This document shows, one piece after another, positions 1 to 64,000 of a stretch of DNA of 64,000 nt. Within the stretch, counting starts at the first letter, position 1. Each line of letters begins with the position of its first letter. The position numbers and the translations under genes are program-made. Source of the stretch: Aquimarina algicola (GTDB lineage Bacteria; Bacteroidota; Bacteroidia; Flavobacteriales; Flavobacteriaceae). The notes below the pieces were generated by a model. The model had not been told where the DNA came from. It saw only the letters and a program-made list of their open reading frames with translations, and did no database searches. Where the stretch lies: NCBI RefSeq assembly GCF_006443095.1, contig NZ_VFWZ01000009.1, forward strand, positions 192,990-256,989. Direction: 5' to 3'.

Positions 1-391
1 AAAAAAACGACCCGAAAAATGTATTGACGTAGAACAAGCAAGAGAACTTCATGACGAATGGTGTTGTACTAGAACCCCACATATTGATAAATGTGTTGGA
101 TTTGAGGATACCAGAGAATTTTGGTGGAGTGTTGAAGATTTGCAAGAATATTTAAAATATGTAAAAAAACAGTCTAAAAAACAGGGTATCAAAGATCCAG
201 GAATAAGGATATATTTAGGGGCTTATCCAAAAGGGAAATGTAAAATGAATAGAGGAAATGCTACTGTTTTTTTAGCTCCGACAGGATCTCCTTTAGGAGA
301 AGTTGGAAAAGGTGGACTTAGTGCACCTAATAATTATGAAATTGCTGCTTTGAATGCTGCTAGTGGTGGTGAGCCAGCAGTTATATATTAG
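1..391 (+). CDS. Hypothetical protein, 5'-truncated by window edge
   Basis: The reading frame is open from base 2 to the TAG at 389-391, so the gene starts before the window and about 129 C-terminal residues are visible. The sequence is Cys-containing (a WCC motif, further Cys nearby) and has a conserved-looking DTREFWWSVEDLQEYLKYV segment. The C-terminal half is rich in Gly, Pro and Ala and ends in GGEPAVIY. I recognise no domain family. It is followed immediately by a membrane protein that overlaps a sensor kinase, so a link with that two-component system is possible, but this rests on position only. An internal TTG at 140 could be mistaken for a start; the frame is open well upstream of it. 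Confidence 0.6.
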   Translation, partial: KKRPEKCIDVEQARELHDEWCCTRTPHIDKCVGFEDTREFWWSVEDLQEYLKYVKKQSKKQGIKDPGIRIYLGAYPKGKCKMNRGNATVFLAPTGSPLGEVGKGGLSAPNNYEIAALNAASGGEPAVIY

Positions 392-395
392 TAAA

Positions 396-1091
396 ATGTT
401 TTATATTTTACTAATAAATTTTTTAGAGCTTCTTTCGTCGATTTTAGGAAGAAACTACGTAGCAAAGTATCGGAATGATAATGGAATCCGATACTTTGTT
501 TACTTTCTTTTTTTTACTTGTTTTGTTGAAGTTTTGGGCTGGTTACCTAGAGGTATTTATTATTTGGAATCTTTTTCTTTTTTGAAAGATACTTTTTTGA
601 AAAGAAATTACTGGTTATATAATATATATTTTATAATAAGTTATACGATTTATGTTTTTTATTTTTATTCACAAGTAAAGTCTACTAAATTTAGAAAAAT
701 TCTTTATTTTATTTTAATATTTTATTCTATAAGTTGTGTTTTAAATATTTTGCTTTCAAAAGTATATTTTAATGCTTATGCATCCTATACTTTTATATTG
801 GGAACTCTTTTTGTTTTTATAAGTGTCGCATTTTATTATTTTGAAATTTTGCAGAGTAATAGAATTTTAACTTTTCATAAATCAATTTCTTTTTATATAT
901 CGATAGGAACATTGGTCTTTCATTTGGCAGTAACTCCACTTTTAATTTACAGTAAATACTTCAATTCGACTAAAAGTCCCGATTTTGTTCAAATTCATCG
1001 AATAATTTTAACTTCTGCAAACATTTTTATGTATACTTGCTATAGCATTGGTTTTATAGTATGTTACCGAAAGAACAAATCTTACTCATAA
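396..1091 (+). CDS. Multi-pass membrane protein of unknown function
   Basis: This 231-residue protein consists largely of hydrophobic, Phe/Tyr/Ile-rich segments consistent with about six to seven membrane helices and short loops. I chose ATG 396 (MFYILLINFLELL), 4 nt after the upstream stop. An earlier in-frame ATG at 354 lies inside the upstream gene and would add an unlikely N-terminus. The 3' end overlaps the start of the next gene (histidine kinase, ATG 1061) by 31 nt, which suggests translational coupling. The kinase has only one membrane helix and no recognisable sensor domain, so this protein is a reasonable candidate for its sensory partner (inference). No family recognised. Confidence 0.65.
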   Translation: MFYILLINFLELLSSILGRNYVAKYRNDNGIRYFVYFLFFTCFVEVLGWLPRGIYYLESFSFLKDTFLKRNYWLYNIYFIISYTIYVFYFYSQVKSTKFRKILYFILIFYSISCVLNILLSKVYFNAYASYTFILGTLFVFISVAFYYFEILQSNRILTFHKSISFYISIGTLVFHLAVTPLLIYSKYFNSTKSPDFVQIHRIILTSANIFMYTCYSIGFIVCYRKNKSYS

Positions 1092-1840
1092 TATATTTTA
1101 CCGTAATAATTTTATTTTTTATCATTTTTGGTATTATATTTTTTATTGCCTTTCAACGACGAAAAAATAAACTTATTTTAGATAAGCTCAAAGCTGAACA
1201 ACGCTTTGAAGACGAGATTTTTAAATCTCGCATAGAAATACAAGAACAAGCGCTAAAAAATGTAAGTTGGGAGTTACATGACAACATTGGTCAATTATTG
1301 TCTACAGCCGTAATGCAAATCAACATTATGCAAACTACTATAGATGATAAAACATCAGAGTCGTTAAACGATGTTCGTAAATTGGTTGGAGATAGCCTTC
1401 AGGAAATACGAAGTTTATCAAAAACATTAAATAACGAAGTGATCCAGAATGTAGGTTTAGAGCAATCAATACGAGTAGAGCTAAAGCGCTTTGAAAAACT
1501 TAATTTTCTTACACCAAGTTTAACTGTAAAAGGAGAAGAGCAATATATAGATCCCAAAGAAGAAATCATTTTATATCGTATTATTCAAGAATTCTTTTCG
1601 AATACGATCAAACATGCAGAAGCTTCACATCTCGATGTAGAGTTATTATATACTCCCAAAAGATTAGATATTCATATACAAGATGATGGTGTAGGTTATG
1701 ATATGAAAACAGTTCAGGCAAACTCAGGATTACTGAATATGAAAAGTCGTGCATCCTTAGTGAATGCTGATTTAGAGTATATTTCTTCTCCAGGCAAAGG
1801 TGTTTTGCTAAAATTATCTTATCCTATTCGTAAAAATTGA
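1061..1840 (+). CDS. Sensor histidine kinase, HisKA_3 (NarL-type) family
   Basis: Inner-membrane kinase of 259 residues. One N-terminal helix (about 7-30) is followed by a short coil, then the HisKA_3 dimerisation segment with SWELHDNIGQ, where His73 is the expected phosphoacceptor. The HATPase_c domain shows an N-box (EFFSNTIKHA) and a G-box (DDGVGYD). There is no periplasmic or PAS sensor domain, so input probably comes from a partner, perhaps the overlapping membrane protein upstream. The cognate regulator is encoded 126 nt downstream. Kinase identity is clear; the stimulus is unknown. Confidence 0.9.
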   Translation: MLPKEQILLIIYFTVIILFFIIFGIIFFIAFQRRKNKLILDKLKAEQRFEDEIFKSRIEIQEQALKNVSWELHDNIGQLLSTAVMQINIMQTTIDDKTSESLNDVRKLVGDSLQEIRSLSKTLNNEVIQNVGLEQSIRVELKRFEKLNFLTPSLTVKGEEQYIDPKEEIILYRIIQEFFSNTIKHAEASHLDVELLYTPKRLDIHIQDDGVGYDMKTVQANSGLLNMKSRASLVNADLEYISSPGKGVLLKLSYPIRKN

Positions 1841-1966
1841 GATTAACGATTACACAATATCAAAATTTTAATGCTTAAAAAATTTTCCTGAGTCCAAAAA
1901 TATTAAGACTTTAGCATAATATGAAAGCATTGATTTCATATCATTAACGGTATAGATAGAGATATT

Positions 1967-2617
1967 ATGAAAAAAAAGACGATTGTAATTGTAGATGATC
2001 ATCTCCTATTTGCCCAATCTTTAGAAAGTTTAATAACGAGACTTGATGATTATTCGGTGTTGGCAATCCTGAAAAATGGAAAAGAGCTTACACAATATTT
2101 TATCCATAAAAGAAAAAAGCCAGATGTTGTATTGTTAGATATTAAAATGCCTGTAATGGATGGGGTACAAACTATGCAATGGCTCAAAGAAAATCGTCCT
2201 GAACAAAAAGTTCTTGCACTAACAATGGAAGATGATGAGGAAACGATTATAAAAATGATTCGTGGTGGAGCAAGAGGATATTTGCTTAAAGATATACATC
2301 CAGAAAATTTTGAATTTGCATTAAAAATGGTAGTAGAACAAGGATTTTTTTATTCTGGAAAAATTTCTAATGCACTTAAAAATTCAGATGGTGCTATTTG
2401 GGGTAACGAATTGCATCAAAAACTAACAGAGAAAGAAAGAAAATTCCTTAAGTATGCTTGTTCAGAACTTACCTACAAGGATATTGCAGAAGAGATGAAA
2501 ATTAGTCCAAAGACTATTGAAAATTATAGAGAAGCTGTTTTCAAAAAACTCGAAGTTAAAACAAGGGTAGGTTTAGTTTTGTATAGTATTAAACATAACC
2601 TTTTTAAGATTGAGTAA
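1967..2617 (+). CDS. Response regulator, NarL/FixJ family
   Basis: Cytoplasmic DNA-binding regulator of 216 residues. The receiver domain (about 4-120) has acidic residues IVDDH near the N-terminus, the phosphoacceptor Asp58 in VVLLDIKMP, a Thr in LALTMED and a Lys in LLKDIHP. The C-terminal LuxR-type helix-turn-helix (about 150-212) contains LTEKERKFLKYACSELTYKD and the recognition-helix region ISPKTIENYREAVFKKL. The gene follows the HisKA_3 kinase, its expected phosphodonor. Downstream lies the ilv leader region, which has its own -7 box and attenuator, so this gene probably ends its own transcription unit, though no separate terminator is seen before the leader peptide. Confidence 0.92.
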   Translation: MKKKTIVIVDDHLLFAQSLESLITRLDDYSVLAILKNGKELTQYFIHKRKKPDVVLLDIKMPVMDGVQTMQWLKENRPEQKVLALTMEDDEETIIKMIRGGARGYLLKDIHPENFEFALKMVVEQGFFYSGKISNALKNSDGAIWGNELHQKLTEKERKFLKYACSELTYKDIAEEMKISPKTIENYREAVFKKLEVKTRVGLVLYSIKHNLFKIE

Positions 2618-2638
2618 TCAAAATTCAAAACTTTTTTC

Positions 2639-2646
2639 TATTTTTG
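2639..2646 (+). promoter_or_regulatory. Candidate -7 box for the ilv leader transcript
   Basis: TATTTTTG matches the Bacteroidota -7 consensus TAnnTTTG exactly. It would start a transcript a few bases before the leader-peptide ATG at 2659. No TTG lies at the ideal spacing upstream (the nearest, at 2610-2612, is too far), so the call is tentative. Confidence 0.35.
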
Positions 2647-2658
2647 ATTTAACATTAT

Positions 2659-2724
2659 ATGAATAACAAAAGAATAAATACTATCGAAGTCATTATTATC
2701 AAAGTGATTCAATCACATTGGTAA
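2659..2724 (+). CDS. ilv operon leader peptide (attenuator)
   Basis: A 21-codon reading frame starts at ATG 2659 and ends at TAA 2722-2724. Six codons are Ile and two are Val, concentrated in the run IEVIIIKVI at codons 9-17. It lies between the upstream regulator gene and ilvD, and a strong intrinsic terminator follows 26 nt after its stop. An Ile/Val-rich leader before an Ile/Val operon is the classical signature of ribosome-mediated attenuation. Slow decoding at the Ile codons would hold the ribosome upstream of the stop codon, which itself lies in the antiterminator arm (2720-2727). A small GTGAT/ATCAC hairpin at 2704-2716 sits within the frame. No strong Shine-Dalgarno is visible, as is usual in this phylum. 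Confidence 0.75.
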   Translation: MNNKRINTIEVIIIKVIQSHW

Positions 2725-2763
2725 AGGCTTCTGTTATATAAAAATATTTAAAATCCCTTTACC
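2720..2763 (+). promoter_or_regulatory. Antiterminator of the ilv attenuator
   Basis: GGTAAAGG at 2720-2727 is exactly complementary to CCTTTACC at 2756-2763, which is the inner 5' arm of the terminator hairpin. Pairing of these two blocks excludes the terminator. The first block overlaps the last sense codon and stop codon of the leader peptide, so a ribosome that finishes the peptide would mask it and allow termination. A ribosome stalled at the Ile codons would leave it free and allow readthrough. Confidence 0.65.
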
Positions 2764-2784
2764 GCCGGTAAAGGGATTTTTTTA
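2751..2784 (+). terminator. Intrinsic terminator of the ilv attenuator
   Basis: A 13-bp perfect stem (2751-2763 with 2767-2779, core CCCTTTACC/GGTAAAGGG) with a 3-nt loop is followed by a T-rich tract. It lies about 270 bp upstream of ilvD and just after the Ile/Val-rich leader frame. It could also end the upstream regulator transcript, but the competing complementary block in the leader argues for attenuation. Confidence 0.85.
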
Positions 2785-3052
2785 TTTCAAAAGGATACAA
2801 AATAAAACACTTTAGAGTCACTATCAATAAAAAATTAACATATAGTGATTGTAAACAAATAGTTTTTAAGTTATTGAAAATCAATTGTTAATAGTGTTTT
2901 GTAGTTCTTTGGATGTTGTAAGAAAATTTATGAAAATGCAAAGATTTAGTGTTAAGCAGATAATTTTACGTAGTAAATTGTTTTTAACGGTAAAAAAGTA
3001 TTGGATTTAAAGTTAAAAAAGTAAATAATCAATAAAAAACTCATAATTAAAG
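2785..3052 (+). other. Untranslated stretch between attenuator and ilvD
   Basis: About 270 bp of AT-rich sequence without a convincing reading frame, hairpin or perfect TAnnTTTG box. It is probably the remaining ilvD 5' untranslated region. I see nothing further in it. Confidence 0.4.
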
Positions 3053-4729
3053 ATGAGCATCAACAAATATAGCAAACAAGTAACCCAAGATGATACACAA
3101 CCTGCAGCTCAGGCAATGTTACATGCAATTGGTTTGACAGAAGATGATTTTAAGAAACCTTTTGTAGGGATAGCAAGCACAGGTTACGAAGGGAATCCTT
3201 GTAATATGCACCTTAATGATCTTGCTAAATTAGTGAAACAAGGTACAGAAGAAGAAAATGTTGTAGGACTTATATTCAATACCATAGGTGTAAGTGATGG
3301 GATTTCTATGGGAACTCCAGGAATGAGGTTTTCATTACCATCTCGCGACGTAATTGCAGATTCTATGGAAACCGTTGTACAAGCCATGTCTTATGATGGA
3401 ATGGTCACAGTAGTAGGGTGTGACAAAAATATGCCCGGTGCATTGATGGCGATGCTAAGACTTAATCGTCCTTCCATTTTGGTGTATGGTGGTACTATTG
3501 CTTCAGGATATCATTCAGGAAAAAAACTAGATGTTGTCTCTGCATTTGAAGCTTGGGGAGAAAAAGTAGCAGGAACAATTACACAAAAAGAATACCAAAA
3601 TGTTATAGAAAAAGCATGTCCAGGTGCAGGAGCTTGTGGCGGGATGTATACGGCTAACACAATGGCTTCTGCAATAGAAGCTTTAGGAATGTCATTGCCC
3701 TATAATTCTTCAAACCCTGCAATAAGTAGAGATAAAGAAGAAGAGAGTATAGCAGCCGGGCAAGCAATGCGATTGTTGCTAGAAAAAGATATTAAACCAA
3801 AAGATATTGTAACCAAAAAGTCTATAGAAAACGCAATACGTTTGATCACGATTCTGGGAGGTTCTACAAATGCAGTATTACATTTTCTTGCAATAGCGAG
3901 AGCCGCCGATGTAGAGTTCACTCTGGCAGATTTTCAGAGAATTAGTGACGAGACTCCTTTTCTTGCAGATTTAAAACCAAGCGGAAAATACTTGATGGAA
4001 GATGTACATAATGTAGGAGGAATACCTGCTGTCCTTAAGTATTTATTGAGAAAAGGATTATTGCATGGAGATTGCTTAACGGTAACTGGGAAAACACTAG
4101 CAGAAAATTTATTAGAAGTTCCTGATCTTACAGAAGGACAAGATGTGATTAAACCATTAGAAAACCCTATAAAGCAGACCGGACATCTTAGAATTATGTT
4201 TGGAAATCTTGCCAAAGAAGGATGTGTCGCCAAAATCACTGGTAAAGAAGGGCTTCGTTTTCAAGGGAAAGCCAAAGTATTTGAAGGTGAATATGAAGCA
4301 AATGATGGTATAAAGAGTGGAAAAGTAACAAAAGGTGATGTTGTTGTAATACGATACGAAGGTCCAAAAGGAGGCCCCGGCATGCCAGAAATGTTGAAAC
4401 CAACAGCTGCGATAATGGGGGCAGGCCTGGGAAAAGATGTTGCTTTAATCACAGATGGTAGATTTTCTGGCGGAACTCATGGTTTTGTAGTAGGTCATAT
4501 TACACCAGAAGCACAAGAAGGAGGAGTGATTGCATTAATAGAAGATGGAGATATCATTACAATCGATGCAGAGTCTAATACTATTAAAGTAGATGTAAAT
4601 ACTGAAGAATTAGAAAAAAGAAAAGCGTTATGGGTGCAACCACCATTAAAATTCGATAGAGGGGTATTGTATAAATATGCACATACCGTCTCTTCGGCAT
4701 CACAAGGATGTGTTACAGATGAATTCTAA
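3053..4729 (+). CDS. ilvD: Dihydroxy-acid dehydratase
   Basis: Dehydrates 2,3-dihydroxy-isovalerate and 2,3-dihydroxy-3-methylvalerate to the 2-keto acids of valine and isoleucine synthesis; a cytoplasmic Fe-S enzyme. The length of 558 residues is normal for the IlvD/Edd family. Cysteines expected to hold the cluster are visible at Cys50 ([11 protein letters not shown]), Cys123 ([10 protein letters not shown]) and Cys195 ([14 protein letters not shown]). The C-terminal region shows the conserved [22 protein letters not shown]. The start fits flavobacterial homologues ([20 protein letters not shown]). It is the first structural gene of the ilv operon, placed after the attenuator; ilvB follows 117 nt downstream without a visible terminator. 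Confidence 0.97.
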
Positions 4730-4846
4730 AAACATATCGGTGTTTATGATGTAAATTTTAATAATTATTATTTCAGCAAAAGCTGGAAACTTAAAGAGTC
4801 TCATGTTTTGATATAAACAGAATAGACTCCAAAATACAACAAGCGT

Positions 4847-6580
4847 ATGGAAACACAAACGCGAACTTTAAGAAAAGAAACAAAAATAACAACAGAGAGA
4901 ATGACGGGTGCAGAAGCTGTAATAAGATGTCTATTAGCAGAAAATGTAGACCTGATTTATGGATACCCGGGAGGAGCCATAATGCCGGTTTATGATGAAT
5001 TATATAAATATCAAGACCAGTTACATCATGTTCTGACAAGACATGAACAAGGTGCTACACACGCTGCACAAGGATATGCAAGAACAAGTGGAAAAGTAGG
5101 AGTAGCCATAGCAACATCAGGACCCGGAGCAACAAATTTTGTAACAGGAATTGCAGATGCTCAAATCGATTCTACTCCTTTGGTTTGTATTACAGGACAA
5201 GTAGGGTCTCATTTGTTAGGCTCAGATGCATTTCAAGAAACTGATATTATTGGAATTTCTACTCCTATAACCAAATGGAACCATCAAGTCACCAAAGCAG
5301 AAGATATCCCTTCGGTATTGGCTAAAGCATTCTACATTGCACGATCAGGTCGACCCGGTCCGGTTTTGGTTGATATTACAAAGGATGCACAGTTTGGAGA
5401 ATTAGATTTTGAGTATAAAAAATGTAAAGGTGTACGCAGTTATAAACCAGTTCCTGAAACTGATCCAAAAAGCCTTAATGAAGCATCAAGATTAATTAAT
5501 AATGCAAAAAAACCAATGATTGTTTTTGGGCAGGGAGTTATTCTTGGTAAAGCTGAAGAAGAATTAAAAAACTTTGTAGAAAAATCAGGAATTCCTGCAG
5601 CATGGACAATTTTAGGATTATCTGCGTTACCAACAGCACATCCATTAAATGTTGGTATGGTAGGGATGCATGGCAATTATGGACCAAATCGATTAACAAA
5701 TCAGTGTGACTTACTGATTGCTATTGGAATGCGTTTTGATGATCGTGTTACCGGAAACTTAGAAACATATGCTAAGCAAGCAAATATTATACATTTTGAA
5801 ATAGATCCGGCAGAAGTAAATAAAAATGTGAAGGCAGATGTAGCTGTTATGGGAGATGTTAAACACACGCTCTCTCAGGTTTTACCACTTATAGAAAAAG
5901 ATTCATATGACTCATGGGTTCAAGAATTTAGAGATCATGATGCTATAGAGTTCGAAAAAGTAATTAAAACTGAATTGTTTCCCGAAAAAGAAGGACTTTC
6001 TATGGGAGAGGTGCTCAAAAGTATAAATAAAGAAACTCATGGGGATGCAATTATAGTGTCTGATGTTGGACAGCATCAAATGATAGCATGTAGATATGCC
6101 GAGTTTACAACATCAAAAAGTAATGTCACTTCGGGAGGATTAGGAACAATGGGATTTGCGCTTCCAGCTGCAATTGGAGCCAAAATGGGGGCCCCAAATA
6201 GAGAAGTTGTTGCAATAATCGGTGATGGAGGATACCAAATGACAATACAAGAACTTGGAACTATTTTCCAAACAAAAGTACCTGTTAAAATCGTGGTTTT
6301 GAACAATGATTTTTTAGGTATGGTAAGACAATGGCAACAATTATTTTTTGATAAAAGGTATGCTTCTACAGAAATGGTAAATCCAGATTTTATCAAAATA
6401 GCAGAAGGATATCATATCAAATCCAAAAGAGTAACAAAAAGAGAAGAATTACAAGATGCTGTAAATGAGATGATAAAAAGTACAGAGTCTTATTTTCTTG
6501 AAGTATGTGTTGAGAAAGAAAATAATGTGTTTCCTATGATTCCCACAGGCGCATCAGTATCTGATATAAGATTAGAGTAG
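4847..6580 (+). CDS. ilvB: Acetolactate synthase, large (catalytic) subunit
   Basis: Condenses two pyruvates to acetolactate, or pyruvate with 2-ketobutyrate to acetohydroxybutyrate, using ThDP, Mg2+ and FAD. The 577-residue protein has the N-terminal ThDP domain with YGYPGGAIMPVYDEL and the catalytic Glu67 in TRHEQGATHAAQGYAR. A central domain follows, then the C-terminal ThDP/Mg2+-binding stretch starting GDGGYQMTIQELGTI and ending in NND. The regulatory subunit ilvN starts 3 nt after its stop, so the two are co-translated. Confidence 0.97.
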   Translation: METQTRTLRKETKITTERMTGAEAVIRCLLAENVDLIYGYPGGAIMPVYDELYKYQDQLHHVLTRHEQGATHAAQGYARTSGKVGVAIATSGPGATNFVTGIADAQIDSTPLVCITGQVGSHLLGSDAFQETDIIGISTPITKWNHQVTKAEDIPSVLAKAFYIARSGRPGPVLVDITKDAQFGELDFEYKKCKGVRSYKPVPETDPKSLNEASRLINNAKKPMIVFGQGVILGKAEEELKNFVEKSGIPAAWTILGLSALPTAHPLNVGMVGMHGNYGPNRLTNQCDLLIAIGMRFDDRVTGNLETYAKQANIIHFEIDPAEVNKNVKADVAVMGDVKHTLSQVLPLIEKDSYDSWVQEFRDHDAIEFEKVIKTELFPEKEGLSMGEVLKSINKETHGDAIIVSDVGQHQMIACRYAEFTTSKSNVTSGGLGTMGFALPAAIGAKMGAPNREVVAIIGDGGYQMTIQELGTIFQTKVPVKIVVLNNDFLGMVRQWQQLFFDKRYASTEMVNPDFIKIAEGYHIKSKRVTKREELQDAVNEMIKSTESYFLEVCVEKENNVFPMIPTGASVSDIRLE

Positions 6581-6582
6581 TT

Positions 6583-7119
6583 ATGGAAAAAGAAAATTTT
6601 ACAATTTCGGTATATACCGAAAATAATATAGGATTATTAAATAGAATATCTGCAATTTTTTTAAAACGTCATATCAACCTTGATAGTATGACAGCTTCAC
6701 AATCAGAGATCAAAGATGTATTTCGATTTACTATAGCTGTAAAGGTAACCGAAGAACAAGTCAAAAAAATCGTAGGGCAAATAGAGAAACAAATAGAAGT
6801 CATTAAGGCATTTTATCATAAAGAAGAACAAATTATTTATCAGGAAACAGCACTATTTAAAGTAGCATCAAAATTATTGTTTGAAGAACGACAAATTCAA
6901 AACGTTATCAAGAATAGTAATTCAAACATAGTAACGGTAACGCCCGAATTTTTTGTTTTAGAAAAAACAGGAAGAAGAAGAGAAGTCGATGCATTATATC
7001 GTAAACTCGAACCTTATGGATTAATGCAGTTTACAAGATCAGGCAGAATTGCGGTTACCAAAGAAAAGATGCACATATCTAAAATTTTAGAAAACTTTGC
7101 TCCAGAAGAGCTACTATAA
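6583..7119 (+). CDS. ilvN: Acetolactate synthase, small (regulatory) subunit
   Basis: Regulatory partner of IlvB that confers valine feedback control and raises activity. The 178-residue length is normal. An N-terminal ACT domain (about 6-80) begins FTISVYTENNIGLLNRISAI, with the typical IGLLNRI ligand-binding turn. The C-terminal half (about 85-170) matches the ALS small-subunit C domain, ending RSGRIAVTKEKM. The ATG lies directly after the ilvB stop. Confidence 0.95.
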   Translation: MEKENFTISVYTENNIGLLNRISAIFLKRHINLDSMTASQSEIKDVFRFTIAVKVTEEQVKKIVGQIEKQIEVIKAFYHKEEQIIYQETALFKVASKLLFEERQIQNVIKNSNSNIVTVTPEFFVLEKTGRRREVDALYRKLEPYGLMQFTRSGRIAVTKEKMHISKILENFAPEELL

Positions 7120-7228
7120 ATTTGTAATATCCAGATGTTTTGAGAACAATCTTGAAATATTAAAAACAACTATAAATCAAAATTAAATTCCTTTTTCAGA
7201 AGGAAATAACAACAAATTAAAGAAGGAA

Positions 7229-8704
7229 ATGGCAAATTATTTTAATACGCTATCATTAAGAGACCAATTAACACAACTAGGAAAATGTAGGTTTATGGAG
7301 TCTCAAGAGTTTTTAAAAGGAGTAGAAGCACTTGAGGGGAAAAACATTGTAATCGTTGGTTGTGGTGCACAAGGACTCAATCAAGGGTTAAATATGAGAG
7401 ACTCGGGTTTACATATTTCTTATGCACTGCGAGAAGCTGCTATAAAAGAACAAAGACAATCATTCAAAAATGCGTCAGATAACGGATTTAGTGTAGATAC
7501 GTATGAAAAACTTATTCCAGATGCAGATGTAGTTATTAATTTGACTCCAGATAAACAACACACACAAGTGGTGAATACAGTAATGCCTCTTATGAAAAAA
7601 GGGGCAACATTATCGTATTCGCATGGATTTAATATTGTAGAAGAAGGGATGCAGGTTAGAGATGATCTTACTGTTATTATGGTAGCACCAAAATGCCCCG
7701 GATCAGAAGTGAGAGAAGAATATAAAAGAGGTTTTGGAGTACCAACTTTGATAGCTGTACATCCCGAAAATGATCCTCAGGGACACGGTTTAGAACAAGC
7801 AAAAGCATATGCAGTTGCCACTGGTGGTGATAGAGCAGGAGTACTAGAATCTTCTTTTGTAGCAGAGGTGAAATCAGACCTCATGGGAGAACAAACTATC
7901 TTATGTGGATTATTACAAACAGGTTCTATTTTGAGTTTTGATAAAATGATTGAAAAAGGAATTGATCCCGGTTACGCTTCAAAACTGATTCAATATGGTT
8001 GGGAAACGATAACTGAAGGTTTAAAATATGGAGGGATAACCAATATGATGGATCGATTATCAAATCCTTCTAAGATTAAGGCTTTTGAACTTGCTGAAGA
8101 GTTAAAAGACATTATGCAACCACTTTTTCAAAAGCATATGGACGATATTATTTCTGGTCATTTTTCAAAAACGATGATGGAAGATTGGGCTAATGATGAT
8201 AAAAATTTACTTACATGGAGAAGTGAAACTGCCGAAACTGCTTTTGAGAAAACACCAGCCGGAGATATTGAAATTTCAGAACAAGAATTCTATGATCACG
8301 GAGTGCTAATGGTAGCGTTTGTAAGAGCTGGTGTAGAGTTAGCTTTTGAAGCAATGACAGATTCTGGAATCATAGAAGAGTCAGCATATTACGAATCACT
8401 ACACGAAACACCTCTTATTGCGAATACAATTGCACGCAAAAAACTATATGAGATGAATCGTGTTATCTCTGATACTGCAGAATATGGTTGCTATTTATTT
8501 GATCATGCATGTAAACCTCTTTTAACTGATTTTATGAGCAAAATAGATATTGATGTTATTGGTAAGGCATATGATCAGGATAAAAGTAATGAAGTTGATA
8601 ATGCAAGATTAATAGAAATAAACACGGCAATTAGAAATCATCCAATAGAAAAAATTGGAGCAAGACTTAGAACTTCTATGACAGCTATGAAACCTATTTT
8701 TTAA
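7229..8704 (+). CDS. ilvC: Ketol-acid reductoisomerase, class II (long form)
   Basis: Converts acetolactate and acetohydroxybutyrate to dihydroxy acids with NADPH and Mg2+. The 491-residue length matches the class II (E. coli-like) enzyme, not the roughly 330-residue class I form. The Rossmann glycine motif is [21 protein letters not shown], followed by the knotted domain in duplicate, as seen from [18 protein letters not shown] and a second acidic-rich repeat near residues 350-470. The start has an upstream AAGGA (7223-7227) acting as ribosome-binding site. It is the fourth gene of the ilv operon; the 109-bp gap after ilvN has only a weak hairpin. Confidence 0.97.
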
Positions 8705-8838
8705 TCTTTTAATACATTAAATAAGAATTAGTTTTTGTCTGGCCGGATCTGTTAGAGTTTTTGAGATGTGTATTGTGTAACCTTTGATGGATCTTGGCTG
8801 ACAAGAATTTAAAATATAGTGATAGGCTTAATTTAACC

Positions 8839-10104
8839 ATGAGCACCATAACCACAACATATTTTCCAGAGTTAGAAGACATTCAAAAAGCAGCTACTTC
8901 AATTAAAAAAGTAGCGATGGTCACTCCTTTGATGAATAGTATTAGATATTCAAATAGATATGATGCTAATATTTTATTAAAGAGAGAAGATATTCAAAGA
9001 GTACGGTCATATAAAATTAGAGGAGCTTTTAATAAAATTAGCTCACTTTCTAAAGAACAACTAAAACAAGGTGTTGTTTGTGCTAGCGCCGGTAATCATG
9101 CACAAGGTGTTGCTTTTGCTTGTAACCATCTAGGTATAAAAGGAACAATTTATATGCCCTCTGTCACTCCAAAACAAAAAGTAGAGCAAACACAAATGTT
9201 TGGTGGTGATTTTGTAAATATTGTTTTAGAGGGAGATACCTTTGATGATTCGTCTAAAGCAGCTATGCAGGTTTGCAAAACAGAAGGTAAAACTTTTGTA
9301 CACCCTTTTGATGACCCAAAAACGATAGAAGGGCAAGGAACAATAGGATTAGAAATATTCAAACAAGTCGATGTACCTATTGATTATATATTTGTTGCAA
9401 TAGGAGGAGGAGGACTTGCCTCTGGTTTATGTGGTGCAATGAAAGCATTATCACCAAAAACTAAAATCATTGGTATTGAACCACAAGGAGCGCCTTCAAT
9501 GCTCACATCTATCCAAAATAATAAGAATACAGAAATATTTGATATCGATAAATTTATAGATGGCGCAGCAGTACAAAAAGTAGGAAACTTAAATTTTGAA
9601 ATTTGTAAAGAATATTTATCAGATATGTTTACCGTTCCCGAAGGATTGGTGTGTCAAACTATTCTAGATTTATATAACCGAGATGCTATAGTGGTTGAAC
9701 CTGCAGGTGCTTTAACTTTGGCTGCTCTTGAGTTTTATAAAGAAAAAATTAAAGGAAAAAATGTTGTTTGTATCGTAAGTGGTAGTAATAATGATATAAC
9801 CCGTACTGCAGAAATAAAAGAAAGAGCTTTATTGTATGCTAACTTGAAACACTATTTTATTGTTCGTTTTCCACAAAGAGCAGGTGCATTAAAACAGTTT
9901 GTAGGAAAAGTTTTAGGCCCCAATGATGATATTACTCACTTTGAATATTCAAAAAAATCAAGTAGAGAAAATGCTCCCGCAGTGGTTGGCATTGAATTAA
10001 AGGATGAAAAAGATTTGGAACCACTTATCAAAAGAATGAAAGCGCTTAATTTTTTTGGAGACTACCTTAATGACAAACCTGATCTCTTTCAGTTTTTGAT
10101 ATAA
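8839..10104 (+). CDS. ilvA: Threonine ammonia-lyase (biosynthetic threonine deaminase)
   Basis: Makes 2-ketobutyrate from threonine, the committed step to isoleucine. The catalytic PLP domain (about 1-320) has the Schiff-base lysine in RVRSYKIRGAFNKI and the phosphate-binding glycine loop in FVAIGGGGLASGL. A single C-terminal ACT-like regulatory domain (about 335-421) begins HYFIVRFPQRAGALKQFVG, so it is the short one-ACT type rather than the two-ACT E. coli form. I chose ATG 8839 (MSTITTTYFPELEDI, 421 residues); an upstream in-frame TTG at 8794 would add 15 non-conserved-looking residues. It is the last gene of the operon, and no leu genes follow. Confidence 0.94.
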   Translation: MSTITTTYFPELEDIQKAATSIKKVAMVTPLMNSIRYSNRYDANILLKREDIQRVRSYKIRGAFNKISSLSKEQLKQGVVCASAGNHAQGVAFACNHLGIKGTIYMPSVTPKQKVEQTQMFGGDFVNIVLEGDTFDDSSKAAMQVCKTEGKTFVHPFDDPKTIEGQGTIGLEIFKQVDVPIDYIFVAIGGGGLASGLCGAMKALSPKTKIIGIEPQGAPSMLTSIQNNKNTEIFDIDKFIDGAAVQKVGNLNFEICKEYLSDMFTVPEGLVCQTILDLYNRDAIVVEPAGALTLAALEFYKEKIKGKNVVCIVSGSNNDITRTAEIKERALLYANLKHYFIVRFPQRAGALKQFVGKVLGPNDDITHFEYSKKSSRENAPAVVGIELKDEKDLEPLIKRMKALNFFGDYLNDKPDLFQFLI

Positions 10105-10310
10105 TTACAAAAAAAGCGTTGCTTCTTGCTCGCAAATCACCAATTAAAGTAATAATACATCTTATTTGTTTTAATCTAATAGACAACATTTTAGTTCGGT
10201 TAATTCTAGATAACTAAGGTAGTATTGTTAATTTTTTTATGATAAAAATTAGGTTATTTGTTTTTTGTCGATATATTTATGCTTTTAAACGATAAAAAAC
10301 TTAATCTATT

Positions 10311-10874
10311 ATGAAAAAATTATTACTTTTTGTTGCAGTAGCTTTGTTAGGCATTACAGCTTCGAATGCACAGGTTAAATTTGGTTTTGGTCTTGGATAT
10401 GCAGTTCCTACAGGAGATGTTGCTGACTTTACAGACGGTGGTATTTCAGGTCACTTAGAGTTGGGATATGGTATTACAGACCAAATTGATGTATCTTTCT
10501 TATACACTGGCGACTTTTTAGTTGGAGCGGATTTAACTTCTGGAAATAATTTTGTAGATACAAATGCATCTATTGGAAATGTAACTATCGGTAGTTATAT
10601 GTTGAATGGGCGTTACTATTTCACAGAATCTGGTTTTAGGCCTTATGGTAGTCTTGGTTTAGGTATTGCAAGTATTGGCTCTATCGAAATCGATGGAACA
10701 AATGCTGAATTATTTGCAAGTACGTCTAACTTCGCAATTCGCCCTGCATTAGGTTTCAAATATGGGGTATTAAATGTAAATGCTGCATATTTGAGTGCTG
10801 GTAAAACAGGAGAAACTTCTGTAAGTGACTTTTCATTTAATTTAGGACTATTATTTACTTTTGGAGGTAACTAA
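10311..10874 (+). CDS. Outer-membrane beta-barrel protein
   Basis: A 187-residue exported protein. The signal peptide MKKLLLFVAVALLGITASNAQ ends at an ANAQ-like cleavage site. The rest alternates polar and hydrophobic residues in Gly/Tyr-rich strands (FGFGLGYAVPTGDVADF, YGITDQIDVSFLYTGDFL, PYGSLGLGIASIG) and ends in a strand with terminal aromatic residues (LGLLFTFGGN). This is typical of small 8-stranded barrels of the OmpW/Opacity-like group. Function unknown. It is monocistronic: a 206-bp gap precedes it and an intrinsic terminator follows 25 nt after the stop. Confidence 0.85.
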   Translation: MKKLLLFVAVALLGITASNAQVKFGFGLGYAVPTGDVADFTDGGISGHLELGYGITDQIDVSFLYTGDFLVGADLTSGNNFVDTNASIGNVTIGSYMLNGRYYFTESGFRPYGSLGLGIASIGSIEIDGTNAELFASTSNFAIRPALGFKYGVLNVNAAYLSAGKTGETSVSDFSFNLGLLFTFGGN

Positions 10875-10898
10875 TAATTAAAACATATCTTAAAGAAT

Positions 10899-10932
10899 AA
10901 CCCCTTACTATAAATTTAGAAAGGGGTTTTTT
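10899..10932 (+). terminator. Intrinsic terminator after beta-barrel gene
   Basis: The stem AACCCCTT (10899-10906) pairs with AAGGGGTT (10921-10928) across a 14-nt AT-rich loop and runs into six Ts. It lies between convergent genes and may partly serve the minus-strand operon ending at 11013. Confidence 0.8.
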
Positions 10933-11012
10933 GATTATTGTGAAATTAACAAGACTAAAAATTTTAAATCTAGGGAATCACATAACAAACGTCACAATAG
11001 ATCAATTCATTT

Positions 11013-11681
11013 TTATTTTAAAGAGGCTATGATTTTAATAGACTTTTTTGTCATTGATGTTATGCTTTTATAATCATACGCACCAATATCATTTTTGATG
11101 ATTAACTTAGAGCCCATACCAACACAATGTGCTCCGGCTGAAAACCAGCTATTTAAATTCTCTTTCTCAGGCGTTACTCCACCACTTGGCATGATACTAG
11201 ACCAAGGACAAGGTGCTTTTATACTTTTTATAAAATCAGGGCCGCCGACCTGACTTGCAGGAAATATTTTTACAACTTCTGCTCCTAATTCTTCTGCATA
11301 ATTGATTTCACTTAATGTAGCGCATCCAGGCAACCAACTTATTTTTCTTCGGTTACATACTTTTGCTATATCAGGATTTAAGATTGGCGATACTATAAAA
11401 TTGGTTCCCTTTTGTATAAAAATAGAAGCTGTTCCTGCATCTACAATAGAGCCAACTCCTAAAATCATTTCAGGTAAGTTGTCAGTGACCCATTTTGATA
11501 ATTCTGCAAATAAATCATCTGCATAGTCTCCTCGATTTGTAAACTCGAAGACTCTTGCACCACCATCATAGCATGCTTGAATTACTTTTTTAACTATTGT
11601 AATATCTTCATGATAAAATAAAGGAACTATTCCTGTATTCTTCATTGTTTCTGTAACCTGTATTCTGGTATATTGTGCCAT
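11013..11681 (-). CDS. eda: KDPG (2-dehydro-3-deoxy-phosphogluconate) aldolase
   Basis: Cleaves KDPG to pyruvate and glyceraldehyde-3-phosphate, the last step of alginate monomer catabolism. The 222-residue class I aldolase has the family Glu in VFEFTNRGDYADD, the Schiff-base Lys in GAEVVKIFPASQVGG, and the phosphate-binding segment IMPSGGVTPEKENLNSWF. It starts 4 nt after the stop of kdgK and is the last gene of the MFS-SDR-kdgK-eda operon. A dual 4-hydroxy-2-oxoglutarate aldolase activity is common in the family. Confidence 0.95.
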   Translation of the reverse strand: MAQYTRIQVTETMKNTGIVPLFYHEDITIVKKVIQACYDGGARVFEFTNRGDYADDLFAELSKWVTDNLPEMILGVGSIVDAGTASIFIQKGTNFIVSPILNPDIAKVCNRRKISWLPGCATLSEINYAEELGAEVVKIFPASQVGGPDFIKSIKAPCPWSSIMPSGGVTPEKENLNSWFSAGAHCVGMGSKLIIKNDIGAYDYKSITSMTKKSIKIIASLK

Positions 11682-11685
11682 TTAC

Positions 11686-12690
11686 TTATCTTAAAATTCT
11701 TCCTGATAGATTACCTTGAATGATACTAATGATTTCTTTTTCTGTTACAAGATTAGCATCACCTTCTATAGTATGTTTCAATGCACAAGCAGCATTTGCA
11801 AATTCTAATGCTTTTGCATCATCATAATGTAGAAGTCCATGAATTAGACCGGCAGCATAAGCATCACCAGTACCAATTCTATCTACTACATGAGTGATTT
11901 CTAATTCTTTTGTCTCAGTAAATTCTGTACCATTCCACATTCTAGCTTTAATTTTATGCCAATTTGCGTTTAATGAAGTTCTGGTTTTGTCAAATACTTT
12001 AGTTAGATTAGTATGTTCTTTGATTATATGTTTGGCTCCTTTTATAAAATCATCATTTTGATTGGTATAAGAAGTTCCTAACAATTCATTGATTTCATTT
12101 GGCCCTCCAATAAATATATTAGATAATGCTACCAATTCATTAAGTGTATCTATCGCATTTTTTCCATAATTCCATAAATCACTTCTATAAGCTGGATCTG
12201 CAGAAATGGTAATACCTTTTTTTGAAGCAATTTGTAAACCCTCTTTTAATGCTGAATATGTATTGTTTGATAGGGCAGGGGTGATACCGGTCCAATGAAA
12301 CCAATTACAATCTTTAAAAGCAACATCCCAATCGATTTGAGATACATCTATATTGCAAAATGCAGAATTGATTCTATTATATGAAATGATACTAGATCTC
12401 ATAACAGCACCAGCCTCTAAGAAATATATTCCTAGAGGATGATGAGAATCCATTATTAAACTAGTATCCACTCCATATTGTTGTAAGTAGTTTTTTACTG
12501 CTTTTCCAACAAAATCTTCAGAAACAGTAGTAATATGTTGTGTTTTATTTCCTAATTGAGAAAGTGAAATAGCAACATTAGCTTCGGTACCTCCAAAGTA
12601 GTATTCTAATTGGTTAGACTGATTTAATTTTTTGTTGCCAATAGGAGCAATACGCATTAAAATTTCTCCAAAGGTTACTACTTTGTTCAT
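11686..12690 (-). CDS. kdgK: 2-keto-3-deoxygluconate kinase (PfkB family)
   Basis: Phosphorylates KDG to KDPG with ATP. The 334-residue ribokinase-fold protein has the N-terminal VVTFGEILMRIAP, a substrate-binding FGGTEANVAISLSQLG, and the C-terminal PfkB signature DRIGTGDAYAAGLIHG, whose GTGD carries the catalytic Asp. Neighbours supply its substrate (SDR reductase upstream) and use its product (eda downstream), which makes the KDG assignment firm within the PfkB family. Confidence 0.94.
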   Translation of the reverse strand: MNKVVTFGEILMRIAPIGNKKLNQSNQLEYYFGGTEANVAISLSQLGNKTQHITTVSEDFVGKAVKNYLQQYGVDTSLIMDSHHPLGIYFLEAGAVMRSSIISYNRINSAFCNIDVSQIDWDVAFKDCNWFHWTGITPALSNNTYSALKEGLQIASKKGITISADPAYRSDLWNYGKNAIDTLNELVALSNIFIGGPNEINELLGTSYTNQNDDFIKGAKHIIKEHTNLTKVFDKTRTSLNANWHKIKARMWNGTEFTETKELEITHVVDRIGTGDAYAAGLIHGLLHYDDAKALEFANAACALKHTIEGDANLVTEKEIISIIQGNLSGRILR

Positions 12691-12726
12691 GTCAGGAAAT
12701 TCTGTTATTTTGATATTGATATGATT

Positions 12727-13488
12727 TTAAATTCCTAAAGCTTGTCCTCCACCGATTTGAATAGTTTCGGCTGTCAAAAATGCAGCATCTGTACTTGCAA
12801 GAAAAGAAACAACAGAAGCTACATCTTCTGGTTGCCCCAATCTTCCTAATAAGATATTATTTTTCCAGGAAGCAAAAACTTCAGGTTTTGTAGATTTAAT
12901 TTGTTCATGAAAAGGAGTGTCAATAGTTCCTGGAGATACGGCATTTACTCTGATTCCATATTCGGCTAAATCTTTTGCTAATGCTCTTGTTATGGCATGA
13001 ACTGCTGCTTTTGAAGTTCCATAAATTCCGGCTCCCGGTCCTCCGGCGGTCCATCCTGCGTTAGAAGTATAGTTTATGATAGAAGCATTTTCTCCTTTTT
13101 TGAGAAATGGAATGGCTGCTCTTGAGGCAAAGAATGTCGAATCCAGATTTAATGCCATCACAGATCGATAAAATTCTGTTGTCATTTCTTCAAATCTTGA
13201 TCTTCCGCCTAATCCTCCGGCATTATTTACCAATACGTCGATTTTACCAAATTTCTCTCCAATGGCATTTATGTTTGAAGTTACTGCTTCTTCATTGGTC
13301 ACATCAAACCCATAGTACTCAGCGGTTATTCCTGCTTCAGTAAGTTCTTTTACTTTTTGTGCGCCTTTATCATCTTCTATACCGTTCAAAATTACAGTAT
13401 ATCCATCTTTTCCTAGTCTTTTTGCAACTCCGAAACCAATACCACTGGTAGCTCCGGTAACAACGGCAATTTTTGCTTTTGAATTCAT
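12727..13488 (-). CDS. SDR oxidoreductase, probable DEH reductase
   Basis: Probably reduces 4-deoxy-L-erythro-5-hexoseulose uronate (DEH), the linear alginate monomer, to 2-keto-3-deoxygluconate. The 253-residue classical SDR has the cofactor motif VTGATSGIGFGVAKRLG, NNAGG, the catalytic Tyr-Lys in IYGTSKAAVHA and the C-terminal FLASTDAAFLTAETIQIGGG. The dinucleotide preference cannot be fixed by eye. Position between the MFS transporter and kdgK, in an alginate locus with all other pathway enzymes, is the main reason for the substrate assignment. KduD-like pectin function is the alternative, but no pectin genes are present. Confidence 0.85.
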   Translation of the reverse strand: MNSKAKIAVVTGATSGIGFGVAKRLGKDGYTVILNGIEDDKGAQKVKELTEAGITAEYYGFDVTNEEAVTSNINAIGEKFGKIDVLVNNAGGLGGRSRFEEMTTEFYRSVMALNLDSTFFASRAAIPFLKKGENASIINYTSNAGWTAGGPGAGIYGTSKAAVHAITRALAKDLAEYGIRVNAVSPGTIDTPFHEQIKSTKPEVFASWKNNILLGRLGQPEDVASVVSFLASTDAAFLTAETIQIGGGQALGI

Positions 13489-13544
13489 CTTTTTTATGGT
13501 ATTAATTTTAAATTATTTTATTAATTAAATTTTTCTATTGATTA

Positions 13545-14846
13545 TTAATTTTTTGATGTTAAGGGCTCAATTTTAGAACATAAAACCCATACACTTGCCA
13601 GTGCGATTAATGCCAATGCAGCACCAATAATAAAAGCCGGAGTATAGTTTCCTCCCATAGTTAACCATGGAACCAAATATGTTAGCCCGGCTGCTGTAAG
13701 CTTTGCTGCCATTCCTGAAAAACCAGCAAGAGTTCCTACTGTTTTACCACTGAAAAAATCGCTGGGTAATGTTTGTACGTTACCAATTGCAGTTTGAAAA
13801 CCAAAAAGAATTACTGCCATGATTAATACTGCTGTAACAGGTGCACCAGGATTGGCCATAGCTAATAATGAAGGTAACATAATCAAGCATCCGATCGTAA
13901 TAACCATTTTGCGAGTTTTGTTTACACTCCAACCGGCTTTTAATCGATTTTGTGCGAGTAATCCCCCAAACCAAGCGCCAAGCATTGCACCCACATAAGG
14001 AACCCAACCGTAGATGCCAATACCTTTTACATCCATATTGTATACTTCTGATAAATAAATAGGAATCCAAAACACAAATAACCACCAAATAGGATCTATT
14101 GCAGCAGATGAAATGATAACACCCCAGCTTTGTTTATGAGAAAGTAACTCTTGAGTATTTGGTTCATATACTTCGTTAGTGTCGTCACCTGTATTAGGAT
14201 TTTGGTTCTTCTGTCCGGTTAAAATATATTCGCGTTCTTCTTTTGTTATCCAAGGGTGTTTTTTTGGTGGGGATTTCACCAAAAATAACCAAGGAATCAG
14301 CCAAAGTAATCCTACAATACCGATCAATATAAAAATAGCTTGCCAACTATAGTATACAGTAAGGAATGCAATTAGCGGTATAGAAATAATACCTCCTATA
14401 GCTGCACCTGAGTTGAATAATCCTTGAGCAAAGGCACGTTCTTTGGTGGGAAACCACTCTGCATTTCCTTTTGCGGCTCCTGGCCAGTTCCCGGCTTCAG
14501 ATATTCCTAAAATTGACCGAAAGAATGCAAAACTTCCAAAAGAAGTAGCTAATGCATGCAAAGCAGTCGAAATAGACCATACACCTATTGATAATACAAA
14601 CCCAAGTCGTGTACCAACCCAGTCAAATATTTTACCAAAAATGGCTTGTCCAAAGGCGTATGAAAAGACGAAAATTATAGAAATCCAAGAATAGATCTCT
14701 TTTCGTTCATCATTAGACTTATCCGGATATAGTTCTTCTGAGATTTCTGGCCATAGAACATTGAGCGATTGCCTATCAATATAATTGATTACAGTTGCTA
14801 AGGCTATTAGTCCTATTACCCACCATCTTAATCCTTTAACTTTCAT
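13545..14846 (-). CDS. MFS transporter, hexuronate/anion:cation symporter type
   Basis: Inner-membrane permease of 433 residues with 12 predicted helices. The N-terminus KGLRWWVIGLIALATVINYIDRQSL is characteristic of the ExuT/anion:cation symporter family, with the YIDRQSL segment after helix 1. It is the first gene of the operon with the DEH reductase, KdgK and Eda, so it very probably imports unsaturated monouronate or DEH from the periplasm. The promoter region carries the palindrome at 14924-14940 rather than the TTGGTnnACCAA sites of the other alginate operons. Confidence 0.9.
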   Translation of the reverse strand: MKVKGLRWWVIGLIALATVINYIDRQSLNVLWPEISEELYPDKSNDERKEIYSWISIIFVFSYAFGQAIFGKIFDWVGTRLGFVLSIGVWSISTALHALATSFGSFAFFRSILGISEAGNWPGAAKGNAEWFPTKERAFAQGLFNSGAAIGGIISIPLIAFLTVYYSWQAIFILIGIVGLLWLIPWLFLVKSPPKKHPWITKEEREYILTGQKNQNPNTGDDTNEVYEPNTQELLSHKQSWGVIISSAAIDPIWWLFVFWIPIYLSEVYNMDVKGIGIYGWVPYVGAMLGAWFGGLLAQNRLKAGWSVNKTRKMVITIGCLIMLPSLLAMANPGAPVTAVLIMAVILFGFQTAIGNVQTLPSDFFSGKTVGTLAGFSGMAAKLTAAGLTYLVPWLTMGGNYTPAFIIGAALALIALASVWVLCSKIEPLTSKN

Positions 14847-14923
14847 ATTTTTAGTTTAGTTAAAGAGATTTTTGAGAAAAGTTTTACTTTTCTTTTACTA
14901 AAGCCATTAAACTTCTAGATTAA

Positions 14924-14940
14924 ATATGGGGTATCCATAT
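14924..14940. promoter_or_regulatory. Palindrome upstream of the MFS/kdg operon
   Basis: ATATGGGGTATCCATAT has perfect 6-bp arms (ATATGG/CCATAT) around 5 bp. It lies about 80-95 bp before the MFS start, in a region with no perfect -7 box. The TGG-N5-CCA spacing differs from the N4 spacing of the FadR-type sites in this locus, so a different regulator is possible. Confidence 0.35.
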
Positions 14941-14998
14941 AAATGTTGTAGTGTATGGTTTAAGTATAAATCCCTCCTTAAATATTTTTGATTTGTAG

Positions 14999-15025
14999 CA
15001 AAAAATAGAAGCGTGCAATTCTATC
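14999..15025 (-). terminator. Intrinsic terminator after the first GntR gene
   Basis: Read on the minus strand, ATAGAA and TTCTAT (15024-15019 with 15010-15005) form a short stem, extended by a G-U pair, with an 8-nt loop, and run into six Us. It lies 22 nt after the regulator stop and implies that the MFS operon has its own promoter. Confidence 0.6.
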
Positions 15026-15046
15026 TTTTGTATTTAGATTTTATAA

Positions 15047-15751
15047 TTATTTTTGATTGTAACAATATTGGTATAGTGCTTTAAAATGCATTTTCATTTT
15101 TTCTTTTGCCAATTTTGGATTTTGTTGTTTGATAGAATCGTATATATCTGTATGTTCTTGAATTCCTAAAAATGCTTGATTACTGTCACATACATGATAT
15201 TTTTCAAAATTTGTTATGATACCCGGGGTAATAATGAGCATGAGTGTATTCATTGTACTGTTACCACTAGCTTTTGCTATTGCTAAATGAAAGAGTAAAT
15301 CTTCTTGAACAGCGTCTTCACCCTTTAGTACTTTTTTAGAGTATGCATCTAAAGCTTCTTTTATAGATTTTAAGTCATCATCAGTTCTTCTTAAAGCAGC
15401 TAATCTGGCAGTTTTGAGTTCTAGCAAAATACGAGTCTCAACCAATGATTTAAATTCAGGGTCTTCTAATCTTAATATATCTTCGATCATACCATTCATA
15501 GCAATCACACCAATATTAGCAACAAAAGTTCCACTTTGTGGAATAGATTCTAATATTCCATAAAACTCAAGTTTTTGAATTGCCTCTCTGATGCTACCTC
15601 TACTAACTTCAAATTTTTCAGATAAGGTTCTCTCAGACGGAAGCTTATCACCAGGTTCTAAGTTTTTATAATTAATTAAATCTCTGATTTTCCTTATGAT
15701 TTCCTTCTGGATATCCTTATTCTCGTTTTTGGTTAAGATTTCTAATTTCAT
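15047..15751 (-). CDS. FadR-family GntR regulator of the alginate locus (copy 1)
   Basis: Transcription factor of 234 residues. The N-terminal winged helix-turn-helix is typical FadR/GntR (LEPGDKLPSERTLSEKF, recognition helix VSRGSIREAIQKLEFYG). The C-terminal all-alpha FCD ligand domain (about 80-225) contains LVETRILLELKTARLAA and metal/ligand residues such as His in DLLFHLAIAKAS. An in-frame ATG at 15799 would extend the protein by 16 residues, but that stretch is the promoter and operator (15775-15804), so ATG 15751 is preferred. The operator suggests autoregulation. It is clearly paralogous to the regulator at 28252-28950. Confidence 0.92.
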   Translation of the reverse strand: MKLEILTKNENKDIQKEIIRKIRDLINYKNLEPGDKLPSERTLSEKFEVSRGSIREAIQKLEFYGILESIPQSGTFVANIGVIAMNGMIEDILRLEDPEFKSLVETRILLELKTARLAALRRTDDDLKSIKEALDAYSKKVLKGEDAVQEDLLFHLAIAKASGNSTMNTLMLIITPGIITNFEKYHVCDSNQAFLGIQEHTDIYDSIKQQNPKLAKEKMKMHFKALYQYCYNQK

Positions 15752-15774
15752 GGTTAATGTTGGTTTATAAATAA

Positions 15775-15799
15775 TTGGTTGACCAGATTGGTTTTCCAA
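15775..15799. promoter_or_regulatory. Tandem FadR-type operator before GntR copy 1
   Basis: Two palindromes, TTGGTTGACCAG (15775-15786) and TTGGTTTTCCAA (15788-15799), are repeated with a 13-bp step. The second overlaps the -7 box. They match the TTGGTnnACCAA sites before susC, the PL6 gene and the PL7-CBM32 gene, suggesting autoregulation. Confidence 0.65.
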
Positions 15800-15804
15800 A
15801 TTTA
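15797..15804 (-). promoter_or_regulatory. -7 box of the GntR copy 1 promoter
   Basis: On the minus strand this reads TAAATTTG, a perfect TAnnTTTG, and its TTTGG overlaps the operator palindrome. No clear -33 TTG is seen. Confidence 0.5.
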
Positions 15805-15866
15805 TGAAATTATTCGTTACTAAAAAATCTATTTTCTTAGTATGTTTATTTTTTATGGTGAATTGA

Positions 15867-15899
15867 GTTTGCTATTCTAATATAATTAGAATAGCAAAC
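15867..15899 (-). terminator. Long hairpin after the PL7 gene, probable terminator
   Basis: A perfect 14-bp stem, GTTTGCTATTCTAA with TTAGAATAGCAAAC, has a 5-nt loop. It lies 75 nt downstream of the PL7 stop on the minus strand and upstream of the regulator promoter. There is no uridine tract on either strand, so it could end the susC-susD-PKD-PL7 transcript, stabilise its 3' end, or insulate the two units. Confidence 0.5.
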
Positions 15900-15973
15900 C
15901 CAAAATATTGGCTAATACAAATATGCTGATGTCTTTAAAAAAATTATAATAGGTTTTTGCTTTGTTTTGTAAA

Positions 15974-16846
15974 TCAATGTTTTACTTCTAATTCATAAAA
16001 CTTTATTTTAGCAAAGGCTTTCTTATTTTTGGTGGCTAAATAATTTCCTGCTTTGAAGTAGTTTTCAAAGATTTCCCACCTTTTCATGTCAATGCCTTTA
16101 TAAACTTTTGAATATTTATCATTTAAGATTACTTTCATTTTTCCTTCAGAAGCAATAATCTCTACAGTAAATTTTTCAAAACCAACTTTTTTGGGAAATG
16201 TATACCCTTCATCATCTCCCCATGCTGATTTTTTTAAAATTTCTTTATCAGTAGCATTTTTGTCCTTTAAGAATTTTGATTTTAAACGAACTTTTCCATT
16301 ATTCCAATATACTTTCATAATTGGTGGGGCATCGTTATCGTCTTTACCAATTAGGTCACGTTGTTCATTTGAAAGTCTACCATGAATTTGCAAAACGATT
16401 ACTTTATCGTATTTGCCTTTTTCATTTTTGGATATTTTGTCTACTGCTAAAGTTGCTTTCATTCTACCGCCTTGACTAAAAGTCCAATTCACATTATTTT
16501 TGCCGGGAACCATTTGTTCACGCAACTCACAACGAGAATATTTTGTGTTTCGAGTAGTAGCTCCGGGAGCAGCATAAAATACTAATGAACCATCACTAGG
16601 ATCATCATACATATATTTTTTTAGCTGTTCGTTATTAGCATAATCTAATATCTCAGGAGGATTTACATTAATAGGTTTTGGATTTCCAATTGGTAGTGTA
16701 ACTTTCCAATGGTTGAGATCTATTTTTTTAACGCTATTGATAGAACTTTCTGCAGGCGTATTATCGATATCAGCAACTTCCTGTGCATGAACACAGGAGA
16801 GTAATACTGATATAATATAAAGTAAAAAGCTTTTTTTTAAGTACAT
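15974..16846 (-). CDS. Alginate lyase, polysaccharide lyase family 7
   Basis: Cleaves alginate by beta-elimination outside the cell. The 290-residue single-domain beta-jelly-roll protein has all PL7 motifs: RCELRE (Arg105-Arg109), QIH (Gln153-His155) and YFKAGNY (263-269), which supply the catalytic Arg, Gln, His and Tyr. QIH rather than QVH is associated with preference for G-containing blocks. The N-terminus is a signal sequence ending near LLSCVHAQ; either lipidation at Cys18 or cleavage after HA is possible. It is the last gene of the susC-susD-PKD lipoprotein operon, 17 nt after the lipoprotein stop. Confidence 0.95.
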   Translation of the reverse strand: MYLKKSFLLYIISVLLSCVHAQEVADIDNTPAESSINSVKKIDLNHWKVTLPIGNPKPINVNPPEILDYANNEQLKKYMYDDPSDGSLVFYAAPGATTRNTKYSRCELREQMVPGKNNVNWTFSQGGRMKATLAVDKISKNEKGKYDKVIVLQIHGRLSNEQRDLIGKDDNDAPPIMKVYWNNGKVRLKSKFLKDKNATDKEILKKSAWGDDEGYTFPKKVGFEKFTVEIIASEGKMKVILNDKYSKVYKGIDMKRWEIFENYFKAGNYLATKNKKAFAKIKFYELEVKH

Positions 16847-16863
16847 ATAAAAATATTTACTGT

Positions 16864-18042
16864 TTAATTGTCTACCGCTATAGAGAATGAGTCTACTCTA
16901 GCTTCTGCGCCGGTATTTGTGAAATAAATGGCGACAGTACTATTAGAACCTGAATTAAAACTTAAATTTACCCTTGTAAAAGAATCAGCATTAGTTTGAT
17001 CGTTTCCTGTATCTGTTGCTATTATTGCTGCATTTACTTCGGCTTCACTGGTAAATCCGGTTCCTCCAACTATAGAAACAGTTACAGATCCGGCTGGGCT
17101 TGTCTTAATCGTATAGTAATATGTTAATGTATAATCTGTATTAGGCGTTACTGCTATTTCTTGATAACCAACTCTACTACCATCATCTGGTAATTTTGCA
17201 GCATTCGTGCCATCTTGTACGGGATCTGTTGTGATTTGGATTATTCCTCCTAAATCAAAACTTAGATATGTTTTATCTTCCCAAGCGCCTCTACTGTCAT
17301 TCCCTTTATCAAATCCAGGTTCTAAAATCACAGGAGTAGGAGCTACAGACGCGCTTACTTCGACCGTTTTTGTTATTTCAGCTTCATTATCAACAATATT
17401 AAATGCCTTTAGAGTTACATCATAAGTCCCTTCATCAGGAAACCTTATTTTTACATTATCATCTTCTAATGAAGGTGTTACATCATCAGAAGGGTCAGCG
17501 TCATAAAGTGATGCTCCTGTAGGAAGTACCCAGATTACCCTCGCTGTTTTTTGAGACTCATTAGTAAAGTCAAGAATTCTGAAATCAGATTCTTTAAGTT
17601 CAAAACTGAAGTTTGGCTCAGGTGCATCGACAAGAGGTTTTGTGATTTCTACTGTTTGAGTCACAGTACTAGATGCATTATTATTATCAGATGAAGTTAA
17701 AGTAATTTCATAAGTGCCAAAATCAGGAAACTTTACACTTAAGTCTCTTGCTTCTAATGGTGTTTGTGTTGAAGAGGGGGCATCATTTAAAACAGTTACA
17801 CCATCAGGAACTTCCCATAGAAAGTTTATAGCACTTCTAGTATCATTTTTGAGATCAAATGTGAGTAAATCAGTTTGCGATCTAAATGCGCTGAAAACAG
17901 ATTCTGGAGGTGTTAAATCCTCGATCTCACCTACACCGGGTAGGTCACTATCTTCATCATCACAAGAGATAAAGATACTCATTGTAGTGATGAACAAAAT
18001 TTGCGCTATATTTTTTAGTGTCAATCTATGTATGCTTTTCAT
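16864..18042 (-). CDS. PKD-domain surface lipoprotein, probable alginate-binding protein
   Basis: A 392-residue lipoprotein with lipobox IFISCDDED. Two PKD-like repeats follow (about 50-130 and 145-230), each with a Trp-containing core (FLWEVPDGV and VIWVLPTGA) and a closing KFPDFGTYEITL or RFPDEGTYDVTL strand. A C-terminal beta-sandwich of CBM-like appearance (about 240-390) carries DYTLTYYYTIKTSPAG and ARVDSFSIAVDN. The position directly after susD is typical of surface glycan-binding proteins of polysaccharide loci. A binding role for alginate is inferred; no catalytic residues are seen. Confidence 0.85.
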   Translation of the reverse strand: MKSIHRLTLKNIAQILFITTMSIFISCDDEDSDLPGVGEIEDLTPPESVFSAFRSQTDLLTFDLKNDTRSAINFLWEVPDGVTVLNDAPSSTQTPLEARDLSVKFPDFGTYEITLTSSDNNNASSTVTQTVEITKPLVDAPEPNFSFELKESDFRILDFTNESQKTARVIWVLPTGASLYDADPSDDVTPSLEDDNVKIRFPDEGTYDVTLKAFNIVDNEAEITKTVEVSASVAPTPVILEPGFDKGNDSRGAWEDKTYLSFDLGGIIQITTDPVQDGTNAAKLPDDGSRVGYQEIAVTPNTDYTLTYYYTIKTSPAGSVTVSIVGGTGFTSEAEVNAAIIATDTGNDQTNADSFTRVNLSFNSGSNSTVAIYFTNTGAEARVDSFSIAVDN

Positions 18043-18078
18043 AATAAAAATTTTAGTTTGACTGTTATTTTGTTAAGA

Positions 18079-19488
18079 TTAGTATCCGTTGTTTTGTCGT
18101 ACTCCACCTTCAGAGAGGTTAATTTCTTTTTGAGGTTTAGGAAGCAGTAAATCATCATTAGGCGTAAAATTTACTCCGGTTTCTGTAGCAAATTTTGCTA
18201 AAATAGTGTTTGCTTCGCCAAATCGAATTAAATCATAAAAACGTTGATTTTCGAATGCTAATTCTATTCTACGTTCATTAAGTAGCATTTCTTTAGTAAG
18301 TAATCCTCCACTAGCGATTTCACTTACGCCAGCTCTTCTTCTTACCAGATTATATGAATTAATGGCTTCTGTATCAGTAGTTGCGGTGGTTCCTGCTAAA
18401 ATAGCTTCTGCGTACAATAAAAGAACATCAGCATATCGGATTTCTATCCAGTCGTTTCCAGAAAGTCTAACAGCATTTGAGGAAGATATAAATTTTCCAA
18501 CTTCTTCATCATTATCAGGACTAATAAGAACAGGGGCTCTAATAGCTTCGGGTGTTGTTGCTAGATCCATAAGTTCAAAAGTAGTTTTGAAGTTGTCTGT
18601 GATATAGTTTAAACCACTTCTCACACCATCTTCTGTCATTTCAAAAGAGAAATCTTGACTAGTTTCTGCGTTGTCTGGAGTATATGGGATGTTAAAAACA
18701 ATTTCATCGTTATTTTCGTTATAAAAAACATCACGATATTCATCTTCTAGCTCATATAAGTCACTGTCAATAACCTCTCTTAATAGTGTTCTTGCTCTTG
18801 CGTAATCTCTGGTTAATTCACCATCATTTGTAACTGATAAAAGTACTTTTGCTAATAACGATTTTGCTGCTCCTTGTGTTGCTCGCCCCAAATCTTCTTC
18901 ATTAGACGTTTTTTCCGGTAGAAGTTCAACAGCTTTTTCAAGATCACCAATGATGAATGTGTATAATTCTGTCACAGTATTTTGACCAAAAAGTTCTCTG
19001 TCTTCGTCTGTGATTGTTCTGTCTAGAAGAGGAACCTCTCCATATGCTACGGTCAATTTGAAATGTGTTAAAGCTCTAAGAAATCTAGCTTCTCCTTCAA
19101 ATTTGTTTTTTGTCGTTTCGTTAGTTACTACTTCGAGATTTTCTAAAACCTGATTTGCTCTAAAAATTACAGTATAGTTATCTGCCCAATACTGAGTGAT
19201 GACTTCGTTGGTAGGGTCAATTTCAAATTTTTGAAAATCCCCAAAATTACCTTCTATCGATTTACTTTCAGTATTATCAGAACGCATTTCTGTTAATGCA
19301 AACTCTCTCAAAGGGACAGCTTGCAAGGCTCTATAGGTACCTTTTAACGCTTGATTGACTTCTTCTGTATTTCTAAAGAATTCTACAAAGCTTGATTCTG
19401 GTCTTAAATCTAAATCACTCTCTCCGCAATTTGCTATCACTAAAAGAGTAAAAAAGCCAAATATTATTTTATAAAATTTATTTTTCAT
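18079..19488 (-). CDS. susD: SusD-like outer-membrane glycan-binding lipoprotein
   Basis: Captures alginate oligosaccharides on the cell surface and lids the SusC channel. The 469-residue length is normal. The N-terminus has lipobox VIANCGESDLDL. TPR-like helical segments are seen (EVNQALKGTYRALQAV, EGEARFLRALTHFKL), and the C-terminal SusD motif LLYAEAILAG followed by LLNERRIELAFENQRFYDLIR-type sequence is present. It starts 11 nt after the susC stop. Confidence 0.96.
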   Translation of the reverse strand: MKNKFYKIIFGFFTLLVIANCGESDLDLRPESSFVEFFRNTEEVNQALKGTYRALQAVPLREFALTEMRSDNTESKSIEGNFGDFQKFEIDPTNEVITQYWADNYTVIFRANQVLENLEVVTNETTKNKFEGEARFLRALTHFKLTVAYGEVPLLDRTITDEDRELFGQNTVTELYTFIIGDLEKAVELLPEKTSNEEDLGRATQGAAKSLLAKVLLSVTNDGELTRDYARARTLLREVIDSDLYELEDEYRDVFYNENNDEIVFNIPYTPDNAETSQDFSFEMTEDGVRSGLNYITDNFKTTFELMDLATTPEAIRAPVLISPDNDEEVGKFISSSNAVRLSGNDWIEIRYADVLLLYAEAILAGTTATTDTEAINSYNLVRRRAGVSEIASGGLLTKEMLLNERRIELAFENQRFYDLIRFGEANTILAKFATETGVNFTPNDDLLLPKPQKEINLSEGGVRQNNGY

Positions 19489-19498
19489 GGTTAATATT

Positions 19499-22400
19499 TT
19501 AAAATTCTAGATTTACTCCAAAAGAATATGTTCTATTTATAGGTGCTGCACCTCTTTGATAACCAAAGGTTAGCGGGTTGTTTTCTCCACCTTTGATACC
19601 TTCTGGATTGTACCCTTCATAGTTATCTCCAAATATGTATACTAAGTTTTGTCCACCTATATAAACTCTTAGTCTACTGATTCCTATTGTATTTGAAAAG
19701 TCTGAAGGAAATGTATATCCTAAGTTTATATTTCTTAATGCTATATATTCTGCATCCTGAATATCTTCATCCGTAAAAATTCGTTGTCTTACTAAATCTG
19801 CATCAGGAAAATCACTTGTGAAATCTTGCTTACTAGAGAATTCATTTAATATATACTGAGAATCGATATTTCTTACTTGAGCACCATGCGATCCTTGAAA
19901 CATAAAACTAAAATCAAAATCATATATTTTGAAAGTATTTGTTACACTCCATATTAAATCAGGATAAGGATCTCCTAAAAATGTTCTATCATCAGTATCA
20001 ATTTTTCCATCACCATTTAGATCTTTTACATATACATCTTGTGATTGAGCTCCGATAGGGTAGAAGGGATCTTTGATATAACGTAAAGGAATCTCGCGAT
20101 CAGGATCTTTTACATATCCATAAAAAGAAGTTATAGGTCTTCCTTCTACTGCAATAAATTCTGCCGGGCGTTTATCATCTATAATCGAAATTAATCCATT
20201 GGCTCCTGCAAAATCTACAAGAGTGTTTTCATTACGTGTAAATAATGCTGTAGAATTCCATTTAAAGTTATTGGTTGAAATATTTCTTGTTGATATTTCT
20301 AATTCGAATCCTTCGTTCTTGATTTCACCTTGATTAACGACTTTTTGTTCAAAACCTGTAACTGCAGGTACCGGCTTGGGTAATAACAGGTCTTTTGTAG
20401 TTCTTGTATAATAATCAAAAGAAACGTTGAAACGATCATTAAAAAGACCAAAATCAATACCAGGATTAAATTCTATGAGACGTTCCCATTTTAGGTCTGG
20501 GTTTTCGATATTGATTTGCTCTACAGCTCTTTCTGAGCCACCTAAACTAGTCGATGTGGTAATTAATTGTGCTAAGAAGTCATATTCGCCTATTGGATCA
20601 TTGTTACCTGTTATCCCATAACTAGCTCTCAATTTTAGTTCACTAATAATGTCACTGTCTTGAAGAAAAGCTTCATTACCAATTCTCCATGCTACTGATC
20701 CGGCAGGAAAAAAACCAAATTTGTTATTGTTACCAAATTTTGAACTACCGTCTGTTCTTGCACTTAATGATAGAATATAACGATCATCATATGTATAGTT
20801 AATTCTTCCAAAATAAGAGACTAATTTTTCTTCGGCTTTATTAGTTTCTGCATCTATTACAAAAGGAAATGATATCGTTGTTATATCATTATTGCTAAAT
20901 CCTCTAGAATTAATATCAGAAAAATCTCTTTCCCATTCTTCATACGCAAATCCTCCTATGGCATCGATATTATGACCTCCAGAATTAAGATTAAAATTTA
21001 AAGTAGATTCAGAAACAAGATGAGTTTGTCTAAAAATACGTTCTCTTACGCCAGAGTCTGTAGCTCCATTTCGAGTGGCATTAATACCTGTAAAATCATT
21101 GTTAGTTCTTGTTCTGTAATCACCTCCTATATTTTGTTTGAATGTAAGGTTTTCTCCTAATTGAAATTGAAAGTAAGTACTTCCAACTATTTTTACATCT
21201 CTTCTGGTGTTATTTCTTTCAAGAATTTTTGCAATAGGATTTATGTTTGATGTATTGCTTATATCAACACCACTAGATACAGGTTGATTTGTTTGGAGAT
21301 CAAAATCATCGAATGTTCTTTCAAATGTGTAGTCACCCACTTGAAAATCTTCAAATTGCCCACTTCTTGTGAATCTATTTACAAAAGGCAAATTAGCTTC
21401 AGTAATTCTAGGTTGCAACCAAGGACTTTGTCTTAGGGCATCATGAATTCCTATAGGAAATCTTGTTTGATTGGTAATCGATGGGTTGATTCTTATTCCA
21501 AATTTAATCTGGTCATTTATTTTTGTGTCTAATTTTAAACTGGCGTTAATTTTCTTAAAATTATCCGTTAATAGTACACCTTCATCATCTAGAAAACCTA
21601 AAGAAAAACTATATCTTGTTCCTTTGGTTCCTCCTCTAACAGCAAAAGAATGATTTTTTATGAATCCTCCATCAAAAATTTCTTCTTCCCAATCTGTTAA
21701 TCCACCTTGTGCCTGTACTAACCGATCTATTACCGCAAATCTATTATTAGTTGTATTGATAAAATTTTGTCTGCCAGTATCATCATCAGGATCAAATCTC
21801 TCTAATGCAGCACTTAAATTTTGGCTAGTGTAGGCTTTCCAGGCTTCATAATCTGGCAGGACATTTCTAGACTGCACATTTTTATAACCGATAAATGTAT
21901 TGTACGTAAATTTTGTTTTTCCTTCGACACCGTCTTTAGTTTCGATAAGAATAATACCATTTGCACCTCTAGAACCATAAATAGCTGCAGAAGAAGCATC
22001 CTTAAGTACTTGAACAGAAGCTACATCATTCATATCTAAACTCGATAAGAAATCCCCATCATTTCCTACTGCTATACCATCAATAACGACAAGAGGTGAA
22101 GAATTTTGTGCTACAGATCCCTGACCCCGTATTGTAATTCTAGGAGCTTCACCAGCACTAGGATCACTACTTTGAATGTTGATACCTGATAATTGACCAT
22201 TCAAAGCATCATCAACACGTCCTGTAGGTATTTGATCTAATTGATCATTTACAACCTTTGAAATAGAAGAACTTAAATTCTTCTTTTTAACACTACCGTA
22301 ACCAACAACAACAACTTGTTCTAATTCTGCAGCATCTTCTTCTAATACAATATTTATAGTAGTTTGCCCTGTTATAGTTACTGATTGTGTTTTGAATCCT

Positions 22401-22633
22401 ACATATAAAAATTCAAGCACATCTCCTTGCTTTACTGATATGGCATAGTTTCCATCAAAATCACTTGATGTTCCATTTGCTGTCCCTTTTACAAGTATGT
22501 TAACCCCCGGAAGCGGTATCTTTTCTGAGGCTTCTGTGACTGTACCAGTTAGAGTATATGTCTCATCTTGGGCAATCAAAGAAAGTTGAAAAAAGACCAA
22601 GACAATAAAAAATAATTTAATTTTAATGTTCAT
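19499..22633 (-). CDS. susC: SusC-like TonB-dependent outer-membrane transporter
   Basis: TonB-driven importer of alginate oligosaccharides paired with SusD. The 1044-residue protein has a signal peptide, a CarboxypepD_reg-like domain (about 22-110, GTVTEASEKIPLPGVNILVKG), a VVVVGYGSVKKKNLS linker, the plug domain (about 115-235, with IRGQGSVAQNSSPLVVIDG) and a 22-strand barrel ending in a C-terminal Phe. I chose ATG 22633; the in-frame codon 21 nt upstream is TTG. A long leader precedes it: the promoter with three operators is about 310-340 bp upstream, and the leader contains several hairpins. Confidence 0.97.
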   Translation of the reverse strand: MNIKIKLFFIVLVFFQLSLIAQDETYTLTGTVTEASEKIPLPGVNILVKGTANGTSSDFDGNYAISVKQGDVLEFLYVGFKTQSVTITGQTTINIVLEEDAAELEQVVVVGYGSVKKKNLSSSISKVVNDQLDQIPTGRVDDALNGQLSGINIQSSDPSAGEAPRITIRGQGSVAQNSSPLVVIDGIAVGNDGDFLSSLDMNDVASVQVLKDASSAAIYGSRGANGIILIETKDGVEGKTKFTYNTFIGYKNVQSRNVLPDYEAWKAYTSQNLSAALERFDPDDDTGRQNFINTTNNRFAVIDRLVQAQGGLTDWEEEIFDGGFIKNHSFAVRGGTKGTRYSFSLGFLDDEGVLLTDNFKKINASLKLDTKINDQIKFGIRINPSITNQTRFPIGIHDALRQSPWLQPRITEANLPFVNRFTRSGQFEDFQVGDYTFERTFDDFDLQTNQPVSSGVDISNTSNINPIAKILERNNTRRDVKIVGSTYFQFQLGENLTFKQNIGGDYRTRTNNDFTGINATRNGATDSGVRERIFRQTHLVSESTLNFNLNSGGHNIDAIGGFAYEEWERDFSDINSRGFSNNDITTISFPFVIDAETNKAEEKLVSYFGRINYTYDDRYILSLSARTDGSSKFGNNNKFGFFPAGSVAWRIGNEAFLQDSDIISELKLRASYGITGNNDPIGEYDFLAQLITTSTSLGGSERAVEQINIENPDLKWERLIEFNPGIDFGLFNDRFNVSFDYYTRTTKDLLLPKPVPAVTGFEQKVVNQGEIKNEGFELEISTRNISTNNFKWNSTALFTRNENTLVDFAGANGLISIIDDKRPAEFIAVEGRPITSFYGYVKDPDREIPLRYIKDPFYPIGAQSQDVYVKDLNGDGKIDTDDRTFLGDPYPDLIWSVTNTFKIYDFDFSFMFQGSHGAQVRNIDSQYILNEFSSKQDFTSDFPDADLVRQRIFTDEDIQDAEYIALRNINLGYTFPSDFSNTIGISRLRVYIGGQNLVYIFGDNYEGYNPEGIKGGENNPLTFGYQRGAAPINRTYSFGVNLEF

Positions 22634-22663
22634 TTTAGTTGTGTTATGTTTCAAAAATTAGAT

Positions 22664-22684
22664 GATATCCGAAAGGAGATATCC
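22664..22684. repeat. Direct repeat GATATCC near the susC start
   Basis: GATATCC occurs at 22664-22670 and again at 22678-22684, 14 bp apart. As RNA the two can pair through the GATATC palindromes. It lies 31-51 bp upstream of the susC ATG and may affect translation initiation. The role is unknown. Confidence 0.35.
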
Positions 22685-22729
22685 TAATAAAGAATAAGTG
22701 AGAACGTATTCCTTTATTCCCTTTCTTAC

Positions 22730-22790
22730 TGATCACATAGCCATACCACATTTAGATTAGTTTTTGTATTTTTGTATGGTACGTGATTGA
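22730..22790 (-). other. Hairpin in the susC leader RNA
   Basis: On the minus strand ATCACGTACCATAC pairs with GTATGGCTATGTGAT through a G-U pair and one bulge, giving a roughly 13-bp stem closing a loop of about 30 nt. The wobble pair is valid only in the minus-strand RNA, which points to a structured susC 5' untranslated region. Confidence 0.4.
22767..22774 (+). promoter_or_regulatory. Plus-strand -7 box opposite the susC leader
   Basis: TATTTTTG is a perfect TAnnTTTG on the plus strand, in the middle of the susC leader. With the plus-strand terminator at 22841-22869 it could express a short antisense RNA. No good -33 TTG is visible. Confidence 0.3.
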
Positions 22791-22869
22791 TAAAGCTCGT
22801 ACATTTTAAGTATTACTTCCCTCCGAAAAGAAGTAATAACAAAAGGATAGGCGTGCACCTGTCCTTTTT
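22780..22869 (+). ncRNA. Candidate antisense small RNA opposite the susC leader
   Basis: A plus-strand transcript from about 22780 to the terminator near 22869 would be roughly 90 nt. It would contain two hairpins: TATTACTTC/GAAGTAATA (22811-22819 with 22830-22838) and the terminator stem. No gene on the plus strand needs this terminator. Cis-antisense RNAs opposite susC leaders are known in Bacteroides polysaccharide loci. The start point is a guess from the -7 box. Confidence 0.35.
22841..22869 (+). terminator. Plus-strand intrinsic terminator in the susC leader region
   Basis: AAAAGGATAGG pairs with CCTGTCCTTTT across a 6-nt loop (11 bp with one U-G pair that works only on the plus strand) and is followed by a T-rich tract. 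There is no plus-strand protein gene upstream, so it suggests a non-coding transcript. Confidence 0.5.
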
Positions 22870-22940
22870 ATTTTTCTAAAATATTTATAAAGATGTCATT
22901 TGAAGTGTTTTTTATTTAACCGTTAGAAAGTTTTGTTTTA

Positions 22941-22979
22941 TTGGTAAACCAAATTGGATAACCAAATTGGTTTACCAAA
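22941..22979. promoter_or_regulatory. Triple FadR-type operator before susC
   Basis: Three 12-bp palindromes lie in tandem: TTGGTAAACCAA (22941-22952), TTGGATAACCAA (22954-22965) and TTGGTTTACCAA (22968-22979), with steps of 13 and 14 bp. The third overlaps the minus-strand -7 box TATATTTG (22983-22976). A bound repressor would cover the promoter and the first transcribed bases of susC. Confidence 0.75.
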
Positions 22980-22983
22980 TATA
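22976..22983 (-). promoter_or_regulatory. -7 box of the susC operon promoter
   Basis: The minus strand reads TATATTTG, a perfect TAnnTTTG, fused to the operator palindrome. It would give a 5' untranslated leader of more than 300 nt before susC. No -33 TTG is obvious. Confidence 0.55.
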
Positions 22984-23114
22984 TGTTATTTAATTGTTAA
23001 ATAAAAAAATATTAGAATTTTAATTGTTAAAATTTTTGGTATATCATATTTTGAGGGTAATCTTTTTGTGAATTATTATATTAATGAAAGAATCTTAATG
23101 AAAAAGATAAAATA

Positions 23115-23459
23115 TTACATAAAATCTTCTCTGATAGGGCTAAAAGTGTCAATAAGTACACCAGACTCAAGACAAATAGCTCCATGCATCACATTAGGTG
23201 GAATATAAAAAGAGTCACCACCCTTCAAAATTTTTGTTTCATCTCCTATAGTCACTTTAAATTCTCCACTTACAACATAAGTTACCTGAGAGTGATAGTG
23301 TTGATGCATTACCCCAATACCCCCTTTGTCGAATTTTACATTAACCAACATTAAACTATCATCATATCCCATTATTTGACGTTGAACTCCTTCGCCAACA
23401 GTTTCCCATTGAACATCATTTCCGGAAATGAATTCTTTACTTGACCCAAATTTTTTCAT
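23115..23459 (-). CDS. kdgF: KdgF-like cupin, unsaturated monouronate linearisation
   Basis: Small cupin of 114 residues that catalyses opening of 4,5-unsaturated monouronates (alginate or pectin derived) toward DEH. The metal-binding cupin motifs are visible: His52, His54 and Gln58 in MHQHYHSQVTYV, and His92 in IPPNVMHGA. The KdgF C-terminal signature IDTFSPIREDF supplies Asp104, Phe106 and Arg110, matching the D-x-F-x-P-x-R pattern of characterised KdgF. No signal peptide, so it is cytoplasmic. It starts 15 nt after the PL17 gene, which produces its substrate. Confidence 0.93.
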   Translation of the reverse strand: MKKFGSSKEFISGNDVQWETVGEGVQRQIMGYDDSLMLVNVKFDKGGIGVMHQHYHSQVTYVVSGEFKVTIGDETKILKGGDSFYIPPNVMHGAICLESGVLIDTFSPIREDFM

Positions 23460-23474
23460 TTGATTTATTTTTAG

Positions 23475-25718
23475 TTAATTTTTGATATAATAATATGGCC
23501 CCAACCAATTGATCAATGAAGAATTTAAATTGATTGAGTGTGATACATCTTTTTTATTATTTGAAATACATAGAATAAATGTATGCACATTTCCTCTTTT
23601 TGTAGTGATTGACCAACCCATATAATTGGGGTCTTTGACTACAATATTTTCTATTTTAAGAATATTGCTAAATGCATTTTTTGCGGTTTCAGATACCGAG
23701 CTATAAGAGCCATGAGATTCTATTGTTGAAATAAAATACCCGCTCTTTACATTCGATTTTCTGATGACAAATCCAGGGTCTTTTCTAAGATTAAACTTAG
23801 GATCATTTGCTCCTATTCTTGTAAATAAACATTGATCCCCTTCATTGGCTAATGTAGAAAAGGTATAGAACTTGTTTTTATTGAGCCATGTGACTTGTGC
23901 TGTTTTGTTTTTTAAATTTGCTCTACCTTCTAACCAAAGATGTTGATAGCCATTTTTGGTCCCTAGAGGTAAAAGCTTAGGAGGAGTAGTATTCTCAAAA
24001 TTAAAATCTATGATTTGTCCGTGATAATATAGTGGAAGATCATATTGATGTATGTTTTTAGAGGTAAATTGCATAACATCAATAAGTAAAGGTTCCTCAA
24101 ATTCTTCATCTTCAAATAGTACTAATGTTCTATGAAGTTTTGTGTTTGGATATGCGTTGCTTTCTTTTGCACTTACAATCTTTAATTTTGAATTAGTAAC
24201 ATCAAAAAGATATTTGTCAGAATGATGAATGCTACCTGTTTTGTACTCACCATTAAAATGTGATGTTTCATCTTGTATAATTGTATTATGTGCAATACTT
24301 TGCTTTGCCCAGGATTTGTTTTCTTTGAGATATCCGCCACCATTTTTTTGCTCTATATTTACAAATCGTGCCAATCCATAATCTTGAAGGATTTCATCTC
24401 CTTTGTTGTAATAAGAAAAAGATAACTTGTCATAATGACCATGACTTAAACCTTGAGCGGTATATTTCATTACTAATTCATGGTCTTTATCTTCGGAGCG
24501 GAGAATACCGATGCCTCCTTTGTCACCTTGTGAGCCATCTTTTAATTCGATTGATTTTTTTAGAAATGGTTTTATTTTGTTTTGTTTGATATCTAAAGAA
24601 ACATTTAGTCCGGTTTCATCCAATTGGACACTGCCTTGCTTTTGAGCAATATCTAATAATTCAGCAGTATTACCTCCAAAATGATAAGCAATATTAACTG
24701 CGGATACCAATTCTTTTGAATAATATGACATTCCTTTTTGAGCATCATTGATTGGAAAAAAATCACCATTTTGATCTGTAAGATTAAGCAATGCTGTTAC
24801 CGACTTAATAAGTACATTATCCTTATACTCGAATATTTTTAATTCAGGCTTTTTGTTTTGAAGTGCTTGTGCAAATACCATAAAGGGGTACATGGCATAT
24901 CTTTGGTAGTAGGGACCTTCAGTATAATACCCATCTGGTGAGAAAGGGCTTTCAAGATTCGCAAGAAAACCTGCTTTTTGCCCTTTTTGAATAATAAAAC
25001 CACCATCATTATCTGTTAGATTATGATCTAAGTTTTTGGTTTTGATCCCATATAACGCTCTGTTGATTAACTCTTCATTATTTAAGGTTAAACCAATCAT
25101 ACCAACAGCTACATTACCCCATGTACTATGATTATGAATTCTATTAAAAAATTGAGGGTTTTCTTTTGAAAGAAAATTGGCGTAGGGAATAAATAGATTT
25201 TCTTCCAAAAACTTACGCTCTTTGTTGTTCAAAAAATTATAGATACAATCATATGCTTGACTTGCAAATACGAGCCAATTGGCATCATTAAGGCATTGCC
25301 AAAAAATCTTACCTCTGGCATAAGATCTTTCTTCTGGATGAAGAGGAAGTTTTGGGTACATTTTGGCATACTCTTTTAAAATGCTATGAACATGCATTGC
25401 ATACTTATCATCTTCGAGTAATTGATAAAGAATCCCTGATTTTTGAAGTACATACCAATTTTTTTTATGGCGATCGTGAGTATAACCTCCTGCCATATCT
25501 TTGGGGATAGGAACATGGATTCCGGACTTTATTTCCTGATCGATTTCATTCTTAACCTTTGCTAATGTTTTATCGAATAGCGGAACACTACCCAATTGTC
25601 TTTTTATGTTTTCTACTCCCTTCTTAGTTAAAATAAGATTGGGGTGTTCTTGCGCATTAGTTATTAAAATGAAAAAAACTAAACTATAACATAGAGAAAA
25701 CACTTTGATTTTAGTCAT
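23475..25718 (-). CDS. Oligoalginate lyase, polysaccharide lyase family 17
   Basis: Exolytic lyase releasing unsaturated monouronate from alginate oligomers. About 747 residues with a signal peptide ending ITNAQ. The N-terminal alpha/alpha toroid (AlgLyase, to about residue 370) carries the Asn-His pair in RIHNHSTWGN and the Tyr-rich PDGYYTEGPYYQRYAMYPF. The C-terminal heparinase II/III-type beta-sandwich has GLSHGHYDKLSFSYY. These match PL17 catalytic residues (Asn/His and Tyr). Two ATGs are possible, 25739 and 25718; the second gives a more typical signal peptide (MTKIKVFSLCYSLVFF). It is likely periplasmic. The gene follows the PL6 gene closely and precedes kdgF. Confidence 0.95.
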   Translation of the reverse strand: MTKIKVFSLCYSLVFFILITNAQEHPNLILTKKGVENIKRQLGSVPLFDKTLAKVKNEIDQEIKSGIHVPIPKDMAGGYTHDRHKKNWYVLQKSGILYQLLEDDKYAMHVHSILKEYAKMYPKLPLHPEERSYARGKIFWQCLNDANWLVFASQAYDCIYNFLNNKERKFLEENLFIPYANFLSKENPQFFNRIHNHSTWGNVAVGMIGLTLNNEELINRALYGIKTKNLDHNLTDNDGGFIIQKGQKAGFLANLESPFSPDGYYTEGPYYQRYAMYPFMVFAQALQNKKPELKIFEYKDNVLIKSVTALLNLTDQNGDFFPINDAQKGMSYYSKELVSAVNIAYHFGGNTAELLDIAQKQGSVQLDETGLNVSLDIKQNKIKPFLKKSIELKDGSQGDKGGIGILRSEDKDHELVMKYTAQGLSHGHYDKLSFSYYNKGDEILQDYGLARFVNIEQKNGGGYLKENKSWAKQSIAHNTIIQDETSHFNGEYKTGSIHHSDKYLFDVTNSKLKIVSAKESNAYPNTKLHRTLVLFEDEEFEEPLLIDVMQFTSKNIHQYDLPLYYHGQIIDFNFENTTPPKLLPLGTKNGYQHLWLEGRANLKNKTAQVTWLNKNKFYTFSTLANEGDQCLFTRIGANDPKFNLRKDPGFVIRKSNVKSGYFISTIESHGSYSSVSETAKNAFSNILKIENIVVKDPNYMGWSITTKRGNVHTFILCISNNKKDVSHSINLNSSLINWLGPYYYIKN

Positions 25719-25743
25719 TTTTAATGTTTGTAGTCTCATTATG

Positions 25744-28083
25744 CTACTTATTGATAATTCCTAAATCTAGTCCGTCATCTCCTTTTGAACGTAAAGGAGA
25801 ATTGTCTTTTAGTAAGAAAGAAGTTTCATTCTCAAAATCAGGAGTCAAAAATGACAAACTATTGATTTCGTAAGGTTGCTCTCCTGTTACAGTCACCTTT
25901 TCAGAATTAAAAAAGTTATTGTGATGTACTTTGGCAATAGGTCCTCCTACAACAAGGTGCATTTGTATTCCTTTACTATTATTAAAAATACTATTCTTAA
26001 TCTGGGCGTTCTGAACACCAATTAAGGAGATTGATTTTTTGTTTTTATTTCTTTTGCTATTTCCAACATTATTGAGGACATTGTGGTCAAAGGTTAAAAA
26101 AGGTCCAAATGTGCTTTCATCTTTTCCATCTCGAATTAAATTTAGAACAGCGCCTCCTACATTTGTGAAAATATTATTTTTCATGATTACGAATTCAGCA
26201 TTAAAGATTCCATTTTCACCAATTTCTTTATCGAGAGAAAGGATGTTTCCGGTGATATTAGAGAAATTGGAATTGGTTATACTGATAGTATCTGCGACTG
26301 TATTTTTGAAAACTTTAATCGCATCATAAGAATGATTGATATCTAAATTTCTAAATTCACAAGAGTCGATAAATAATTTGTAATTTTTATTCATCGAATA
26401 CTTACTTGTTCTTATGACTGCATTTCCCGAATAATCCGGAGCTTCTTTTCCTTCAAAAATCAATTTGGTTAGTGATAAGCTTCCACCATTTTGTATATCA
26501 AACAATGATTTTTTTTCAAAAGTTACGATTGTTTTCTTTTGAGAAGAAGTTACCGAGATAGGATGTTGAATATTAATAGTTTTTGTAACCAGATACCCCT
26601 CAGAAGCAGTAAGCTTAATAATATCTCCCGGGGTGGCATTTTTTATAGCATCAAATAGAGTATTAATGCCCGGAGCGACCTGAATTGTTTTTCCTGAATT
26701 TAGTTTGGTAATTTTATCCTTTTTAGGATACCAGGACACTCCTGTACTTTCTTTAGATAAAATTTCTCCTTCTATGTTAGCACCGGCATTTAGGTTATTC
26801 TCTGGAAGTAATACTGCTGTTTTTGAGTTTTTGATGAATTCAAGCTTTTTTGGAATAAAACCATTTTTGTTGATCAATTTTACATTGGGGCTTATAATAT
26901 TGTTAGAAAATTGAATTCCACTGATATCATCATATACAGTAAATATGTCTTCTTTTGCTTCATTATAAAAGATATTATCTTTCATTATAGAATTAATAGG
27001 AGGAGCGCTACGTTCTTTGTCACTACCGGCACATAGTTGTATGTAGTCGCAATCAATAAAGGTATTATTCTTTATGACAGCATCTTCAACTTGAAAATAT
27101 CGGTTCAAAGGAGAATTTGGAACTCCGTTCATAACGACTAAAGCACCTCCGAAACGATAACCTGTAAGTCCAATAGCATAATTATTCTCTACTGTTTGTT
27201 TTCCATTAATAACTCTTATTCCTCCTGTACTTGGAATTTTATTACCAATAAAAATGTTGTTTTTTACTAAGGTTTCATTACCATGACGCATAGTTAATGT
27301 ACCTCGACATTCATAAAAAACATTATTACGGAATGTGTTTTGACAAGATTTATTTGAGATGATTTCTAGCTCACCACTACAACGATCAAAATAATTATAT
27401 TCTACAATAGTGTTTGAATTACTGAGAGAATGATGGCTAGTTCCTATTCTTAACGTTTCCCCACCGTTTGATCCTAGAGTTTGCCTCGGGCCAAAATAGT
27501 TATGATCAATCTGATGATGATTTTGTAAAAACTCTTTAGAATTAAGGCGGACAGCCATAGTTACTCCCAGATTTCCTTTACCCTCAAAATGATTATGGTC
27601 AATACGGTTATTTTTACCATAAATCCCAATCCAATAATCTTGTTCTCTCCGCTCAGGGTTACTAAAGTTATCTATAACACATTCTGTAAGTCTGCTATAA
27701 GAAGCAAAATTATTTTTATCTTTTTTAAAAGAGATCACTTCTGAAGTAGGAGTGAAGCCATTTTTGAAAACGAGACCACTTACAATGAGATGTTTTCCTG
27801 CCATTCTCAAGTTTGAAGCTCCTTCCAAAATCGTACCCCCTTTTTCTTCTACAGTAAGTGTAATAGGTTTATCTTTTGTTCCATTTGCTTCAAAAAGCAA
27901 TTCTGTATCTTTCCATATACCTTTTGCTAAAATTATTGAATCTCCCGGTTTGACTGTTTCTAAAGCTTTGTCAAAATCGTCAATAGAAGTTACAAGGTTA
28001 TCACTAGTTTCTTTTTTTGAAGTATTTGTGCAGGAAACTAATAGTATAGTTAAAAATAGATAGTAAAGTAAATAATTTCTCAT
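25744..28083 (-). CDS. Alginate lyase, polysaccharide lyase family 6 (two beta-helix domains)
   Basis: Lipoprotein of 779 residues with lipobox LLVSCTNTS (Cys18). The N-terminal right-handed beta-helix (about 30-420) is PL6/chondroitinase B-like, with GSNGGETLRIG, SGELEIISNKS (Lys245, expected Bronsted base) and GTLTMRHGNE (Arg266, expected acid). A second parallel beta-helix (about 460-770) is recognisable from repeated N-x-I-F/T-N turns, as in the large two-domain PL6 enzymes. First gene of the PL6-PL17-kdgF operon; its promoter overlaps a double FadR-type operator. MG/M-block or exolytic preference cannot be read by eye. Confidence 0.93.
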   Translation of the reverse strand: MRNYLLYYLFLTILLVSCTNTSKKETSDNLVTSIDDFDKALETVKPGDSIILAKGIWKDTELLFEANGTKDKPITLTVEEKGGTILEGASNLRMAGKHLIVSGLVFKNGFTPTSEVISFKKDKNNFASYSRLTECVIDNFSNPERREQDYWIGIYGKNNRIDHNHFEGKGNLGVTMAVRLNSKEFLQNHHQIDHNYFGPRQTLGSNGGETLRIGTSHHSLSNSNTIVEYNYFDRCSGELEIISNKSCQNTFRNNVFYECRGTLTMRHGNETLVKNNIFIGNKIPSTGGIRVINGKQTVENNYAIGLTGYRFGGALVVMNGVPNSPLNRYFQVEDAVIKNNTFIDCDYIQLCAGSDKERSAPPINSIMKDNIFYNEAKEDIFTVYDDISGIQFSNNIISPNVKLINKNGFIPKKLEFIKNSKTAVLLPENNLNAGANIEGEILSKESTGVSWYPKKDKITKLNSGKTIQVAPGINTLFDAIKNATPGDIIKLTASEGYLVTKTINIQHPISVTSSQKKTIVTFEKKSLFDIQNGGSLSLTKLIFEGKEAPDYSGNAVIRTSKYSMNKNYKLFIDSCEFRNLDINHSYDAIKVFKNTVADTISITNSNFSNITGNILSLDKEIGENGIFNAEFVIMKNNIFTNVGGAVLNLIRDGKDESTFGPFLTFDHNVLNNVGNSKRNKNKKSISLIGVQNAQIKNSIFNNSKGIQMHLVVGGPIAKVHHNNFFNSEKVTVTGEQPYEINSLSFLTPDFENETSFLLKDNSPLRSKGDDGLDLGIINK

Positions 28084-28091
28084 ATGTTAAT

Positions 28092-28116
28092 CTGGTTGAC
28101 CAAATTGGTTAACCAA
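28092..28116. promoter_or_regulatory. Double FadR-type operator before the PL6 gene
   Basis: CTGGTTGACCAA (28092-28103) and the perfect palindrome TTGGTTAACCAA (28105-28116) repeat with a 13-bp step. The second overlaps the -7 box of the PL6-PL17-kdgF promoter. Confidence 0.75.
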
Positions 28117-28143
28117 AAATAATCATATTAAATTAGAATCAAA
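28114..28143 (-). promoter_or_regulatory. Promoter of the PL6-PL17-kdgF operon
   Basis: On the minus strand TTTG (28143-28140) is followed after 18 bp by TATTTTTG (28121-28114), a complete Bacteroidota-type -33/-7 pair. The -7 box shares its TTTGG with the operator palindrome. Confidence 0.65.
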
Positions 28144-28251
28144 GTAATTGTTTGTATTTTTTGATTAATAATTTAAAAAAGCACTTAATTCTTAAAGAAA
28201 CTTGTAATATTTAAGTCTCATTATTAAATTATCAATAATATATATCAAAAT

Positions 28252-28950
28252 TTATTCATTACAATACTTATAAAGGTCTTTGAAGTGATCTTGTAGATGT
28301 AGTACTGCTTTTTCAGGAGTTTTTTCTCTTATGGCATCTACAATTGCTTTATGTTCTTTGATCAATAGGTAGTTTTCTTCCTTATCGCATACCTTATTTT
28401 TGATAAAATGACTTATAATTTCGGGTGTAATCACTAACATTAAAGAATTAATAACGCTATTATTACTGGCTTCTGCAATTTTTAAGTGAAACATCAGATC
28501 TTCTTCTATGGCATTTTCACCTTTAATCGCTTTTTGGCTATAGGCTTCGTGTGCTTTTTCAATTTCTTTAACCTGTTCTTCTGTTCTTCTTGTTGCAGCT
28601 AGTCGTACAGCATTTGTTTCAAGTATGATCCTTGTTTCTACCAAAGATTTTAAATCAGGTTCTTGAAGTTGTAGAATATCTGACATCATATTATTAAGGG
28701 CAGTTACACCGATATTAGAAATGCGAGTTCCACTTTGAGGATATTTTTTTACCAAACCATAAAATTCTAATTTTTGGATGGCCTGTCTAAGCTGGTTACG
28801 GCTTACTCCAAATTTTTGAGCAAGTTCTCTTTCTGCAGGAAGTCTATCACCAGGCTCCAAATGTTTGGAAACAATTAATTCTCTTATTTTAGAAATAATC
28901 GTTTCTTCAACATTTTTTTTGACATCAACTTGTTTTTTGACTTCCTCCAT
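28252..28950 (-). CDS. FadR-family GntR regulator of the alginate locus (copy 2)
   Basis: Regulator of 232 residues with winged helix-turn-helix (LEPGDRLPAERELAQKFGVSR, helix NQLRQAIQKLEFYG) and FCD domain (LVETRIILETNAVRLAA, EEDLMFHLKIAEASNNSV). It is a clear paralogue of the regulator at 15047-15751; helix and FCD segments align throughout, but the DNA-contacting turn differs (SRNQLRQ versus SRGSIRE). It lies between the PL7-CBM32 gene and the PL6 operon, both preceded by TTGGTnnACCAA operators. Its own upstream region shows only a half-site (CTGGTTTTG near 28957). Confidence 0.92.
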   Translation of the reverse strand: MEEVKKQVDVKKNVEETIISKIRELIVSKHLEPGDRLPAERELAQKFGVSRNQLRQAIQKLEFYGLVKKYPQSGTRISNIGVTALNNMMSDILQLQEPDLKSLVETRIILETNAVRLAATRRTEEQVKEIEKAHEAYSQKAIKGENAIEEDLMFHLKIAEASNNSVINSLMLVITPEIISHFIKNKVCDKEENYLLIKEHKAIVDAIREKTPEKAVLHLQDHFKDLYKYCNE

Positions 28951-29119
28951 AATAATCTGGTTTTGTAATATTTTTTTAAAATTAAAATAATTTAATAAAA
29001 TTTAAATGTAGAAATATAATACTATTTAAATAACTTTTTAAACTACTATTAACTTCATAATACTGATAAAACCAAATAAGATATCGACTTATTTCTTTTT
29101 TATTTTGAAAGGTTATTTT

Positions 29120-29160
29120 ATAAAATAAGGTTATTCATCAATATAGAATAACCTTATTAT
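29120..29160 (-). terminator. Terminator after the PL7-CBM32 gene
   Basis: AATAAGGTTATTC (29124-29136) and GAATAACCTTATT (29146-29158) form a perfect 13-bp stem with a 9-nt loop. On the minus strand it is followed by a U/A-rich TTTTA run. It lies 22 nt after the stop. Confidence 0.7.
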
Positions 29161-29181
29161 GATAGATGTTTCTATTCGTTT

Positions 29182-30450
29182 TTAGTGAAATACGTCAAGT
29201 TTCTTGATTGCTACCCTACCGTAATCTGAACTTTTATAACTTTTTCCTTTCATAGATTGGAGATAATTTCCTGCTTTAAAGTAATTTTCTTTGGCAGAAG
29301 CTTTTTTAGAAGTAAATATTGTTCTTACTCGATTACCACTATTATTAAGCTCATAAAGTTTAACGACACTATTTTGATAGGTAAGTTCTAAATATAATTC
29401 TTCTCCTAAGTTAAAGTTACCAACAGTTTTTCCTCCGCCTTCTAATACTTCGGTGACATATCCGTTGATTCTCATTTTTACAGAACCACTGGTTTGGTTT
29501 GCTGACCCTTGGCATTGTACTCGTATTACATCATCAAACTTATCAGTTCTGTCATGTATTTGCCCAAAACATACTTTTCCCGAGCTTGGCAAACGATCAA
29601 CTCGTACTCTCCATTTCATTCTGTGTTCCTTACTTGTGGTACCATCCCAATAGATATTATTATTACCGTTGGCTGTCAACTCTCTAAGTTCCATTCTTGG
29701 ATTACCAGACCCAGAAGATGTATCGCTACCTGACCATACCTGAAAGATTGTCCATCCATTTTGAAGAAAGAACCAATCTGAATTTGTATAAGAAGATAAA
29801 TTAGGAATTTGGTCTACATAAGTATTGTTTGATTTACTACCTCTTAAACCATTTAATTTCCAATTTTGAAGTCCTAAAAGTTGATATGGAGTATTAGCAG
29901 AAGAGTCAGGAGGGTTAGTAGAACCGTTGTCTCCTGCAATTTGTACTTCTGAAATACTATTCCAGTTATTACTAGAATTTCCAAAAGTAGAAATACGAAC
30001 ATATCGTACTGTAGTTTCATTAAAATTGTAAGTTTCAAGTTGATTTGTTGAACCACTGCTACCAGATGACTTAGCATCAAATATTGTAGTTAAATTAGAA
30101 GTCGAATTGCCAGCTCTAATCTTAAAGTAAGATTTTCTTTGGTTTCCTTTATACCAAGCAATTTTGAGCTGAGATATTTTTTTTGGAGACCCTAAATCAT
30201 AGGTGATATATTTTCCTGATGCTCCTAGGGATGACCAACGAGTACTAAGATTTCCATCTATAGTATTAGCGGGTACATTACCGTCATCACCATTTGCTGA
30301 TACTGAAACAATAGCAACTTTAGCATTAGAAGAAGTAACGCTATCCTGTGTTAAGAGTGCTTGATCTTCTACAGAGTCTGTAGTACAACTTGATAATAAT
30401 GCGATTGACATTAGTATACAAAGTCGGTTAAAAAAATTGAAGGTTTTCAT
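29182..30450 (-). CDS. Alginate lyase PL7 with N-terminal CBM32-like domain
   Basis: Lipoprotein of 422 residues (lipobox LLSSC, Cys22). An F5/8-type C (CBM32-like) discoidin domain (about 43-172) carries DGNLSTRWSS and ITYDLGSPKKISQLKIAWY; the PL7 domain follows (about 190-422). PL7 motifs are complete: RMELREL (Arg252-Arg256), GQIH (Gln297-His299) and YFKAGNY (390-396). The QIH form again suggests a G-block preference. It is probably the surface-exposed endolytic or initial-attack enzyme. Monocistronic, with an upstream double operator and a downstream terminator. Confidence 0.95.
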   Translation of the reverse strand: MKTFNFFNRLCILMSIALLSSCTTDSVEDQALLTQDSVTSSNAKVAIVSVSANGDDGNVPANTIDGNLSTRWSSLGASGKYITYDLGSPKKISQLKIAWYKGNQRKSYFKIRAGNSTSNLTTIFDAKSSGSSGSTNQLETYNFNETTVRYVRISTFGNSSNNWNSISEVQIAGDNGSTNPPDSSANTPYQLLGLQNWKLNGLRGSKSNNTYVDQIPNLSSYTNSDWFFLQNGWTIFQVWSGSDTSSGSGNPRMELRELTANGNNNIYWDGTTSKEHRMKWRVRVDRLPSSGKVCFGQIHDRTDKFDDVIRVQCQGSANQTSGSVKMRINGYVTEVLEGGGKTVGNFNLGEELYLELTYQNSVVKLYELNNSGNRVRTIFTSKKASAKENYFKAGNYLQSMKGKSYKSSDYGRVAIKKLDVFH

Positions 30451-30479
30451 TTTAATTAATTGTTTGTGTTAGACATTAA

Positions 30480-30504
30480 TTGGGTGACCAATTTGGTTAA
30501 CCAA
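30480..30504. promoter_or_regulatory. Double FadR-type operator before the PL7-CBM32 gene
   Basis: TTGGGTGACCAA (30480-30491) and TTGGTTAACCAA (30493-30504) repeat with a 13-bp step. The minus strand next to the second reads TAAATTGG, a near match to the -7 box fused to the palindrome. Confidence 0.7.
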
Positions 30505-30698
30505 TTTAAAACAAAAACAAATAAAAACCAATTTTATTATGATAATGTTTATAAATACTGCTAATAAATGGCATTTTTTTTAAAATGTTTTTAAAATAAA
30601 AGGGTTGTCTTTGCAAGAATTGTAATATTTTGAAAAAAGGTGGCATTTATTATCACATGATCAAGTTTTTATGTAATATTGCATTATCTAGTTAACGA

Positions 30699-30830
30699 AA
30701 GGGGCTTCGGCCGACGATTTAGAGTTACTATTATGGAAACAGCAAATTTTATTTATTCAAACGATCAAGTTCAATTCTTGTACAATTTCAGTGATTCTTT
30801 AACTTCTGTACGCTGTTTTCGTCGCCCCTT
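30699..30830 (+). other. Structured GC-rich element before the arginine operon
   Basis: AAGGGGC (30699-30705) is complementary to GCCCCTT (30824-30830), and CGACG (30712-30716) to CGTCG (30820-30824). Between the two 5' arms lies a GGC-TTCG-GCC tetraloop hairpin (30703-30712). The 3' arms fall in the last Arg codons of the leader frame, so translation could switch the helix. The base composition stands out from the surrounding AT-rich spacer. Confidence 0.4.
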
Positions 30831-30840
30831 GGGGGTCTAA
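30733..30840 (+). CDS. Candidate arginine-operon leader peptide
   Basis: A 35-codon frame from ATG 30733 to TAA 30838 begins METANFIYSNDQ and ends SVRCFRRPLGV. Three Arg codons (CGC, CGT, CGC at codons 27, 30, 31) lie close to the stop; CGN codons are unusual here, where AGA dominates. It is the only reading frame in a 620-bp spacer before the arginine genes. A translated, possibly stalling, leader peptide is plausible. No clear intrinsic terminator follows, so the mechanism would differ from the ilv attenuator. The remaining spacer holds one 7-bp hairpin (30913-30930). Confidence 0.4.
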   Translation: METANFIYSNDQVQFLYNFSDSLTSVRCFRRPLGV

Positions 30841-31007
30841 TTTTCTTTTGAAGTAGGTGCGCCCTATTTCTCCTTAGAGACAATTCCATTTTACATATTC
30901 GGTTTTAATAGTTAGAATAGTTTTATTCTAGATACAATATAACCTCGAATTCTTTTTTTGGAATGTAATCCTGAAATTTTTTAAATCAACTTATTGATAA
31001 ACAATGA

Positions 31008-31038
31008 TTTGTTTATAAAATAAGCACTATTCATATTT
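31008..31038 (+). promoter_or_regulatory. Weak promoter-like sequence before the arginine operon
   Basis: TTTG near 31010 is followed after about 22 bp by TATTTG (ending at 31039), a shortened form of TAnnTTTG, about 35 bp before the first gene. If used, it would bypass the leader frame upstream. Confidence 0.25.
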
Positions 31039-31073
31039 GAAGTCTATCTGACCTAAAAATAATTGAAGATAAG

Positions 31074-31715
31074 ATGAAAAAGGTAGATATTATCATCGCC
31101 AATAAGAATCATTTTAAATATGCACGTGAAATCTGTGACGTGATATCAAATTCTGCAAAAGTACGTGGTACTGGTATTGCCAAAAGAACACCCGTGTATA
31201 TTCAAAATAAAATGGAGAACCAAAATGCAATCATAGCTTTGTCTGATGGGAAATTTGCAGGGTTTTGTTATATAGAAGTTTGGGGACATGAAAAGTATGT
31301 TGCCCACTCTGGATTAGTGGTTCATCCTGATTATAGGAATCAAGGTTTAGCAAAAAAAATCAAAGAATTTACATTTAACTATTCACTAAAAAAATATCCG
31401 ACTTCAAAAGTATTTGGAATCACTACAGGACTTGCTGTCATGAAAATTAATTCTGAATTGGGATACAAACCAGTCACTTTTTCAGAATTAACTAATGACC
31501 CTAAGTTTTGGGCAGGATGCAAGACATGTACAAATTATGAAATCCTGACCGCTAAAGATCACAAGATGTGTTTATGCACAGGAATGCTTTACGATCCTTC
31601 AAAAAAAGTAAAGAAAAAAGAAAAATGGTTTAACAAACGAATTCTAAAAAGATTAAAGAATATCAAACAAACAATGCTTACAAATAATAAGCAGTTATTA
31701 GTATGGAAAAAGTAG
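31074..31715 (+). CDS. GNAT acyltransferase, probable first enzyme of arginine synthesis
   Basis: A 213-residue GNAT protein with the acyl-CoA-binding segment VVHPDYRNQGLAKKIKEF. The C-terminal part is Cys-rich (WAGCKTCTNYEIL and HKMCLCTGMLYDP), which could bind a metal. It is the first gene of an operon encoding all later arginine steps and overlaps argG by 13 nt. It is therefore the best candidate for the glutamate N-acyltransferase that starts the pathway, probably using succinyl-CoA given the ArgF' type downstream. This is inferred from context; classical argA or argJ are absent here. Confidence 0.8.
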   Translation: MKKVDIIIANKNHFKYAREICDVISNSAKVRGTGIAKRTPVYIQNKMENQNAIIALSDGKFAGFCYIEVWGHEKYVAHSGLVVHPDYRNQGLAKKIKEFTFNYSLKKYPTSKVFGITTGLAVMKINSELGYKPVTFSELTNDPKFWAGCKTCTNYEILTAKDHKMCLCTGMLYDPSKKVKKKEKWFNKRILKRLKNIKQTMLTNNKQLLVWKK

Positions 31716-32893
31716 TATTAGCATATAGTGGAGGCCTAGATACATCGTATTGTGTAAAATATCTTATGCACGAGAAAAATCTTGAAGTGCACACAATTTT
31801 AGTAAATACGGGTGGGTTCTCAGAACAAGAGTTACAGGAAACAGAAAAAAGAGCTTATGAGTTAGGAAGTTCGGATCATGTAAATAAAACGATATTAGAT
31901 AGTTTTTATCAAAAAGCAATCAAATATTTAGTTTTTGGTAATGTTCTAAAGAATAATACCTATCCACTTTCAGTTAGCGCAGAACGAATTTTTCAAGCAA
32001 TTGAAGTGATTCATCACGCTAAGAAAATAGGAGCTAAGTATATTGCTCATGGTAGTACAGGAGCCGGGAATGATCAAATACGGTTTGATGTGATTTTTCA
32101 AACACTTGCTCCAGAGATTGAAATTATAACACCTATTAGAGATCTAAAACTTTCTAGACAAGAAGAAGTAGCTTATTTAGAAAAACATGGTGTTCACTAT
32201 AGTTGGGAAAAAGCCCAATATTCTATCAATAAAGGAATATGGGGGACTAGTGTTGGTGGTAAAGAGACTTTAACATCATCAAACGCATTACCAAACGAAG
32301 CTTATCCAAGTCAGCTTCAAAAAGAAAAAGAAGAGACTATTGTTCTTAATTTTGAAAAAGGAGAATTGATAGGAATAGATGGAATAAAAGATACACCTGT
32401 AAAAAATATCCAAAAATTAGAAGAATTAGCAAGTGCCTTTGCGATAGGAAGAGATATTCATGTTGGTGATACGATTATTGGTATAAAAGGGAGAGTAGGG
32501 TTTGAGGCTGCTGCACCTATTGTAATTATCAAGGCGCATCATTTATTAGAAAAACATGTGTTGACCAAATGGCAACAATACTGGAAAGAGCAATTAGCAA
32601 ATTGGTATGGGATGTTATTACATGAAGGTAATTATCTAGACCCGGTAATGCGAAATATTGAAGCATTTTTGGAAGACTCTCAACAATCAGTGACGGGAAA
32701 TGTTACGGTGCAATTGAAACCTTATCATTTTACATTAGAAGGAATAGAATCAGATTTTGATATGATGAAATCAGATTTTGGACAATATGGAGAAATGAAT
32801 AATTCCTGGACTTCAGAAGATGCCAAAGGATTTATCAAAATCTATGGTAATGCCAATAAAATTTATCATAACGTAAATTCAGGTCAATTATGA
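31703..32893 (+). CDS. argG: Argininosuccinate synthase
   Basis: Joins citrulline and aspartate with ATP. The 396-residue protein begins MEKVVLAYSGGLDTSYCVKYL, carrying the ATP pyrophosphatase SGGLDTS loop, and has AHGSTGAGNDQIRFD for citrulline/aspartate binding. It overlaps the GNAT gene at its start and the argC start by 4 nt (ATGA), indicating coupled translation. Confidence 0.97.
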   Translation: MEKVVLAYSGGLDTSYCVKYLMHEKNLEVHTILVNTGGFSEQELQETEKRAYELGSSDHVNKTILDSFYQKAIKYLVFGNVLKNNTYPLSVSAERIFQAIEVIHHAKKIGAKYIAHGSTGAGNDQIRFDVIFQTLAPEIEIITPIRDLKLSRQEEVAYLEKHGVHYSWEKAQYSINKGIWGTSVGGKETLTSSNALPNEAYPSQLQKEKEETIVLNFEKGELIGIDGIKDTPVKNIQKLEELASAFAIGRDIHVGDTIIGIKGRVGFEAAAPIVIIKAHHLLEKHVLTKWQQYWKEQLANWYGMLLHEGNYLDPVMRNIEAFLEDSQQSVTGNVTVQLKPYHFTLEGIESDFDMMKSDFGQYGEMNNSWTSEDAKGFIKIYGNANKIYHNVNSGQL

Positions 32894-33867
32894 TTACTGT
32901 TGGAATAATAGGAGGATCAGGATACACAGCCGGAGAATTACTAAGGTTACTTATCCATCATCCAAAAGTAACATTAGATTTTGTGTATAGTACGACCAAT
33001 GCAGGTATATCTATAGGTAAACAACACCCTGATTTGTTAGGAGAAATTAATCTTGTATTTACAGACACTATCAATCCAAATGTAGATGTTTTGTTTTTGT
33101 GTTTAGGACATGGGAGATCACAATCTTTCTTAGAAACGCATCATTTTTCAGAAAAAACTAAGGTAATTGATTTGGGCAACGATTTTAGATTACAAAAAGA
33201 TCATAAGTATCTGGGTAGGGAATTTATGTATGGATTACCCGAACTACAAAAAGAAAAAATTAAGTCCGCACATAATGTTGCGAATCCTGGATGTTTTGCA
33301 ACAGCAATTCAACTGGCATTACTGCCACTAGCTTCCAGAGATAAAATTATTGATACAGTACATGTAAATGCAACAACAGGTAGTACAGGGGCAGGAGTAG
33401 TACCCGGTAGTACAACACATTTTAGTTGGAGAGATAATAATTTTTCGAGCTATAAAGTGTTTACGCATCAACATTTACAGGAAATAGAACAAAGTATAAA
33501 ACAATTACAACAAGGTTTCGAAACCTCTATCTTTTTTATTCCGAATAGAGGAAACTTTAGCAAAGGAATCTATGCTACTTTATATACCAAATATGAAGGT
33601 AACGAAGAAGAAGCAAAGGCGTTATATACATCTTTTTATAAAGATGCAGTATTTACAATAGTTTCTGATCAAGAAATTAGTTTGAAACAAGTCATAAATA
33701 CGAATAAATGTATTCTTCATATTAAGAAAAAAGACGGAATGATATTAATCACCTCAATAATCGATAACCTAATAAAAGGAGCATCAGGGCAAGCTATTCA
33801 AAATATGAATCTTATGCTTGGACTAGAAGAAAATACAGGACTAAAATTAAAGGCGAGCGCATTTTAG
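32890..33867 (+). CDS. argC: N-acyl-gamma-glutamyl-phosphate reductase
   Basis: Reduces N-acylglutamyl phosphate to the semialdehyde with NADPH. The 325-residue protein has the Rossmann start VGIIGGSGYTAGELLRLL and the catalytic Cys in NPGCFATAIQLALLPL. The ATG overlaps the argG stop. The acyl group is probably succinyl in this phylum (inference from argF'). Confidence 0.96.
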   Translation: MITVGIIGGSGYTAGELLRLLIHHPKVTLDFVYSTTNAGISIGKQHPDLLGEINLVFTDTINPNVDVLFLCLGHGRSQSFLETHHFSEKTKVIDLGNDFRLQKDHKYLGREFMYGLPELQKEKIKSAHNVANPGCFATAIQLALLPLASRDKIIDTVHVNATTGSTGAGVVPGSTTHFSWRDNNFSSYKVFTHQHLQEIEQSIKQLQQGFETSIFFIPNRGNFSKGIYATLYTKYEGNEEEAKALYTSFYKDAVFTIVSDQEISLKQVINTNKCILHIKKKDGMILITSIIDNLIKGASGQAIQNMNLMLGLEENTGLKLKASAF

Positions 33868-33869
33868 AT

Positions 33870-34664
33870 ATGAAAAAAGTAACAATTATAGGAGTAGGCA
33901 ACTTAGGTAAATCAATACTATCCGGTTTAGCAGCTAGTGATATAATAGATGCATCTGATATTACAGCAGTAGATAAATCAAAGTACAACCTCAAAGAAGT
34001 TGAAGAAAAACTAAACATTTCTATTTCTCAAGATATTATTACATCGATAAAAGGTGTAAAATGGATTATTCTCTGTGTTCAACCAAGACAATTAGATCTG
34101 GTATTAGAAGAAATTAAAGATAAACTCACATCAGATCAAATTTTGATTTCTACCGTGACAGGAACATCTATTGCAGAAATTAATGAGGTTGTTCCTGATA
34201 ATAAAGTAGTACGAGTAATGCCTAATACAGGAGCTTCAAAAAAACTGTCAATGACCTGTATAGCAGCAAATGAAGATGTAAAAGAAGAATTAAAGTTTGT
34301 TGAAGAAATGTTTGATACTATTGGGAGAACATTGATCATCGAAGAACGATTAATGCAAGCAGCTACAGTTTTGGGAGCGAGTGGTATCGCATTCTTTTTA
34401 AGATTTCTAAGAGCCATGATACAAGGGGGAATACAAATGGGTTTCCATCCGCATGAAGCTCAAATTATAGCAGTACAAACCGCGATAGGAGCAGCAACAT
34501 TGGTTGCAAAAAATGGAACACATCCCGAACGTGAAATTGATAAAGTCACAACTCCACAAGGATGCACAATAGAAGGATTAAACGAAATGGAGCATCAAGG
34601 ACTTAGCTCATCCGTAATCAAAGGAGTAATGGCTTCTTATGAAAAGATAAATACGATAAAATAA
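33870..34664 (+). CDS. proC: Pyrroline-5-carboxylate reductase
   Basis: Last step of proline synthesis. The 264-residue protein begins VTIIGVGNLGKSILSGL (NAD(P)-binding) and has the conserved RVMPNTGA and the C-terminal VTTPQGCTIEGLNEME, corresponding to the P5CR signature. Its ATG lies 3 nt after the argC stop. Embedding a proline gene among arginine genes suggests joint control of the glutamate-derived pathways. Confidence 0.95.
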   Translation: MKKVTIIGVGNLGKSILSGLAASDIIDASDITAVDKSKYNLKEVEEKLNISISQDIITSIKGVKWIILCVQPRQLDLVLEEIKDKLTSDQILISTVTGTSIAEINEVVPDNKVVRVMPNTGASKKLSMTCIAANEDVKEELKFVEEMFDTIGRTLIIEERLMQAATVLGASGIAFFLRFLRAMIQGGIQMGFHPHEAQIIAVQTAIGAATLVAKNGTHPEREIDKVTTPQGCTIEGLNEMEHQGLSSSVIKGVMASYEKINTIK

Positions 34665-34726
34665 TTGATGGGGATCAATTATAAATAAAATGAATGACTT
34701 GAAATCACAAACAAAAAACCAAAGAA

Positions 34727-35866
34727 ATGAAACTATTTGATGTATATCCTTTATATGATGTAGAGCCTGTAAATGCATATGGTTGTATTGTAGAAGACAA
34801 AGATGGAATAGAATATCTTGACCTATATGGCGGGCATGGAGTGATTTCTATTGGGCATTCACATCCTTATTACATAAAAAAAGTAAAAGAACAATTAGAA
34901 AAGATCAGTTTCTATTCTAATGCCGTTCAAAATAATATGCAATTGCAACTGGCAGAAAAATTAGGAAGACTCTCTGGTTATGAAGACTATCAATTATTTT
35001 TATGTAATTCGGGAGCCGAAGCTAATGAAAATGCTTTGAAATTAGCTTCTTTTTACACAGATAAATCGAGAGTGATTGCATTTGATAATGCTTTTCATGG
35101 GCGAACATCAGCAGCTGTTGCTGCTACTGATAATAAGAAGATCAACGCACCACTCAATCAACAACAGCAAGTTACTTTTTTGCCACTTAATGACATTAAC
35201 TCAGTAAAATCCGAATTACAAAAAGGAGATGTATGTGCTATAATTATAGAACCCATTCAAGGAGTAGGAGGTCTAGATCAAGGTACATCAAGCTTTTTTA
35301 AAGAACTGGAAGTTTTATGCCATGAGTTTGGGGCAGTTTTAATTTTAGATGAGGTACAGTCAGGATATGGTAGAAGTGGTAAATTTTTTGCACATCAATA
35401 CCATGGGATCACTCCAGATATTATTTCTATAGCAAAGGGCATGGGCAATGGTTTTCCAATAGGGGGAATCATGATAGCACCTCACATAAAACCTAGTTAT
35501 GGATTATTAGGAACTACTTTCGGAGGTAATCATCTGGCTTGCGCAGCCGCTTTAGGGGTTTTAGATGTTATCGAAAAAGAAGATCTTATAAATAATGCAG
35601 AAAAGATTGGAACATATTTTTTCTCAAAAGCATCTGAACTTCCTGGAATAAAAAAAATAAAGGGAAAAGGATTAATGTTAGGGGTAGAGTTTGATTTTGA
35701 AGTTAGTGATCTAAGAAAAAAACTCATCTATGAGCAACATATTTTTACAGGAGGAGCAATGAACAAAAAATTGTTACGAATACTTCCTCCATTAACAGCC
35801 GGGACAAAAGAGATTGATCAATTTATTAAAGCATTGCAAAATGTACTAGTGTTAGAAAAAGCTTAA
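34727..35866 (+). CDS. argD: N-acylornithine aminotransferase (class III)
   Basis: PLP enzyme transaminating N-acylglutamate semialdehyde to N-acylornithine. The 379-residue protein has CNSGAEANENALKLA, the cofactor Asp in LILDEVQSGYGRSGKF, and the Schiff-base lysine in SIAKGMGNGFPIGG. It follows proC after 62 nt. Ornithine aminotransferase is the alternative in this fold, but the gene order supports ArgD. Confidence 0.94.
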   Translation: MKLFDVYPLYDVEPVNAYGCIVEDKDGIEYLDLYGGHGVISIGHSHPYYIKKVKEQLEKISFYSNAVQNNMQLQLAEKLGRLSGYEDYQLFLCNSGAEANENALKLASFYTDKSRVIAFDNAFHGRTSAAVAATDNKKINAPLNQQQQVTFLPLNDINSVKSELQKGDVCAIIIEPIQGVGGLDQGTSSFFKELEVLCHEFGAVLILDEVQSGYGRSGKFFAHQYHGITPDIISIAKGMGNGFPIGGIMIAPHIKPSYGLLGTTFGGNHLACAAALGVLDVIEKEDLINNAEKIGTYFFSKASELPGIKKIKGKGLMLGVEFDFEVSDLRKKLIYEQHIFTGGAMNKKLLRILPPLTAGTKEIDQFIKALQNVLVLEKA

Positions 35867-35869
35867 AAT

Positions 35870-37066
35870 ATGGGTAGAGTATTAGACATATCAAAGAGAA
35901 ATTTGGTTTTGCAACATATGGCAGCTCTAATTGATCAAAATAGAGAAGTTATCATTAAAGCAAACCAAAAAGATATAAAGGAATACAAAGGAGCTGATAA
36001 AGCAATGTTTGATCGATTAAAAGTTGATGAAGCAAAAATCGATGGGATGATTTTATCTTTAAAACAATTAGTAAAACAAGATGATCCAATTGGTGTAGAA
36101 CGATTTCAATTCACACATGAAAATGGAATGAAAATCTTTAATAAAACGGCTCCCTTTGGAACAATACTAATTATTTATGAATCAAGACCGGATGTTACCA
36201 TCGAAGCTGCCGGAATTGCATTTAAATCTGGTAATACGATTTTACTCAAAGGAGGCAAAGAATCTATTCATTCTAATCTTGAACTTGTAAAACTTTGGCA
36301 TATCTCACTTCTCGAAGCAAATGTTGAGACAAATTGGGTGCAATACCTAGATTACGATAGAAAAAAGACACAAGCATTTCTAGAAAAACCTACACAAAAC
36401 CTGGACTTGATTGTGCCAAGAGGCGGCGAAAAGCTAATCGAATTCGTAAAGACTCACGCTACATGTCCGGTAATCGTAAGCGGTAGAGGAAACAATTTTG
36501 TGTATGTTCATAAAGATTCAGACAAAGCATTAGCCATTGACACTATTATAAATGGTAAAACCGATAAAATATCAGCCTGTAATGCAGTAGATAAAGTTTT
36601 AATAGATAAAGATATGTCTAATAAAGAAGATTTTATACAAAATCTTATTGTAAAGCTTAAGCATTATAATGTAGAAATATTAGGAGATACCTCCCTTTCC
36701 AGGTTTGAAGAAATTGAACCAATAACTAACGATTCTGTTTGGTATGAAGAGTTTTTAGATTACAAAATTGTTTTGGGAGAGGTTGAAAATACAATCAGTG
36801 CGATTTCAAAAATAAATCAATATAGCGGGGGACATTCTGCTGCTATAATTACAAACGACCAAAAAGAATCAGAAACCTTTATGTCTTCTGTAGATTGTGC
36901 AGCAGTGTATCACAATGCATCTACACGATTTACAGACGGTTTTCAATTAGGGTTAGGAGGAGAATTAGCAATAAGTACAGATAAGTTACACCAAAGAGGA
37001 CCTATAGGACTGCAGCATTTGGTAACAAATAAATGGTATATACATGGCGATGGGCAAATCAGATAA
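35870..37066 (+). CDS. proA: Gamma-glutamyl phosphate reductase
   Basis: Second step of proline synthesis. The 398-residue aldehyde-dehydrogenase-fold protein has LIIYESRPDVTIEAAGIAFK, LIVPRGGEKLIEFVK and the catalytic Cys in KISACNAVDKVLI. It starts 3 nt after argD and overlaps proB by 23 nt. Confidence 0.95.
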   Translation: MGRVLDISKRNLVLQHMAALIDQNREVIIKANQKDIKEYKGADKAMFDRLKVDEAKIDGMILSLKQLVKQDDPIGVERFQFTHENGMKIFNKTAPFGTILIIYESRPDVTIEAAGIAFKSGNTILLKGGKESIHSNLELVKLWHISLLEANVETNWVQYLDYDRKKTQAFLEKPTQNLDLIVPRGGEKLIEFVKTHATCPVIVSGRGNNFVYVHKDSDKALAIDTIINGKTDKISACNAVDKVLIDKDMSNKEDFIQNLIVKLKHYNVEILGDTSLSRFEEIEPITNDSVWYEEFLDYKIVLGEVENTISAISKINQYSGGHSAAIITNDQKESETFMSSVDCAAVYHNASTRFTDGFQLGLGGELAISTDKLHQRGPIGLQHLVTNKWYIHGDGQIR

Positions 37067-37844
37067 AAAGAGAGTAGTATTAAAAATAGGATCAAATACA
37101 CTTACTAAAGAGACTGATCAAATCTCTAGAGGTAAGATCGAGGATATTGGCAGGCAAATTGTTGCATTACAAAATGAATATGAATTTGTAATCGTAAGCT
37201 CCGGAGCGATTGCAGTGGCAAAGCAATTTGTGAATTTAGAGAGTAATGGTAAAGAAATTAATGTAAAACAAGCATTAGCATCAATAGGGCAACCACATTT
37301 GATGCGAATATTTCAAGAAAGTTTCAGAGATCTTGGATTGCTCACTTCTCAATGTTTGTTATCCTACTCAGATTTTGAGAGAGAACAATCAAAAAAGAAT
37401 ATTGTAAATACGATCAATGTGCTTGTAGCCAATAAATATATCCCAATCATCAACGAAAATGATACTGTAGCAACTGATGAGATTCAATTTGGTGATAATG
37501 ATAAGCTAGCGGGTTTAACTGCTTCACTTATAGAGGCTGATGTATTGGTAATTGCAACCAATACAAATGGAATTTGTACCAAAGCTTCTGTTGAAAACAA
37601 TACGTATCAAACCATAAAAGAAGTACACGATATTCAAGCCTTAAAAAATGAAGTTGTATCCTCTGTTTCTTCACATGGAACAGGGGGGATGCAGTCTAAA
37701 ATTGAAGCCGCCAAAATCGCAAAAACATCAAACATTGAAACTTGGATAGTAAACGGGATAAGAGATAATTTTATGATCGATGCCATCCAAAATACAATTC
37801 CATTCACAAAAATTAAAACAGAAGAGAAAACAGAAGTAAGATGA
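37044..37844 (+). CDS. proB: Glutamate 5-kinase, short form without PUA domain
   Basis: First step of proline synthesis. The 266-residue amino-acid-kinase-fold protein has VVLKIGSNTLTKE, VIVSSGAIAVA, the nucleotide-site INENDTVATDEIQFGDND, and GTGGMQSKIEAAKIA. The C-terminal PUA domain found in many ProB proteins (about 370 residues) is absent, so allosteric behaviour may differ. The start is ATG 37044 or 37050; both overlap proA. ProB comes after ProA, the reverse of most bacteria. Confidence 0.94.
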   Translation: MAMGKSDKKRVVLKIGSNTLTKETDQISRGKIEDIGRQIVALQNEYEFVIVSSGAIAVAKQFVNLESNGKEINVKQALASIGQPHLMRIFQESFRDLGLLTSQCLLSYSDFEREQSKKNIVNTINVLVANKYIPIINENDTVATDEIQFGDNDKLAGLTASLIEADVLVIATNTNGICTKASVENNTYQTIKEVHDIQALKNEVVSSVSSHGTGGMQSKIEAAKIAKTSNIETWIVNGIRDNFMIDAIQNTIPFTKIKTEEKTEVR

Positions 37845-38785
37845 AAAACTATTTTTCTATAAATGATATAGACTCCCTGGATACTTGGGTAGAAGAAGCT
37901 ATAGCACTAAAACAAAATCCTTTGACAAACAAAGATTTGGGTAAAGATAAAACCATTGGGTTATTATTTTTTAATCCAAGTTTGCGTACCCGTTTAAGTA
38001 CTCAAAAAGCAGCTTTAAATCTCGGTATGAATGTGATGGTGATGAATTTTACAGGAGAGGGATGGTCTTTAGAATATGGAGATGGAACAGTAATGGATCA
38101 AGGCAACTCTGAGCATGTTAAAGAAGCGGCACAAGTCGTTTCACAATACTGCGATGTTTTGGCGATTCGCGCATTTGCCAGTCTCAAAAATAGAGAAGAT
38201 GATTATAGTGAGAAAGTGTTGAAAAGTTTTATGGAGTTTGCAACGATTCCTATCGTCAATATGGAAAGTGCCGCAGGGCATCCGTTGCAGGCATTGACAG
38301 ATGCAATTACGATTACTGAACATAAAAAAGCAAACAAACCAAAAGTTGTATTATCATGGGCGCCGCATCCAAAAGCTTTGCCTCAGGCCGTCGCTAATTC
38401 GTTTGTAGAAATGATGCAGCAAATGGACGCACATTTTGTAATTACCCATCCAAAAGGATTTGAGTTAGCTAATCATATTACTAAAGAGGTGCCCATTGAT
38501 TACAACCAGGATAATGCATTGAAAGATGCAGATTTTGTATATGTCAAAAATTGGAGTTCGTATCATGACTATGGTAAAATTGGTAAGGATTCTAGCTGGA
38601 AAATCACCGAAGAAAAAATGAAACATACTGCAAATGCAAAGTTTATGCATTGTCTGCCAGTAAGAAGAAATGTTGTGGTAGATGACAAAGTTATTGATAG
38701 TGAAAATTCTATAGTTATAGAACAAGCCAATAATAGAACATATGCAGCACAGTTAGTGCTGAAGAAGATTCTTGAAAAACAATAA
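37841..38785 (+). CDS. argF': N-succinylornithine (N-acylornithine) carbamoyltransferase
   Basis: Carbamoylates N-acylornithine, the variant step of Bacteroidota arginine synthesis. The 314-residue protein has the carbamoyl-phosphate loop FFNPSLRTRLST, SAAGHPLQALTDA and HCLPVRRNVVVDD, typical of ArgF' rather than ordinary OTCase. At the position that switches acetyl versus succinyl specificity (Glu in the Xanthomonas-type enzyme, Pro in the Bacteroides-type enzyme), this protein appears to have Ser90 (QGNSEHVKEAA), which suggests succinylornithine use. It overlaps proB by 4 nt. Confidence 0.92.
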   Translation: MKNYFSINDIDSLDTWVEEAIALKQNPLTNKDLGKDKTIGLLFFNPSLRTRLSTQKAALNLGMNVMVMNFTGEGWSLEYGDGTVMDQGNSEHVKEAAQVVSQYCDVLAIRAFASLKNREDDYSEKVLKSFMEFATIPIVNMESAAGHPLQALTDAITITEHKKANKPKVVLSWAPHPKALPQAVANSFVEMMQQMDAHFVITHPKGFELANHITKEVPIDYNQDNALKDADFVYVKNWSSYHDYGKIGKDSSWKITEEKMKHTANAKFMHCLPVRRNVVVDDKVIDSENSIVIEQANNRTYAAQLVLKKILEKQ

Positions 38786-38786
38786 T

Positions 38787-39569
38787 ATGAAAAGGCAAAA
38801 ACTGTTAGTAATAAAGATAGGTGGAAACATTATAGAAAATCAAGATGCTTTAGATTCTTTTCTAAAAGATTTTTCTAAGATCAAAGGCCCAAAAATCTTA
38901 GTGCATGGAGGAGGTAAATCTGCTACGCAACTGGCATCAAAACTTGGAGTTAAGACAGAGATGGTAGGAGGGAGAAGGATTACTTCTTCAGAAAATTTAG
39001 ATATAGTAGTTATGACCTATGCCGGATTATTGAATAAAAAGATAGTTTCCGGCTTACAGAAATATAAATGTAATGCTTTAGGATTAACAGGAGCAGATGC
39101 CAATGTTATTGTTGCAGAAAAAAGGCCCGTACAATTTGTTGATTATGGATATGTAGGAGATGTTAATTCGGTAAACTCAAAGGTGATCAAAGGCTTTTTA
39201 GATTTAGAGATCACTCCGATTTTTTGTGCAGTAACACACGATGCAGACGGACAATTATTTAATACCAATGCCGATACTATTGCATCAGAAATAGCTTCTG
39301 CAATGAGTAAAGCATACGAGGTATCCTTGTTATATTGTTTTGAGTTAAAAGGAGTTCTTGAAGATATTAATGACAAAGAGTCTGTCATAGAACATATCGA
39401 TTTAGAGAAATACAAAGTATTACAAAAAGCAGAGGTGATAGCTGACGGAATGCTACCCAAACTTCAAAATTGTTTCGAGGCATTGCAAAAAAATGTAAGT
39501 AAAGTATATATCGCTAATGCAGAATTCATAAAAGATAAAAACACAAAATGTACAACATTGACTTTATAA
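38787..39569 (+). CDS. argB: N-acylglutamate kinase
   Basis: Phosphorylates N-acetyl/N-succinyl glutamate. I chose ATG 38787 (MKRQKLLVIKIGGNIIEN, 260 residues), 1 nt after the argF' stop; an in-frame TTG at 38772 lies inside argF'. Motifs are KIGGN, ILVHGGGKSATQLASKLG, and NTNADTIASEIASAM, all typical of ArgB. The next gene argE follows after 4 nt. Confidence 0.95.
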   Translation: MKRQKLLVIKIGGNIIENQDALDSFLKDFSKIKGPKILVHGGGKSATQLASKLGVKTEMVGGRRITSSENLDIVVMTYAGLLNKKIVSGLQKYKCNALGLTGADANVIVAEKRPVQFVDYGYVGDVNSVNSKVIKGFLDLEITPIFCAVTHDADGQLFNTNADTIASEIASAMSKAYEVSLLYCFELKGVLEDINDKESVIEHIDLEKYKVLQKAEVIADGMLPKLQNCFEALQKNVSKVYIANAEFIKDKNTKCTTLTL

Positions 39570-39573
39570 ACTA

Positions 39574-40638
39574 ATGATAGAACAATTAACAAATAAAGCA
39601 ATAGAACTATTACAAAGGTTAATAGAGACACCTTCTTTTTCTTCAGAAGAAGAAAAAACAGCTTTGCTGATAGAAGATTGGTTCAAACAATACAGCATTC
39701 CTTTTGAAAGAGAAAACAACAATGTTTGGGCTTATAATAAGCACTTTGATGTTTCTAAACCTACTGTTTTGCTTAATTCTCATCATGATACTGTAAAACC
39801 AAACGGGAATTATACTAATGATCCTTTTCAAGCCTTTGTAGATGACGGAAAATTATATGGTTTAGGTAGCAATGATGCCGGAGGGTGCTTAGTTTCTTTA
39901 TTAGCAACATTTACTCATTTTTACGATCAGGAATTTCTAAAATACAATTTTGTAATCGTAGCTTCTGCAGAAGAAGAAAGTAGTGGTCCACTGGGATTAA
40001 AAAGTGTATTAAAACATTTAAAAAATGTTGAATTTGCCATTGTAGGAGAACCAACTTTAATGCAACTGGCAGTTGCAGAAAAAGGTCTATTGGTCTTGGA
40101 TGTATCTGTAAAAGGAACAGCCAGTCATGCTGCGCATCCAAATGATGATAATGCTATTTATAATGCTCTGGATGTTATTTCCTGGTTCAAAGAATATGAA
40201 TTTGAAGAAGAATCTGAAGCCTTAGGAAAAGTGAAGATGACTGTCACGCAAATCAATGCAGGCAAACAGCACAATGTAGTGCCTGCTCAATGTGATTTGG
40301 TAGTAGATATTAGAGTGAATGACAAATACAGGAATATAGAGATTTTAGATATTGTAAAAGATGCAATGCCTCAAAACGTTGAGGTACAACCAAGATCATT
40401 GCATTTGCAATCCTCATCGATTCCTATAGATCACCCCGTAGTACAATCAGGTTTAGCCTTAGGAAGAACTACATATGGGTCACCAACTCTGTCGGATCAA
40501 TCTGTATTAAGCTGCCCGTCATTAAAACTTGGCCCGGGGGATTCAACCAGATCGCACTCTGCCAATGAATTTATTTACATCAATGAAATCAGAGAAGGAA
40601 TCGAATTATATATCAAGATATTAAAAGGAATTGTATAA
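39574..40638 (+). CDS. argE: M20 deacylase of arginine synthesis (N-acylcitrulline deacylase)
   Basis: Metallopeptidase-like deacylase of 354 residues. Metal ligands are visible in LLNSHHDTVKPNG (His), YGLGSNDAGGCLVSLL (Asp), ASAEEESSGPLG (Glu) and the C-terminal STRSHSANEFIYINEI (His). Because the carbamoyltransferase acts on acylornithine, the likely substrate is N-succinyl- or N-acetylcitrulline rather than acylornithine. It precedes argH by 49 nt. Confidence 0.92.
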   Translation: MIEQLTNKAIELLQRLIETPSFSSEEEKTALLIEDWFKQYSIPFERENNNVWAYNKHFDVSKPTVLLNSHHDTVKPNGNYTNDPFQAFVDDGKLYGLGSNDAGGCLVSLLATFTHFYDQEFLKYNFVIVASAEEESSGPLGLKSVLKHLKNVEFAIVGEPTLMQLAVAEKGLLVLDVSVKGTASHAAHPNDDNAIYNALDVISWFKEYEFEEESEALGKVKMTVTQINAGKQHNVVPAQCDLVVDIRVNDKYRNIEILDIVKDAMPQNVEVQPRSLHLQSSSIPIDHPVVQSGLALGRTTYGSPTLSDQSVLSCPSLKLGPGDSTRSHSANEFIYINEIREGIELYIKILKGIV

Positions 40639-40687
40639 AAGAGGTGTGTCCAGTTGATACTGGAATCCAAATATAAAATAATGAATT

Positions 40688-41965
40688 ATGAAACTTTGGG
40701 ATAAGGGATTACCAACAGATCAAAAGATAGGTATATTTACAGTAGGTAATGACAGACAGTTGGATTTGGTCATCGCAAAATATGATATACAAGCTACTTT
40801 GGCACATGCCAAGATGTTACATCAAATTAGTATTTTGTCAGATCAAGATATTTTTGATGTAGAAAAAGGACTGCATGCGCTTTCAAAAGAAGTAGAAGAG
40901 GGTACATTCACTATTGAAGATCAATTTGAAGATGTACATTCTAAAATTGAATTTGAATTAACAAATAGTATAGGAGAAGCAGGAAAGAAGATTCATACTG
41001 CTCGATCTCGAAATGATCAGGTTTTGGTAGCTATGCATTTGTATTTGAAAGATGAATTGAATCAAATTAAAGATTTGGTGAAAGCATTATCAAATAATCT
41101 ACTCACTCTTGCAGAACAATATAAAGATGTTTTATTACCGGGATATACACATTTACAAATTGCAATGCCCTCATCTTTTGGATTATGGTTTTCTGCATAT
41201 GCAGAGAGTTTTGTAGATGATCTATACTTTGTAAATGCAGCATACAAGGTTGTTGATCAAAACCCCTTGGGAAGCGCTGCCGGATATGGGAGTTCTTTTC
41301 CGATAGATAGAGCATTTACCACAAAAGAGTTAGGGTTTGAAACACTAAAATTTAATGTAGTAGCAGCTCAAATGAGTCGTGGTAAATCAGAAAAATCCAC
41401 TGCGTTTGCATTAAGTAGCGTAGCGGGAACACTTTCTAAAATGGCAATGGATGTCTGCCTGTACATGAGTCAAAATTTTGATTTTATGAGTATTCCTTCT
41501 CAGTTTACAACTGGATCAAGTATAATGCCGCATAAAAAAAATCCTGATGTTTTTGAGTTGATCAGAGGAAAATGCAATAAAATACAGGCGCTACCCTACG
41601 AATTAAGTTTACTAACCAATAATCTACCTAGCGGATATCATAGAGACTTACAATTACTTAAAGAAGGTATAGTGCCTGCCATTCAGGATACAAAAGCATG
41701 TTTAGAAATGTCTATTTATGCTTTAAAAAATGTAACCGTTAATCAAAATATTCTTAGAGATAAAAAGTATGATTACCTCTTTAGTGTTGATACATTAAAT
41801 ACATTGGTTATGAATGGAATGTCCTTTAGAGATGCTTATATAAACATTGGAAAAGATATTGAAAATAATAACTATCAACCCGAAAAAGATACTAAACATA
41901 CACATATTGGGAGCATAAATAATCTATGTCTTAATGAAATAAAAGAGAAGCTGAAACAAGTTTAA
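40688..41965 (+). CDS. argH: Argininosuccinate lyase
   Basis: Cleaves argininosuccinate to arginine and fumarate. The 425-residue fumarase-superfamily protein has HTARSRNDQVLVAMHLYLKD, YTHLQIAMPSSFGLW, and the signature TGSSIMPHKKNPDVFEL containing the catalytic Ser loop. It is the last gene of the operon and is followed by an intrinsic terminator. Confidence 0.97.
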   Translation: MKLWDKGLPTDQKIGIFTVGNDRQLDLVIAKYDIQATLAHAKMLHQISILSDQDIFDVEKGLHALSKEVEEGTFTIEDQFEDVHSKIEFELTNSIGEAGKKIHTARSRNDQVLVAMHLYLKDELNQIKDLVKALSNNLLTLAEQYKDVLLPGYTHLQIAMPSSFGLWFSAYAESFVDDLYFVNAAYKVVDQNPLGSAAGYGSSFPIDRAFTTKELGFETLKFNVVAAQMSRGKSEKSTAFALSSVAGTLSKMAMDVCLYMSQNFDFMSIPSQFTTGSSIMPHKKNPDVFELIRGKCNKIQALPYELSLLTNNLPSGYHRDLQLLKEGIVPAIQDTKACLEMSIYALKNVTVNQNILRDKKYDYLFSVDTLNTLVMNGMSFRDAYINIGKDIENNNYQPEKDTKHTHIGSINNLCLNEIKEKLKQV

Positions 41966-42008
41966 TTGAGTGTAAGTTGAGTTAGTTTAATTTTTTTGGT
42001 TTCAGCCT

Positions 42009-42048
42009 AGACCCTCAGTGGATTTGTCACCCTCTGAGGGTTGTTTTA
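42009..42048 (+). terminator. Intrinsic terminator of the arginine operon
   Basis: ACCCTCAG (42011-42018) pairs with CTGAGGGT (42034-42041) across a 15-nt loop, followed by TGTTTTA. Confidence 0.7.
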
Positions 42049-42126
42049 TACAGTAAAATTACAAACCTGTGCTATTGTATGCTATTAAAATGGTATCTTT
42101 AGATACATCATACAATTATTTTTAAA

Positions 42127-43032
42127 ATGGCTAAGAACAAAATTAATCGTAGACAAGCGGTAAAAAATATATCTTTGAGTTTGGGAGCTATTGGCGTTTC
42201 AGGAGCAATGATTCCTAATGAGTTTAAAAACACTTCAGAGACTATGGATAATTACATTCAATCATCTATCAAAGGAAATATAAATCACTCTGCATGTAGA
42301 TGGTGCTACCAAAAAATTCCTTTACAAGAATTCGCTCAAAAAGGAAAAGATATAGGCTTAAAAGCAATAGATTTATTAAAACCTGATGAATGGAAAATCG
42401 TTCAGGATGCAGGGTTAGAATGTTCATTAGCAACAGATACTTTTGCTAATATTATAGAAGGGTTTAATAATCCAAAGCATCACGAAGCATTACAAAAACA
42501 ATATATAGAACTTATTTCTAAAGCAGCTGATGCGGGAATAAAACAAGTCATCATTTTTTCGGGAAATCGAAATGGAATTTCTGACAAAGAAGGATGGGAA
42601 CAATGTGCTAAAGGATTAGATCCATTAGTAAAACATGCACAGAAAAATAATGTCACCTTGGTTATGGAGTTGTTGAATAGTAAAGTAGACCACGAAGATT
42701 ATCAATGTGATCACACGCCGTGGGGAGTTGCATTAGTTGACAAAATAGGATCGTCACATTTTAAACTTTTATATGATATTTACCATATGCAGATCATGGA
42801 AGGAGACATTATTGCTACAATCAAAAAGTATCATAACTATATCTCACATTATCATACCGGAGGAGTACCTGGCAGACATGAAATAAATGATACTCAAGAA
42901 CTAAATTACCCTGCGATCATGAAAGCTATTTTAGATACTAAATTTACGGGATTTGTAGCGCAAGAGTTTATACCCACTTATGACGATAAATTGGCTTCAT
43001 TAAAAGAGGCGATTACTATTTGTGATGTTTAG
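42127..43032 (+). CDS. TAT-exported TIM-barrel protein, hydroxypyruvate isomerase-like
   Basis: A 301-residue sugar phosphate isomerase/epimerase-family protein (AP endonuclease 2 fold). The N-terminus NRRQAVKNISLSLGAIGVSGA is a twin-arginine signal. The mature part shows the hydroxypyruvate-isomerase-like HSACRWCYQKIPLQEFA and metal-binding residues in VMELLNSKVDHEDY (Glu), KLLYDIYHMQIMEGD (Asp, His), HYHTGGVPGRHE (His) and GFVAQEFIP (Glu). The physiological substrate is unknown. Monocistronic, between the arginine terminator and a convergent small gene. Confidence 0.85.
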   Translation: MAKNKINRRQAVKNISLSLGAIGVSGAMIPNEFKNTSETMDNYIQSSIKGNINHSACRWCYQKIPLQEFAQKGKDIGLKAIDLLKPDEWKIVQDAGLECSLATDTFANIIEGFNNPKHHEALQKQYIELISKAADAGIKQVIIFSGNRNGISDKEGWEQCAKGLDPLVKHAQKNNVTLVMELLNSKVDHEDYQCDHTPWGVALVDKIGSSHFKLLYDIYHMQIMEGDIIATIKKYHNYISHYHTGGVPGRHEINDTQELNYPAIMKAILDTKFTGFVAQEFIPTYDDKLASLKEAITICDV

Positions 43033-43055
43033 GATGTGTAACAATGTTAGCGTAT

Positions 43056-43409
43056 TTAAGAAATTAAGGCTTTAATATCATTAATGACATTTATATTATG
43101 TCTTATATCAACATAAAGAATAAATAAAATTATAATTGCAATTATAAAACCTAATAAGATTCCATTATTATTACTTGAAAGTTTTTTAGAAGTTCTTAAG
43201 TATGATTTAGAAAGTTGCTTAGTGTATTTAGAAACTAATGCAAATGCAGGTGCAAAGATCAATACTACGATCAACATATCAATGAGTACAAGTAGATATC
43301 CTTGCTGATCGATATATTTTTTGATATACTTAATAATATATTGATTAATAAGCGTTGCTGATAATACAGCTACGGAATAAATAGCATATTTTGTGGTTTG
43401 TCTACTCAT
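43056..43409 (-). CDS. Small membrane protein of unknown function
   Basis: A 117-residue protein with three predicted membrane helices (about 8-25, 38-58 and 84-103) and a basic, Ser-rich loop (YTKQLSKSYLRTSKKLSS). No domain recognised. It is convergent with the TIM-barrel gene (23-nt gap) and divergent from the AraC-type regulator 250 bp away; I see no shared operator. Confidence 0.6.
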   Translation of the reverse strand: MSRQTTKYAIYSVAVLSATLINQYIIKYIKKYIDQQGYLLVLIDMLIVVLIFAPAFALVSKYTKQLSKSYLRTSKKLSSNNNGILLGFIIAIIILFILYVDIRHNINVINDIKALIS

Positions 43410-43661
43410 CTTAGGGGCTTAGTTTTATTTTAAAATCAAAAAATAGTAAAACTATAAGATTAAATCAAAATTTAAATACAGATTACAGAATTTAATTTTT
43501 TACTGTTTTTTTTAAAATCTGATAAGTATGTTGTTGTAGAAACTCTGGCAGGCTTGTTTGGAGTAATTGGTCAATAAAATATTTATATTGTTTACATTTA
43601 CTCTTTCCTAACTGAATAAAAATAAATCTAGCAAAATAGCTTACCTAACAAATAAAAAAGA

Positions 43662-44771
43662 TTGTACAAATTACAGACAACACTAGACGTAATAGTAATT
43701 ACAGGTGTGATTTTAGGTTTTTTTATTAGTTTATCTCTAATAACGACTTCTTTCTATAACAGTAGAGCTAATAAATATTTATCAATATCTTTATTTTTGT
43801 TAGTATGGATTACTTTTTTAGGTTGGTATGATGCAGATCATGGTATATTAGAATTTCTACATGGTATTATGTGGGAGTTTTTAGTACCTGTTACCTTATT
43901 TACCTATTTTTTAATTCAAATTAAACATTCGTATTTCCAAAAAAACTGGTATAAATGGTTATATGCAATCTTTTTTATAACCTTTTTAATTGATGTATAT
44001 CTTGATTTGGATTTTGTTTTTGGGATATATAATTCTCCTTTTGATGAAGATACATTTATTGTAGATCTCTTTTTCTTTATCGAAGATAGTTTGTCCTTTT
44101 GGTACAATGTAGTTTTGATGATATGGGCAAGAAGATTGATACAAAAAGCTGAGGTCATTTCTAGAGAAAAAAGACATTGGTTATTGAGGCTTAACTTATT
44201 TATTATTCTAATTCTTGTGATTTGGTTTGTATCTAACTTGGAAGAGATTTTTTTAGATTCAGAATACGTTTTACAACTACTATGGGCAATACTTTCATTT
44301 TTGTCATGGTGGCTCTTATATTATGGAGTGTTTAGACTTCAAATAGTAATTCAGAAAGATGAGATCCATAGACAATTGACTATCCATCCTATCGAGCATC
44401 TTTCTAAAAAGAGAAATACCGATACGGTTTCAAAATATATTGTAGAATTATACAAAATAATGGACGAAGAAAAACCATATAAAAATCCGTTGTTAGGTAG
44501 AATAGATTTAGCAAAACGATTAAATATAAGTGAAGGATATTTATCTCAGGTTGTCAATCAAGAGCTTGGTAAAAGTGTCATTCAATTTGTAAATGAATAT
44601 CGTGTTAAAACAGCAAAAGAATTATTAGATAATCCAGAGTTCAACAAGTATTCTGTAGAAGCAATTGGAATGGAATCTGGGTTTAAGTCTAAAAGTAATT
44701 TTTATAGCACCTTCAAAACACACTCCGGAGTGTCCCCTGGAGCATATAGAAAGCGTCAAAAAACGTCCTGA
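43662..44771 (+). CDS. Membrane-anchored AraC-family regulator
   Basis: A 369-residue regulator. The N-terminal 230 residues form about six to seven membrane helices, and the C-terminal AraC domain (about 265-368) has two helix-turn-helix units: IDLAKRLNISEGYLSQVVNQ and YSVEAIGMESGFKSKSNFYS, ending SGVSPGAYRKRQ. No ATG is available; TTG 43662 is the likely start because the first helix follows at once. Regulators of this layout are frequent in Flavobacteriia. It lies 103 nt upstream of a serine hydrolase lipoprotein gene that it may control (inference). Confidence 0.85.
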   Translation: MYKLQTTLDVIVITGVILGFFISLSLITTSFYNSRANKYLSISLFLLVWITFLGWYDADHGILEFLHGIMWEFLVPVTLFTYFLIQIKHSYFQKNWYKWLYAIFFITFLIDVYLDLDFVFGIYNSPFDEDTFIVDLFFFIEDSLSFWYNVVLMIWARRLIQKAEVISREKRHWLLRLNLFIILILVIWFVSNLEEIFLDSEYVLQLLWAILSFLSWWLLYYGVFRLQIVIQKDEIHRQLTIHPIEHLSKKRNTDTVSKYIVELYKIMDEEKPYKNPLLGRIDLAKRLNISEGYLSQVVNQELGKSVIQFVNEYRVKTAKELLDNPEFNKYSVEAIGMESGFKSKSNFYSTFKTHSGVSPGAYRKRQKTS

Positions 44772-44874
44772 TTTATACACTTCTAACATATTGAGAGTTA
44801 TACACCCCTTAAAAACAGTGCTTTTTCTTTCATGAGAAATACTTTTACACCATCAATTTTAAAAAGTATTAATT

Positions 44875-46074
44875 ATGAAAAAAATAGTATATACATTCTT
44901 AATGATTACAATCATTTTTACTAGTTGTTCAAACGATGATGATGTTGTTTTGATCGATGTAACTGATAAAGAGAGTTTGACTCAACGACTTGATCAAATA
45001 TTAGAAAAATCAAATTTTCCAGGTTTTACAATAGGAATAGTAAAAGATGGAAAAATAGCACTACAAGAAAGTTTTGGATATCAAAATCTCGAAGATCAAA
45101 TACCGTACAATAATAAAACTTTGCAATCTATCGGTTCGATAAGTAAAATATTTATTGGTGTTGCTACAATAAAGGCAATAGCATTAGGATATTTTACTTT
45201 AGAAACTCCTATAAATGATATTTTGCCTCGACCTATTATAAATCCTAAAAATCCTTCTGCTGTAATTCGGGTAAAACATTTGGTTAATCATACCTCTGGA
45301 TTAATAGATGAAAATAATGTCTATTTGTCTTCATATTACCTTTTGAGTAATCAAAACTTATCTACTTCAGGAACACAAATTATGGAAAGCTATGGAATAA
45401 CTTCACGTGAACCTAAAACACTTCAACAATTTATAGAAGCTTATTTTTATAAAAAAGGTGATTATTATAGTGATGATAATTTTTATGGAGTTACTCCTGG
45501 TACTCAAGAGATTTACACTAACGTAGGCGCTTCTTTAATGGCTTATATCATTCAAGAATCTTCAGGGATGAAATATCCGGATTTTATAAAAGTCAATATT
45601 CTTGATCCTCTTAAAATGACGAGTACTTCATTTTATTATGATCAACCATTAGATCAGTATGCAACATTGTATTTTAATAAAAATACTCCATTGCCATTAT
45701 ACAATTTAGAATCTTTTCCGGATGGAGCTTTAAAAACGTCTAATGAAGATATCATGAAGTTTTTTTTAGATATGATTAGAGGACAACAAGGATTATCGAC
45801 TACATTATTCAATAAAGAGTATTATGAATTATTATTTACAGCTACATCAGAAAATTTTACCGTATTTTGGGATATTCTTGATAATGAAAAAGGAACTTTT
45901 GGCCATACGGGAGGAGATCCCGGATTAAGTACACAATTACTTTTCAGCGAAGCTTCGAATGCAGGATTCTATGTTATTAGTAATTATGATGCTTCTATAG
46001 ATGAACATGAAGCACATTATAAAGAGATAGCATCTCAAATTAATAAAAGTATCAATATGTACTTATCAAATTAA
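44875..46074 (+). CDS. Serine hydrolase lipoprotein, class C beta-lactamase/DD-peptidase family
   Basis: A 399-residue lipoprotein (lipobox FTSCSNDDD, Cys18). The beta-lactamase/transpeptidase fold has the active-site SxxK at Ser88-Lys91 (IGSISKIF), a YxN in EIYTNVGASL and the third motif HTG in FGHTGGDPGLS. Such proteins are usually D-Ala-D-Ala peptidases or esterases rather than true beta-lactamases; substrate unknown. It is followed by a bidirectional terminator. Confidence 0.88.
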   Translation: MKKIVYTFLMITIIFTSCSNDDDVVLIDVTDKESLTQRLDQILEKSNFPGFTIGIVKDGKIALQESFGYQNLEDQIPYNNKTLQSIGSISKIFIGVATIKAIALGYFTLETPINDILPRPIINPKNPSAVIRVKHLVNHTSGLIDENNVYLSSYYLLSNQNLSTSGTQIMESYGITSREPKTLQQFIEAYFYKKGDYYSDDNFYGVTPGTQEIYTNVGASLMAYIIQESSGMKYPDFIKVNILDPLKMTSTSFYYDQPLDQYATLYFNKNTPLPLYNLESFPDGALKTSNEDIMKFFLDMIRGQQGLSTTLFNKEYYELLFTATSENFTVFWDILDNEKGTFGHTGGDPGLSTQLLFSEASNAGFYVISNYDASIDEHEAHYKEIASQINKSINMYLSN

Positions 46075-46142
46075 TTTTTGTCCGTGTGGTGAAGGTGGTG
46101 GTTCAAATGGACAAATCTGTGTGAATTGTTAGTTACAAAAAC

Positions 46143-46170
46143 AATTAGCGGGATCAATCCCGCTAATTTT
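46143..46170. terminator. Bidirectional terminator between convergent genes
   Basis: AATTAGCGGGA and TCCCGCTAATT (46143-46153 with 46158-46168) form a near-perfect hairpin with a 4-nt loop. The plus strand continues TTTTCTT; the minus strand continues GTTTTTG. It serves both the serine hydrolase gene and the carboxylase operon. Confidence 0.85.
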
Positions 46171-46190
46171 CTTAAATCAAAAATATTTAA

Positions 46191-47732
46191 TTATAAAGGT
46201 ATATTCCCATGTTTACGTTTTGGTTGCTCTATTTTTTTGTTTTCGAGCATACTAAAAGCCTTTATAAGTTTCCTTCTTGTATTTTCTGGTAAAATTACTT
46301 CGTCGATAAATCCTCGCTGAGCAGCTCTGTAAGGATTTGCAAATTTATCAGCATATTCTGCTTCTTTTTCAGCAAGTTTAGCTTCTGGATCGTCTGAAGC
46401 TTTGATTTCCTTTCTAAAAATAATTTCACTAGCTCCTTTGGCTCCCATTACAGCAATTTCGGCATTAGGCCATGCAAAGTTTAGATCCGCTCCTATATGT
46501 TTAGAGTTCATTACATCATAAGCTCCACCATAAGCTTTTCGGGTAATTACAGTAACTTTTGGCACAGTAGCTTCACTTAGTGCATATAATAATTTTGCGC
46601 CATGAACAATGATGCCATTCCACTCCTGATCAGTACCTGGTAAGAATCCTGGTACATCTACCAATACCAATAATGGAATATTGAAACAATCACAGAATCT
46701 TGTAAAACGTGCCGCTTTTTTTGAACTATTGACATCTAATACACCTGCAAGAAATAGCGGTTGGTTGGCAACAATTCCAACACTTTTTCCTCCAATTCTG
46801 GCAAAACCTACAATAATATTTTCGGCATAATCTTTATGAATTTCATAAAATGAATCTTCATCGATAATTCCCCCAATTACGTCATGCATATCGTAAGGCT
46901 TATTGGGATTATCAGGAACAATATTAGCAAGCTGTTCTCTTAATTCATCTGTTAGTGTATAAGGAATTTGTTTTGGTGGTTCTTGATTATTTTGTGGTAG
47001 ATAGCTTAGTAATTTCTTAATATCTTCTAAGCACTCAATATCATTGGCAGAGGTAATATGAGCAACACCGGATTTGGTTGCATGCGTACTCGCACCGCCT
47101 AACTCTTCTGAAGTCACTTCTTCATTTGTGACGGTTTTTACAACATTAGGACCGGTAACAAACATATAACTAGTATCTTCTACCATTAGGGTGAAATCTG
47201 TCATTGCAGGAGAATATACAGCACCCCCTGCGCAAGGCCCCATAATGGCAGAAATTTGTGGGATCACACCAGAGGTTTGCACATTTCTATGAAATATATC
47301 TGCGTATCCGCCCAGTGATTTAACGCCTTCTTGAATTCGCGCACCACCAGAATCATTAAGTCCAATCATTGGAGCACCCATTTTTACAGCCATATCCATT
47401 ACTTTGCATATTTTCTCGGCATGAGTTTCTGATAAAGCTCCTCCAAATACTGTAAAATCCTGTGCAAATATATATACCAACCTACCATTTATAGTTCCGT
47501 AACCAGTTACAACTCCATCGCCATAAAATAATTCTTTATCCATTCCAAAATCTGTAGTCCTGTGAGTGACAAGAATACCAATTTCTTCAAAAGAGCCTTC
47601 ATCTAGTAAATATTCGACTCTTTCTCTTGCAGTTAGTTTTTTATTTTGGTGTTGTCTTTGTATTCTTTGTTCTCCACCACCAAGTTTTGCCTTAGCAATT
47701 TTTTCTTCTAATGTTTTTATTTTTGAATCCAT
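46191..47732 (-). CDS. Acyl-CoA carboxylase, carboxyltransferase subunit (PccB-like)
   Basis: Transfers carboxyl from biotin to acyl-CoA, probably propionyl-CoA. The 513-residue protein has two crotonase-fold halves with [44 protein letters not shown], and [18 protein letters not shown]. It is the third gene of an operon with biotin carboxylase (8-nt gap) and biotin carrier protein. Acetyl- versus propionyl-CoA preference cannot be settled by eye; the separate three-gene layout is typical of the propionyl/methylmalonyl type. Confidence 0.93.
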
Positions 47733-47740
47733 AGTATGAA

Positions 47741-49183
47741 TTAGTAAGTTGGTATACGAAGTGTTTTTTGATCTTCCAGGTATTGCTTCATTGCCATTAA
47801 TGCTGCTATCTTGGCTTCATCCTGTATGTCTGCTTTGGTAACATCTGCAGTATAGTATTTTTTTACAAAGTGTGTATCAAAATCTCCTGATCTAAATGCT
47901 TCATGTTCAAAGACAAATTTCCCAAAAGGTAATGTAGTCTCAATACCTTTTACATCATAATTATTGATAGCTTCGATCATGATTTGCAATGCTTCTTCTC
48001 TAGTTTCTCCGTATGTAATAAGTTTAGACAACATAGGATCATAATAAATAGGGATATCCATACCTTGTTCGTATCCGTTATCTACTCTAATACCTTCTCC
48101 TTCGGGAATAGTATACGTATCTAGGTGCCCGACACTAGGTAAGAAATCATTAAGAGGATCTTCTGCATATACTCTTAATTCTAGAGCGTGACCTGATATG
48201 CTGAGATCTTCTTGTTGTATAGTAAGTTTTTCTCCTCTTGCCACTTTGATTTGAAGCTCTACAAGGTCAACTCCCGTGATAAGTTCAGTAACGGGGTGTT
48301 CTACTTGTAATCGAGTATTCATTTCAAGAAAATAAAAATTATTCTTTTCATCAAGAATAAACTCTACAGTACCAGCGCCTATATAATCACAAGACTTGGC
48401 TACTTTTACAGCGGCTTCTCCCATTTTTGATCGTAATTCTGGTGATAAAACTGTAGAAGGAGCTTCTTCTACAACTTTTTGGTGCCTTCTTTGTACACTG
48501 CATTCTCTTTCAAAAAAATGAAGAATATTGCCATGTTGATCTCCCATTACCTGGATTTCGATATGTCTGGGTGAGGTGATATATTTTTCGATAAATACAG
48601 AACCATCTCCAAAAGCAGAAGTGGCTTCGCTTATAGCACGTTCCATTTGAGATTCTAGATCTGCTTCATTTTCTACTACTCTCATTCCTTTTCCACCACC
48701 TCCGGCAGAGGCTTTGATCAAAATAGGGTATCCAATTTCTGAAGCAATTTCTTGCGCTTTTTTGATATCTGTAATCGCTTCGTCTATACCGGGAACCATT
48801 GGGATATCATAAGCTTTCACTGTTTCTTTGGCAGCTAGCTTGCTCCCCATTACTCTTATAGCTTTAGATTTTGGACCTATAAACGTTAATCCACTTTTTT
48901 CTACCTGCTCTGCGAAGTCTGCATTTTCACTCAAAAATCCATACCCTGGATGTATGCCATCTACATTAAGTTCTTTTGCTACTTCTATAATTGTAGCCCC
49001 TTTTAGGTAAGAATCGACAGAAGGAGCATCACCGATACATACAGCTTCGTCTGCGAATTTTACATGAGGGGTATTTCTATCGATATCAGAAAATACAGCT
49101 ACTGTTTTTATACCCATTTTTCGGGCTGTTCTCATTACACGTAGCGCAATTTCTCCTCGATTTGCTACTAATATTTTTTTCAT
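47741..49183 (-). CDS. Biotin carboxylase subunit of acyl-CoA carboxylase
   Basis: ATP-dependent carboxylation of biotin. The 480-residue ATP-grasp protein begins [23 protein letters not shown], carries the glycine-rich loop [15 protein letters not shown], the [21 protein letters not shown] segment, and [20 protein letters not shown] with the catalytic residues. A paralogue of AccC adapted to the acyl-CoA carboxylase operon; the housekeeping accC is expected elsewhere. Confidence 0.94.
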
Positions 49184-49284
49184 CTGGTTTATTATGTTTT
49201 TGCTAAAAAGTCAATATTTGAATACAGAGTAAAAAAGTATCCAAAAGTTGATTGCTTTATCAAGAGTTATGATAAAGATGATAA

Positions 49285-49773
49285 TTAAGATTCAAATTCA
49301 ACAAGTAATTGTCCTTTGTCTACTGCCTCTCCTTTGCTTGCAGAAATAGATTTGATAATACCATCTCTTGGCGACAGGATTACATTTTCCATTTTCATAG
49401 CCTCCAAGATCAAAAGAGGGTCATTTTCTTTTACTTCTTGTCCTTCATCTATTTGAATATCTAATAATAATCCTGGCATTGGTGCTTTGATAGCATCTAC
49501 TTGCTTAGACGAACCAATTGAGAACCCCATCTCTTTGATCTGCATATCTAATGCATTATCAATAGAAACATGATACGTATTGTTATTTACTTTGATGGTA
49601 TAGTTTTTTGATATAAAATCTGAATCTAGAATCTCGGTATGATACGATTGGTGATCTTGAAGTAGGTGATAAGAACTATCTAAGTTTTTGGTACTGTCCG
49701 TCTTCAGGATCTCTTCTTTGGTAAAGTCAAATGTAAACGTATCATTTACTTTAACTTTGTATATGTTGCCCAT
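49285..49773 (-). CDS. Biotin carboxyl carrier protein of acyl-CoA carboxylase
   Basis: A 162-residue carrier with a C-terminal biotinyl domain (about 90-160) containing the biotinylation motif ILEAMKMENVI; the Lys in EAMKMEN receives biotin. The N-terminal part (about 1-85) is a beta-rich segment typical of the separate flavobacterial carrier. First gene of the carboxylase operon, 101 nt before the biotin carboxylase. Confidence 0.93.
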   Translation of the reverse strand: MGNIYKVKVNDTFTFDFTKEEILKTDSTKNLDSSYHLLQDHQSYHTEILDSDFISKNYTIKVNNNTYHVSIDNALDMQIKEMGFSIGSSKQVDAIKAPMPGLLLDIQIDEGQEVKENDPLLILEAMKMENVILSPRDGIIKSISASKGEAVDKGQLLVEFES

Positions 49774-49926
49774 AAATTATAGTATTTAATTTGCAAGATA
49801 AATATAGATATTAAAATTATAAGTATGAATAGCAACAAAATATTATTAATTTGATATAAAAACATCAATTTGTTTATGAATTAGATCAGTTTGGCTGATG
49901 TTAAAATATTAGATTACATGTTGTCT

Positions 49927-50412
49927 TTATATTGAAGAAGAATTATCATCTCTCTTTTTATATGATCTAAAAACAATAAAAGTCATTAATGTACCCAATA
50001 TAAAACCTAAAAATATGTATAATGTAATATTCAGGTTTTTGAAAGAGAAAGTATTTAGATTTTCATTTTGAGTTTCTAGTGATATTATTGTTTCAAAAGT
50101 TTGATTCAATTGAAATACTTTGAATTGCCAGAAGAGAATACCAGAAAATACTATAATTGAAAAAGCGAGTAATTTTTGAACCGTTTTTAACTTTATATAT
50201 TTATCTATTGATAAATATAATAGTGGTAAAAGCCCAAGAGTAATAGAAAAAAATACTTTGGAATAAAACATATCACTAATAGATGGCACAATGATCTGTA
50301 TCCTCCCTAAATTTAATTGAGAAAGAGAGATCTTAAAAAATGAATCATGAATCAGATAACCTAGAATGAAACACCCGAATACGAATATTATATATAAAAA
50401 TGTGTTTTTCAT
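49927..50412 (-). CDS. Membrane protein of unknown function
   Basis: A 161-residue protein with about four membrane helices (about 5-23, 50-68, 78-97, 127-150) and a short charged C-terminal tail (YKKRDDNSSS). No family recognised. It starts 15 nt after the stop of the upstream metal-dependent hydrolase-like gene, so both are probably co-transcribed. Confidence 0.6.
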   Translation of the reverse strand: MKNTFLYIIFVFGCFILGYLIHDSFFKISLSQLNLGRIQIIVPSISDMFYSKVFFSITLGLLPLLYLSIDKYIKLKTVQKLLAFSIIVFSGILFWQFKVFQLNQTFETIISLETQNENLNTFSFKNLNITLYIFLGFILGTLMTFIVFRSYKKRDDNSSSI

Positions 50413-50427
50413 TTTATGACATAAAAA

Positions 50428-51438
50428 TTATGACTGATCAAATATTCTGGCAAATAGTTTTTTGAGCAGAGGTCCGGCTTCTTTCATGTTTTTTTCTCGT
50501 TCTTTTGCCATTAAGTTTCCATTTTCATCATAGAAAAGTTCATAACTGAACACAAATTGACTAGAATTTTGATCGACACCAAGTTGCCCAAATCTTAAGT
50601 CGTTAAAATAAATTTTATTATTAATTTTTTCTACCGTATACCAACCTTGAGATAGATTTACCAATCGCGCGATTAGCGGGTCATTATTAAAAGTATCTAG
50701 AAGATGTCGGTTCTTAGGAAATCGGGCAAAAGAAATCATATCTTTTTTCTGAAATATAGAATAATACCCAATCAAAAATGCATCTTCGGTTTCTATATTT
50801 GCTGTCCACAAGATACTATTTAATGGGGTAGGCTTGGTTTGTATTTCATTATATTGAATATGTTGTTGATTTACATTTTCTTCGAAAACTTTATAAGTAT
50901 ACCATTTTAATAGTAATGTAATAACCATATATCCACTACTTATATATAATCCTGTTTTATTGATTTTTTGTCTTTTAGGATTAGTTCTTTTATAAAACAA
51001 TGCTATTATTACACAAATCAAAAATGGAACAGTGTATAGTGGATCTATGACAAAAATATTTTTGAAAGATATTTTGTAAGAAAAAGGCCAAAACAATTGT
51101 GTTCCCCATGTGGTAAAAGCATCTAGAATCGGGTGGGTAAATAGACCAAAAAACATGAGTTTTGTCCAATCTTTCCAGTCTGCTTCTTTATTTTTATATA
51201 GTTTGGCAATCAACCATCCAAAAAGGGGAGAAAAGAGAACACAAAATAGTAGTGAATGTGAGAATCCTCTATGCCATTCGTTTGCAGTAATAGGATCAAC
51301 AAAAAGGTTAGAAAGTGTATCCAAATCTGGTGTAGTACCTGCGATAGCACCCCATAACATAGCTTTGTTCCCTACTTTTTTTCCTAGAACAGCTTCTCCC
51401 ACTGCTGCACCTAGTACTATCTGAGTTAATGAATCCAT
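50428..51438 (-). CDS. Membrane-bound metal-dependent hydrolase, YdjM/DUF457 family
   Basis: A 336-residue inner-membrane protein. The N-terminus MDSLTQIVLGAAVGEAVLG, TTPDLDTLSNL and HRGFSHSLLF show the Asp and His metal-site pattern of the YdjM-like family, followed by further helices with TKLMFFGLFTHPILDAFTTWG. The C-terminal 130 residues form a soluble domain. Cellular function is poorly known in the family. Confidence 0.85.
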   Translation of the reverse strand: MDSLTQIVLGAAVGEAVLGKKVGNKAMLWGAIAGTTPDLDTLSNLFVDPITANEWHRGFSHSLLFCVLFSPLFGWLIAKLYKNKEADWKDWTKLMFFGLFTHPILDAFTTWGTQLFWPFSYKISFKNIFVIDPLYTVPFLICVIIALFYKRTNPKRQKINKTGLYISSGYMVITLLLKWYTYKVFEENVNQQHIQYNEIQTKPTPLNSILWTANIETEDAFLIGYYSIFQKKDMISFARFPKNRHLLDTFNNDPLIARLVNLSQGWYTVEKINNKIYFNDLRFGQLGVDQNSSQFVFSYELFYDENGNLMAKEREKNMKEAGPLLKKLFARIFDQS

Positions 51439-51509
51439 TTTATATTTTAAGAAAATACAATCAAAAATACATTTAATTTTTTGCCTTTATGACCTAACTT
51501 TCAAAATCC

Positions 51510-51544
51510 TGAGAATAAGTACCGTTGTTTTGTGTTTATTCTCA
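51510..51544. repeat. Inverted repeat between divergent genes
   Basis: TGAGAATAA (51510-51518) and TTATTCTCA (51536-51544) form a perfect 9-bp inverted repeat with a 17-bp spacer, in the 260-bp gap between the YdjM-like gene and the receiver genes. It could be an operator or RNA hairpin; no T tract follows. Confidence 0.35.
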
Positions 51545-51697
51545 TAAAAATGGATCTATATGCTTGATACAAAAGGAAAAGGAAATGGTTTTAATCGTTA
51601 AATTTTGTTTTTAAGCGTTATTTATTCATAAATTTTATAATTACCGTAGGAAATGTCAAATAAGTTTATTTCTTTTGAGTGTAATTGGAGAAGAAAT

Positions 51698-52102
51698 ATG
51701 AATACATTGATTAATTGTGTTTTGCTAATCGACGACGATAAAGCGACCAATTTTTTTAATAAAAGAGTGGTTGATAAACACGGAGGTTTTTGCGAAGTGA
51801 CTACTGTGCAAAGTGGTAAAGAAGCTCTCGAATATCTGGATGCAGTACAAGGAAAAACAAAAACGAAACCAGATCTTATTTTTCTAGATATTAATATGCC
51901 AGCTATGAATGGCTGGGAGTTTCTTGTTGAATTCGAAAAACTTAATAGAGAATTAACAAATGGGATACGTGTTGTGTTATTATCTACCTCCTCTAATCCG
52001 GATGATGTAAAAGCCTCTATGCAAAATCACTCAGTAGATGATTTTATAAATAAACCTTTATCGATACCCCTCTTAAATGATGTAATCAAAAATCATTTTT
52101 GA
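51698..52102 (+). CDS. Single-domain response regulator (CheY-like), first of pair
   Basis: A 134-residue receiver with no output domain. Conserved residues are intact: VLLIDDDKATN (acidic pocket), the phospho-Asp in LIFLDINMPAMNGWEFL, Ser/Thr in VVLLSTSS, and Lys-Pro in FINKPLS. I chose ATG 51698 because it has a good GGAGAAG ribosome-binding site; an in-frame ATG at 51653 would add 15 residues. It is immediately followed by a second receiver gene, a TonB receptor and a kinase, which is its likely phosphodonor. Confidence 0.9.
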   Translation: MNTLINCVLLIDDDKATNFFNKRVVDKHGGFCEVTTVQSGKEALEYLDAVQGKTKTKPDLIFLDINMPAMNGWEFLVEFEKLNRELTNGIRVVLLSTSSNPDDVKASMQNHSVDDFINKPLSIPLLNDVIKNHF

Positions 52103-52104
52103 CA

Positions 52105-52539
52105 ATGAAAAAGATAAATAATATTCTTCTTGTAGATGATAGTAATGCGACTAATTTCTTTAATAAAACAATTATAGAAAAATCAGGGTATGCAGAAAAA
52201 GTAACTATTGTCAAAAATGGCAAAGAAGCATTAGCATATATCACAACAAATGGATCCCCAGAACTTATATTTCTAGATATCAATATGCCTGTAATGACAG
52301 GTTGGGAGTTTCTAGAAGAATATCAGAAATTAGAACTTCAATATAAACAGTCAGTTATTATTTTAATGTTGGGAGCAACTTTGAGTAAAGAGGACAAAGA
52401 GAAAGCCGAATCTATTTTATTTGTAAAAGGTTTTGAAGAAAAAATGCTTACAAAAGAATGTCTGTATCAAATAATTGCCTCAAATTTTGGCAATTCAGAT
52501 TCTGGCATCTCATCAGAAGATACTAAATTTGCAATCTGA
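52105..52539 (+). CDS. Single-domain response regulator, second of pair, with degenerate switch
   Basis: A 144-residue receiver related to its neighbour (both have ATNFFNK after the acidic pocket). The pocket (ILLVDDSNATN) and phospho-Asp (LIFLDINMPVMTGWEFL) are kept. The Ser/Thr switch position appears to be Gly (IILMLGATL), and the Lys lacks the usual following Pro (EEKMLTKE). It may bind partners or phosphoryl groups without normal switching. ATG 52105 is 2 nt after the first receiver stop; the TTG at 52099 is rejected. Confidence 0.88.
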   Translation: MKKINNILLVDDSNATNFFNKTIIEKSGYAEKVTIVKNGKEALAYITTNGSPELIFLDINMPVMTGWEFLEEYQKLELQYKQSVIILMLGATLSKEDKEKAESILFVKGFEEKMLTKECLYQIIASNFGNSDSGISSEDTKFAI

Positions 52540-52607
52540 TTTTTTGAAGAAGTAAAAAGGGGATTATTTTAAACATCATCAAACATATTATAGATTCAAT
52601 TACAAAT

Positions 52608-55328
52608 ATGCACTCTTTAAACCTGAGGCGATATCGAATATACTTAATTATTATAGTATCATTAAGCTTTTTATCCATTGGATTTTCTCAATCCAGAGCA
52701 ATTATTAAAGGAAATGTTTCTGATCAGTTTGGTAACTTACCCGGAGCCAGAATAGCTATAGAAGGGACAGATAAAAATATAACTACTGATGTAAATGGTA
52801 ATTATACTTTTGATGTTGATGAAGGAGATTACGTAGTGACTGCTGGCTTTGTAATGTATACCAATGTTTCAAAATCAGTTACAGTAAAAGTAGGTGATAC
52901 GGTTACAGTAGACTTTATTCTTAAAACCGGATTTTCTATAGATCAACCAGTTTCTCTCGGATCTAGAGCTAAACCTAAATCATTATTAGAAAATACTGCG
53001 GCTGTAGATATTATCTCACCACAGCAATTATCAAATTCATCTCAAGTAGAATTGAGTCATATTCTCCATTATTTAATTCCATCATTTCATTCTACCAATC
53101 AAACTATAGCAGATGGAACAGATCATATTGATCCTGCTACTTTAAGAGGCCTTGGACCAGATCAAGTATTAGTTTTGGTGAATGGTAAACGAAGACATAG
53201 TAGTTCTTTATTGAATGTAAATGGAACTATAGGTAGGGGATCTGTGGGTACAGATTTTAATGCTATTCCAATTGCTGCTATAGAACGTATAGAAGTTTTG
53301 AGAGAGGGAGCAACGTCACAGTATGGATCTGATGCAATTGCAGGAGTCATTAATATTATTCTCAAAAAACAAATAGAGATTATTCAAGTAGACAATAGGG
53401 TTGGGATCAATACAGAAGGAGATGGTTTACAAGTATACTCATCTGCCAATTTTGGGCTTAAAGTAGGAAAACGAGGTTTTATTAATGTAACAGCAGAATA
53501 TAGAGATAGGGAGGCGATTAATAGAGCAGGGGATTATACAGGTAGGGTTTATTCTGAAAATGAAGCAGCAGATATACTTGCGATCGAACAAAATAATTTT
53601 TATAATCAAACAGGATATTCGGGTAGGAGAGTAATGGAAATTGGTAGTGCAGAAACCCAGAACCTTGCACTGTCATTCAATGGCGAAATCCAAATGTCAG
53701 ATTATGCGACTTTTTATATGCATGGTGGAAGAAATTATAGAGAAGGTACCTCAAAAGGATTTTATAGATTTCCTAAAGATCAAGATAGGGTTGTTTTAGA
53801 ATTGTTCCCAAATGGGTTTTCGCCAGAGATTCTTACCGATATACAAGATGATGCTATAACTTTAGGAGTAAAAGGGATTAAAAATAGTTGGGATGTCGAT
53901 TTTAGCCATACTATAGGAATCAATAGGTTAGATTATACAGTAAATAATTCAAATAATGCATCTCTGGGAATGATGTCACCTAGAACTTTTTATGCAGGTG
54001 GTTTTTTATACAATCAAAGCACAACAAATCTTGATATTTCTAGAAATTTTGATTGGCTAAGTGGTGTAAATATAGCTTTTGGAGCAGAATTAAGGGTCGA
54101 AAATTATGAAATTATTGCAGGAGAAGAAGCCTCTTATATTGATGGTGAGAGTACTTTTGTAGATGAGTTGGGAGAAGAGCAACCTAGAATAGTTGGAGCA
54201 CAGGTATTCCCGGGATTTCGACCAGAAAATGAACTTAGCCGATTTAGAACAAATAGCTCTGGATATGTTGATATAGAAGCAAATCTTACAGACAAATTAT
54301 TATTACGAGGAGCTGCTCGATATGAATCTTACAATGATTTTGGAGGGCAAGCGATCTGGAAATTATCAGGACGATATATAATTAATGATGGGATAAGCAT
54401 ACGAGCAGATTATTCTACAGGGTTTAGAGCGCCATCTTTGCATCAGGTGTTTTTTCAAAACATAAGTACACAGTTTATAAATGGAGAAAGTGTGCAAGTG
54501 GGTACATTTAATAATGAAAGTGCAGTTACTACAGAGGCTTTTCAAATTCGTAAACTGAAACCAGAATTATCCAGCCATTTTAGTGCAGGTGTAAGTGGAA
54601 AAATTAATGATAAGATTACATTTAATCTTGACTATTATTTGATAGATATCGATGATAGAATTGTATTATCAGGACGATTTGCAGAAGGCTATGAAACAAT
54701 ATTACAACCTTTTAATGTAGGAGCAGCTCAGTTTTTTACCAATGCTGTCGATTCTAGAACTTCTGGTGCAGATATAGCAGTAAATTTTAGATCTCAATTA
54801 GGAACAGGACAATTTGGAGCTTCCTTAGGAGCAAATATTACCGATACAAAAGTAAAAGGTGAAATAAAAGTTTCTGAAGCTTTAGAAGGACAAGAAGAAG
54901 TACTGTTTAATAGAGAAGAAGTAGCAAGAGTTGAAAACGGACAACCCAATTATAAATTTAATACATTGTTGTCTTATGATATAGATCAATTTGGTTTTCA
55001 ATTGGTCAATACATTATTTGGTGAAGTGCAATTTGTACATCCAGAGGATGGAGATCCAAACAATTGGATAGTAAATGAATTTACAGGCTTGGTAGCATCT
55101 AGAGATCAGACCTTTTCTCCTAAATTAACAACAAATATGATGATTTCTTATCAAGTAAATGATAATGTAAAATGTACCATAGGAGGAAATAATGTTTTTA
55201 ATGTATATCCTGACAGACATAAACATTCTGCAAATACAGAAGATGGTAACTTTATTTATAGTAGAAGAGTGCAACAGTTTGGTGTAAATGGAGCTAATTA
55301 TTATATTCGATTACTGTTAAGGTTATAA
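52608..55328 (+). CDS. TonB-dependent outer-membrane receptor
   Basis: A 906-residue receptor. The signal peptide (about 1-28, ending IGFSQ) is followed by a CarboxypepD_reg-like domain (about 30-110, GNVSDQFGNLPGARIAIEG), the plug (about 125-245, with LRGLGPDQVLVLVNGKRRHSS and LREGATSQYGSDAIAGVINI) and a beta-barrel ending NYYIRLLLRL. There is no SusD partner. Its stop overlaps the start of the YfiR-kinase gene (TAATG), so the two are translationally coupled. The ligand is unknown. It may be a transporter, a sensor, or both. Confidence 0.93.
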   Translation: MHSLNLRRYRIYLIIIVSLSFLSIGFSQSRAIIKGNVSDQFGNLPGARIAIEGTDKNITTDVNGNYTFDVDEGDYVVTAGFVMYTNVSKSVTVKVGDTVTVDFILKTGFSIDQPVSLGSRAKPKSLLENTAAVDIISPQQLSNSSQVELSHILHYLIPSFHSTNQTIADGTDHIDPATLRGLGPDQVLVLVNGKRRHSSSLLNVNGTIGRGSVGTDFNAIPIAAIERIEVLREGATSQYGSDAIAGVINIILKKQIEIIQVDNRVGINTEGDGLQVYSSANFGLKVGKRGFINVTAEYRDREAINRAGDYTGRVYSENEAADILAIEQNNFYNQTGYSGRRVMEIGSAETQNLALSFNGEIQMSDYATFYMHGGRNYREGTSKGFYRFPKDQDRVVLELFPNGFSPEILTDIQDDAITLGVKGIKNSWDVDFSHTIGINRLDYTVNNSNNASLGMMSPRTFYAGGFLYNQSTTNLDISRNFDWLSGVNIAFGAELRVENYEIIAGEEASYIDGESTFVDELGEEQPRIVGAQVFPGFRPENELSRFRTNSSGYVDIEANLTDKLLLRGAARYESYNDFGGQAIWKLSGRYIINDGISIRADYSTGFRAPSLHQVFFQNISTQFINGESVQVGTFNNESAVTTEAFQIRKLKPELSSHFSAGVSGKINDKITFNLDYYLIDIDDRIVLSGRFAEGYETILQPFNVGAAQFFTNAVDSRTSGADIAVNFRSQLGTGQFGASLGANITDTKVKGEIKVSEALEGQEEVLFNREEVARVENGQPNYKFNTLLSYDIDQFGFQLVNTLFGEVQFVHPEDGDPNNWIVNEFTGLVASRDQTFSPKLTTNMMISYQVNDNVKCTIGGNNVFNVYPDRHKHSANTEDGNFIYSRRVQQFGVNGANYYIRLLLRL

Positions 55329-57151
55329 TGAAAAAAGATCCATACATATTATATAATCGCATATGTACTCTCTTTTTATTTTTTTATTGCATTATCTTTT
55401 TCAGTCCCTGTCAAATAAATGCCCAAGGTACTACAAATGAAGAGGTAAAAAGAGTTCAAAGAGCAATCTTTATCTTCAATTTTGCACAACAGGTAGATTG
55501 GCAGACTAATGATTATCAACAAACATTCAAAATAGGAGTTCTAGGGCCAGATAGAACGGTTATAGATCTTCAGGCCATGGCTCAAAAACGAAAGATACAG
55601 GGTAAACCGGTAGAAGTTACCAGATTTCAACTTGTAAAGGATGTTAATGATATACAACTTCTTTACGTCAACCGTAAGTATAATTATGATATCAATTATA
55701 TTTTGAGCAAAATTTCTGGAAAAGGAATCCTGTTGGTAAGCGAAGATTATGATTTCAATTCTTCTATGATCAATATGGTTAACGTTGAAAATTCTTTTGA
55801 ATATGAAATCAATGTAGATAGAATAGCCAGAGAGGGGTTTAAAACAGTTCCTTCGCTAAAACAATACGCTATTAGCTCTTCAGAAAAATGGAAAAGACTT
55901 TATCAAACCTCTGAAAAAACATTAAAAGACGTAAGAAAAGAGAAAGAAAATCAAGAAGAACAATTAGCTACTCAAAATACTAAAATCAAAAGCCAGGAGA
56001 AGCAAATTGATAAACAAGAGGAACTGATAGAAAAAAGACTGACACAAATTGACAAACAAAATCAAAAAATAGAAAACCTTTATAAAAAAGGAAGTATTCA
56101 ACAAAAGCAATATGATGAAAAGATTGAGATAGAAAAAGCTCTGGAGCAGAATATCCAAGAGCAGATTACTTTTATCAACCTACAAAAAGAAAAAATAGAA
56201 CAAGCAAAATTAGCTATAGAGCAAAAGAATGCTTATTTGGAAGAACAGAATATAAAGATAAAAGAACAACAACTTGTTTTAGATGAACAAATATCACAGA
56301 TAAACGCGCAGAAAAAAATCAATGTTTTACTTGTCGGTGTTATTGGATTAATTCTCGTGGTAAGCTTTTTTATTTATAAGGGATATGTTGAAAAAAAGAA
56401 GTTTACCAAAGAATTAGAGGCAAAAAATATTGCTATAGAAAAACAATCTTTAGAGATAGAAAAAAAGAATGAGGAGTTAGAGCAGTTTGCTTATATCGCT
56501 AGTCATGATTTACAAGAACCTCTTAATACAATATCAAGTTTTATAACTCTTATCGCAGAGGAGTATGGTGATGGTTTTGATGAGTTAGGAAAAGAAAGTC
56601 TTTTTTATATAAAAGATGCTAGTGTGCGCATGAAAAAACTTATCGATGCGCTTTTACAATACTCTCGATTAGGAACTCATAAAGAGCATGAAGCAGTAGA
56701 CTGTGATACTTTATTAAAAGAATTGAAAAAAGATCTTGCCAATAGTATTCAGGCAAGCGAGGCAAAGATTCATGTAGAGGAATTACCTGTAGTGCAAGGT
56801 TCAGAGATTGAACTAAGACTACTATTTCAAAACTTGATTAGTAATGCTATAAAGTTTCGATCGAGTACTGTACAACCCAAAATTGATATAAGTTGTACAA
56901 AAACAATAGATTCCAAAAGTCAACGTCCTGTTTGGCAATTTGCGATTAAAGACAATGGTATTGGCATCCCAAAAGAGCATCAAGAGCGTATATTTGCTAT
57001 TTTTCAGCGATTGCATACCAGAGAGATGTATGAAGGTACAGGAATTGGGTTGGCGCATTGTAAAAAAATAGTAGAAGCGCATCAGGGTACGTTGTGGTTA
57101 ACTTCTGAAGAAGGAAAGGGAAGTACCTTTTACTTTACCATTCCCATATAA
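55328..57151 (+). CDS. Hybrid YfiR-domain sensor histidine kinase
   Basis: A 607-residue inner-membrane kinase. The signal-anchor region (about 10-32) is followed by a periplasmic YfiR (DUF4154) domain (about 36-182: AIFIFNFAQQVDWQ, FKIGVLGPD, FEYEINVDRIAREGF). A very long Gln/Lys/Glu coiled coil (about 185-330) leads to a membrane helix (331-353). Next come a short coil, HisKA with His393 in YIASHDLQEPLNTISSF, and HATPase_c with N-box LLFQNLISNAIKF and G-boxes DNGIGIP and GTGIGLAHCKK. In Pseudomonas YfiR is a separate periplasmic repressor of YfiN; here it is fused to a kinase and coupled to a TonB receptor and two receivers. Confidence 0.92.
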   Translation: MKKDPYILYNRICTLFLFFYCIIFFSPCQINAQGTTNEEVKRVQRAIFIFNFAQQVDWQTNDYQQTFKIGVLGPDRTVIDLQAMAQKRKIQGKPVEVTRFQLVKDVNDIQLLYVNRKYNYDINYILSKISGKGILLVSEDYDFNSSMINMVNVENSFEYEINVDRIAREGFKTVPSLKQYAISSSEKWKRLYQTSEKTLKDVRKEKENQEEQLATQNTKIKSQEKQIDKQEELIEKRLTQIDKQNQKIENLYKKGSIQQKQYDEKIEIEKALEQNIQEQITFINLQKEKIEQAKLAIEQKNAYLEEQNIKIKEQQLVLDEQISQINAQKKINVLLVGVIGLILVVSFFIYKGYVEKKKFTKELEAKNIAIEKQSLEIEKKNEELEQFAYIASHDLQEPLNTISSFITLIAEEYGDGFDELGKESLFYIKDASVRMKKLIDALLQYSRLGTHKEHEAVDCDTLLKELKKDLANSIQASEAKIHVEELPVVQGSEIELRLLFQNLISNAIKFRSSTVQPKIDISCTKTIDSKSQRPVWQFAIKDNGIGIPKEHQERIFAIFQRLHTREMYEGTGIGLAHCKKIVEAHQGTLWLTSEEGKGSTFYFTIPI

Positions 57152-57269
57152 CTTTTTTACTCAATAATCGAGATTTAAATGCTTCGGGGCTAGCCTCGAG
57201 ATCAAAAATCAATTTTCTGTAAATGCTATGTGAGCGTACTACAAGAATCTATACTTCTACGTATTCTTT

Positions 57270-58079
57270 TTATAATTCTCTAATCCAGATATTACGATAT
57301 TGAACAAGATTACCATGGTCTTGTAATTTGATAGGGCCTTTACCATGAGCGTCATTTTTTGGGTGTCCAATATATTCTGTAGTTCCTAAAATTTCAACAT
57401 GATCTTGTACAAGTACTCCATTGTGGATCACAGTAAAAGTGCCAGATTTTGTTTTACTTCCAGAAGCATCAAATTGGGGAGCATGAAATATAATATCATA
57501 TGTTTGCCATTGATCAGGAGCCTTAGTTGCATTAACCAAAGGAATATGTTGCTTATATACAGCTGTAGCCTGACCATTAGAATATGTTTTATTTTGATAA
57601 CTATCCAGGATTTGTACTTCATATCTGTTTTGAAAAAACACACCACTATTACCTCTTCCTTGTCCTTCACTTTGTATCTCATCTGGAGCGCTCCATTCTA
57701 GGTGTAATTGTACACTTCCAAAATTTTGTTTGGTTTGTATATCTCCTGATTTTGGTAACACTGTCATAGTTTTATCTTTATTGATACTCCATTTGGCACT
57801 AGTAGAGTCTTTTGTAGAAATCCATGACTCTAAATTAGAACCATCAAATAGTACGATTGCATCAGAAGGAACATTATTGTTGTTAAAAGAAATAGCTTTT
57901 GGTTCAGGTTCCCAAACCTCTGTCTCTTTAGGATCGGTGATTTCTTTCTCCGGTTCTTTTTTTTCTTCAATTATTTCTTCGGGTCTTTCTGTTTTTTCTT
58001 CAGTTGTCACCTCTTTTTTTTCATTACAAGAAAAAAAGAAGATTGTCATCATCAAAATACCGTAGCTTAAGCGTTTCAT
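57270..58079 (-). CDS. DUF1080 lipoprotein, 3-keto-disaccharide hydrolase family
   Basis: A 269-residue lipoprotein (lipobox FFFSCNEKK). After an acidic Glu/Lys/Pro-rich linker (about 20-65), the DUF1080 concanavalin-like domain (about 75-269) begins IVLFDGSNLESWIS and has RGNSGVFFQNRYEVQILDS and the C-terminal LVQYRNIWIREL. The family includes 3-keto-glycoside hydrolases. It ends a minus-strand operon with a GMC oxidoreductase and sugar isomerase-like proteins, consistent with that activity. Confidence 0.88.
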   Translation of the reverse strand: MKRLSYGILMMTIFFFSCNEKKEVTTEEKTERPEEIIEEKKEPEKEITDPKETEVWEPEPKAISFNNNNVPSDAIVLFDGSNLESWISTKDSTSAKWSINKDKTMTVLPKSGDIQTKQNFGSVQLHLEWSAPDEIQSEGQGRGNSGVFFQNRYEVQILDSYQNKTYSNGQATAVYKQHIPLVNATKAPDQWQTYDIIFHAPQFDASGSKTKSGTFTVIHNGVLVQDHVEILGTTEYIGHPKNDAHGKGPIKLQDHGNLVQYRNIWIREL

Positions 58080-58091
58080 TTACTATCTTTT

Positions 58092-59144
58092 TTATATTCC
58101 TAAAATTTCTTTTAGTTGTTGTTTGTCAATATCAGCACCAGCAAAGTCATCAAATGCTTTTTGCGTAGCTTCAATAATATGCTTTTTGATAAAAGGAGCT
58201 CCTTCTCTTGCACCTTGTTCCGGGGATTTGATACAGCATTCCCATTCCATCACCGCCCAAACATCGCATCCATACTCAGTAAGTTTAGTAAAAATGGTTT
58301 TAAAATCGATTTGCCCGTCTCCCGGTGATCGATAACGACCTGCTCGATCAATCCAATCGCTATACCCACCAAAAGTCCCTTTTTTACCTGTTGGATTAAA
58401 TTCAGAGTCTTTTACATGAAAGGCCTTTATAAATTCGTGGTAATGATCAATATACTCGATATAATCTAGTTGTTGAAGTACAAAATGACTTGGGTCGTAT
58501 AAAATGTTTACTCTTTTGTGTTTTCCTGTAGCTTCGAGAAATCGTTCAAAAGTAACACCATCATGCAAGTCTTCACCTGGATGAATTTCATAACATACAT
58601 CTACACCCTCTTGATCAAAATGATTGAGAATAGGCAGCCAGCGTTTTGCTAATTCTTCGAATCCCATTTCTACAAGACCAGGAGGCCTTTGAGGCCAGGG
58701 GTGCATGGTATGCCATAGTAAAGAACCCGAAAACGTTGCATGCACGTTTATGCCTAATCTTCTACTCGCAGTAGCTGCATTTTTAACTTGCTTTATAGCC
58801 CATTGTGTTCTTTCTTTTGGACTATTTTTATATTGATCAGGAGCAAAATTATCAAACATAATATCATATGCAGGATGCACTGCTACTAATTGTCCTTGCA
58901 AATGCGTAGATAACTCTGTGATTTCGAGTCCGTAATCTGCTATTTTTCCTTTTAATTCATCACAATAGGTTTGGCTTTCGGCGGCTTTATCAAGATCTAT
59001 TAGACGTTGTTCCCAGGTAGGGATTTGTATACCTTTATATCCTAAGTCTGATGCCCATTTACATAATCCATCAAGTGAGTTGAATGGTGCTTTGTCATCC
59101 ATAAATTGTGCTAAGAATACGGCTGGCCCTTTGATTGTTTTCAT
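58092..59144 (-). CDS. Cytoplasmic TIM-barrel sugar isomerase/epimerase
   Basis: A 350-residue AP-endonuclease-2-fold protein without a signal peptide. Metal-site residues are Glu in VCYEIHPGEDLHD, Asp and His in ILYDPSHFVL, His in AFHVKDSEF and Glu in AVMEWECC. Such proteins epimerise or isomerise sugars or keto-sugars, or act as 3-keto-glycoside eliminases. The neighbours (DUF1080 and MocA dehydrogenase) point to keto-sugar metabolism; the exact reaction is unknown. It starts 51 nt after the MocA gene stop. Confidence 0.85.
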   Translation of the reverse strand: MKTIKGPAVFLAQFMDDKAPFNSLDGLCKWASDLGYKGIQIPTWEQRLIDLDKAAESQTYCDELKGKIADYGLEITELSTHLQGQLVAVHPAYDIMFDNFAPDQYKNSPKERTQWAIKQVKNAATASRRLGINVHATFSGSLLWHTMHPWPQRPPGLVEMGFEELAKRWLPILNHFDQEGVDVCYEIHPGEDLHDGVTFERFLEATGKHKRVNILYDPSHFVLQQLDYIEYIDHYHEFIKAFHVKDSEFNPTGKKGTFGGYSDWIDRAGRYRSPGDGQIDFKTIFTKLTEYGCDVWAVMEWECCIKSPEQGAREGAPFIKKHIIEATQKAFDDFAGADIDKQQLKEILGI

Positions 59145-59195
59145 GTAAGCTATAAATATTGTTTTGTGTTTTTTATATTTAAATATACCAAAAAA

Positions 59196-60341
59196 CTAGA
59201 TTTTTACCCATTTTGCATTGTCAGAACTACTTTTTACTGCGGCATAAATAAATTTCATTCCCCGAGTTCCATCTTTTACGGTAGGAAAATCAAATTTTTT
59301 AGCCATTGATTGTCCATTTTTGATGTTGATAAGTTCTTTTGCAAAACTTCTGTAAATTGTTGCAAAACCTTCTAAATATCCTTCTGGATGCCCTGCAGGA
59401 ATGCGAACATAATCAGAAGCTTCTGGATAACCGCCATTGCCTCCCGGAGTAAATATTTGTTTTGGCTGTTCTAACCATCGTGCAATAAGTTCGTTGGGAT
59501 TTTCCTGATACCACTCGAGACTTCCTTTTGTACCATAAATTTTTACTCCTAAATTATTTTCTTCTCCAGTGGCAATTTGAGAGAACGTCATTGTTCCTTT
59601 AGCTCCATTTTTGAACCGAAGCAAGATGTTCCCATCATCATCAAGAGTACGACCTTCGCCAAAAGCAGAAAGATCAGCAGCTAATTCTTCTATTTGTGTA
59701 CCAGTTATATATTCTACCAGATTTTCGGCATGAGTACCGATATCTCCCAAAGCGCCACCAATTCCGGATTTTTTTGGATCTACACGCCAAGAAGCTTGTT
59801 TTTGGCCTGTTTTTTCTACCGCAGTAGATAACCAACCTTGTAAATATTGTACATTAACTTTTCGTATGATACCTAAATCTCCTTTGCTAATCATGGCTTT
59901 TGCCTGTTTTACCATAGGATATCCGGTATAATTATGAGTAAGTGCAAAAACTTTTTGAGAAGATTCTACAATGTTTTCAAGTTCTTGAGCTTCGTCTAGT
60001 GTCAATGTCATGGGTTTATCACAGATTACATGAAAACCATGCTCTAGAGCCATTTTTGCGGGAGGAAAATGCATATGATTTGGAGTTACAATAGCTACAA
60101 AATCCATTCTCTCCTCTTCAGGTAGTAGTGCTTCTTTTTTGATCATTTCTTCAAAACTACCATAAGCTCTGTTTTTAGGAATTCCTAATGCTTCTGCAGA
60201 AGCAAGGCTTTTTTCTTCAGTACTTGAAAAAGCTCCGCAAACCAATGTTATCATACCATCTATACTGGCAGCTTTTCTGTGTACATCTCCTATAAAAGAA
60301 CCTGCTCCACCACCGATCATTCCCATTTTTAGTAAACCCAT
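59196..60341 (-). CDS. Gfo/Idh/MocA-family dehydrogenase
   Basis: A 381-residue NAD(P)-dependent sugar dehydrogenase. The N-terminal Rossmann domain begins MGMIGGGAGSFIGDVHRKAA and has the family EKP-type motif as CDKPMTLTLDEAQ; the C-terminal domain carries GGALGDIGTHAENLVEYITG with the conserved Asp and His. Genes of this family act on 3-keto-sugar/inositol interconversions; substrate not known. Confidence 0.9.
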   Translation of the reverse strand: MGLLKMGMIGGGAGSFIGDVHRKAASIDGMITLVCGAFSSTEEKSLASAEALGIPKNRAYGSFEEMIKKEALLPEEERMDFVAIVTPNHMHFPPAKMALEHGFHVICDKPMTLTLDEAQELENIVESSQKVFALTHNYTGYPMVKQAKAMISKGDLGIIRKVNVQYLQGWLSTAVEKTGQKQASWRVDPKKSGIGGALGDIGTHAENLVEYITGTQIEELAADLSAFGEGRTLDDDGNILLRFKNGAKGTMTFSQIATGEENNLGVKIYGTKGSLEWYQENPNELIARWLEQPKQIFTPGGNGGYPEASDYVRIPAGHPEGYLEGFATIYRSFAKELINIKNGQSMAKKFDFPTVKDGTRGMKFIYAAVKSSSDNAKWVKI

Positions 60342-60377
60342 AAGTGTGTTTATCGTTATTAAAGTTAAGTTGAAGAT

Positions 60378-61607
60378 TTATTTTTTATACTCTATTTTTT
60401 CATTTTTAAAGAATATACCAAAAAGTAATAATACAGCAGAAGCAAATATGGCTGGAAATATCCAAATATTTTTCCAGTTATGTTGCCCTTCGCTAATTAC
60501 ATTAGCGTCTGTTATTTTTCCGGCAACATAAAACCCAATGAGCATTCCGAGTCCATATGTTGCCAAGGTGATCAAGCCTTGTGCTGCACTTTTAAATTTT
60601 TCTCCGGCTTTGCTATCGGTATAGATTTGTCCGGATACAAAGAAGAAGTCATAACAGATACCATGTAACGCAATTCCAATCAATAGAGTGAAAGTCAATT
60701 CACCGGCATTACCATAGGCAAACAATACATATCTAACGGTCCATGCGAGCATACCTACTAATAATGTTTTTTTGAATCCAAATTTTTTAAAGAAAAAGGG
60801 TAGGAGGAGCATGAAGAGCACTTCAGAAATTTGACCTATTGTCATTTTTGCTGCTGGATCAGGCATACCCACTTCACCCAAAAATTGTCCTGCGTGTTGA
60901 TAATAAAAAGCTAGAGGAATACAAATAAGGATTGAAGAAAGGAAAAAGAATAAGAAGTTTTTGTTTTTGAGAAGTTTGATAGCATCAATACCAATGATAT
61001 CACCTATATTAATTTTCTGATCTTTATCCACTTTTGGAGGTGTTTTTGGTAGTGTGAAACTAAAAACTCCTAAGATAGCAGAAGCTATTGCCGTCATCAA
61101 AAATGTATTCTTGAGCATTCCGTTAGCGATACCTTCTTCAGAATCCCAGTGAAAGATGTAGCTAATTACAAGTCCTGCAACGATCCAGCCTATAGTACCA
61201 AATACTCTTACAAAAGAAAACTCTTTGGCAGGGTCTTTCATTTGATTAAATGATACAGAATTTACCAACGCTAATGTAGGCATATAGATAATCATATATC
61301 CCAATACATAAGGATAAAAACTTGAAAAATCTTCGGCATTTGCCATTTGATACATTAAAACAGCACCTATAATATGTAATATCCCTAAAATCCTCTCGGC
61401 ATTAAAGAAACGATCAGCAATTAAACCAATAATAAAAGGGGCAATTATTGCGCCCCAAGATTGGGTAGAGTATGCCATTGCGGTTTCGCCTCCACTGGTA
61501 TTAAGAGTGTTTGGCAAATATATCCCCATTGTTACAAACCAACCTCCCCAGATGAAGAATTCTAAAAACATCATCAGTGAGAGTTGAAATTGAATTGTTT
61601 TGTTCAT
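60378..61607 (-). CDS. MFS sugar/nucleoside permease (NupG-like)
   Basis: A 409-residue, 12-helix transporter of the nucleoside:H+ symporter-like family, beginning MNKTIQFQLSLMMFLEFFIWGGWFVTMG. In Flavobacteria such permeases often sit in sugar operons with Gfo/Idh/MocA and TIM-barrel genes, as here, so sugar import is likely. It starts 15 nt after the lipoprotein TIM-barrel gene stop. Confidence 0.88.
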   Translation of the reverse strand: MNKTIQFQLSLMMFLEFFIWGGWFVTMGIYLPNTLNTSGGETAMAYSTQSWGAIIAPFIIGLIADRFFNAERILGILHIIGAVLMYQMANAEDFSSFYPYVLGYMIIYMPTLALVNSVSFNQMKDPAKEFSFVRVFGTIGWIVAGLVISYIFHWDSEEGIANGMLKNTFLMTAIASAILGVFSFTLPKTPPKVDKDQKINIGDIIGIDAIKLLKNKNFLFFFLSSILICIPLAFYYQHAGQFLGEVGMPDPAAKMTIGQISEVLFMLLLPFFFKKFGFKKTLLVGMLAWTVRYVLFAYGNAGELTFTLLIGIALHGICYDFFFVSGQIYTDSKAGEKFKSAAQGLITLATYGLGMLIGFYVAGKITDANVISEGQHNWKNIWIFPAIFASAVLLLFGIFFKNEKIEYKK

Positions 61608-61622
61608 GAAAAGGTAGTTAGA

Positions 61623-62621
61623 TTAAAGTTGTTTTACAGTATTGATAAGTAAATCACGAGTGGCAATTATTCCTTCAACTTCATTGAGTCTTTCACCTTC
61701 ATATTCTACACCTATGTATCCTTTGTAATCTGCCTTTTTGATGATTTGAAGCATTTTTTGGTAATCTATTGTAGTTTCATTTCCGCTTTCATCAAAATCA
61801 TAAGATTTAGCACTCACAGCTTTTGCAAAAGGCATCATTTCTTCTATCCCTTGATATTTTGGGTACTCTTTTGTACAATTTGCTCCCCATCTTTTGCCCC
61901 CTTCTCGTTCTAAACAAAAATTACCAAAATCAGGAAGCGTTCCACAATTTGATTTGCCTACTTTTTGCATCACTTCTGCAAGTAATTTTCCATTAGAAGA
62001 GAGATAACCATGATTTTCTACAATCACATTGATATTTTTGGTTGCCGCATACTCAGAGAGTTTACTTAACCCATCTGTAGCGACATCTACCCATTTTTCA
62101 GGATCGTTTGTACCAAAAAGATTGACTCTAATAGAATGGCAACCTAAAAATTGAGCGGCATCTACCCATTTTTTGTGATTTTCTATGGTTTGATTTCTTT
62201 CTTTTTCGTCTAATACAGCCAAATCTCCTTCGCCATCTACCATAATAATTAGATTTTCTACATTATATTGTTTACTCTTTGCCAATAGTGTGTCTAAGAG
62301 TTGCTGTAATGCTTTTTCAGGATCATTTTGTTTTTTAAGATCATCTGTGTAGAGTTGACTTACATATTCTAATCCAGAAAATCCTAATTCACTAGCTTTT
62401 TGAGCAAAATCGACCGGGTGTAATTCTCCTGATTGTATGGCTTTATGTAATGACCATTGTGCAAGAGATAATTTAAAAAATGGTTCTGATTCTGTTTTTA
62501 CAGGTTCTTCCTCAACTTTGTTTTCTTCTTGTGATTGCGTGGTATCAGTTTCTTTTGTGTTTTGTTTACAAGAACCTAAAATTAATGCTAGAATAAGCCC
62601 TTTTAAAATGATTTGTTTCAT
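61623..62621 (-). CDS. TIM-barrel sugar isomerase/epimerase lipoprotein
   Basis: A 332-residue lipoprotein (lipobox ALILGSCKQN). After an acidic linker, the AP-endonuclease-2 fold begins FKLSLAQWSLHKAI, with metal-site Glu in VIVENHGYLSS, Asp in TLPDFGNFC, His/Lys-rich and Asp/Glu turns near SYDFDESG and Glu in IGVEYEGERL. It is periplasmic, unlike the cytoplasmic homologue at 58092-59144, which suggests two related reactions in two compartments. Confidence 0.87.
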   Translation of the reverse strand: MKQIILKGLILALILGSCKQNTKETDTTQSQEENKVEEEPVKTESEPFFKLSLAQWSLHKAIQSGELHPVDFAQKASELGFSGLEYVSQLYTDDLKKQNDPEKALQQLLDTLLAKSKQYNVENLIIMVDGEGDLAVLDEKERNQTIENHKKWVDAAQFLGCHSIRVNLFGTNDPEKWVDVATDGLSKLSEYAATKNINVIVENHGYLSSNGKLLAEVMQKVGKSNCGTLPDFGNFCLEREGGKRWGANCTKEYPKYQGIEEMMPFAKAVSAKSYDFDESGNETTIDYQKMLQIIKKADYKGYIGVEYEGERLNEVEGIIATRDLLINTVKQL

Positions 62622-62637
62622 GATTGTGGTTATATTG

Positions 62638-63273
62638 TTATAAAGACCAAGCTTTGCCTTTTGTTAATTTGTCTACAGATTCGCATCCTATTTGTTCTCC
62701 GGGAACAGGTAAATATGCTAGTACATTTTCTGCAATTTCTTCACTGGTTTTGAATCCCCAAATAGACATTCCTCTTACAGCATCGAGATAATTAAAAATA
62801 ATAGCATCTTCTGGAACCGATTCTAAATCATCTACTGTTTTTACCTCTTGCATGGCTTTTCGATACTCTTTTTGCTCTTCTTTTGATGTTTTGAGATATT
62901 TAGCTAGAAGCGCATCATATTCTTCTGTCTTTATTTTATCTACGGGATGCTCTTCGGTTACCCCTAAAGTTTTCATCACGATTTCTGCTCCTTTTTTAAA
63001 TATATTGGCATGTTCTTTTTTTGATACTGTATATGTATAATTGTCTATAAACATAGGAACATTTAGTTTCTTGGCTCCGGGAATATCGGTTTCAGGAATG
63101 ATCAGATCTACTATTTGATCAAGCGCTTTTGCTTCGTCGATAGATAGTAGTTTGGGTTGCCAGGTAAGTTTGATCTCACTAGTACAACTTTGTAAGATAC
63201 CTATGACTGTTGGAGTAACTGCAATATAACCTGCTGTTATTCCTATATTTTTTAAAGCCTCTCTTCTGTTCAT
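62638..63273 (-). CDS. Gluconate 2-dehydrogenase subunit 3-like protein
   Basis: A 211-residue TAT-exported small subunit. The twin-arginine signal MNRREALKNIGITAGYIAV is followed by a Cys-containing segment (ILQSCTSEIKLTW) and the family core SIDEAKALDQIVDLIIPETDIPGAKKL, ending near WGFKTSEEIAENVLAYLPVPG. It partners with the GMC oxidoreductase encoded upstream (10-nt gap). Confidence 0.92.
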   Translation of the reverse strand: MNRREALKNIGITAGYIAVTPTVIGILQSCTSEIKLTWQPKLLSIDEAKALDQIVDLIIPETDIPGAKKLNVPMFIDNYTYTVSKKEHANIFKKGAEIVMKTLGVTEEHPVDKIKTEEYDALLAKYLKTSKEEQKEYRKAMQEVKTVDDLESVPEDAIIFNYLDAVRGMSIWGFKTSEEIAENVLAYLPVPGEQIGCESVDKLTKGKAWSL

Positions 63274-63283
63274 AATTTTAGAA

Positions 63284-64000
63284 TTAAGCGTTATTTTTCA
63301 ATTGATTTGCTGCGTGTTCTGCTGCTCTAGCAGAAAAAGCCATATATGTAAGCGATGGATTGACACAACTGGCAGACGTCATAAAAGAGCCATCTGTAAC
63401 ATAGACATTAGGTACGGAATGTATTTGGTTATGTTTATTAAGTACAGAAGTTTTTGGATCGTTACCCATTCTAGCTGTTCCCATTTCATGAATCCCTAAA
63501 CCGATTCCCCCGATGTCATCCCAAGGTTCAATATCTTTGAATCCAGCTTTTTTAAGCATTTCCATAGCTTGAGAGATCATATCTTTTCGCATTTGTAATT
63601 CATTTTCTTTGAATTCTGCATCAAAAGTTACCGTTGGTAATCCCCATTCGTCGAGTTTATTGTAGTCAAGGGTCATTTTATTCTCGTGATAAGGAAGACA
63701 CTCTCCGAATCCCATTAATCCCATTCTCCATTTACCCGGTTTTAGTATACTTTCTTTAAGTTGAGCTCCATATCCTAATTCTGCAACGGTTTCTCTCCAA
63801 TCTTGTCTACTGGCGCCTCCTTGGTAACCATATCCTCGTTTGAATGTTTTTTGATCGGTATTACCTCCTATATTTCTGAATCTTGGTATATATATTCCGT
63901 TTGGTCTTCTTCCTTTATAGTATTTGTCTTCAAAACCTTCAAAGCTAGCTGTTGCTCCTGCTTTGAAATGATGATCCATAATATTATGCCCTAATTCTCC
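63284..64000 (-). CDS. GMC oxidoreductase, C-terminal part (truncated by window)
   Basis: The frame is open through the window end, so only about 238 C-terminal residues are visible. The apparent ATG at 63979 is internal, since the preceding codons read GELGHNIMDHHFKAG, a GMC family segment. The C-terminal domain has GIGLGIHEMGTARMG, the conserved active-site His in HEMGTARMG, and YVTDGSFMTSASCVNPSLTYMAFSARAAEH. With the subunit 3-like protein it would form a periplasmic FAD sugar dehydrogenase, probably oxidising glycosides at C3. Confidence 0.93.
   Translation of the reverse strand, partial: GELGHNIMDHHFKAGATASFEGFEDKYYKGRRPNGIYIPRFRNIGGNTDQKTFKRGYGYQGGASRQDWRETVAELGYGAQLKESILKPGKWRMGLMGFGECLPYHENKMTLDYNKLDEWGLPTVTFDAEFKENELQMRKDMISQAMEMLKKAGFKDIEPWDDIGGIGLGIHEMGTARMGNDPKTSVLNKHNQIHSVPNVYVTDGSFMTSASCVNPSLTYMAFSARAAEHAANQLKNNA

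Follow-up and report, generated by a model that had tools for sequence, protein, structure and literature searches.

Ribosome-mediated attenuators of amino-acid operons

The classical attenuators of the E. coli trp, his and ilvGMEDA operons combine a leader peptide with a 1:2 protector, a 2:3 antiterminator and a 3:4 terminator. A model of this ribosome-mediated attenuation of amino-acid operons is available (PMC1183508). For F. psychrophilum, a member of the same family as the organism considered here, clues to leader-peptide attenuation of amino-acid operons have been reported and the same general mechanism proposed (PMC9723704), so the remark in the initial annotation that there is no standard description for Flavobacteriia was too strong. 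The main text of that report contains the term "ilv" 0 times and describes no tandem, unlike the ilv element here. From the same phylum, the Rfam family RF01692 (Bacteroid-trp) is trp-specific, unlike the ilv region discussed below.

A single attenuator is described as the norm for nutrient biosynthesis genes (PMC3641672). The same source describes tandem attenuators in Salmonella mgtCBR, where two short ORFs occur in series in one leader mRNA, as in the Flavobacteriaceae ilv tandem; in mgtCBR, however, the ORFs respond additively to two signals (ATP and proline), and the stem-loops are unlike intrinsic terminators. The dual attenuators of mefA/msrD, termed a "double-lock" against basal expression, resemble the ilv tandem in having two leader peptides and one signal, but these are antibiotic arrest peptides, and the mefA gene separates the attenuators, which are not adjacent in one leader (PMC10314930). 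Tandem amino-acid leader attenuators in the phylum Bacteroidetes were not found in any title or abstract opening among the open-licence papers listed.

The element analyzed here lies in a window of 64,000 nucleotides from Aquimarina algicola (contig NZ_VFWZ01000009.1, positions 192,990 to 256,989). Like the E. coli trp, his and ilvGMEDA attenuators, it has a leader rich in codons for the pathway product, a 1:2 protector, a 2:3 antiterminator and a 3:4 terminator, which precedes the first gene. It differs from them in that the ilv antiterminator core holds the leader stop codon, the start is predicted to be near-leaderless, the leader encodes Ile and Val with little Leu, and many relatives of the window genome have two units in series, while the window has one. 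By prediction, the antiterminator depends on ribosome position, and the element is conserved with covariation. We consider it very likely that this is a ribosome-mediated transcription attenuator that senses the supply of isoleucine (and valine) for ilvDBNCA, an element that is tandem in many relatives and whose other unit was probably lost here. Sequence, conservation, covariation and predicted folds support this reading, from which we infer promoter activity, leader translation, termination, a response to Ile/Val and loss of the second unit. The window's single unit looks like an attenuator of an ordinary, known kind, and what is new is the same-signal tandem. A single ilv attenuator could have been published before, because an attenuation survey by Lopatovskaya and colleagues (cited in PMC4833913) may cover Bacteroidetes.

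The ilv locus of Aquimarina algicola

The ilv genes were named from curated NCBIfam models with scores above the cut-offs. The genes upstream of the leader match a response regulator and a histidine kinase best, with NCBIfam scores below the model cut-offs. The features of the locus are as follows.

2639..2646, + strand: TATTTTTG, which fits the flavobacterial −7 box TAnnTTTG and ends 12 nt 5′ of the leader ATG
2659..2724, + strand: leader peptide ORF MNNKRINTIEVIIIKVIQSHW, 21 codons with 6 Ile and 2 Val (run IEVIIIKVI), from the ATG at 2659 to the TAA stop codon at 2722-2724
2686..2731, + strand: protector (1:2) hairpin, leader codons with the stop region, from the minimum free energy (MFE) fold
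2720..2727, + strand: region 2, GGTAAAGG, antiterminator strand including the leader stop codon, from sequence and duplex energy
2752..2783, + strand: intrinsic terminator AATCCCTTTACC-GCC-GGTAAAGGGATT (2752-2778) plus a run of 7 T (2777-2783), −15.8 kcal/mol
2756..2763, + strand: region 3, CCTTTACC, inner 5′ arm of the terminator and partner of 2720-2727, from sequence, duplex energy and permutation test
2785..3052, + strand: stretch of 268 nt from terminator to ilvD, parts conserved in the Aquimarina alignment, no second attenuator detected
3053..4729, + strand: ilvD, dihydroxy-acid dehydratase (TIGR00110, 758 bits, cut-off 618)
4847..6580, + strand: ilvB, acetolactate synthase large subunit (TIGR00118, above cut-off)
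6583..7119, + strand: ilvN, acetolactate synthase small subunit (TIGR00119, above cut-off)
7229..8704, + strand: ilvC, ketol-acid reductoisomerase (NF003557, above cut-off)
8842..10104, + strand: ilvA, threonine ammonia-lyase (NF006390, above cut-off); the ATG at 8842 is preferred, and a longer TTG frame from 8794 is also possible

The initial annotation had placed a 21-codon frame with 6 Ile and 2 Val between the previous gene and ilvD, and the sequence agrees, with the coordinates right. Its 13-bp terminator is a fair description of a stem that reaches 14 when 2 flanking A-T pairs are added, and the exact complementarity that it claimed for 2720-2727 and 2756-2763 holds: GGTAAAGG and CCTTTACC are exact reverse complements, with a duplex energy of −12.2 kcal/mol. 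In the MFE fold, leader codons at 2686-2708 are paired with the stop region at 2712-2731 (2686-2691/2726-2731, 2696-2702/2718-2724 and 2704-2708/2712-2716). The fold of the 171-nt region has an energy of −37.3 kcal/mol, compared to −21.06 ± 3.39 for shuffles (z = −4.79).

A scan of the whole window for pairs of leader and terminator (−11 kcal/mol or better) returned the ilv leader as the sole amino-acid-like one; four other frame matches, at three places in the window, have no amino-acid run. Rfam covariance models gave 0 matches in window positions 1-20000. On 2600-3060, no family reached its gathering score, the best being RF02634 (36 bits, cut-off 100), and RF01692 did not match the ilv region of the window.

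Predicted switch states

In the attenuator model, transcription would start just 5′ of the leader. When charged tRNA-Ile/Val is ample, the ribosome would proceed to the stop codon and cover region 2, and the terminator would form; if translation slows at Ile/Val codons, the ribosome would remain on region 1, leaving region 2 free to pair with the 5′ arm of the terminator, and RNA polymerase would read through. Without a ribosome, the leader codons would pair with region 2, resulting in termination by default. In tandem genomes, which include most Aquimarina examined and some other Flavobacteriaceae, read-through would have to succeed twice, because two Ile/Val-rich units occur in series.

We modeled stalling on an RNA ending before the 3′ arm of the terminator, assuming that the 11 nt 3′ of the A-site codon are covered by the ribosome. 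For the window, placing the A site at codons 6-17 gives a predicted antiterminator occupancy of 0.61-0.69 (0.687 as the median over Ile/Val codons); the value is 0.06-0.09 with the ribosome at codons 2-5, and 0.02 with the A site at the stop codon. With no ribosome it is predicted to be 0.046, a low value explained by pairing of the leader codons themselves with the stop region. Since shuffling the order of synonymous codons lifts this prediction to 0.542, codon choice in the window's leader is predicted to maintain the protector hairpin and a default OFF state. The initial annotation had described a compact one-switch attenuator; its antiterminator switch is present in these models, but it is not bare, as the protector hairpin adds a state, and the predicted device is a classical three-state attenuator.

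Loci sampled and detection of units

We collected 211 ilvD-upstream loci including the window, of which 177 are unique by identity of the last 500 nt, in three partly overlapping sets. Of 66 genus genomes searched, 64 matched ilvD, and 50 of these make up the genus set, the window's own genome included. In the family, 314 of 397 genomes matched, 3 of them in the genus; the family set consists of 80 of the other 311, mostly one per genus, chosen by hand among the best matches listed. The named set contains the best 80 of 558 confirmed ilvD matches and leans to close relatives; the closest loci among these 80 are from Aquimarina, with protein identity up to 92%.

The loose detector, run on up to the last 1500 nt of the 177 unique sequences, called an ATG frame of 12-48 codons with at least 6 Ile/Val/Leu in 10 and a stop no more than 100 nt from a terminator. 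A strict unit additionally shows pairing between stop region and terminator arm. Strict tandems have a duplex of −7 kcal/mol or better in both units and a spacing of 5-260 nt, and narrow failures (e.g., genus loci L115 and L123) were scored as not tandem.

A putative promoter before the first leader

The sequence TATTTTTG upstream of the leader matches TAnnTTTG, reported as the flavobacterial −7 promoter consensus (PMC9723704). Of the 110 unique strict-unit loci, 33 have an exact match no more than 40 nt 5′ of leader 1, compared to 1/67 for leader 2 and 265/10,599 background windows of 40 nt. Relaxing the box gives 57/110, 8/67 and 761/10,599, respectively; 48 of the 57 relaxed matches end 7-10 nt before the leader 1 ATG, and about half of the 110 loci have no relaxed box before leader 1. 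Exact matches lie between the two units in 2 of 79 loci, and between unit 2 and ilvD in 7 of 57, at scattered positions. The positions and counts of the box suggest one promoter for both units and a very short 5′ UTR, just a few nucleotides long, ahead of leader 1. Flavobacteria are reported to be without Shine-Dalgarno sequences (PMC9723704).

We regard as unlikely the alternative that the conserved stretch at 2785-3052 is an operator or promoter that carries most ilvD transcription, leaving the attenuator a minor role. Parts of this stretch (TAGTGATTGTAAA, TTGGATATTGTAAG and AAATAATTTTAT) are conserved in an alignment of 20 loci that come almost entirely from Aquimarina, and these blocks are possibly protein-binding sites or an internal promoter; no consensus RNA fold was predicted for the stretch from the same 20 loci. 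It is also long for a 5′ UTR, the median being given as 24 bp in F. psychrophilum (PMC9723704), and a promoter at the exact TAnnTTTG found after unit 2 in some loci would bypass the switch. However, in this check, which covered the TAnnTTTG type only, those matches are confined to 7/57 loci and scattered, in contrast to the nearly fixed spot before leader 1.

Conservation and covariation in relatives

The loose detector found a single unit in 45 and a pair in 80 of the 177 unique loci, 125 loci in all, and no unit in the other 52. Among 531 dinucleotide shuffles, the same detector found one unit in 2 and two units in 0, and among the reverse complements one unit in 28/177 and two in 0; given these reverse-strand matches, the single-unit calls include some false positives. 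At least one strict unit is present in 47 of the 50 genus genomes (3 lack one), in 59/80 named loci (best 80 of 558) and in 34/80 other family genomes. The units move with the ilv genes, lying before ilvD in Aquimarina and approximately 1.1-1.4 kb 5′ of it in most Tenacibaculum loci, with one gene between that reads as ilvE.

The pairing that defines the putative antiterminator is also conserved. The duplex of stop region and terminator arm averages −9.96 kcal/mol versus −5.87 for shuffled stop regions, and the real stop region beats its own shuffles in 198/207 units. Terminator arms vary among loci (CCCTTTAC, CTCCCTTC, GCCTTCC, GCCTGTATC and others), and the stop regions change in step. When arms were permuted within Aquimarina, the real pairing was better than 500/500 permutations for the first as well as the second position (n = 51 and 42, respectively), in statistics that, like the shuffle and Wilcoxon ones, ignore the kinship of the loci.

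The predicted switch recurs across units, with an antiterminator occupancy of 0.733 at the best Ile/Val/Leu stall versus 0.096 when the stop codon occupies the A site; the predicted difference between stall and stop exceeds 0.2 in 198 of 206 units. Mean predicted occupancies over 177 units are 0.438 free, 0.739 stalled and 0.609 with codon order shuffled; the free value is below the codon-shuffled one in 144 of these units, and 33/177 are without a codon-order effect.

These results bear on a rival explanation, in which the hairpin does no more than terminate the upstream response-regulator gene and the Ile/Val frame arose by chance from a high AT content. That gene ends at 2617 on the same strand, approximately 135 nt 5′ of the hairpin, and Ile codons are abundant in AT-rich DNA; nevertheless, the units recur with ilv genes across many genomes, shuffles almost never yield leader and terminator together, and neither covariation of stop region and arm nor synonymous-codon effects would be expected of a plain terminator, all of which makes this explanation very improbable. 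That the leader encodes a small protein or an arrest peptide that acts in its own right, and is no supply sensor, is scarcely credible, because its sequence is highly variable while its Ile/Val content stays, as codon sensing predicts, even if the leader is conserved and one leader peptide has been reported active beyond attenuation (PMC7298713).

The supply-sensing attenuator thus remains the preferred reading. As the initial annotation had proposed, we compared the regions upstream of ilvD in relatives: the Ile/Val frame is kept, as is the pairing, with compensating changes. Conservation, covariation and predicted folds all lend good support to its identification of an Ile/Val leader-peptide attenuator upstream of the ilv genes.

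Probable tandem attenuators in the Flavobacteriaceae

Two complete units in series, each with its own Ile/Val leader and its own terminator, form strict tandems in 37/50 genus genomes, in 14/80 other family genomes (12 genus labels) and in 36/80 named loci (best 80 of 558). The window's genome has a single unit, and 12 other genus genomes of the 50 fail the strict tandem definition, some narrowly. In the 67 unique strict tandems, terminator 1 and the second ATG are a median of 21 nt apart (range 11-180). The pair is located approximately 1.1-1.5 kb 5′ of ilvD in most Tenacibaculum loci (not L039) and in two Gelidibacter loci, as well as in one Kordia locus, where it was loosely detected.

The two units of a tandem are similar in composition and differ in their switches. 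Leaders contain 34.4% Ile, 12.3% Val and 3.7% Leu in unit 1 and 36.8% Ile, 14.0% Val and 3.6% Leu in unit 2; because this make-up is nearly equal, both leaders should sense the same Ile/Val supply. The two 9-nt arms are identical in 0/67 unique strict tandems. Of 50 tandem rows in the named and family sets, 29 are from outside Aquimarina, and in these the first arm is of the CTTCC type in 27/29 and the second of the CTGTATC type in 29/29; 20 of the remaining 21 have CCCTTT first and CCCTTC second. Where a locus has exactly two usable units (79 loci), the pairing within units is stronger than the pairing after a swap in 72 (summed mean −20.7 versus −14.6 kcal/mol) and 7 go the other way.

In a tree of ilvD from the window and the 80 named loci (best 80 of 558), tandems are present in 36/81 and are clustered, mainly in Aquimarina, Tenacibaculum, Gelidibacter/Bizionia and Ulvibacter. 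Tandem state changes 12 times, compared to 26.6 for shuffled states, with 0 of 500 shuffles as low, on a quick, midpoint-rooted tree with many weak forks. The tandem may go back to an early stage of the family, with repeated losses since then, as in the window's genome, from which the second unit has probably been lost, because the single unit there is of the first type.

Our reading, likely if held with less assurance than that of the single unit, is that many Flavobacteriaceae, above all Aquimarina, regulate Ile/Val synthesis by a two-stage "double lock" of two complete, non-interchangeable, same-signal attenuators in series on one transcript.

Other leaders in the genome and the class

Other amino-acid leaders are found in the window's own genome. 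Upstream of a hisG match (L241), a His leader, MKNLFIHHHHSYISAQAW (HHHH), is followed by a terminator as a single unit, and upstream of a trpE-like chorismate-binding gene (L243) there is a Trp leader, MNFILTNNWWWNSRNENVVR (WWW), with a terminator. The trp leader matches RF01692 Bacteroid-trp with 61.2 bits (cut-off 49). No such leader was found in the stretches at the leuA-like and homoserine-dehydrogenase loci of this genome (L242, L244 and L245).

At the class level, 119 genomes were searched, 32 had a match, and these provided the upstream DNA of 22 ilvD loci, including one from the same family. In 10/22, a terminator lies near a frame in which Ile/Val/Leu make up 7 or more of 10 residues, a raw count without a chance control. 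Loci L221, L224, L225, L229 and L246, likewise without a chance control, have a single Ile/Val/Leu-rich frame and then a terminator 5′ of ilvD; all but L224 are from other families of the class. One further locus from another family of the class, L238, has two Ile/Val-rich units of leader and terminator 5′ of ilvD, so the tandem may reach beyond the Flavobacteriaceae.

Implications for ilv regulation

With the ilv leader, textbook attenuation reaches the ilv genes of a phylum from which it has seldom been described. If the double lock is correct, a second unit would square the basal leak, which the stop codon within the antiterminator strand could make worse; the leaks of two successive units would multiply, and the response would become steeper. 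The tandem would be a natural design that repeats one sensor in series and gives the two copies different, mostly self-matched switches. Since a single genus includes both one-unit and two-unit species, the value of doubling for leak, steepness and dynamic range is directly testable.
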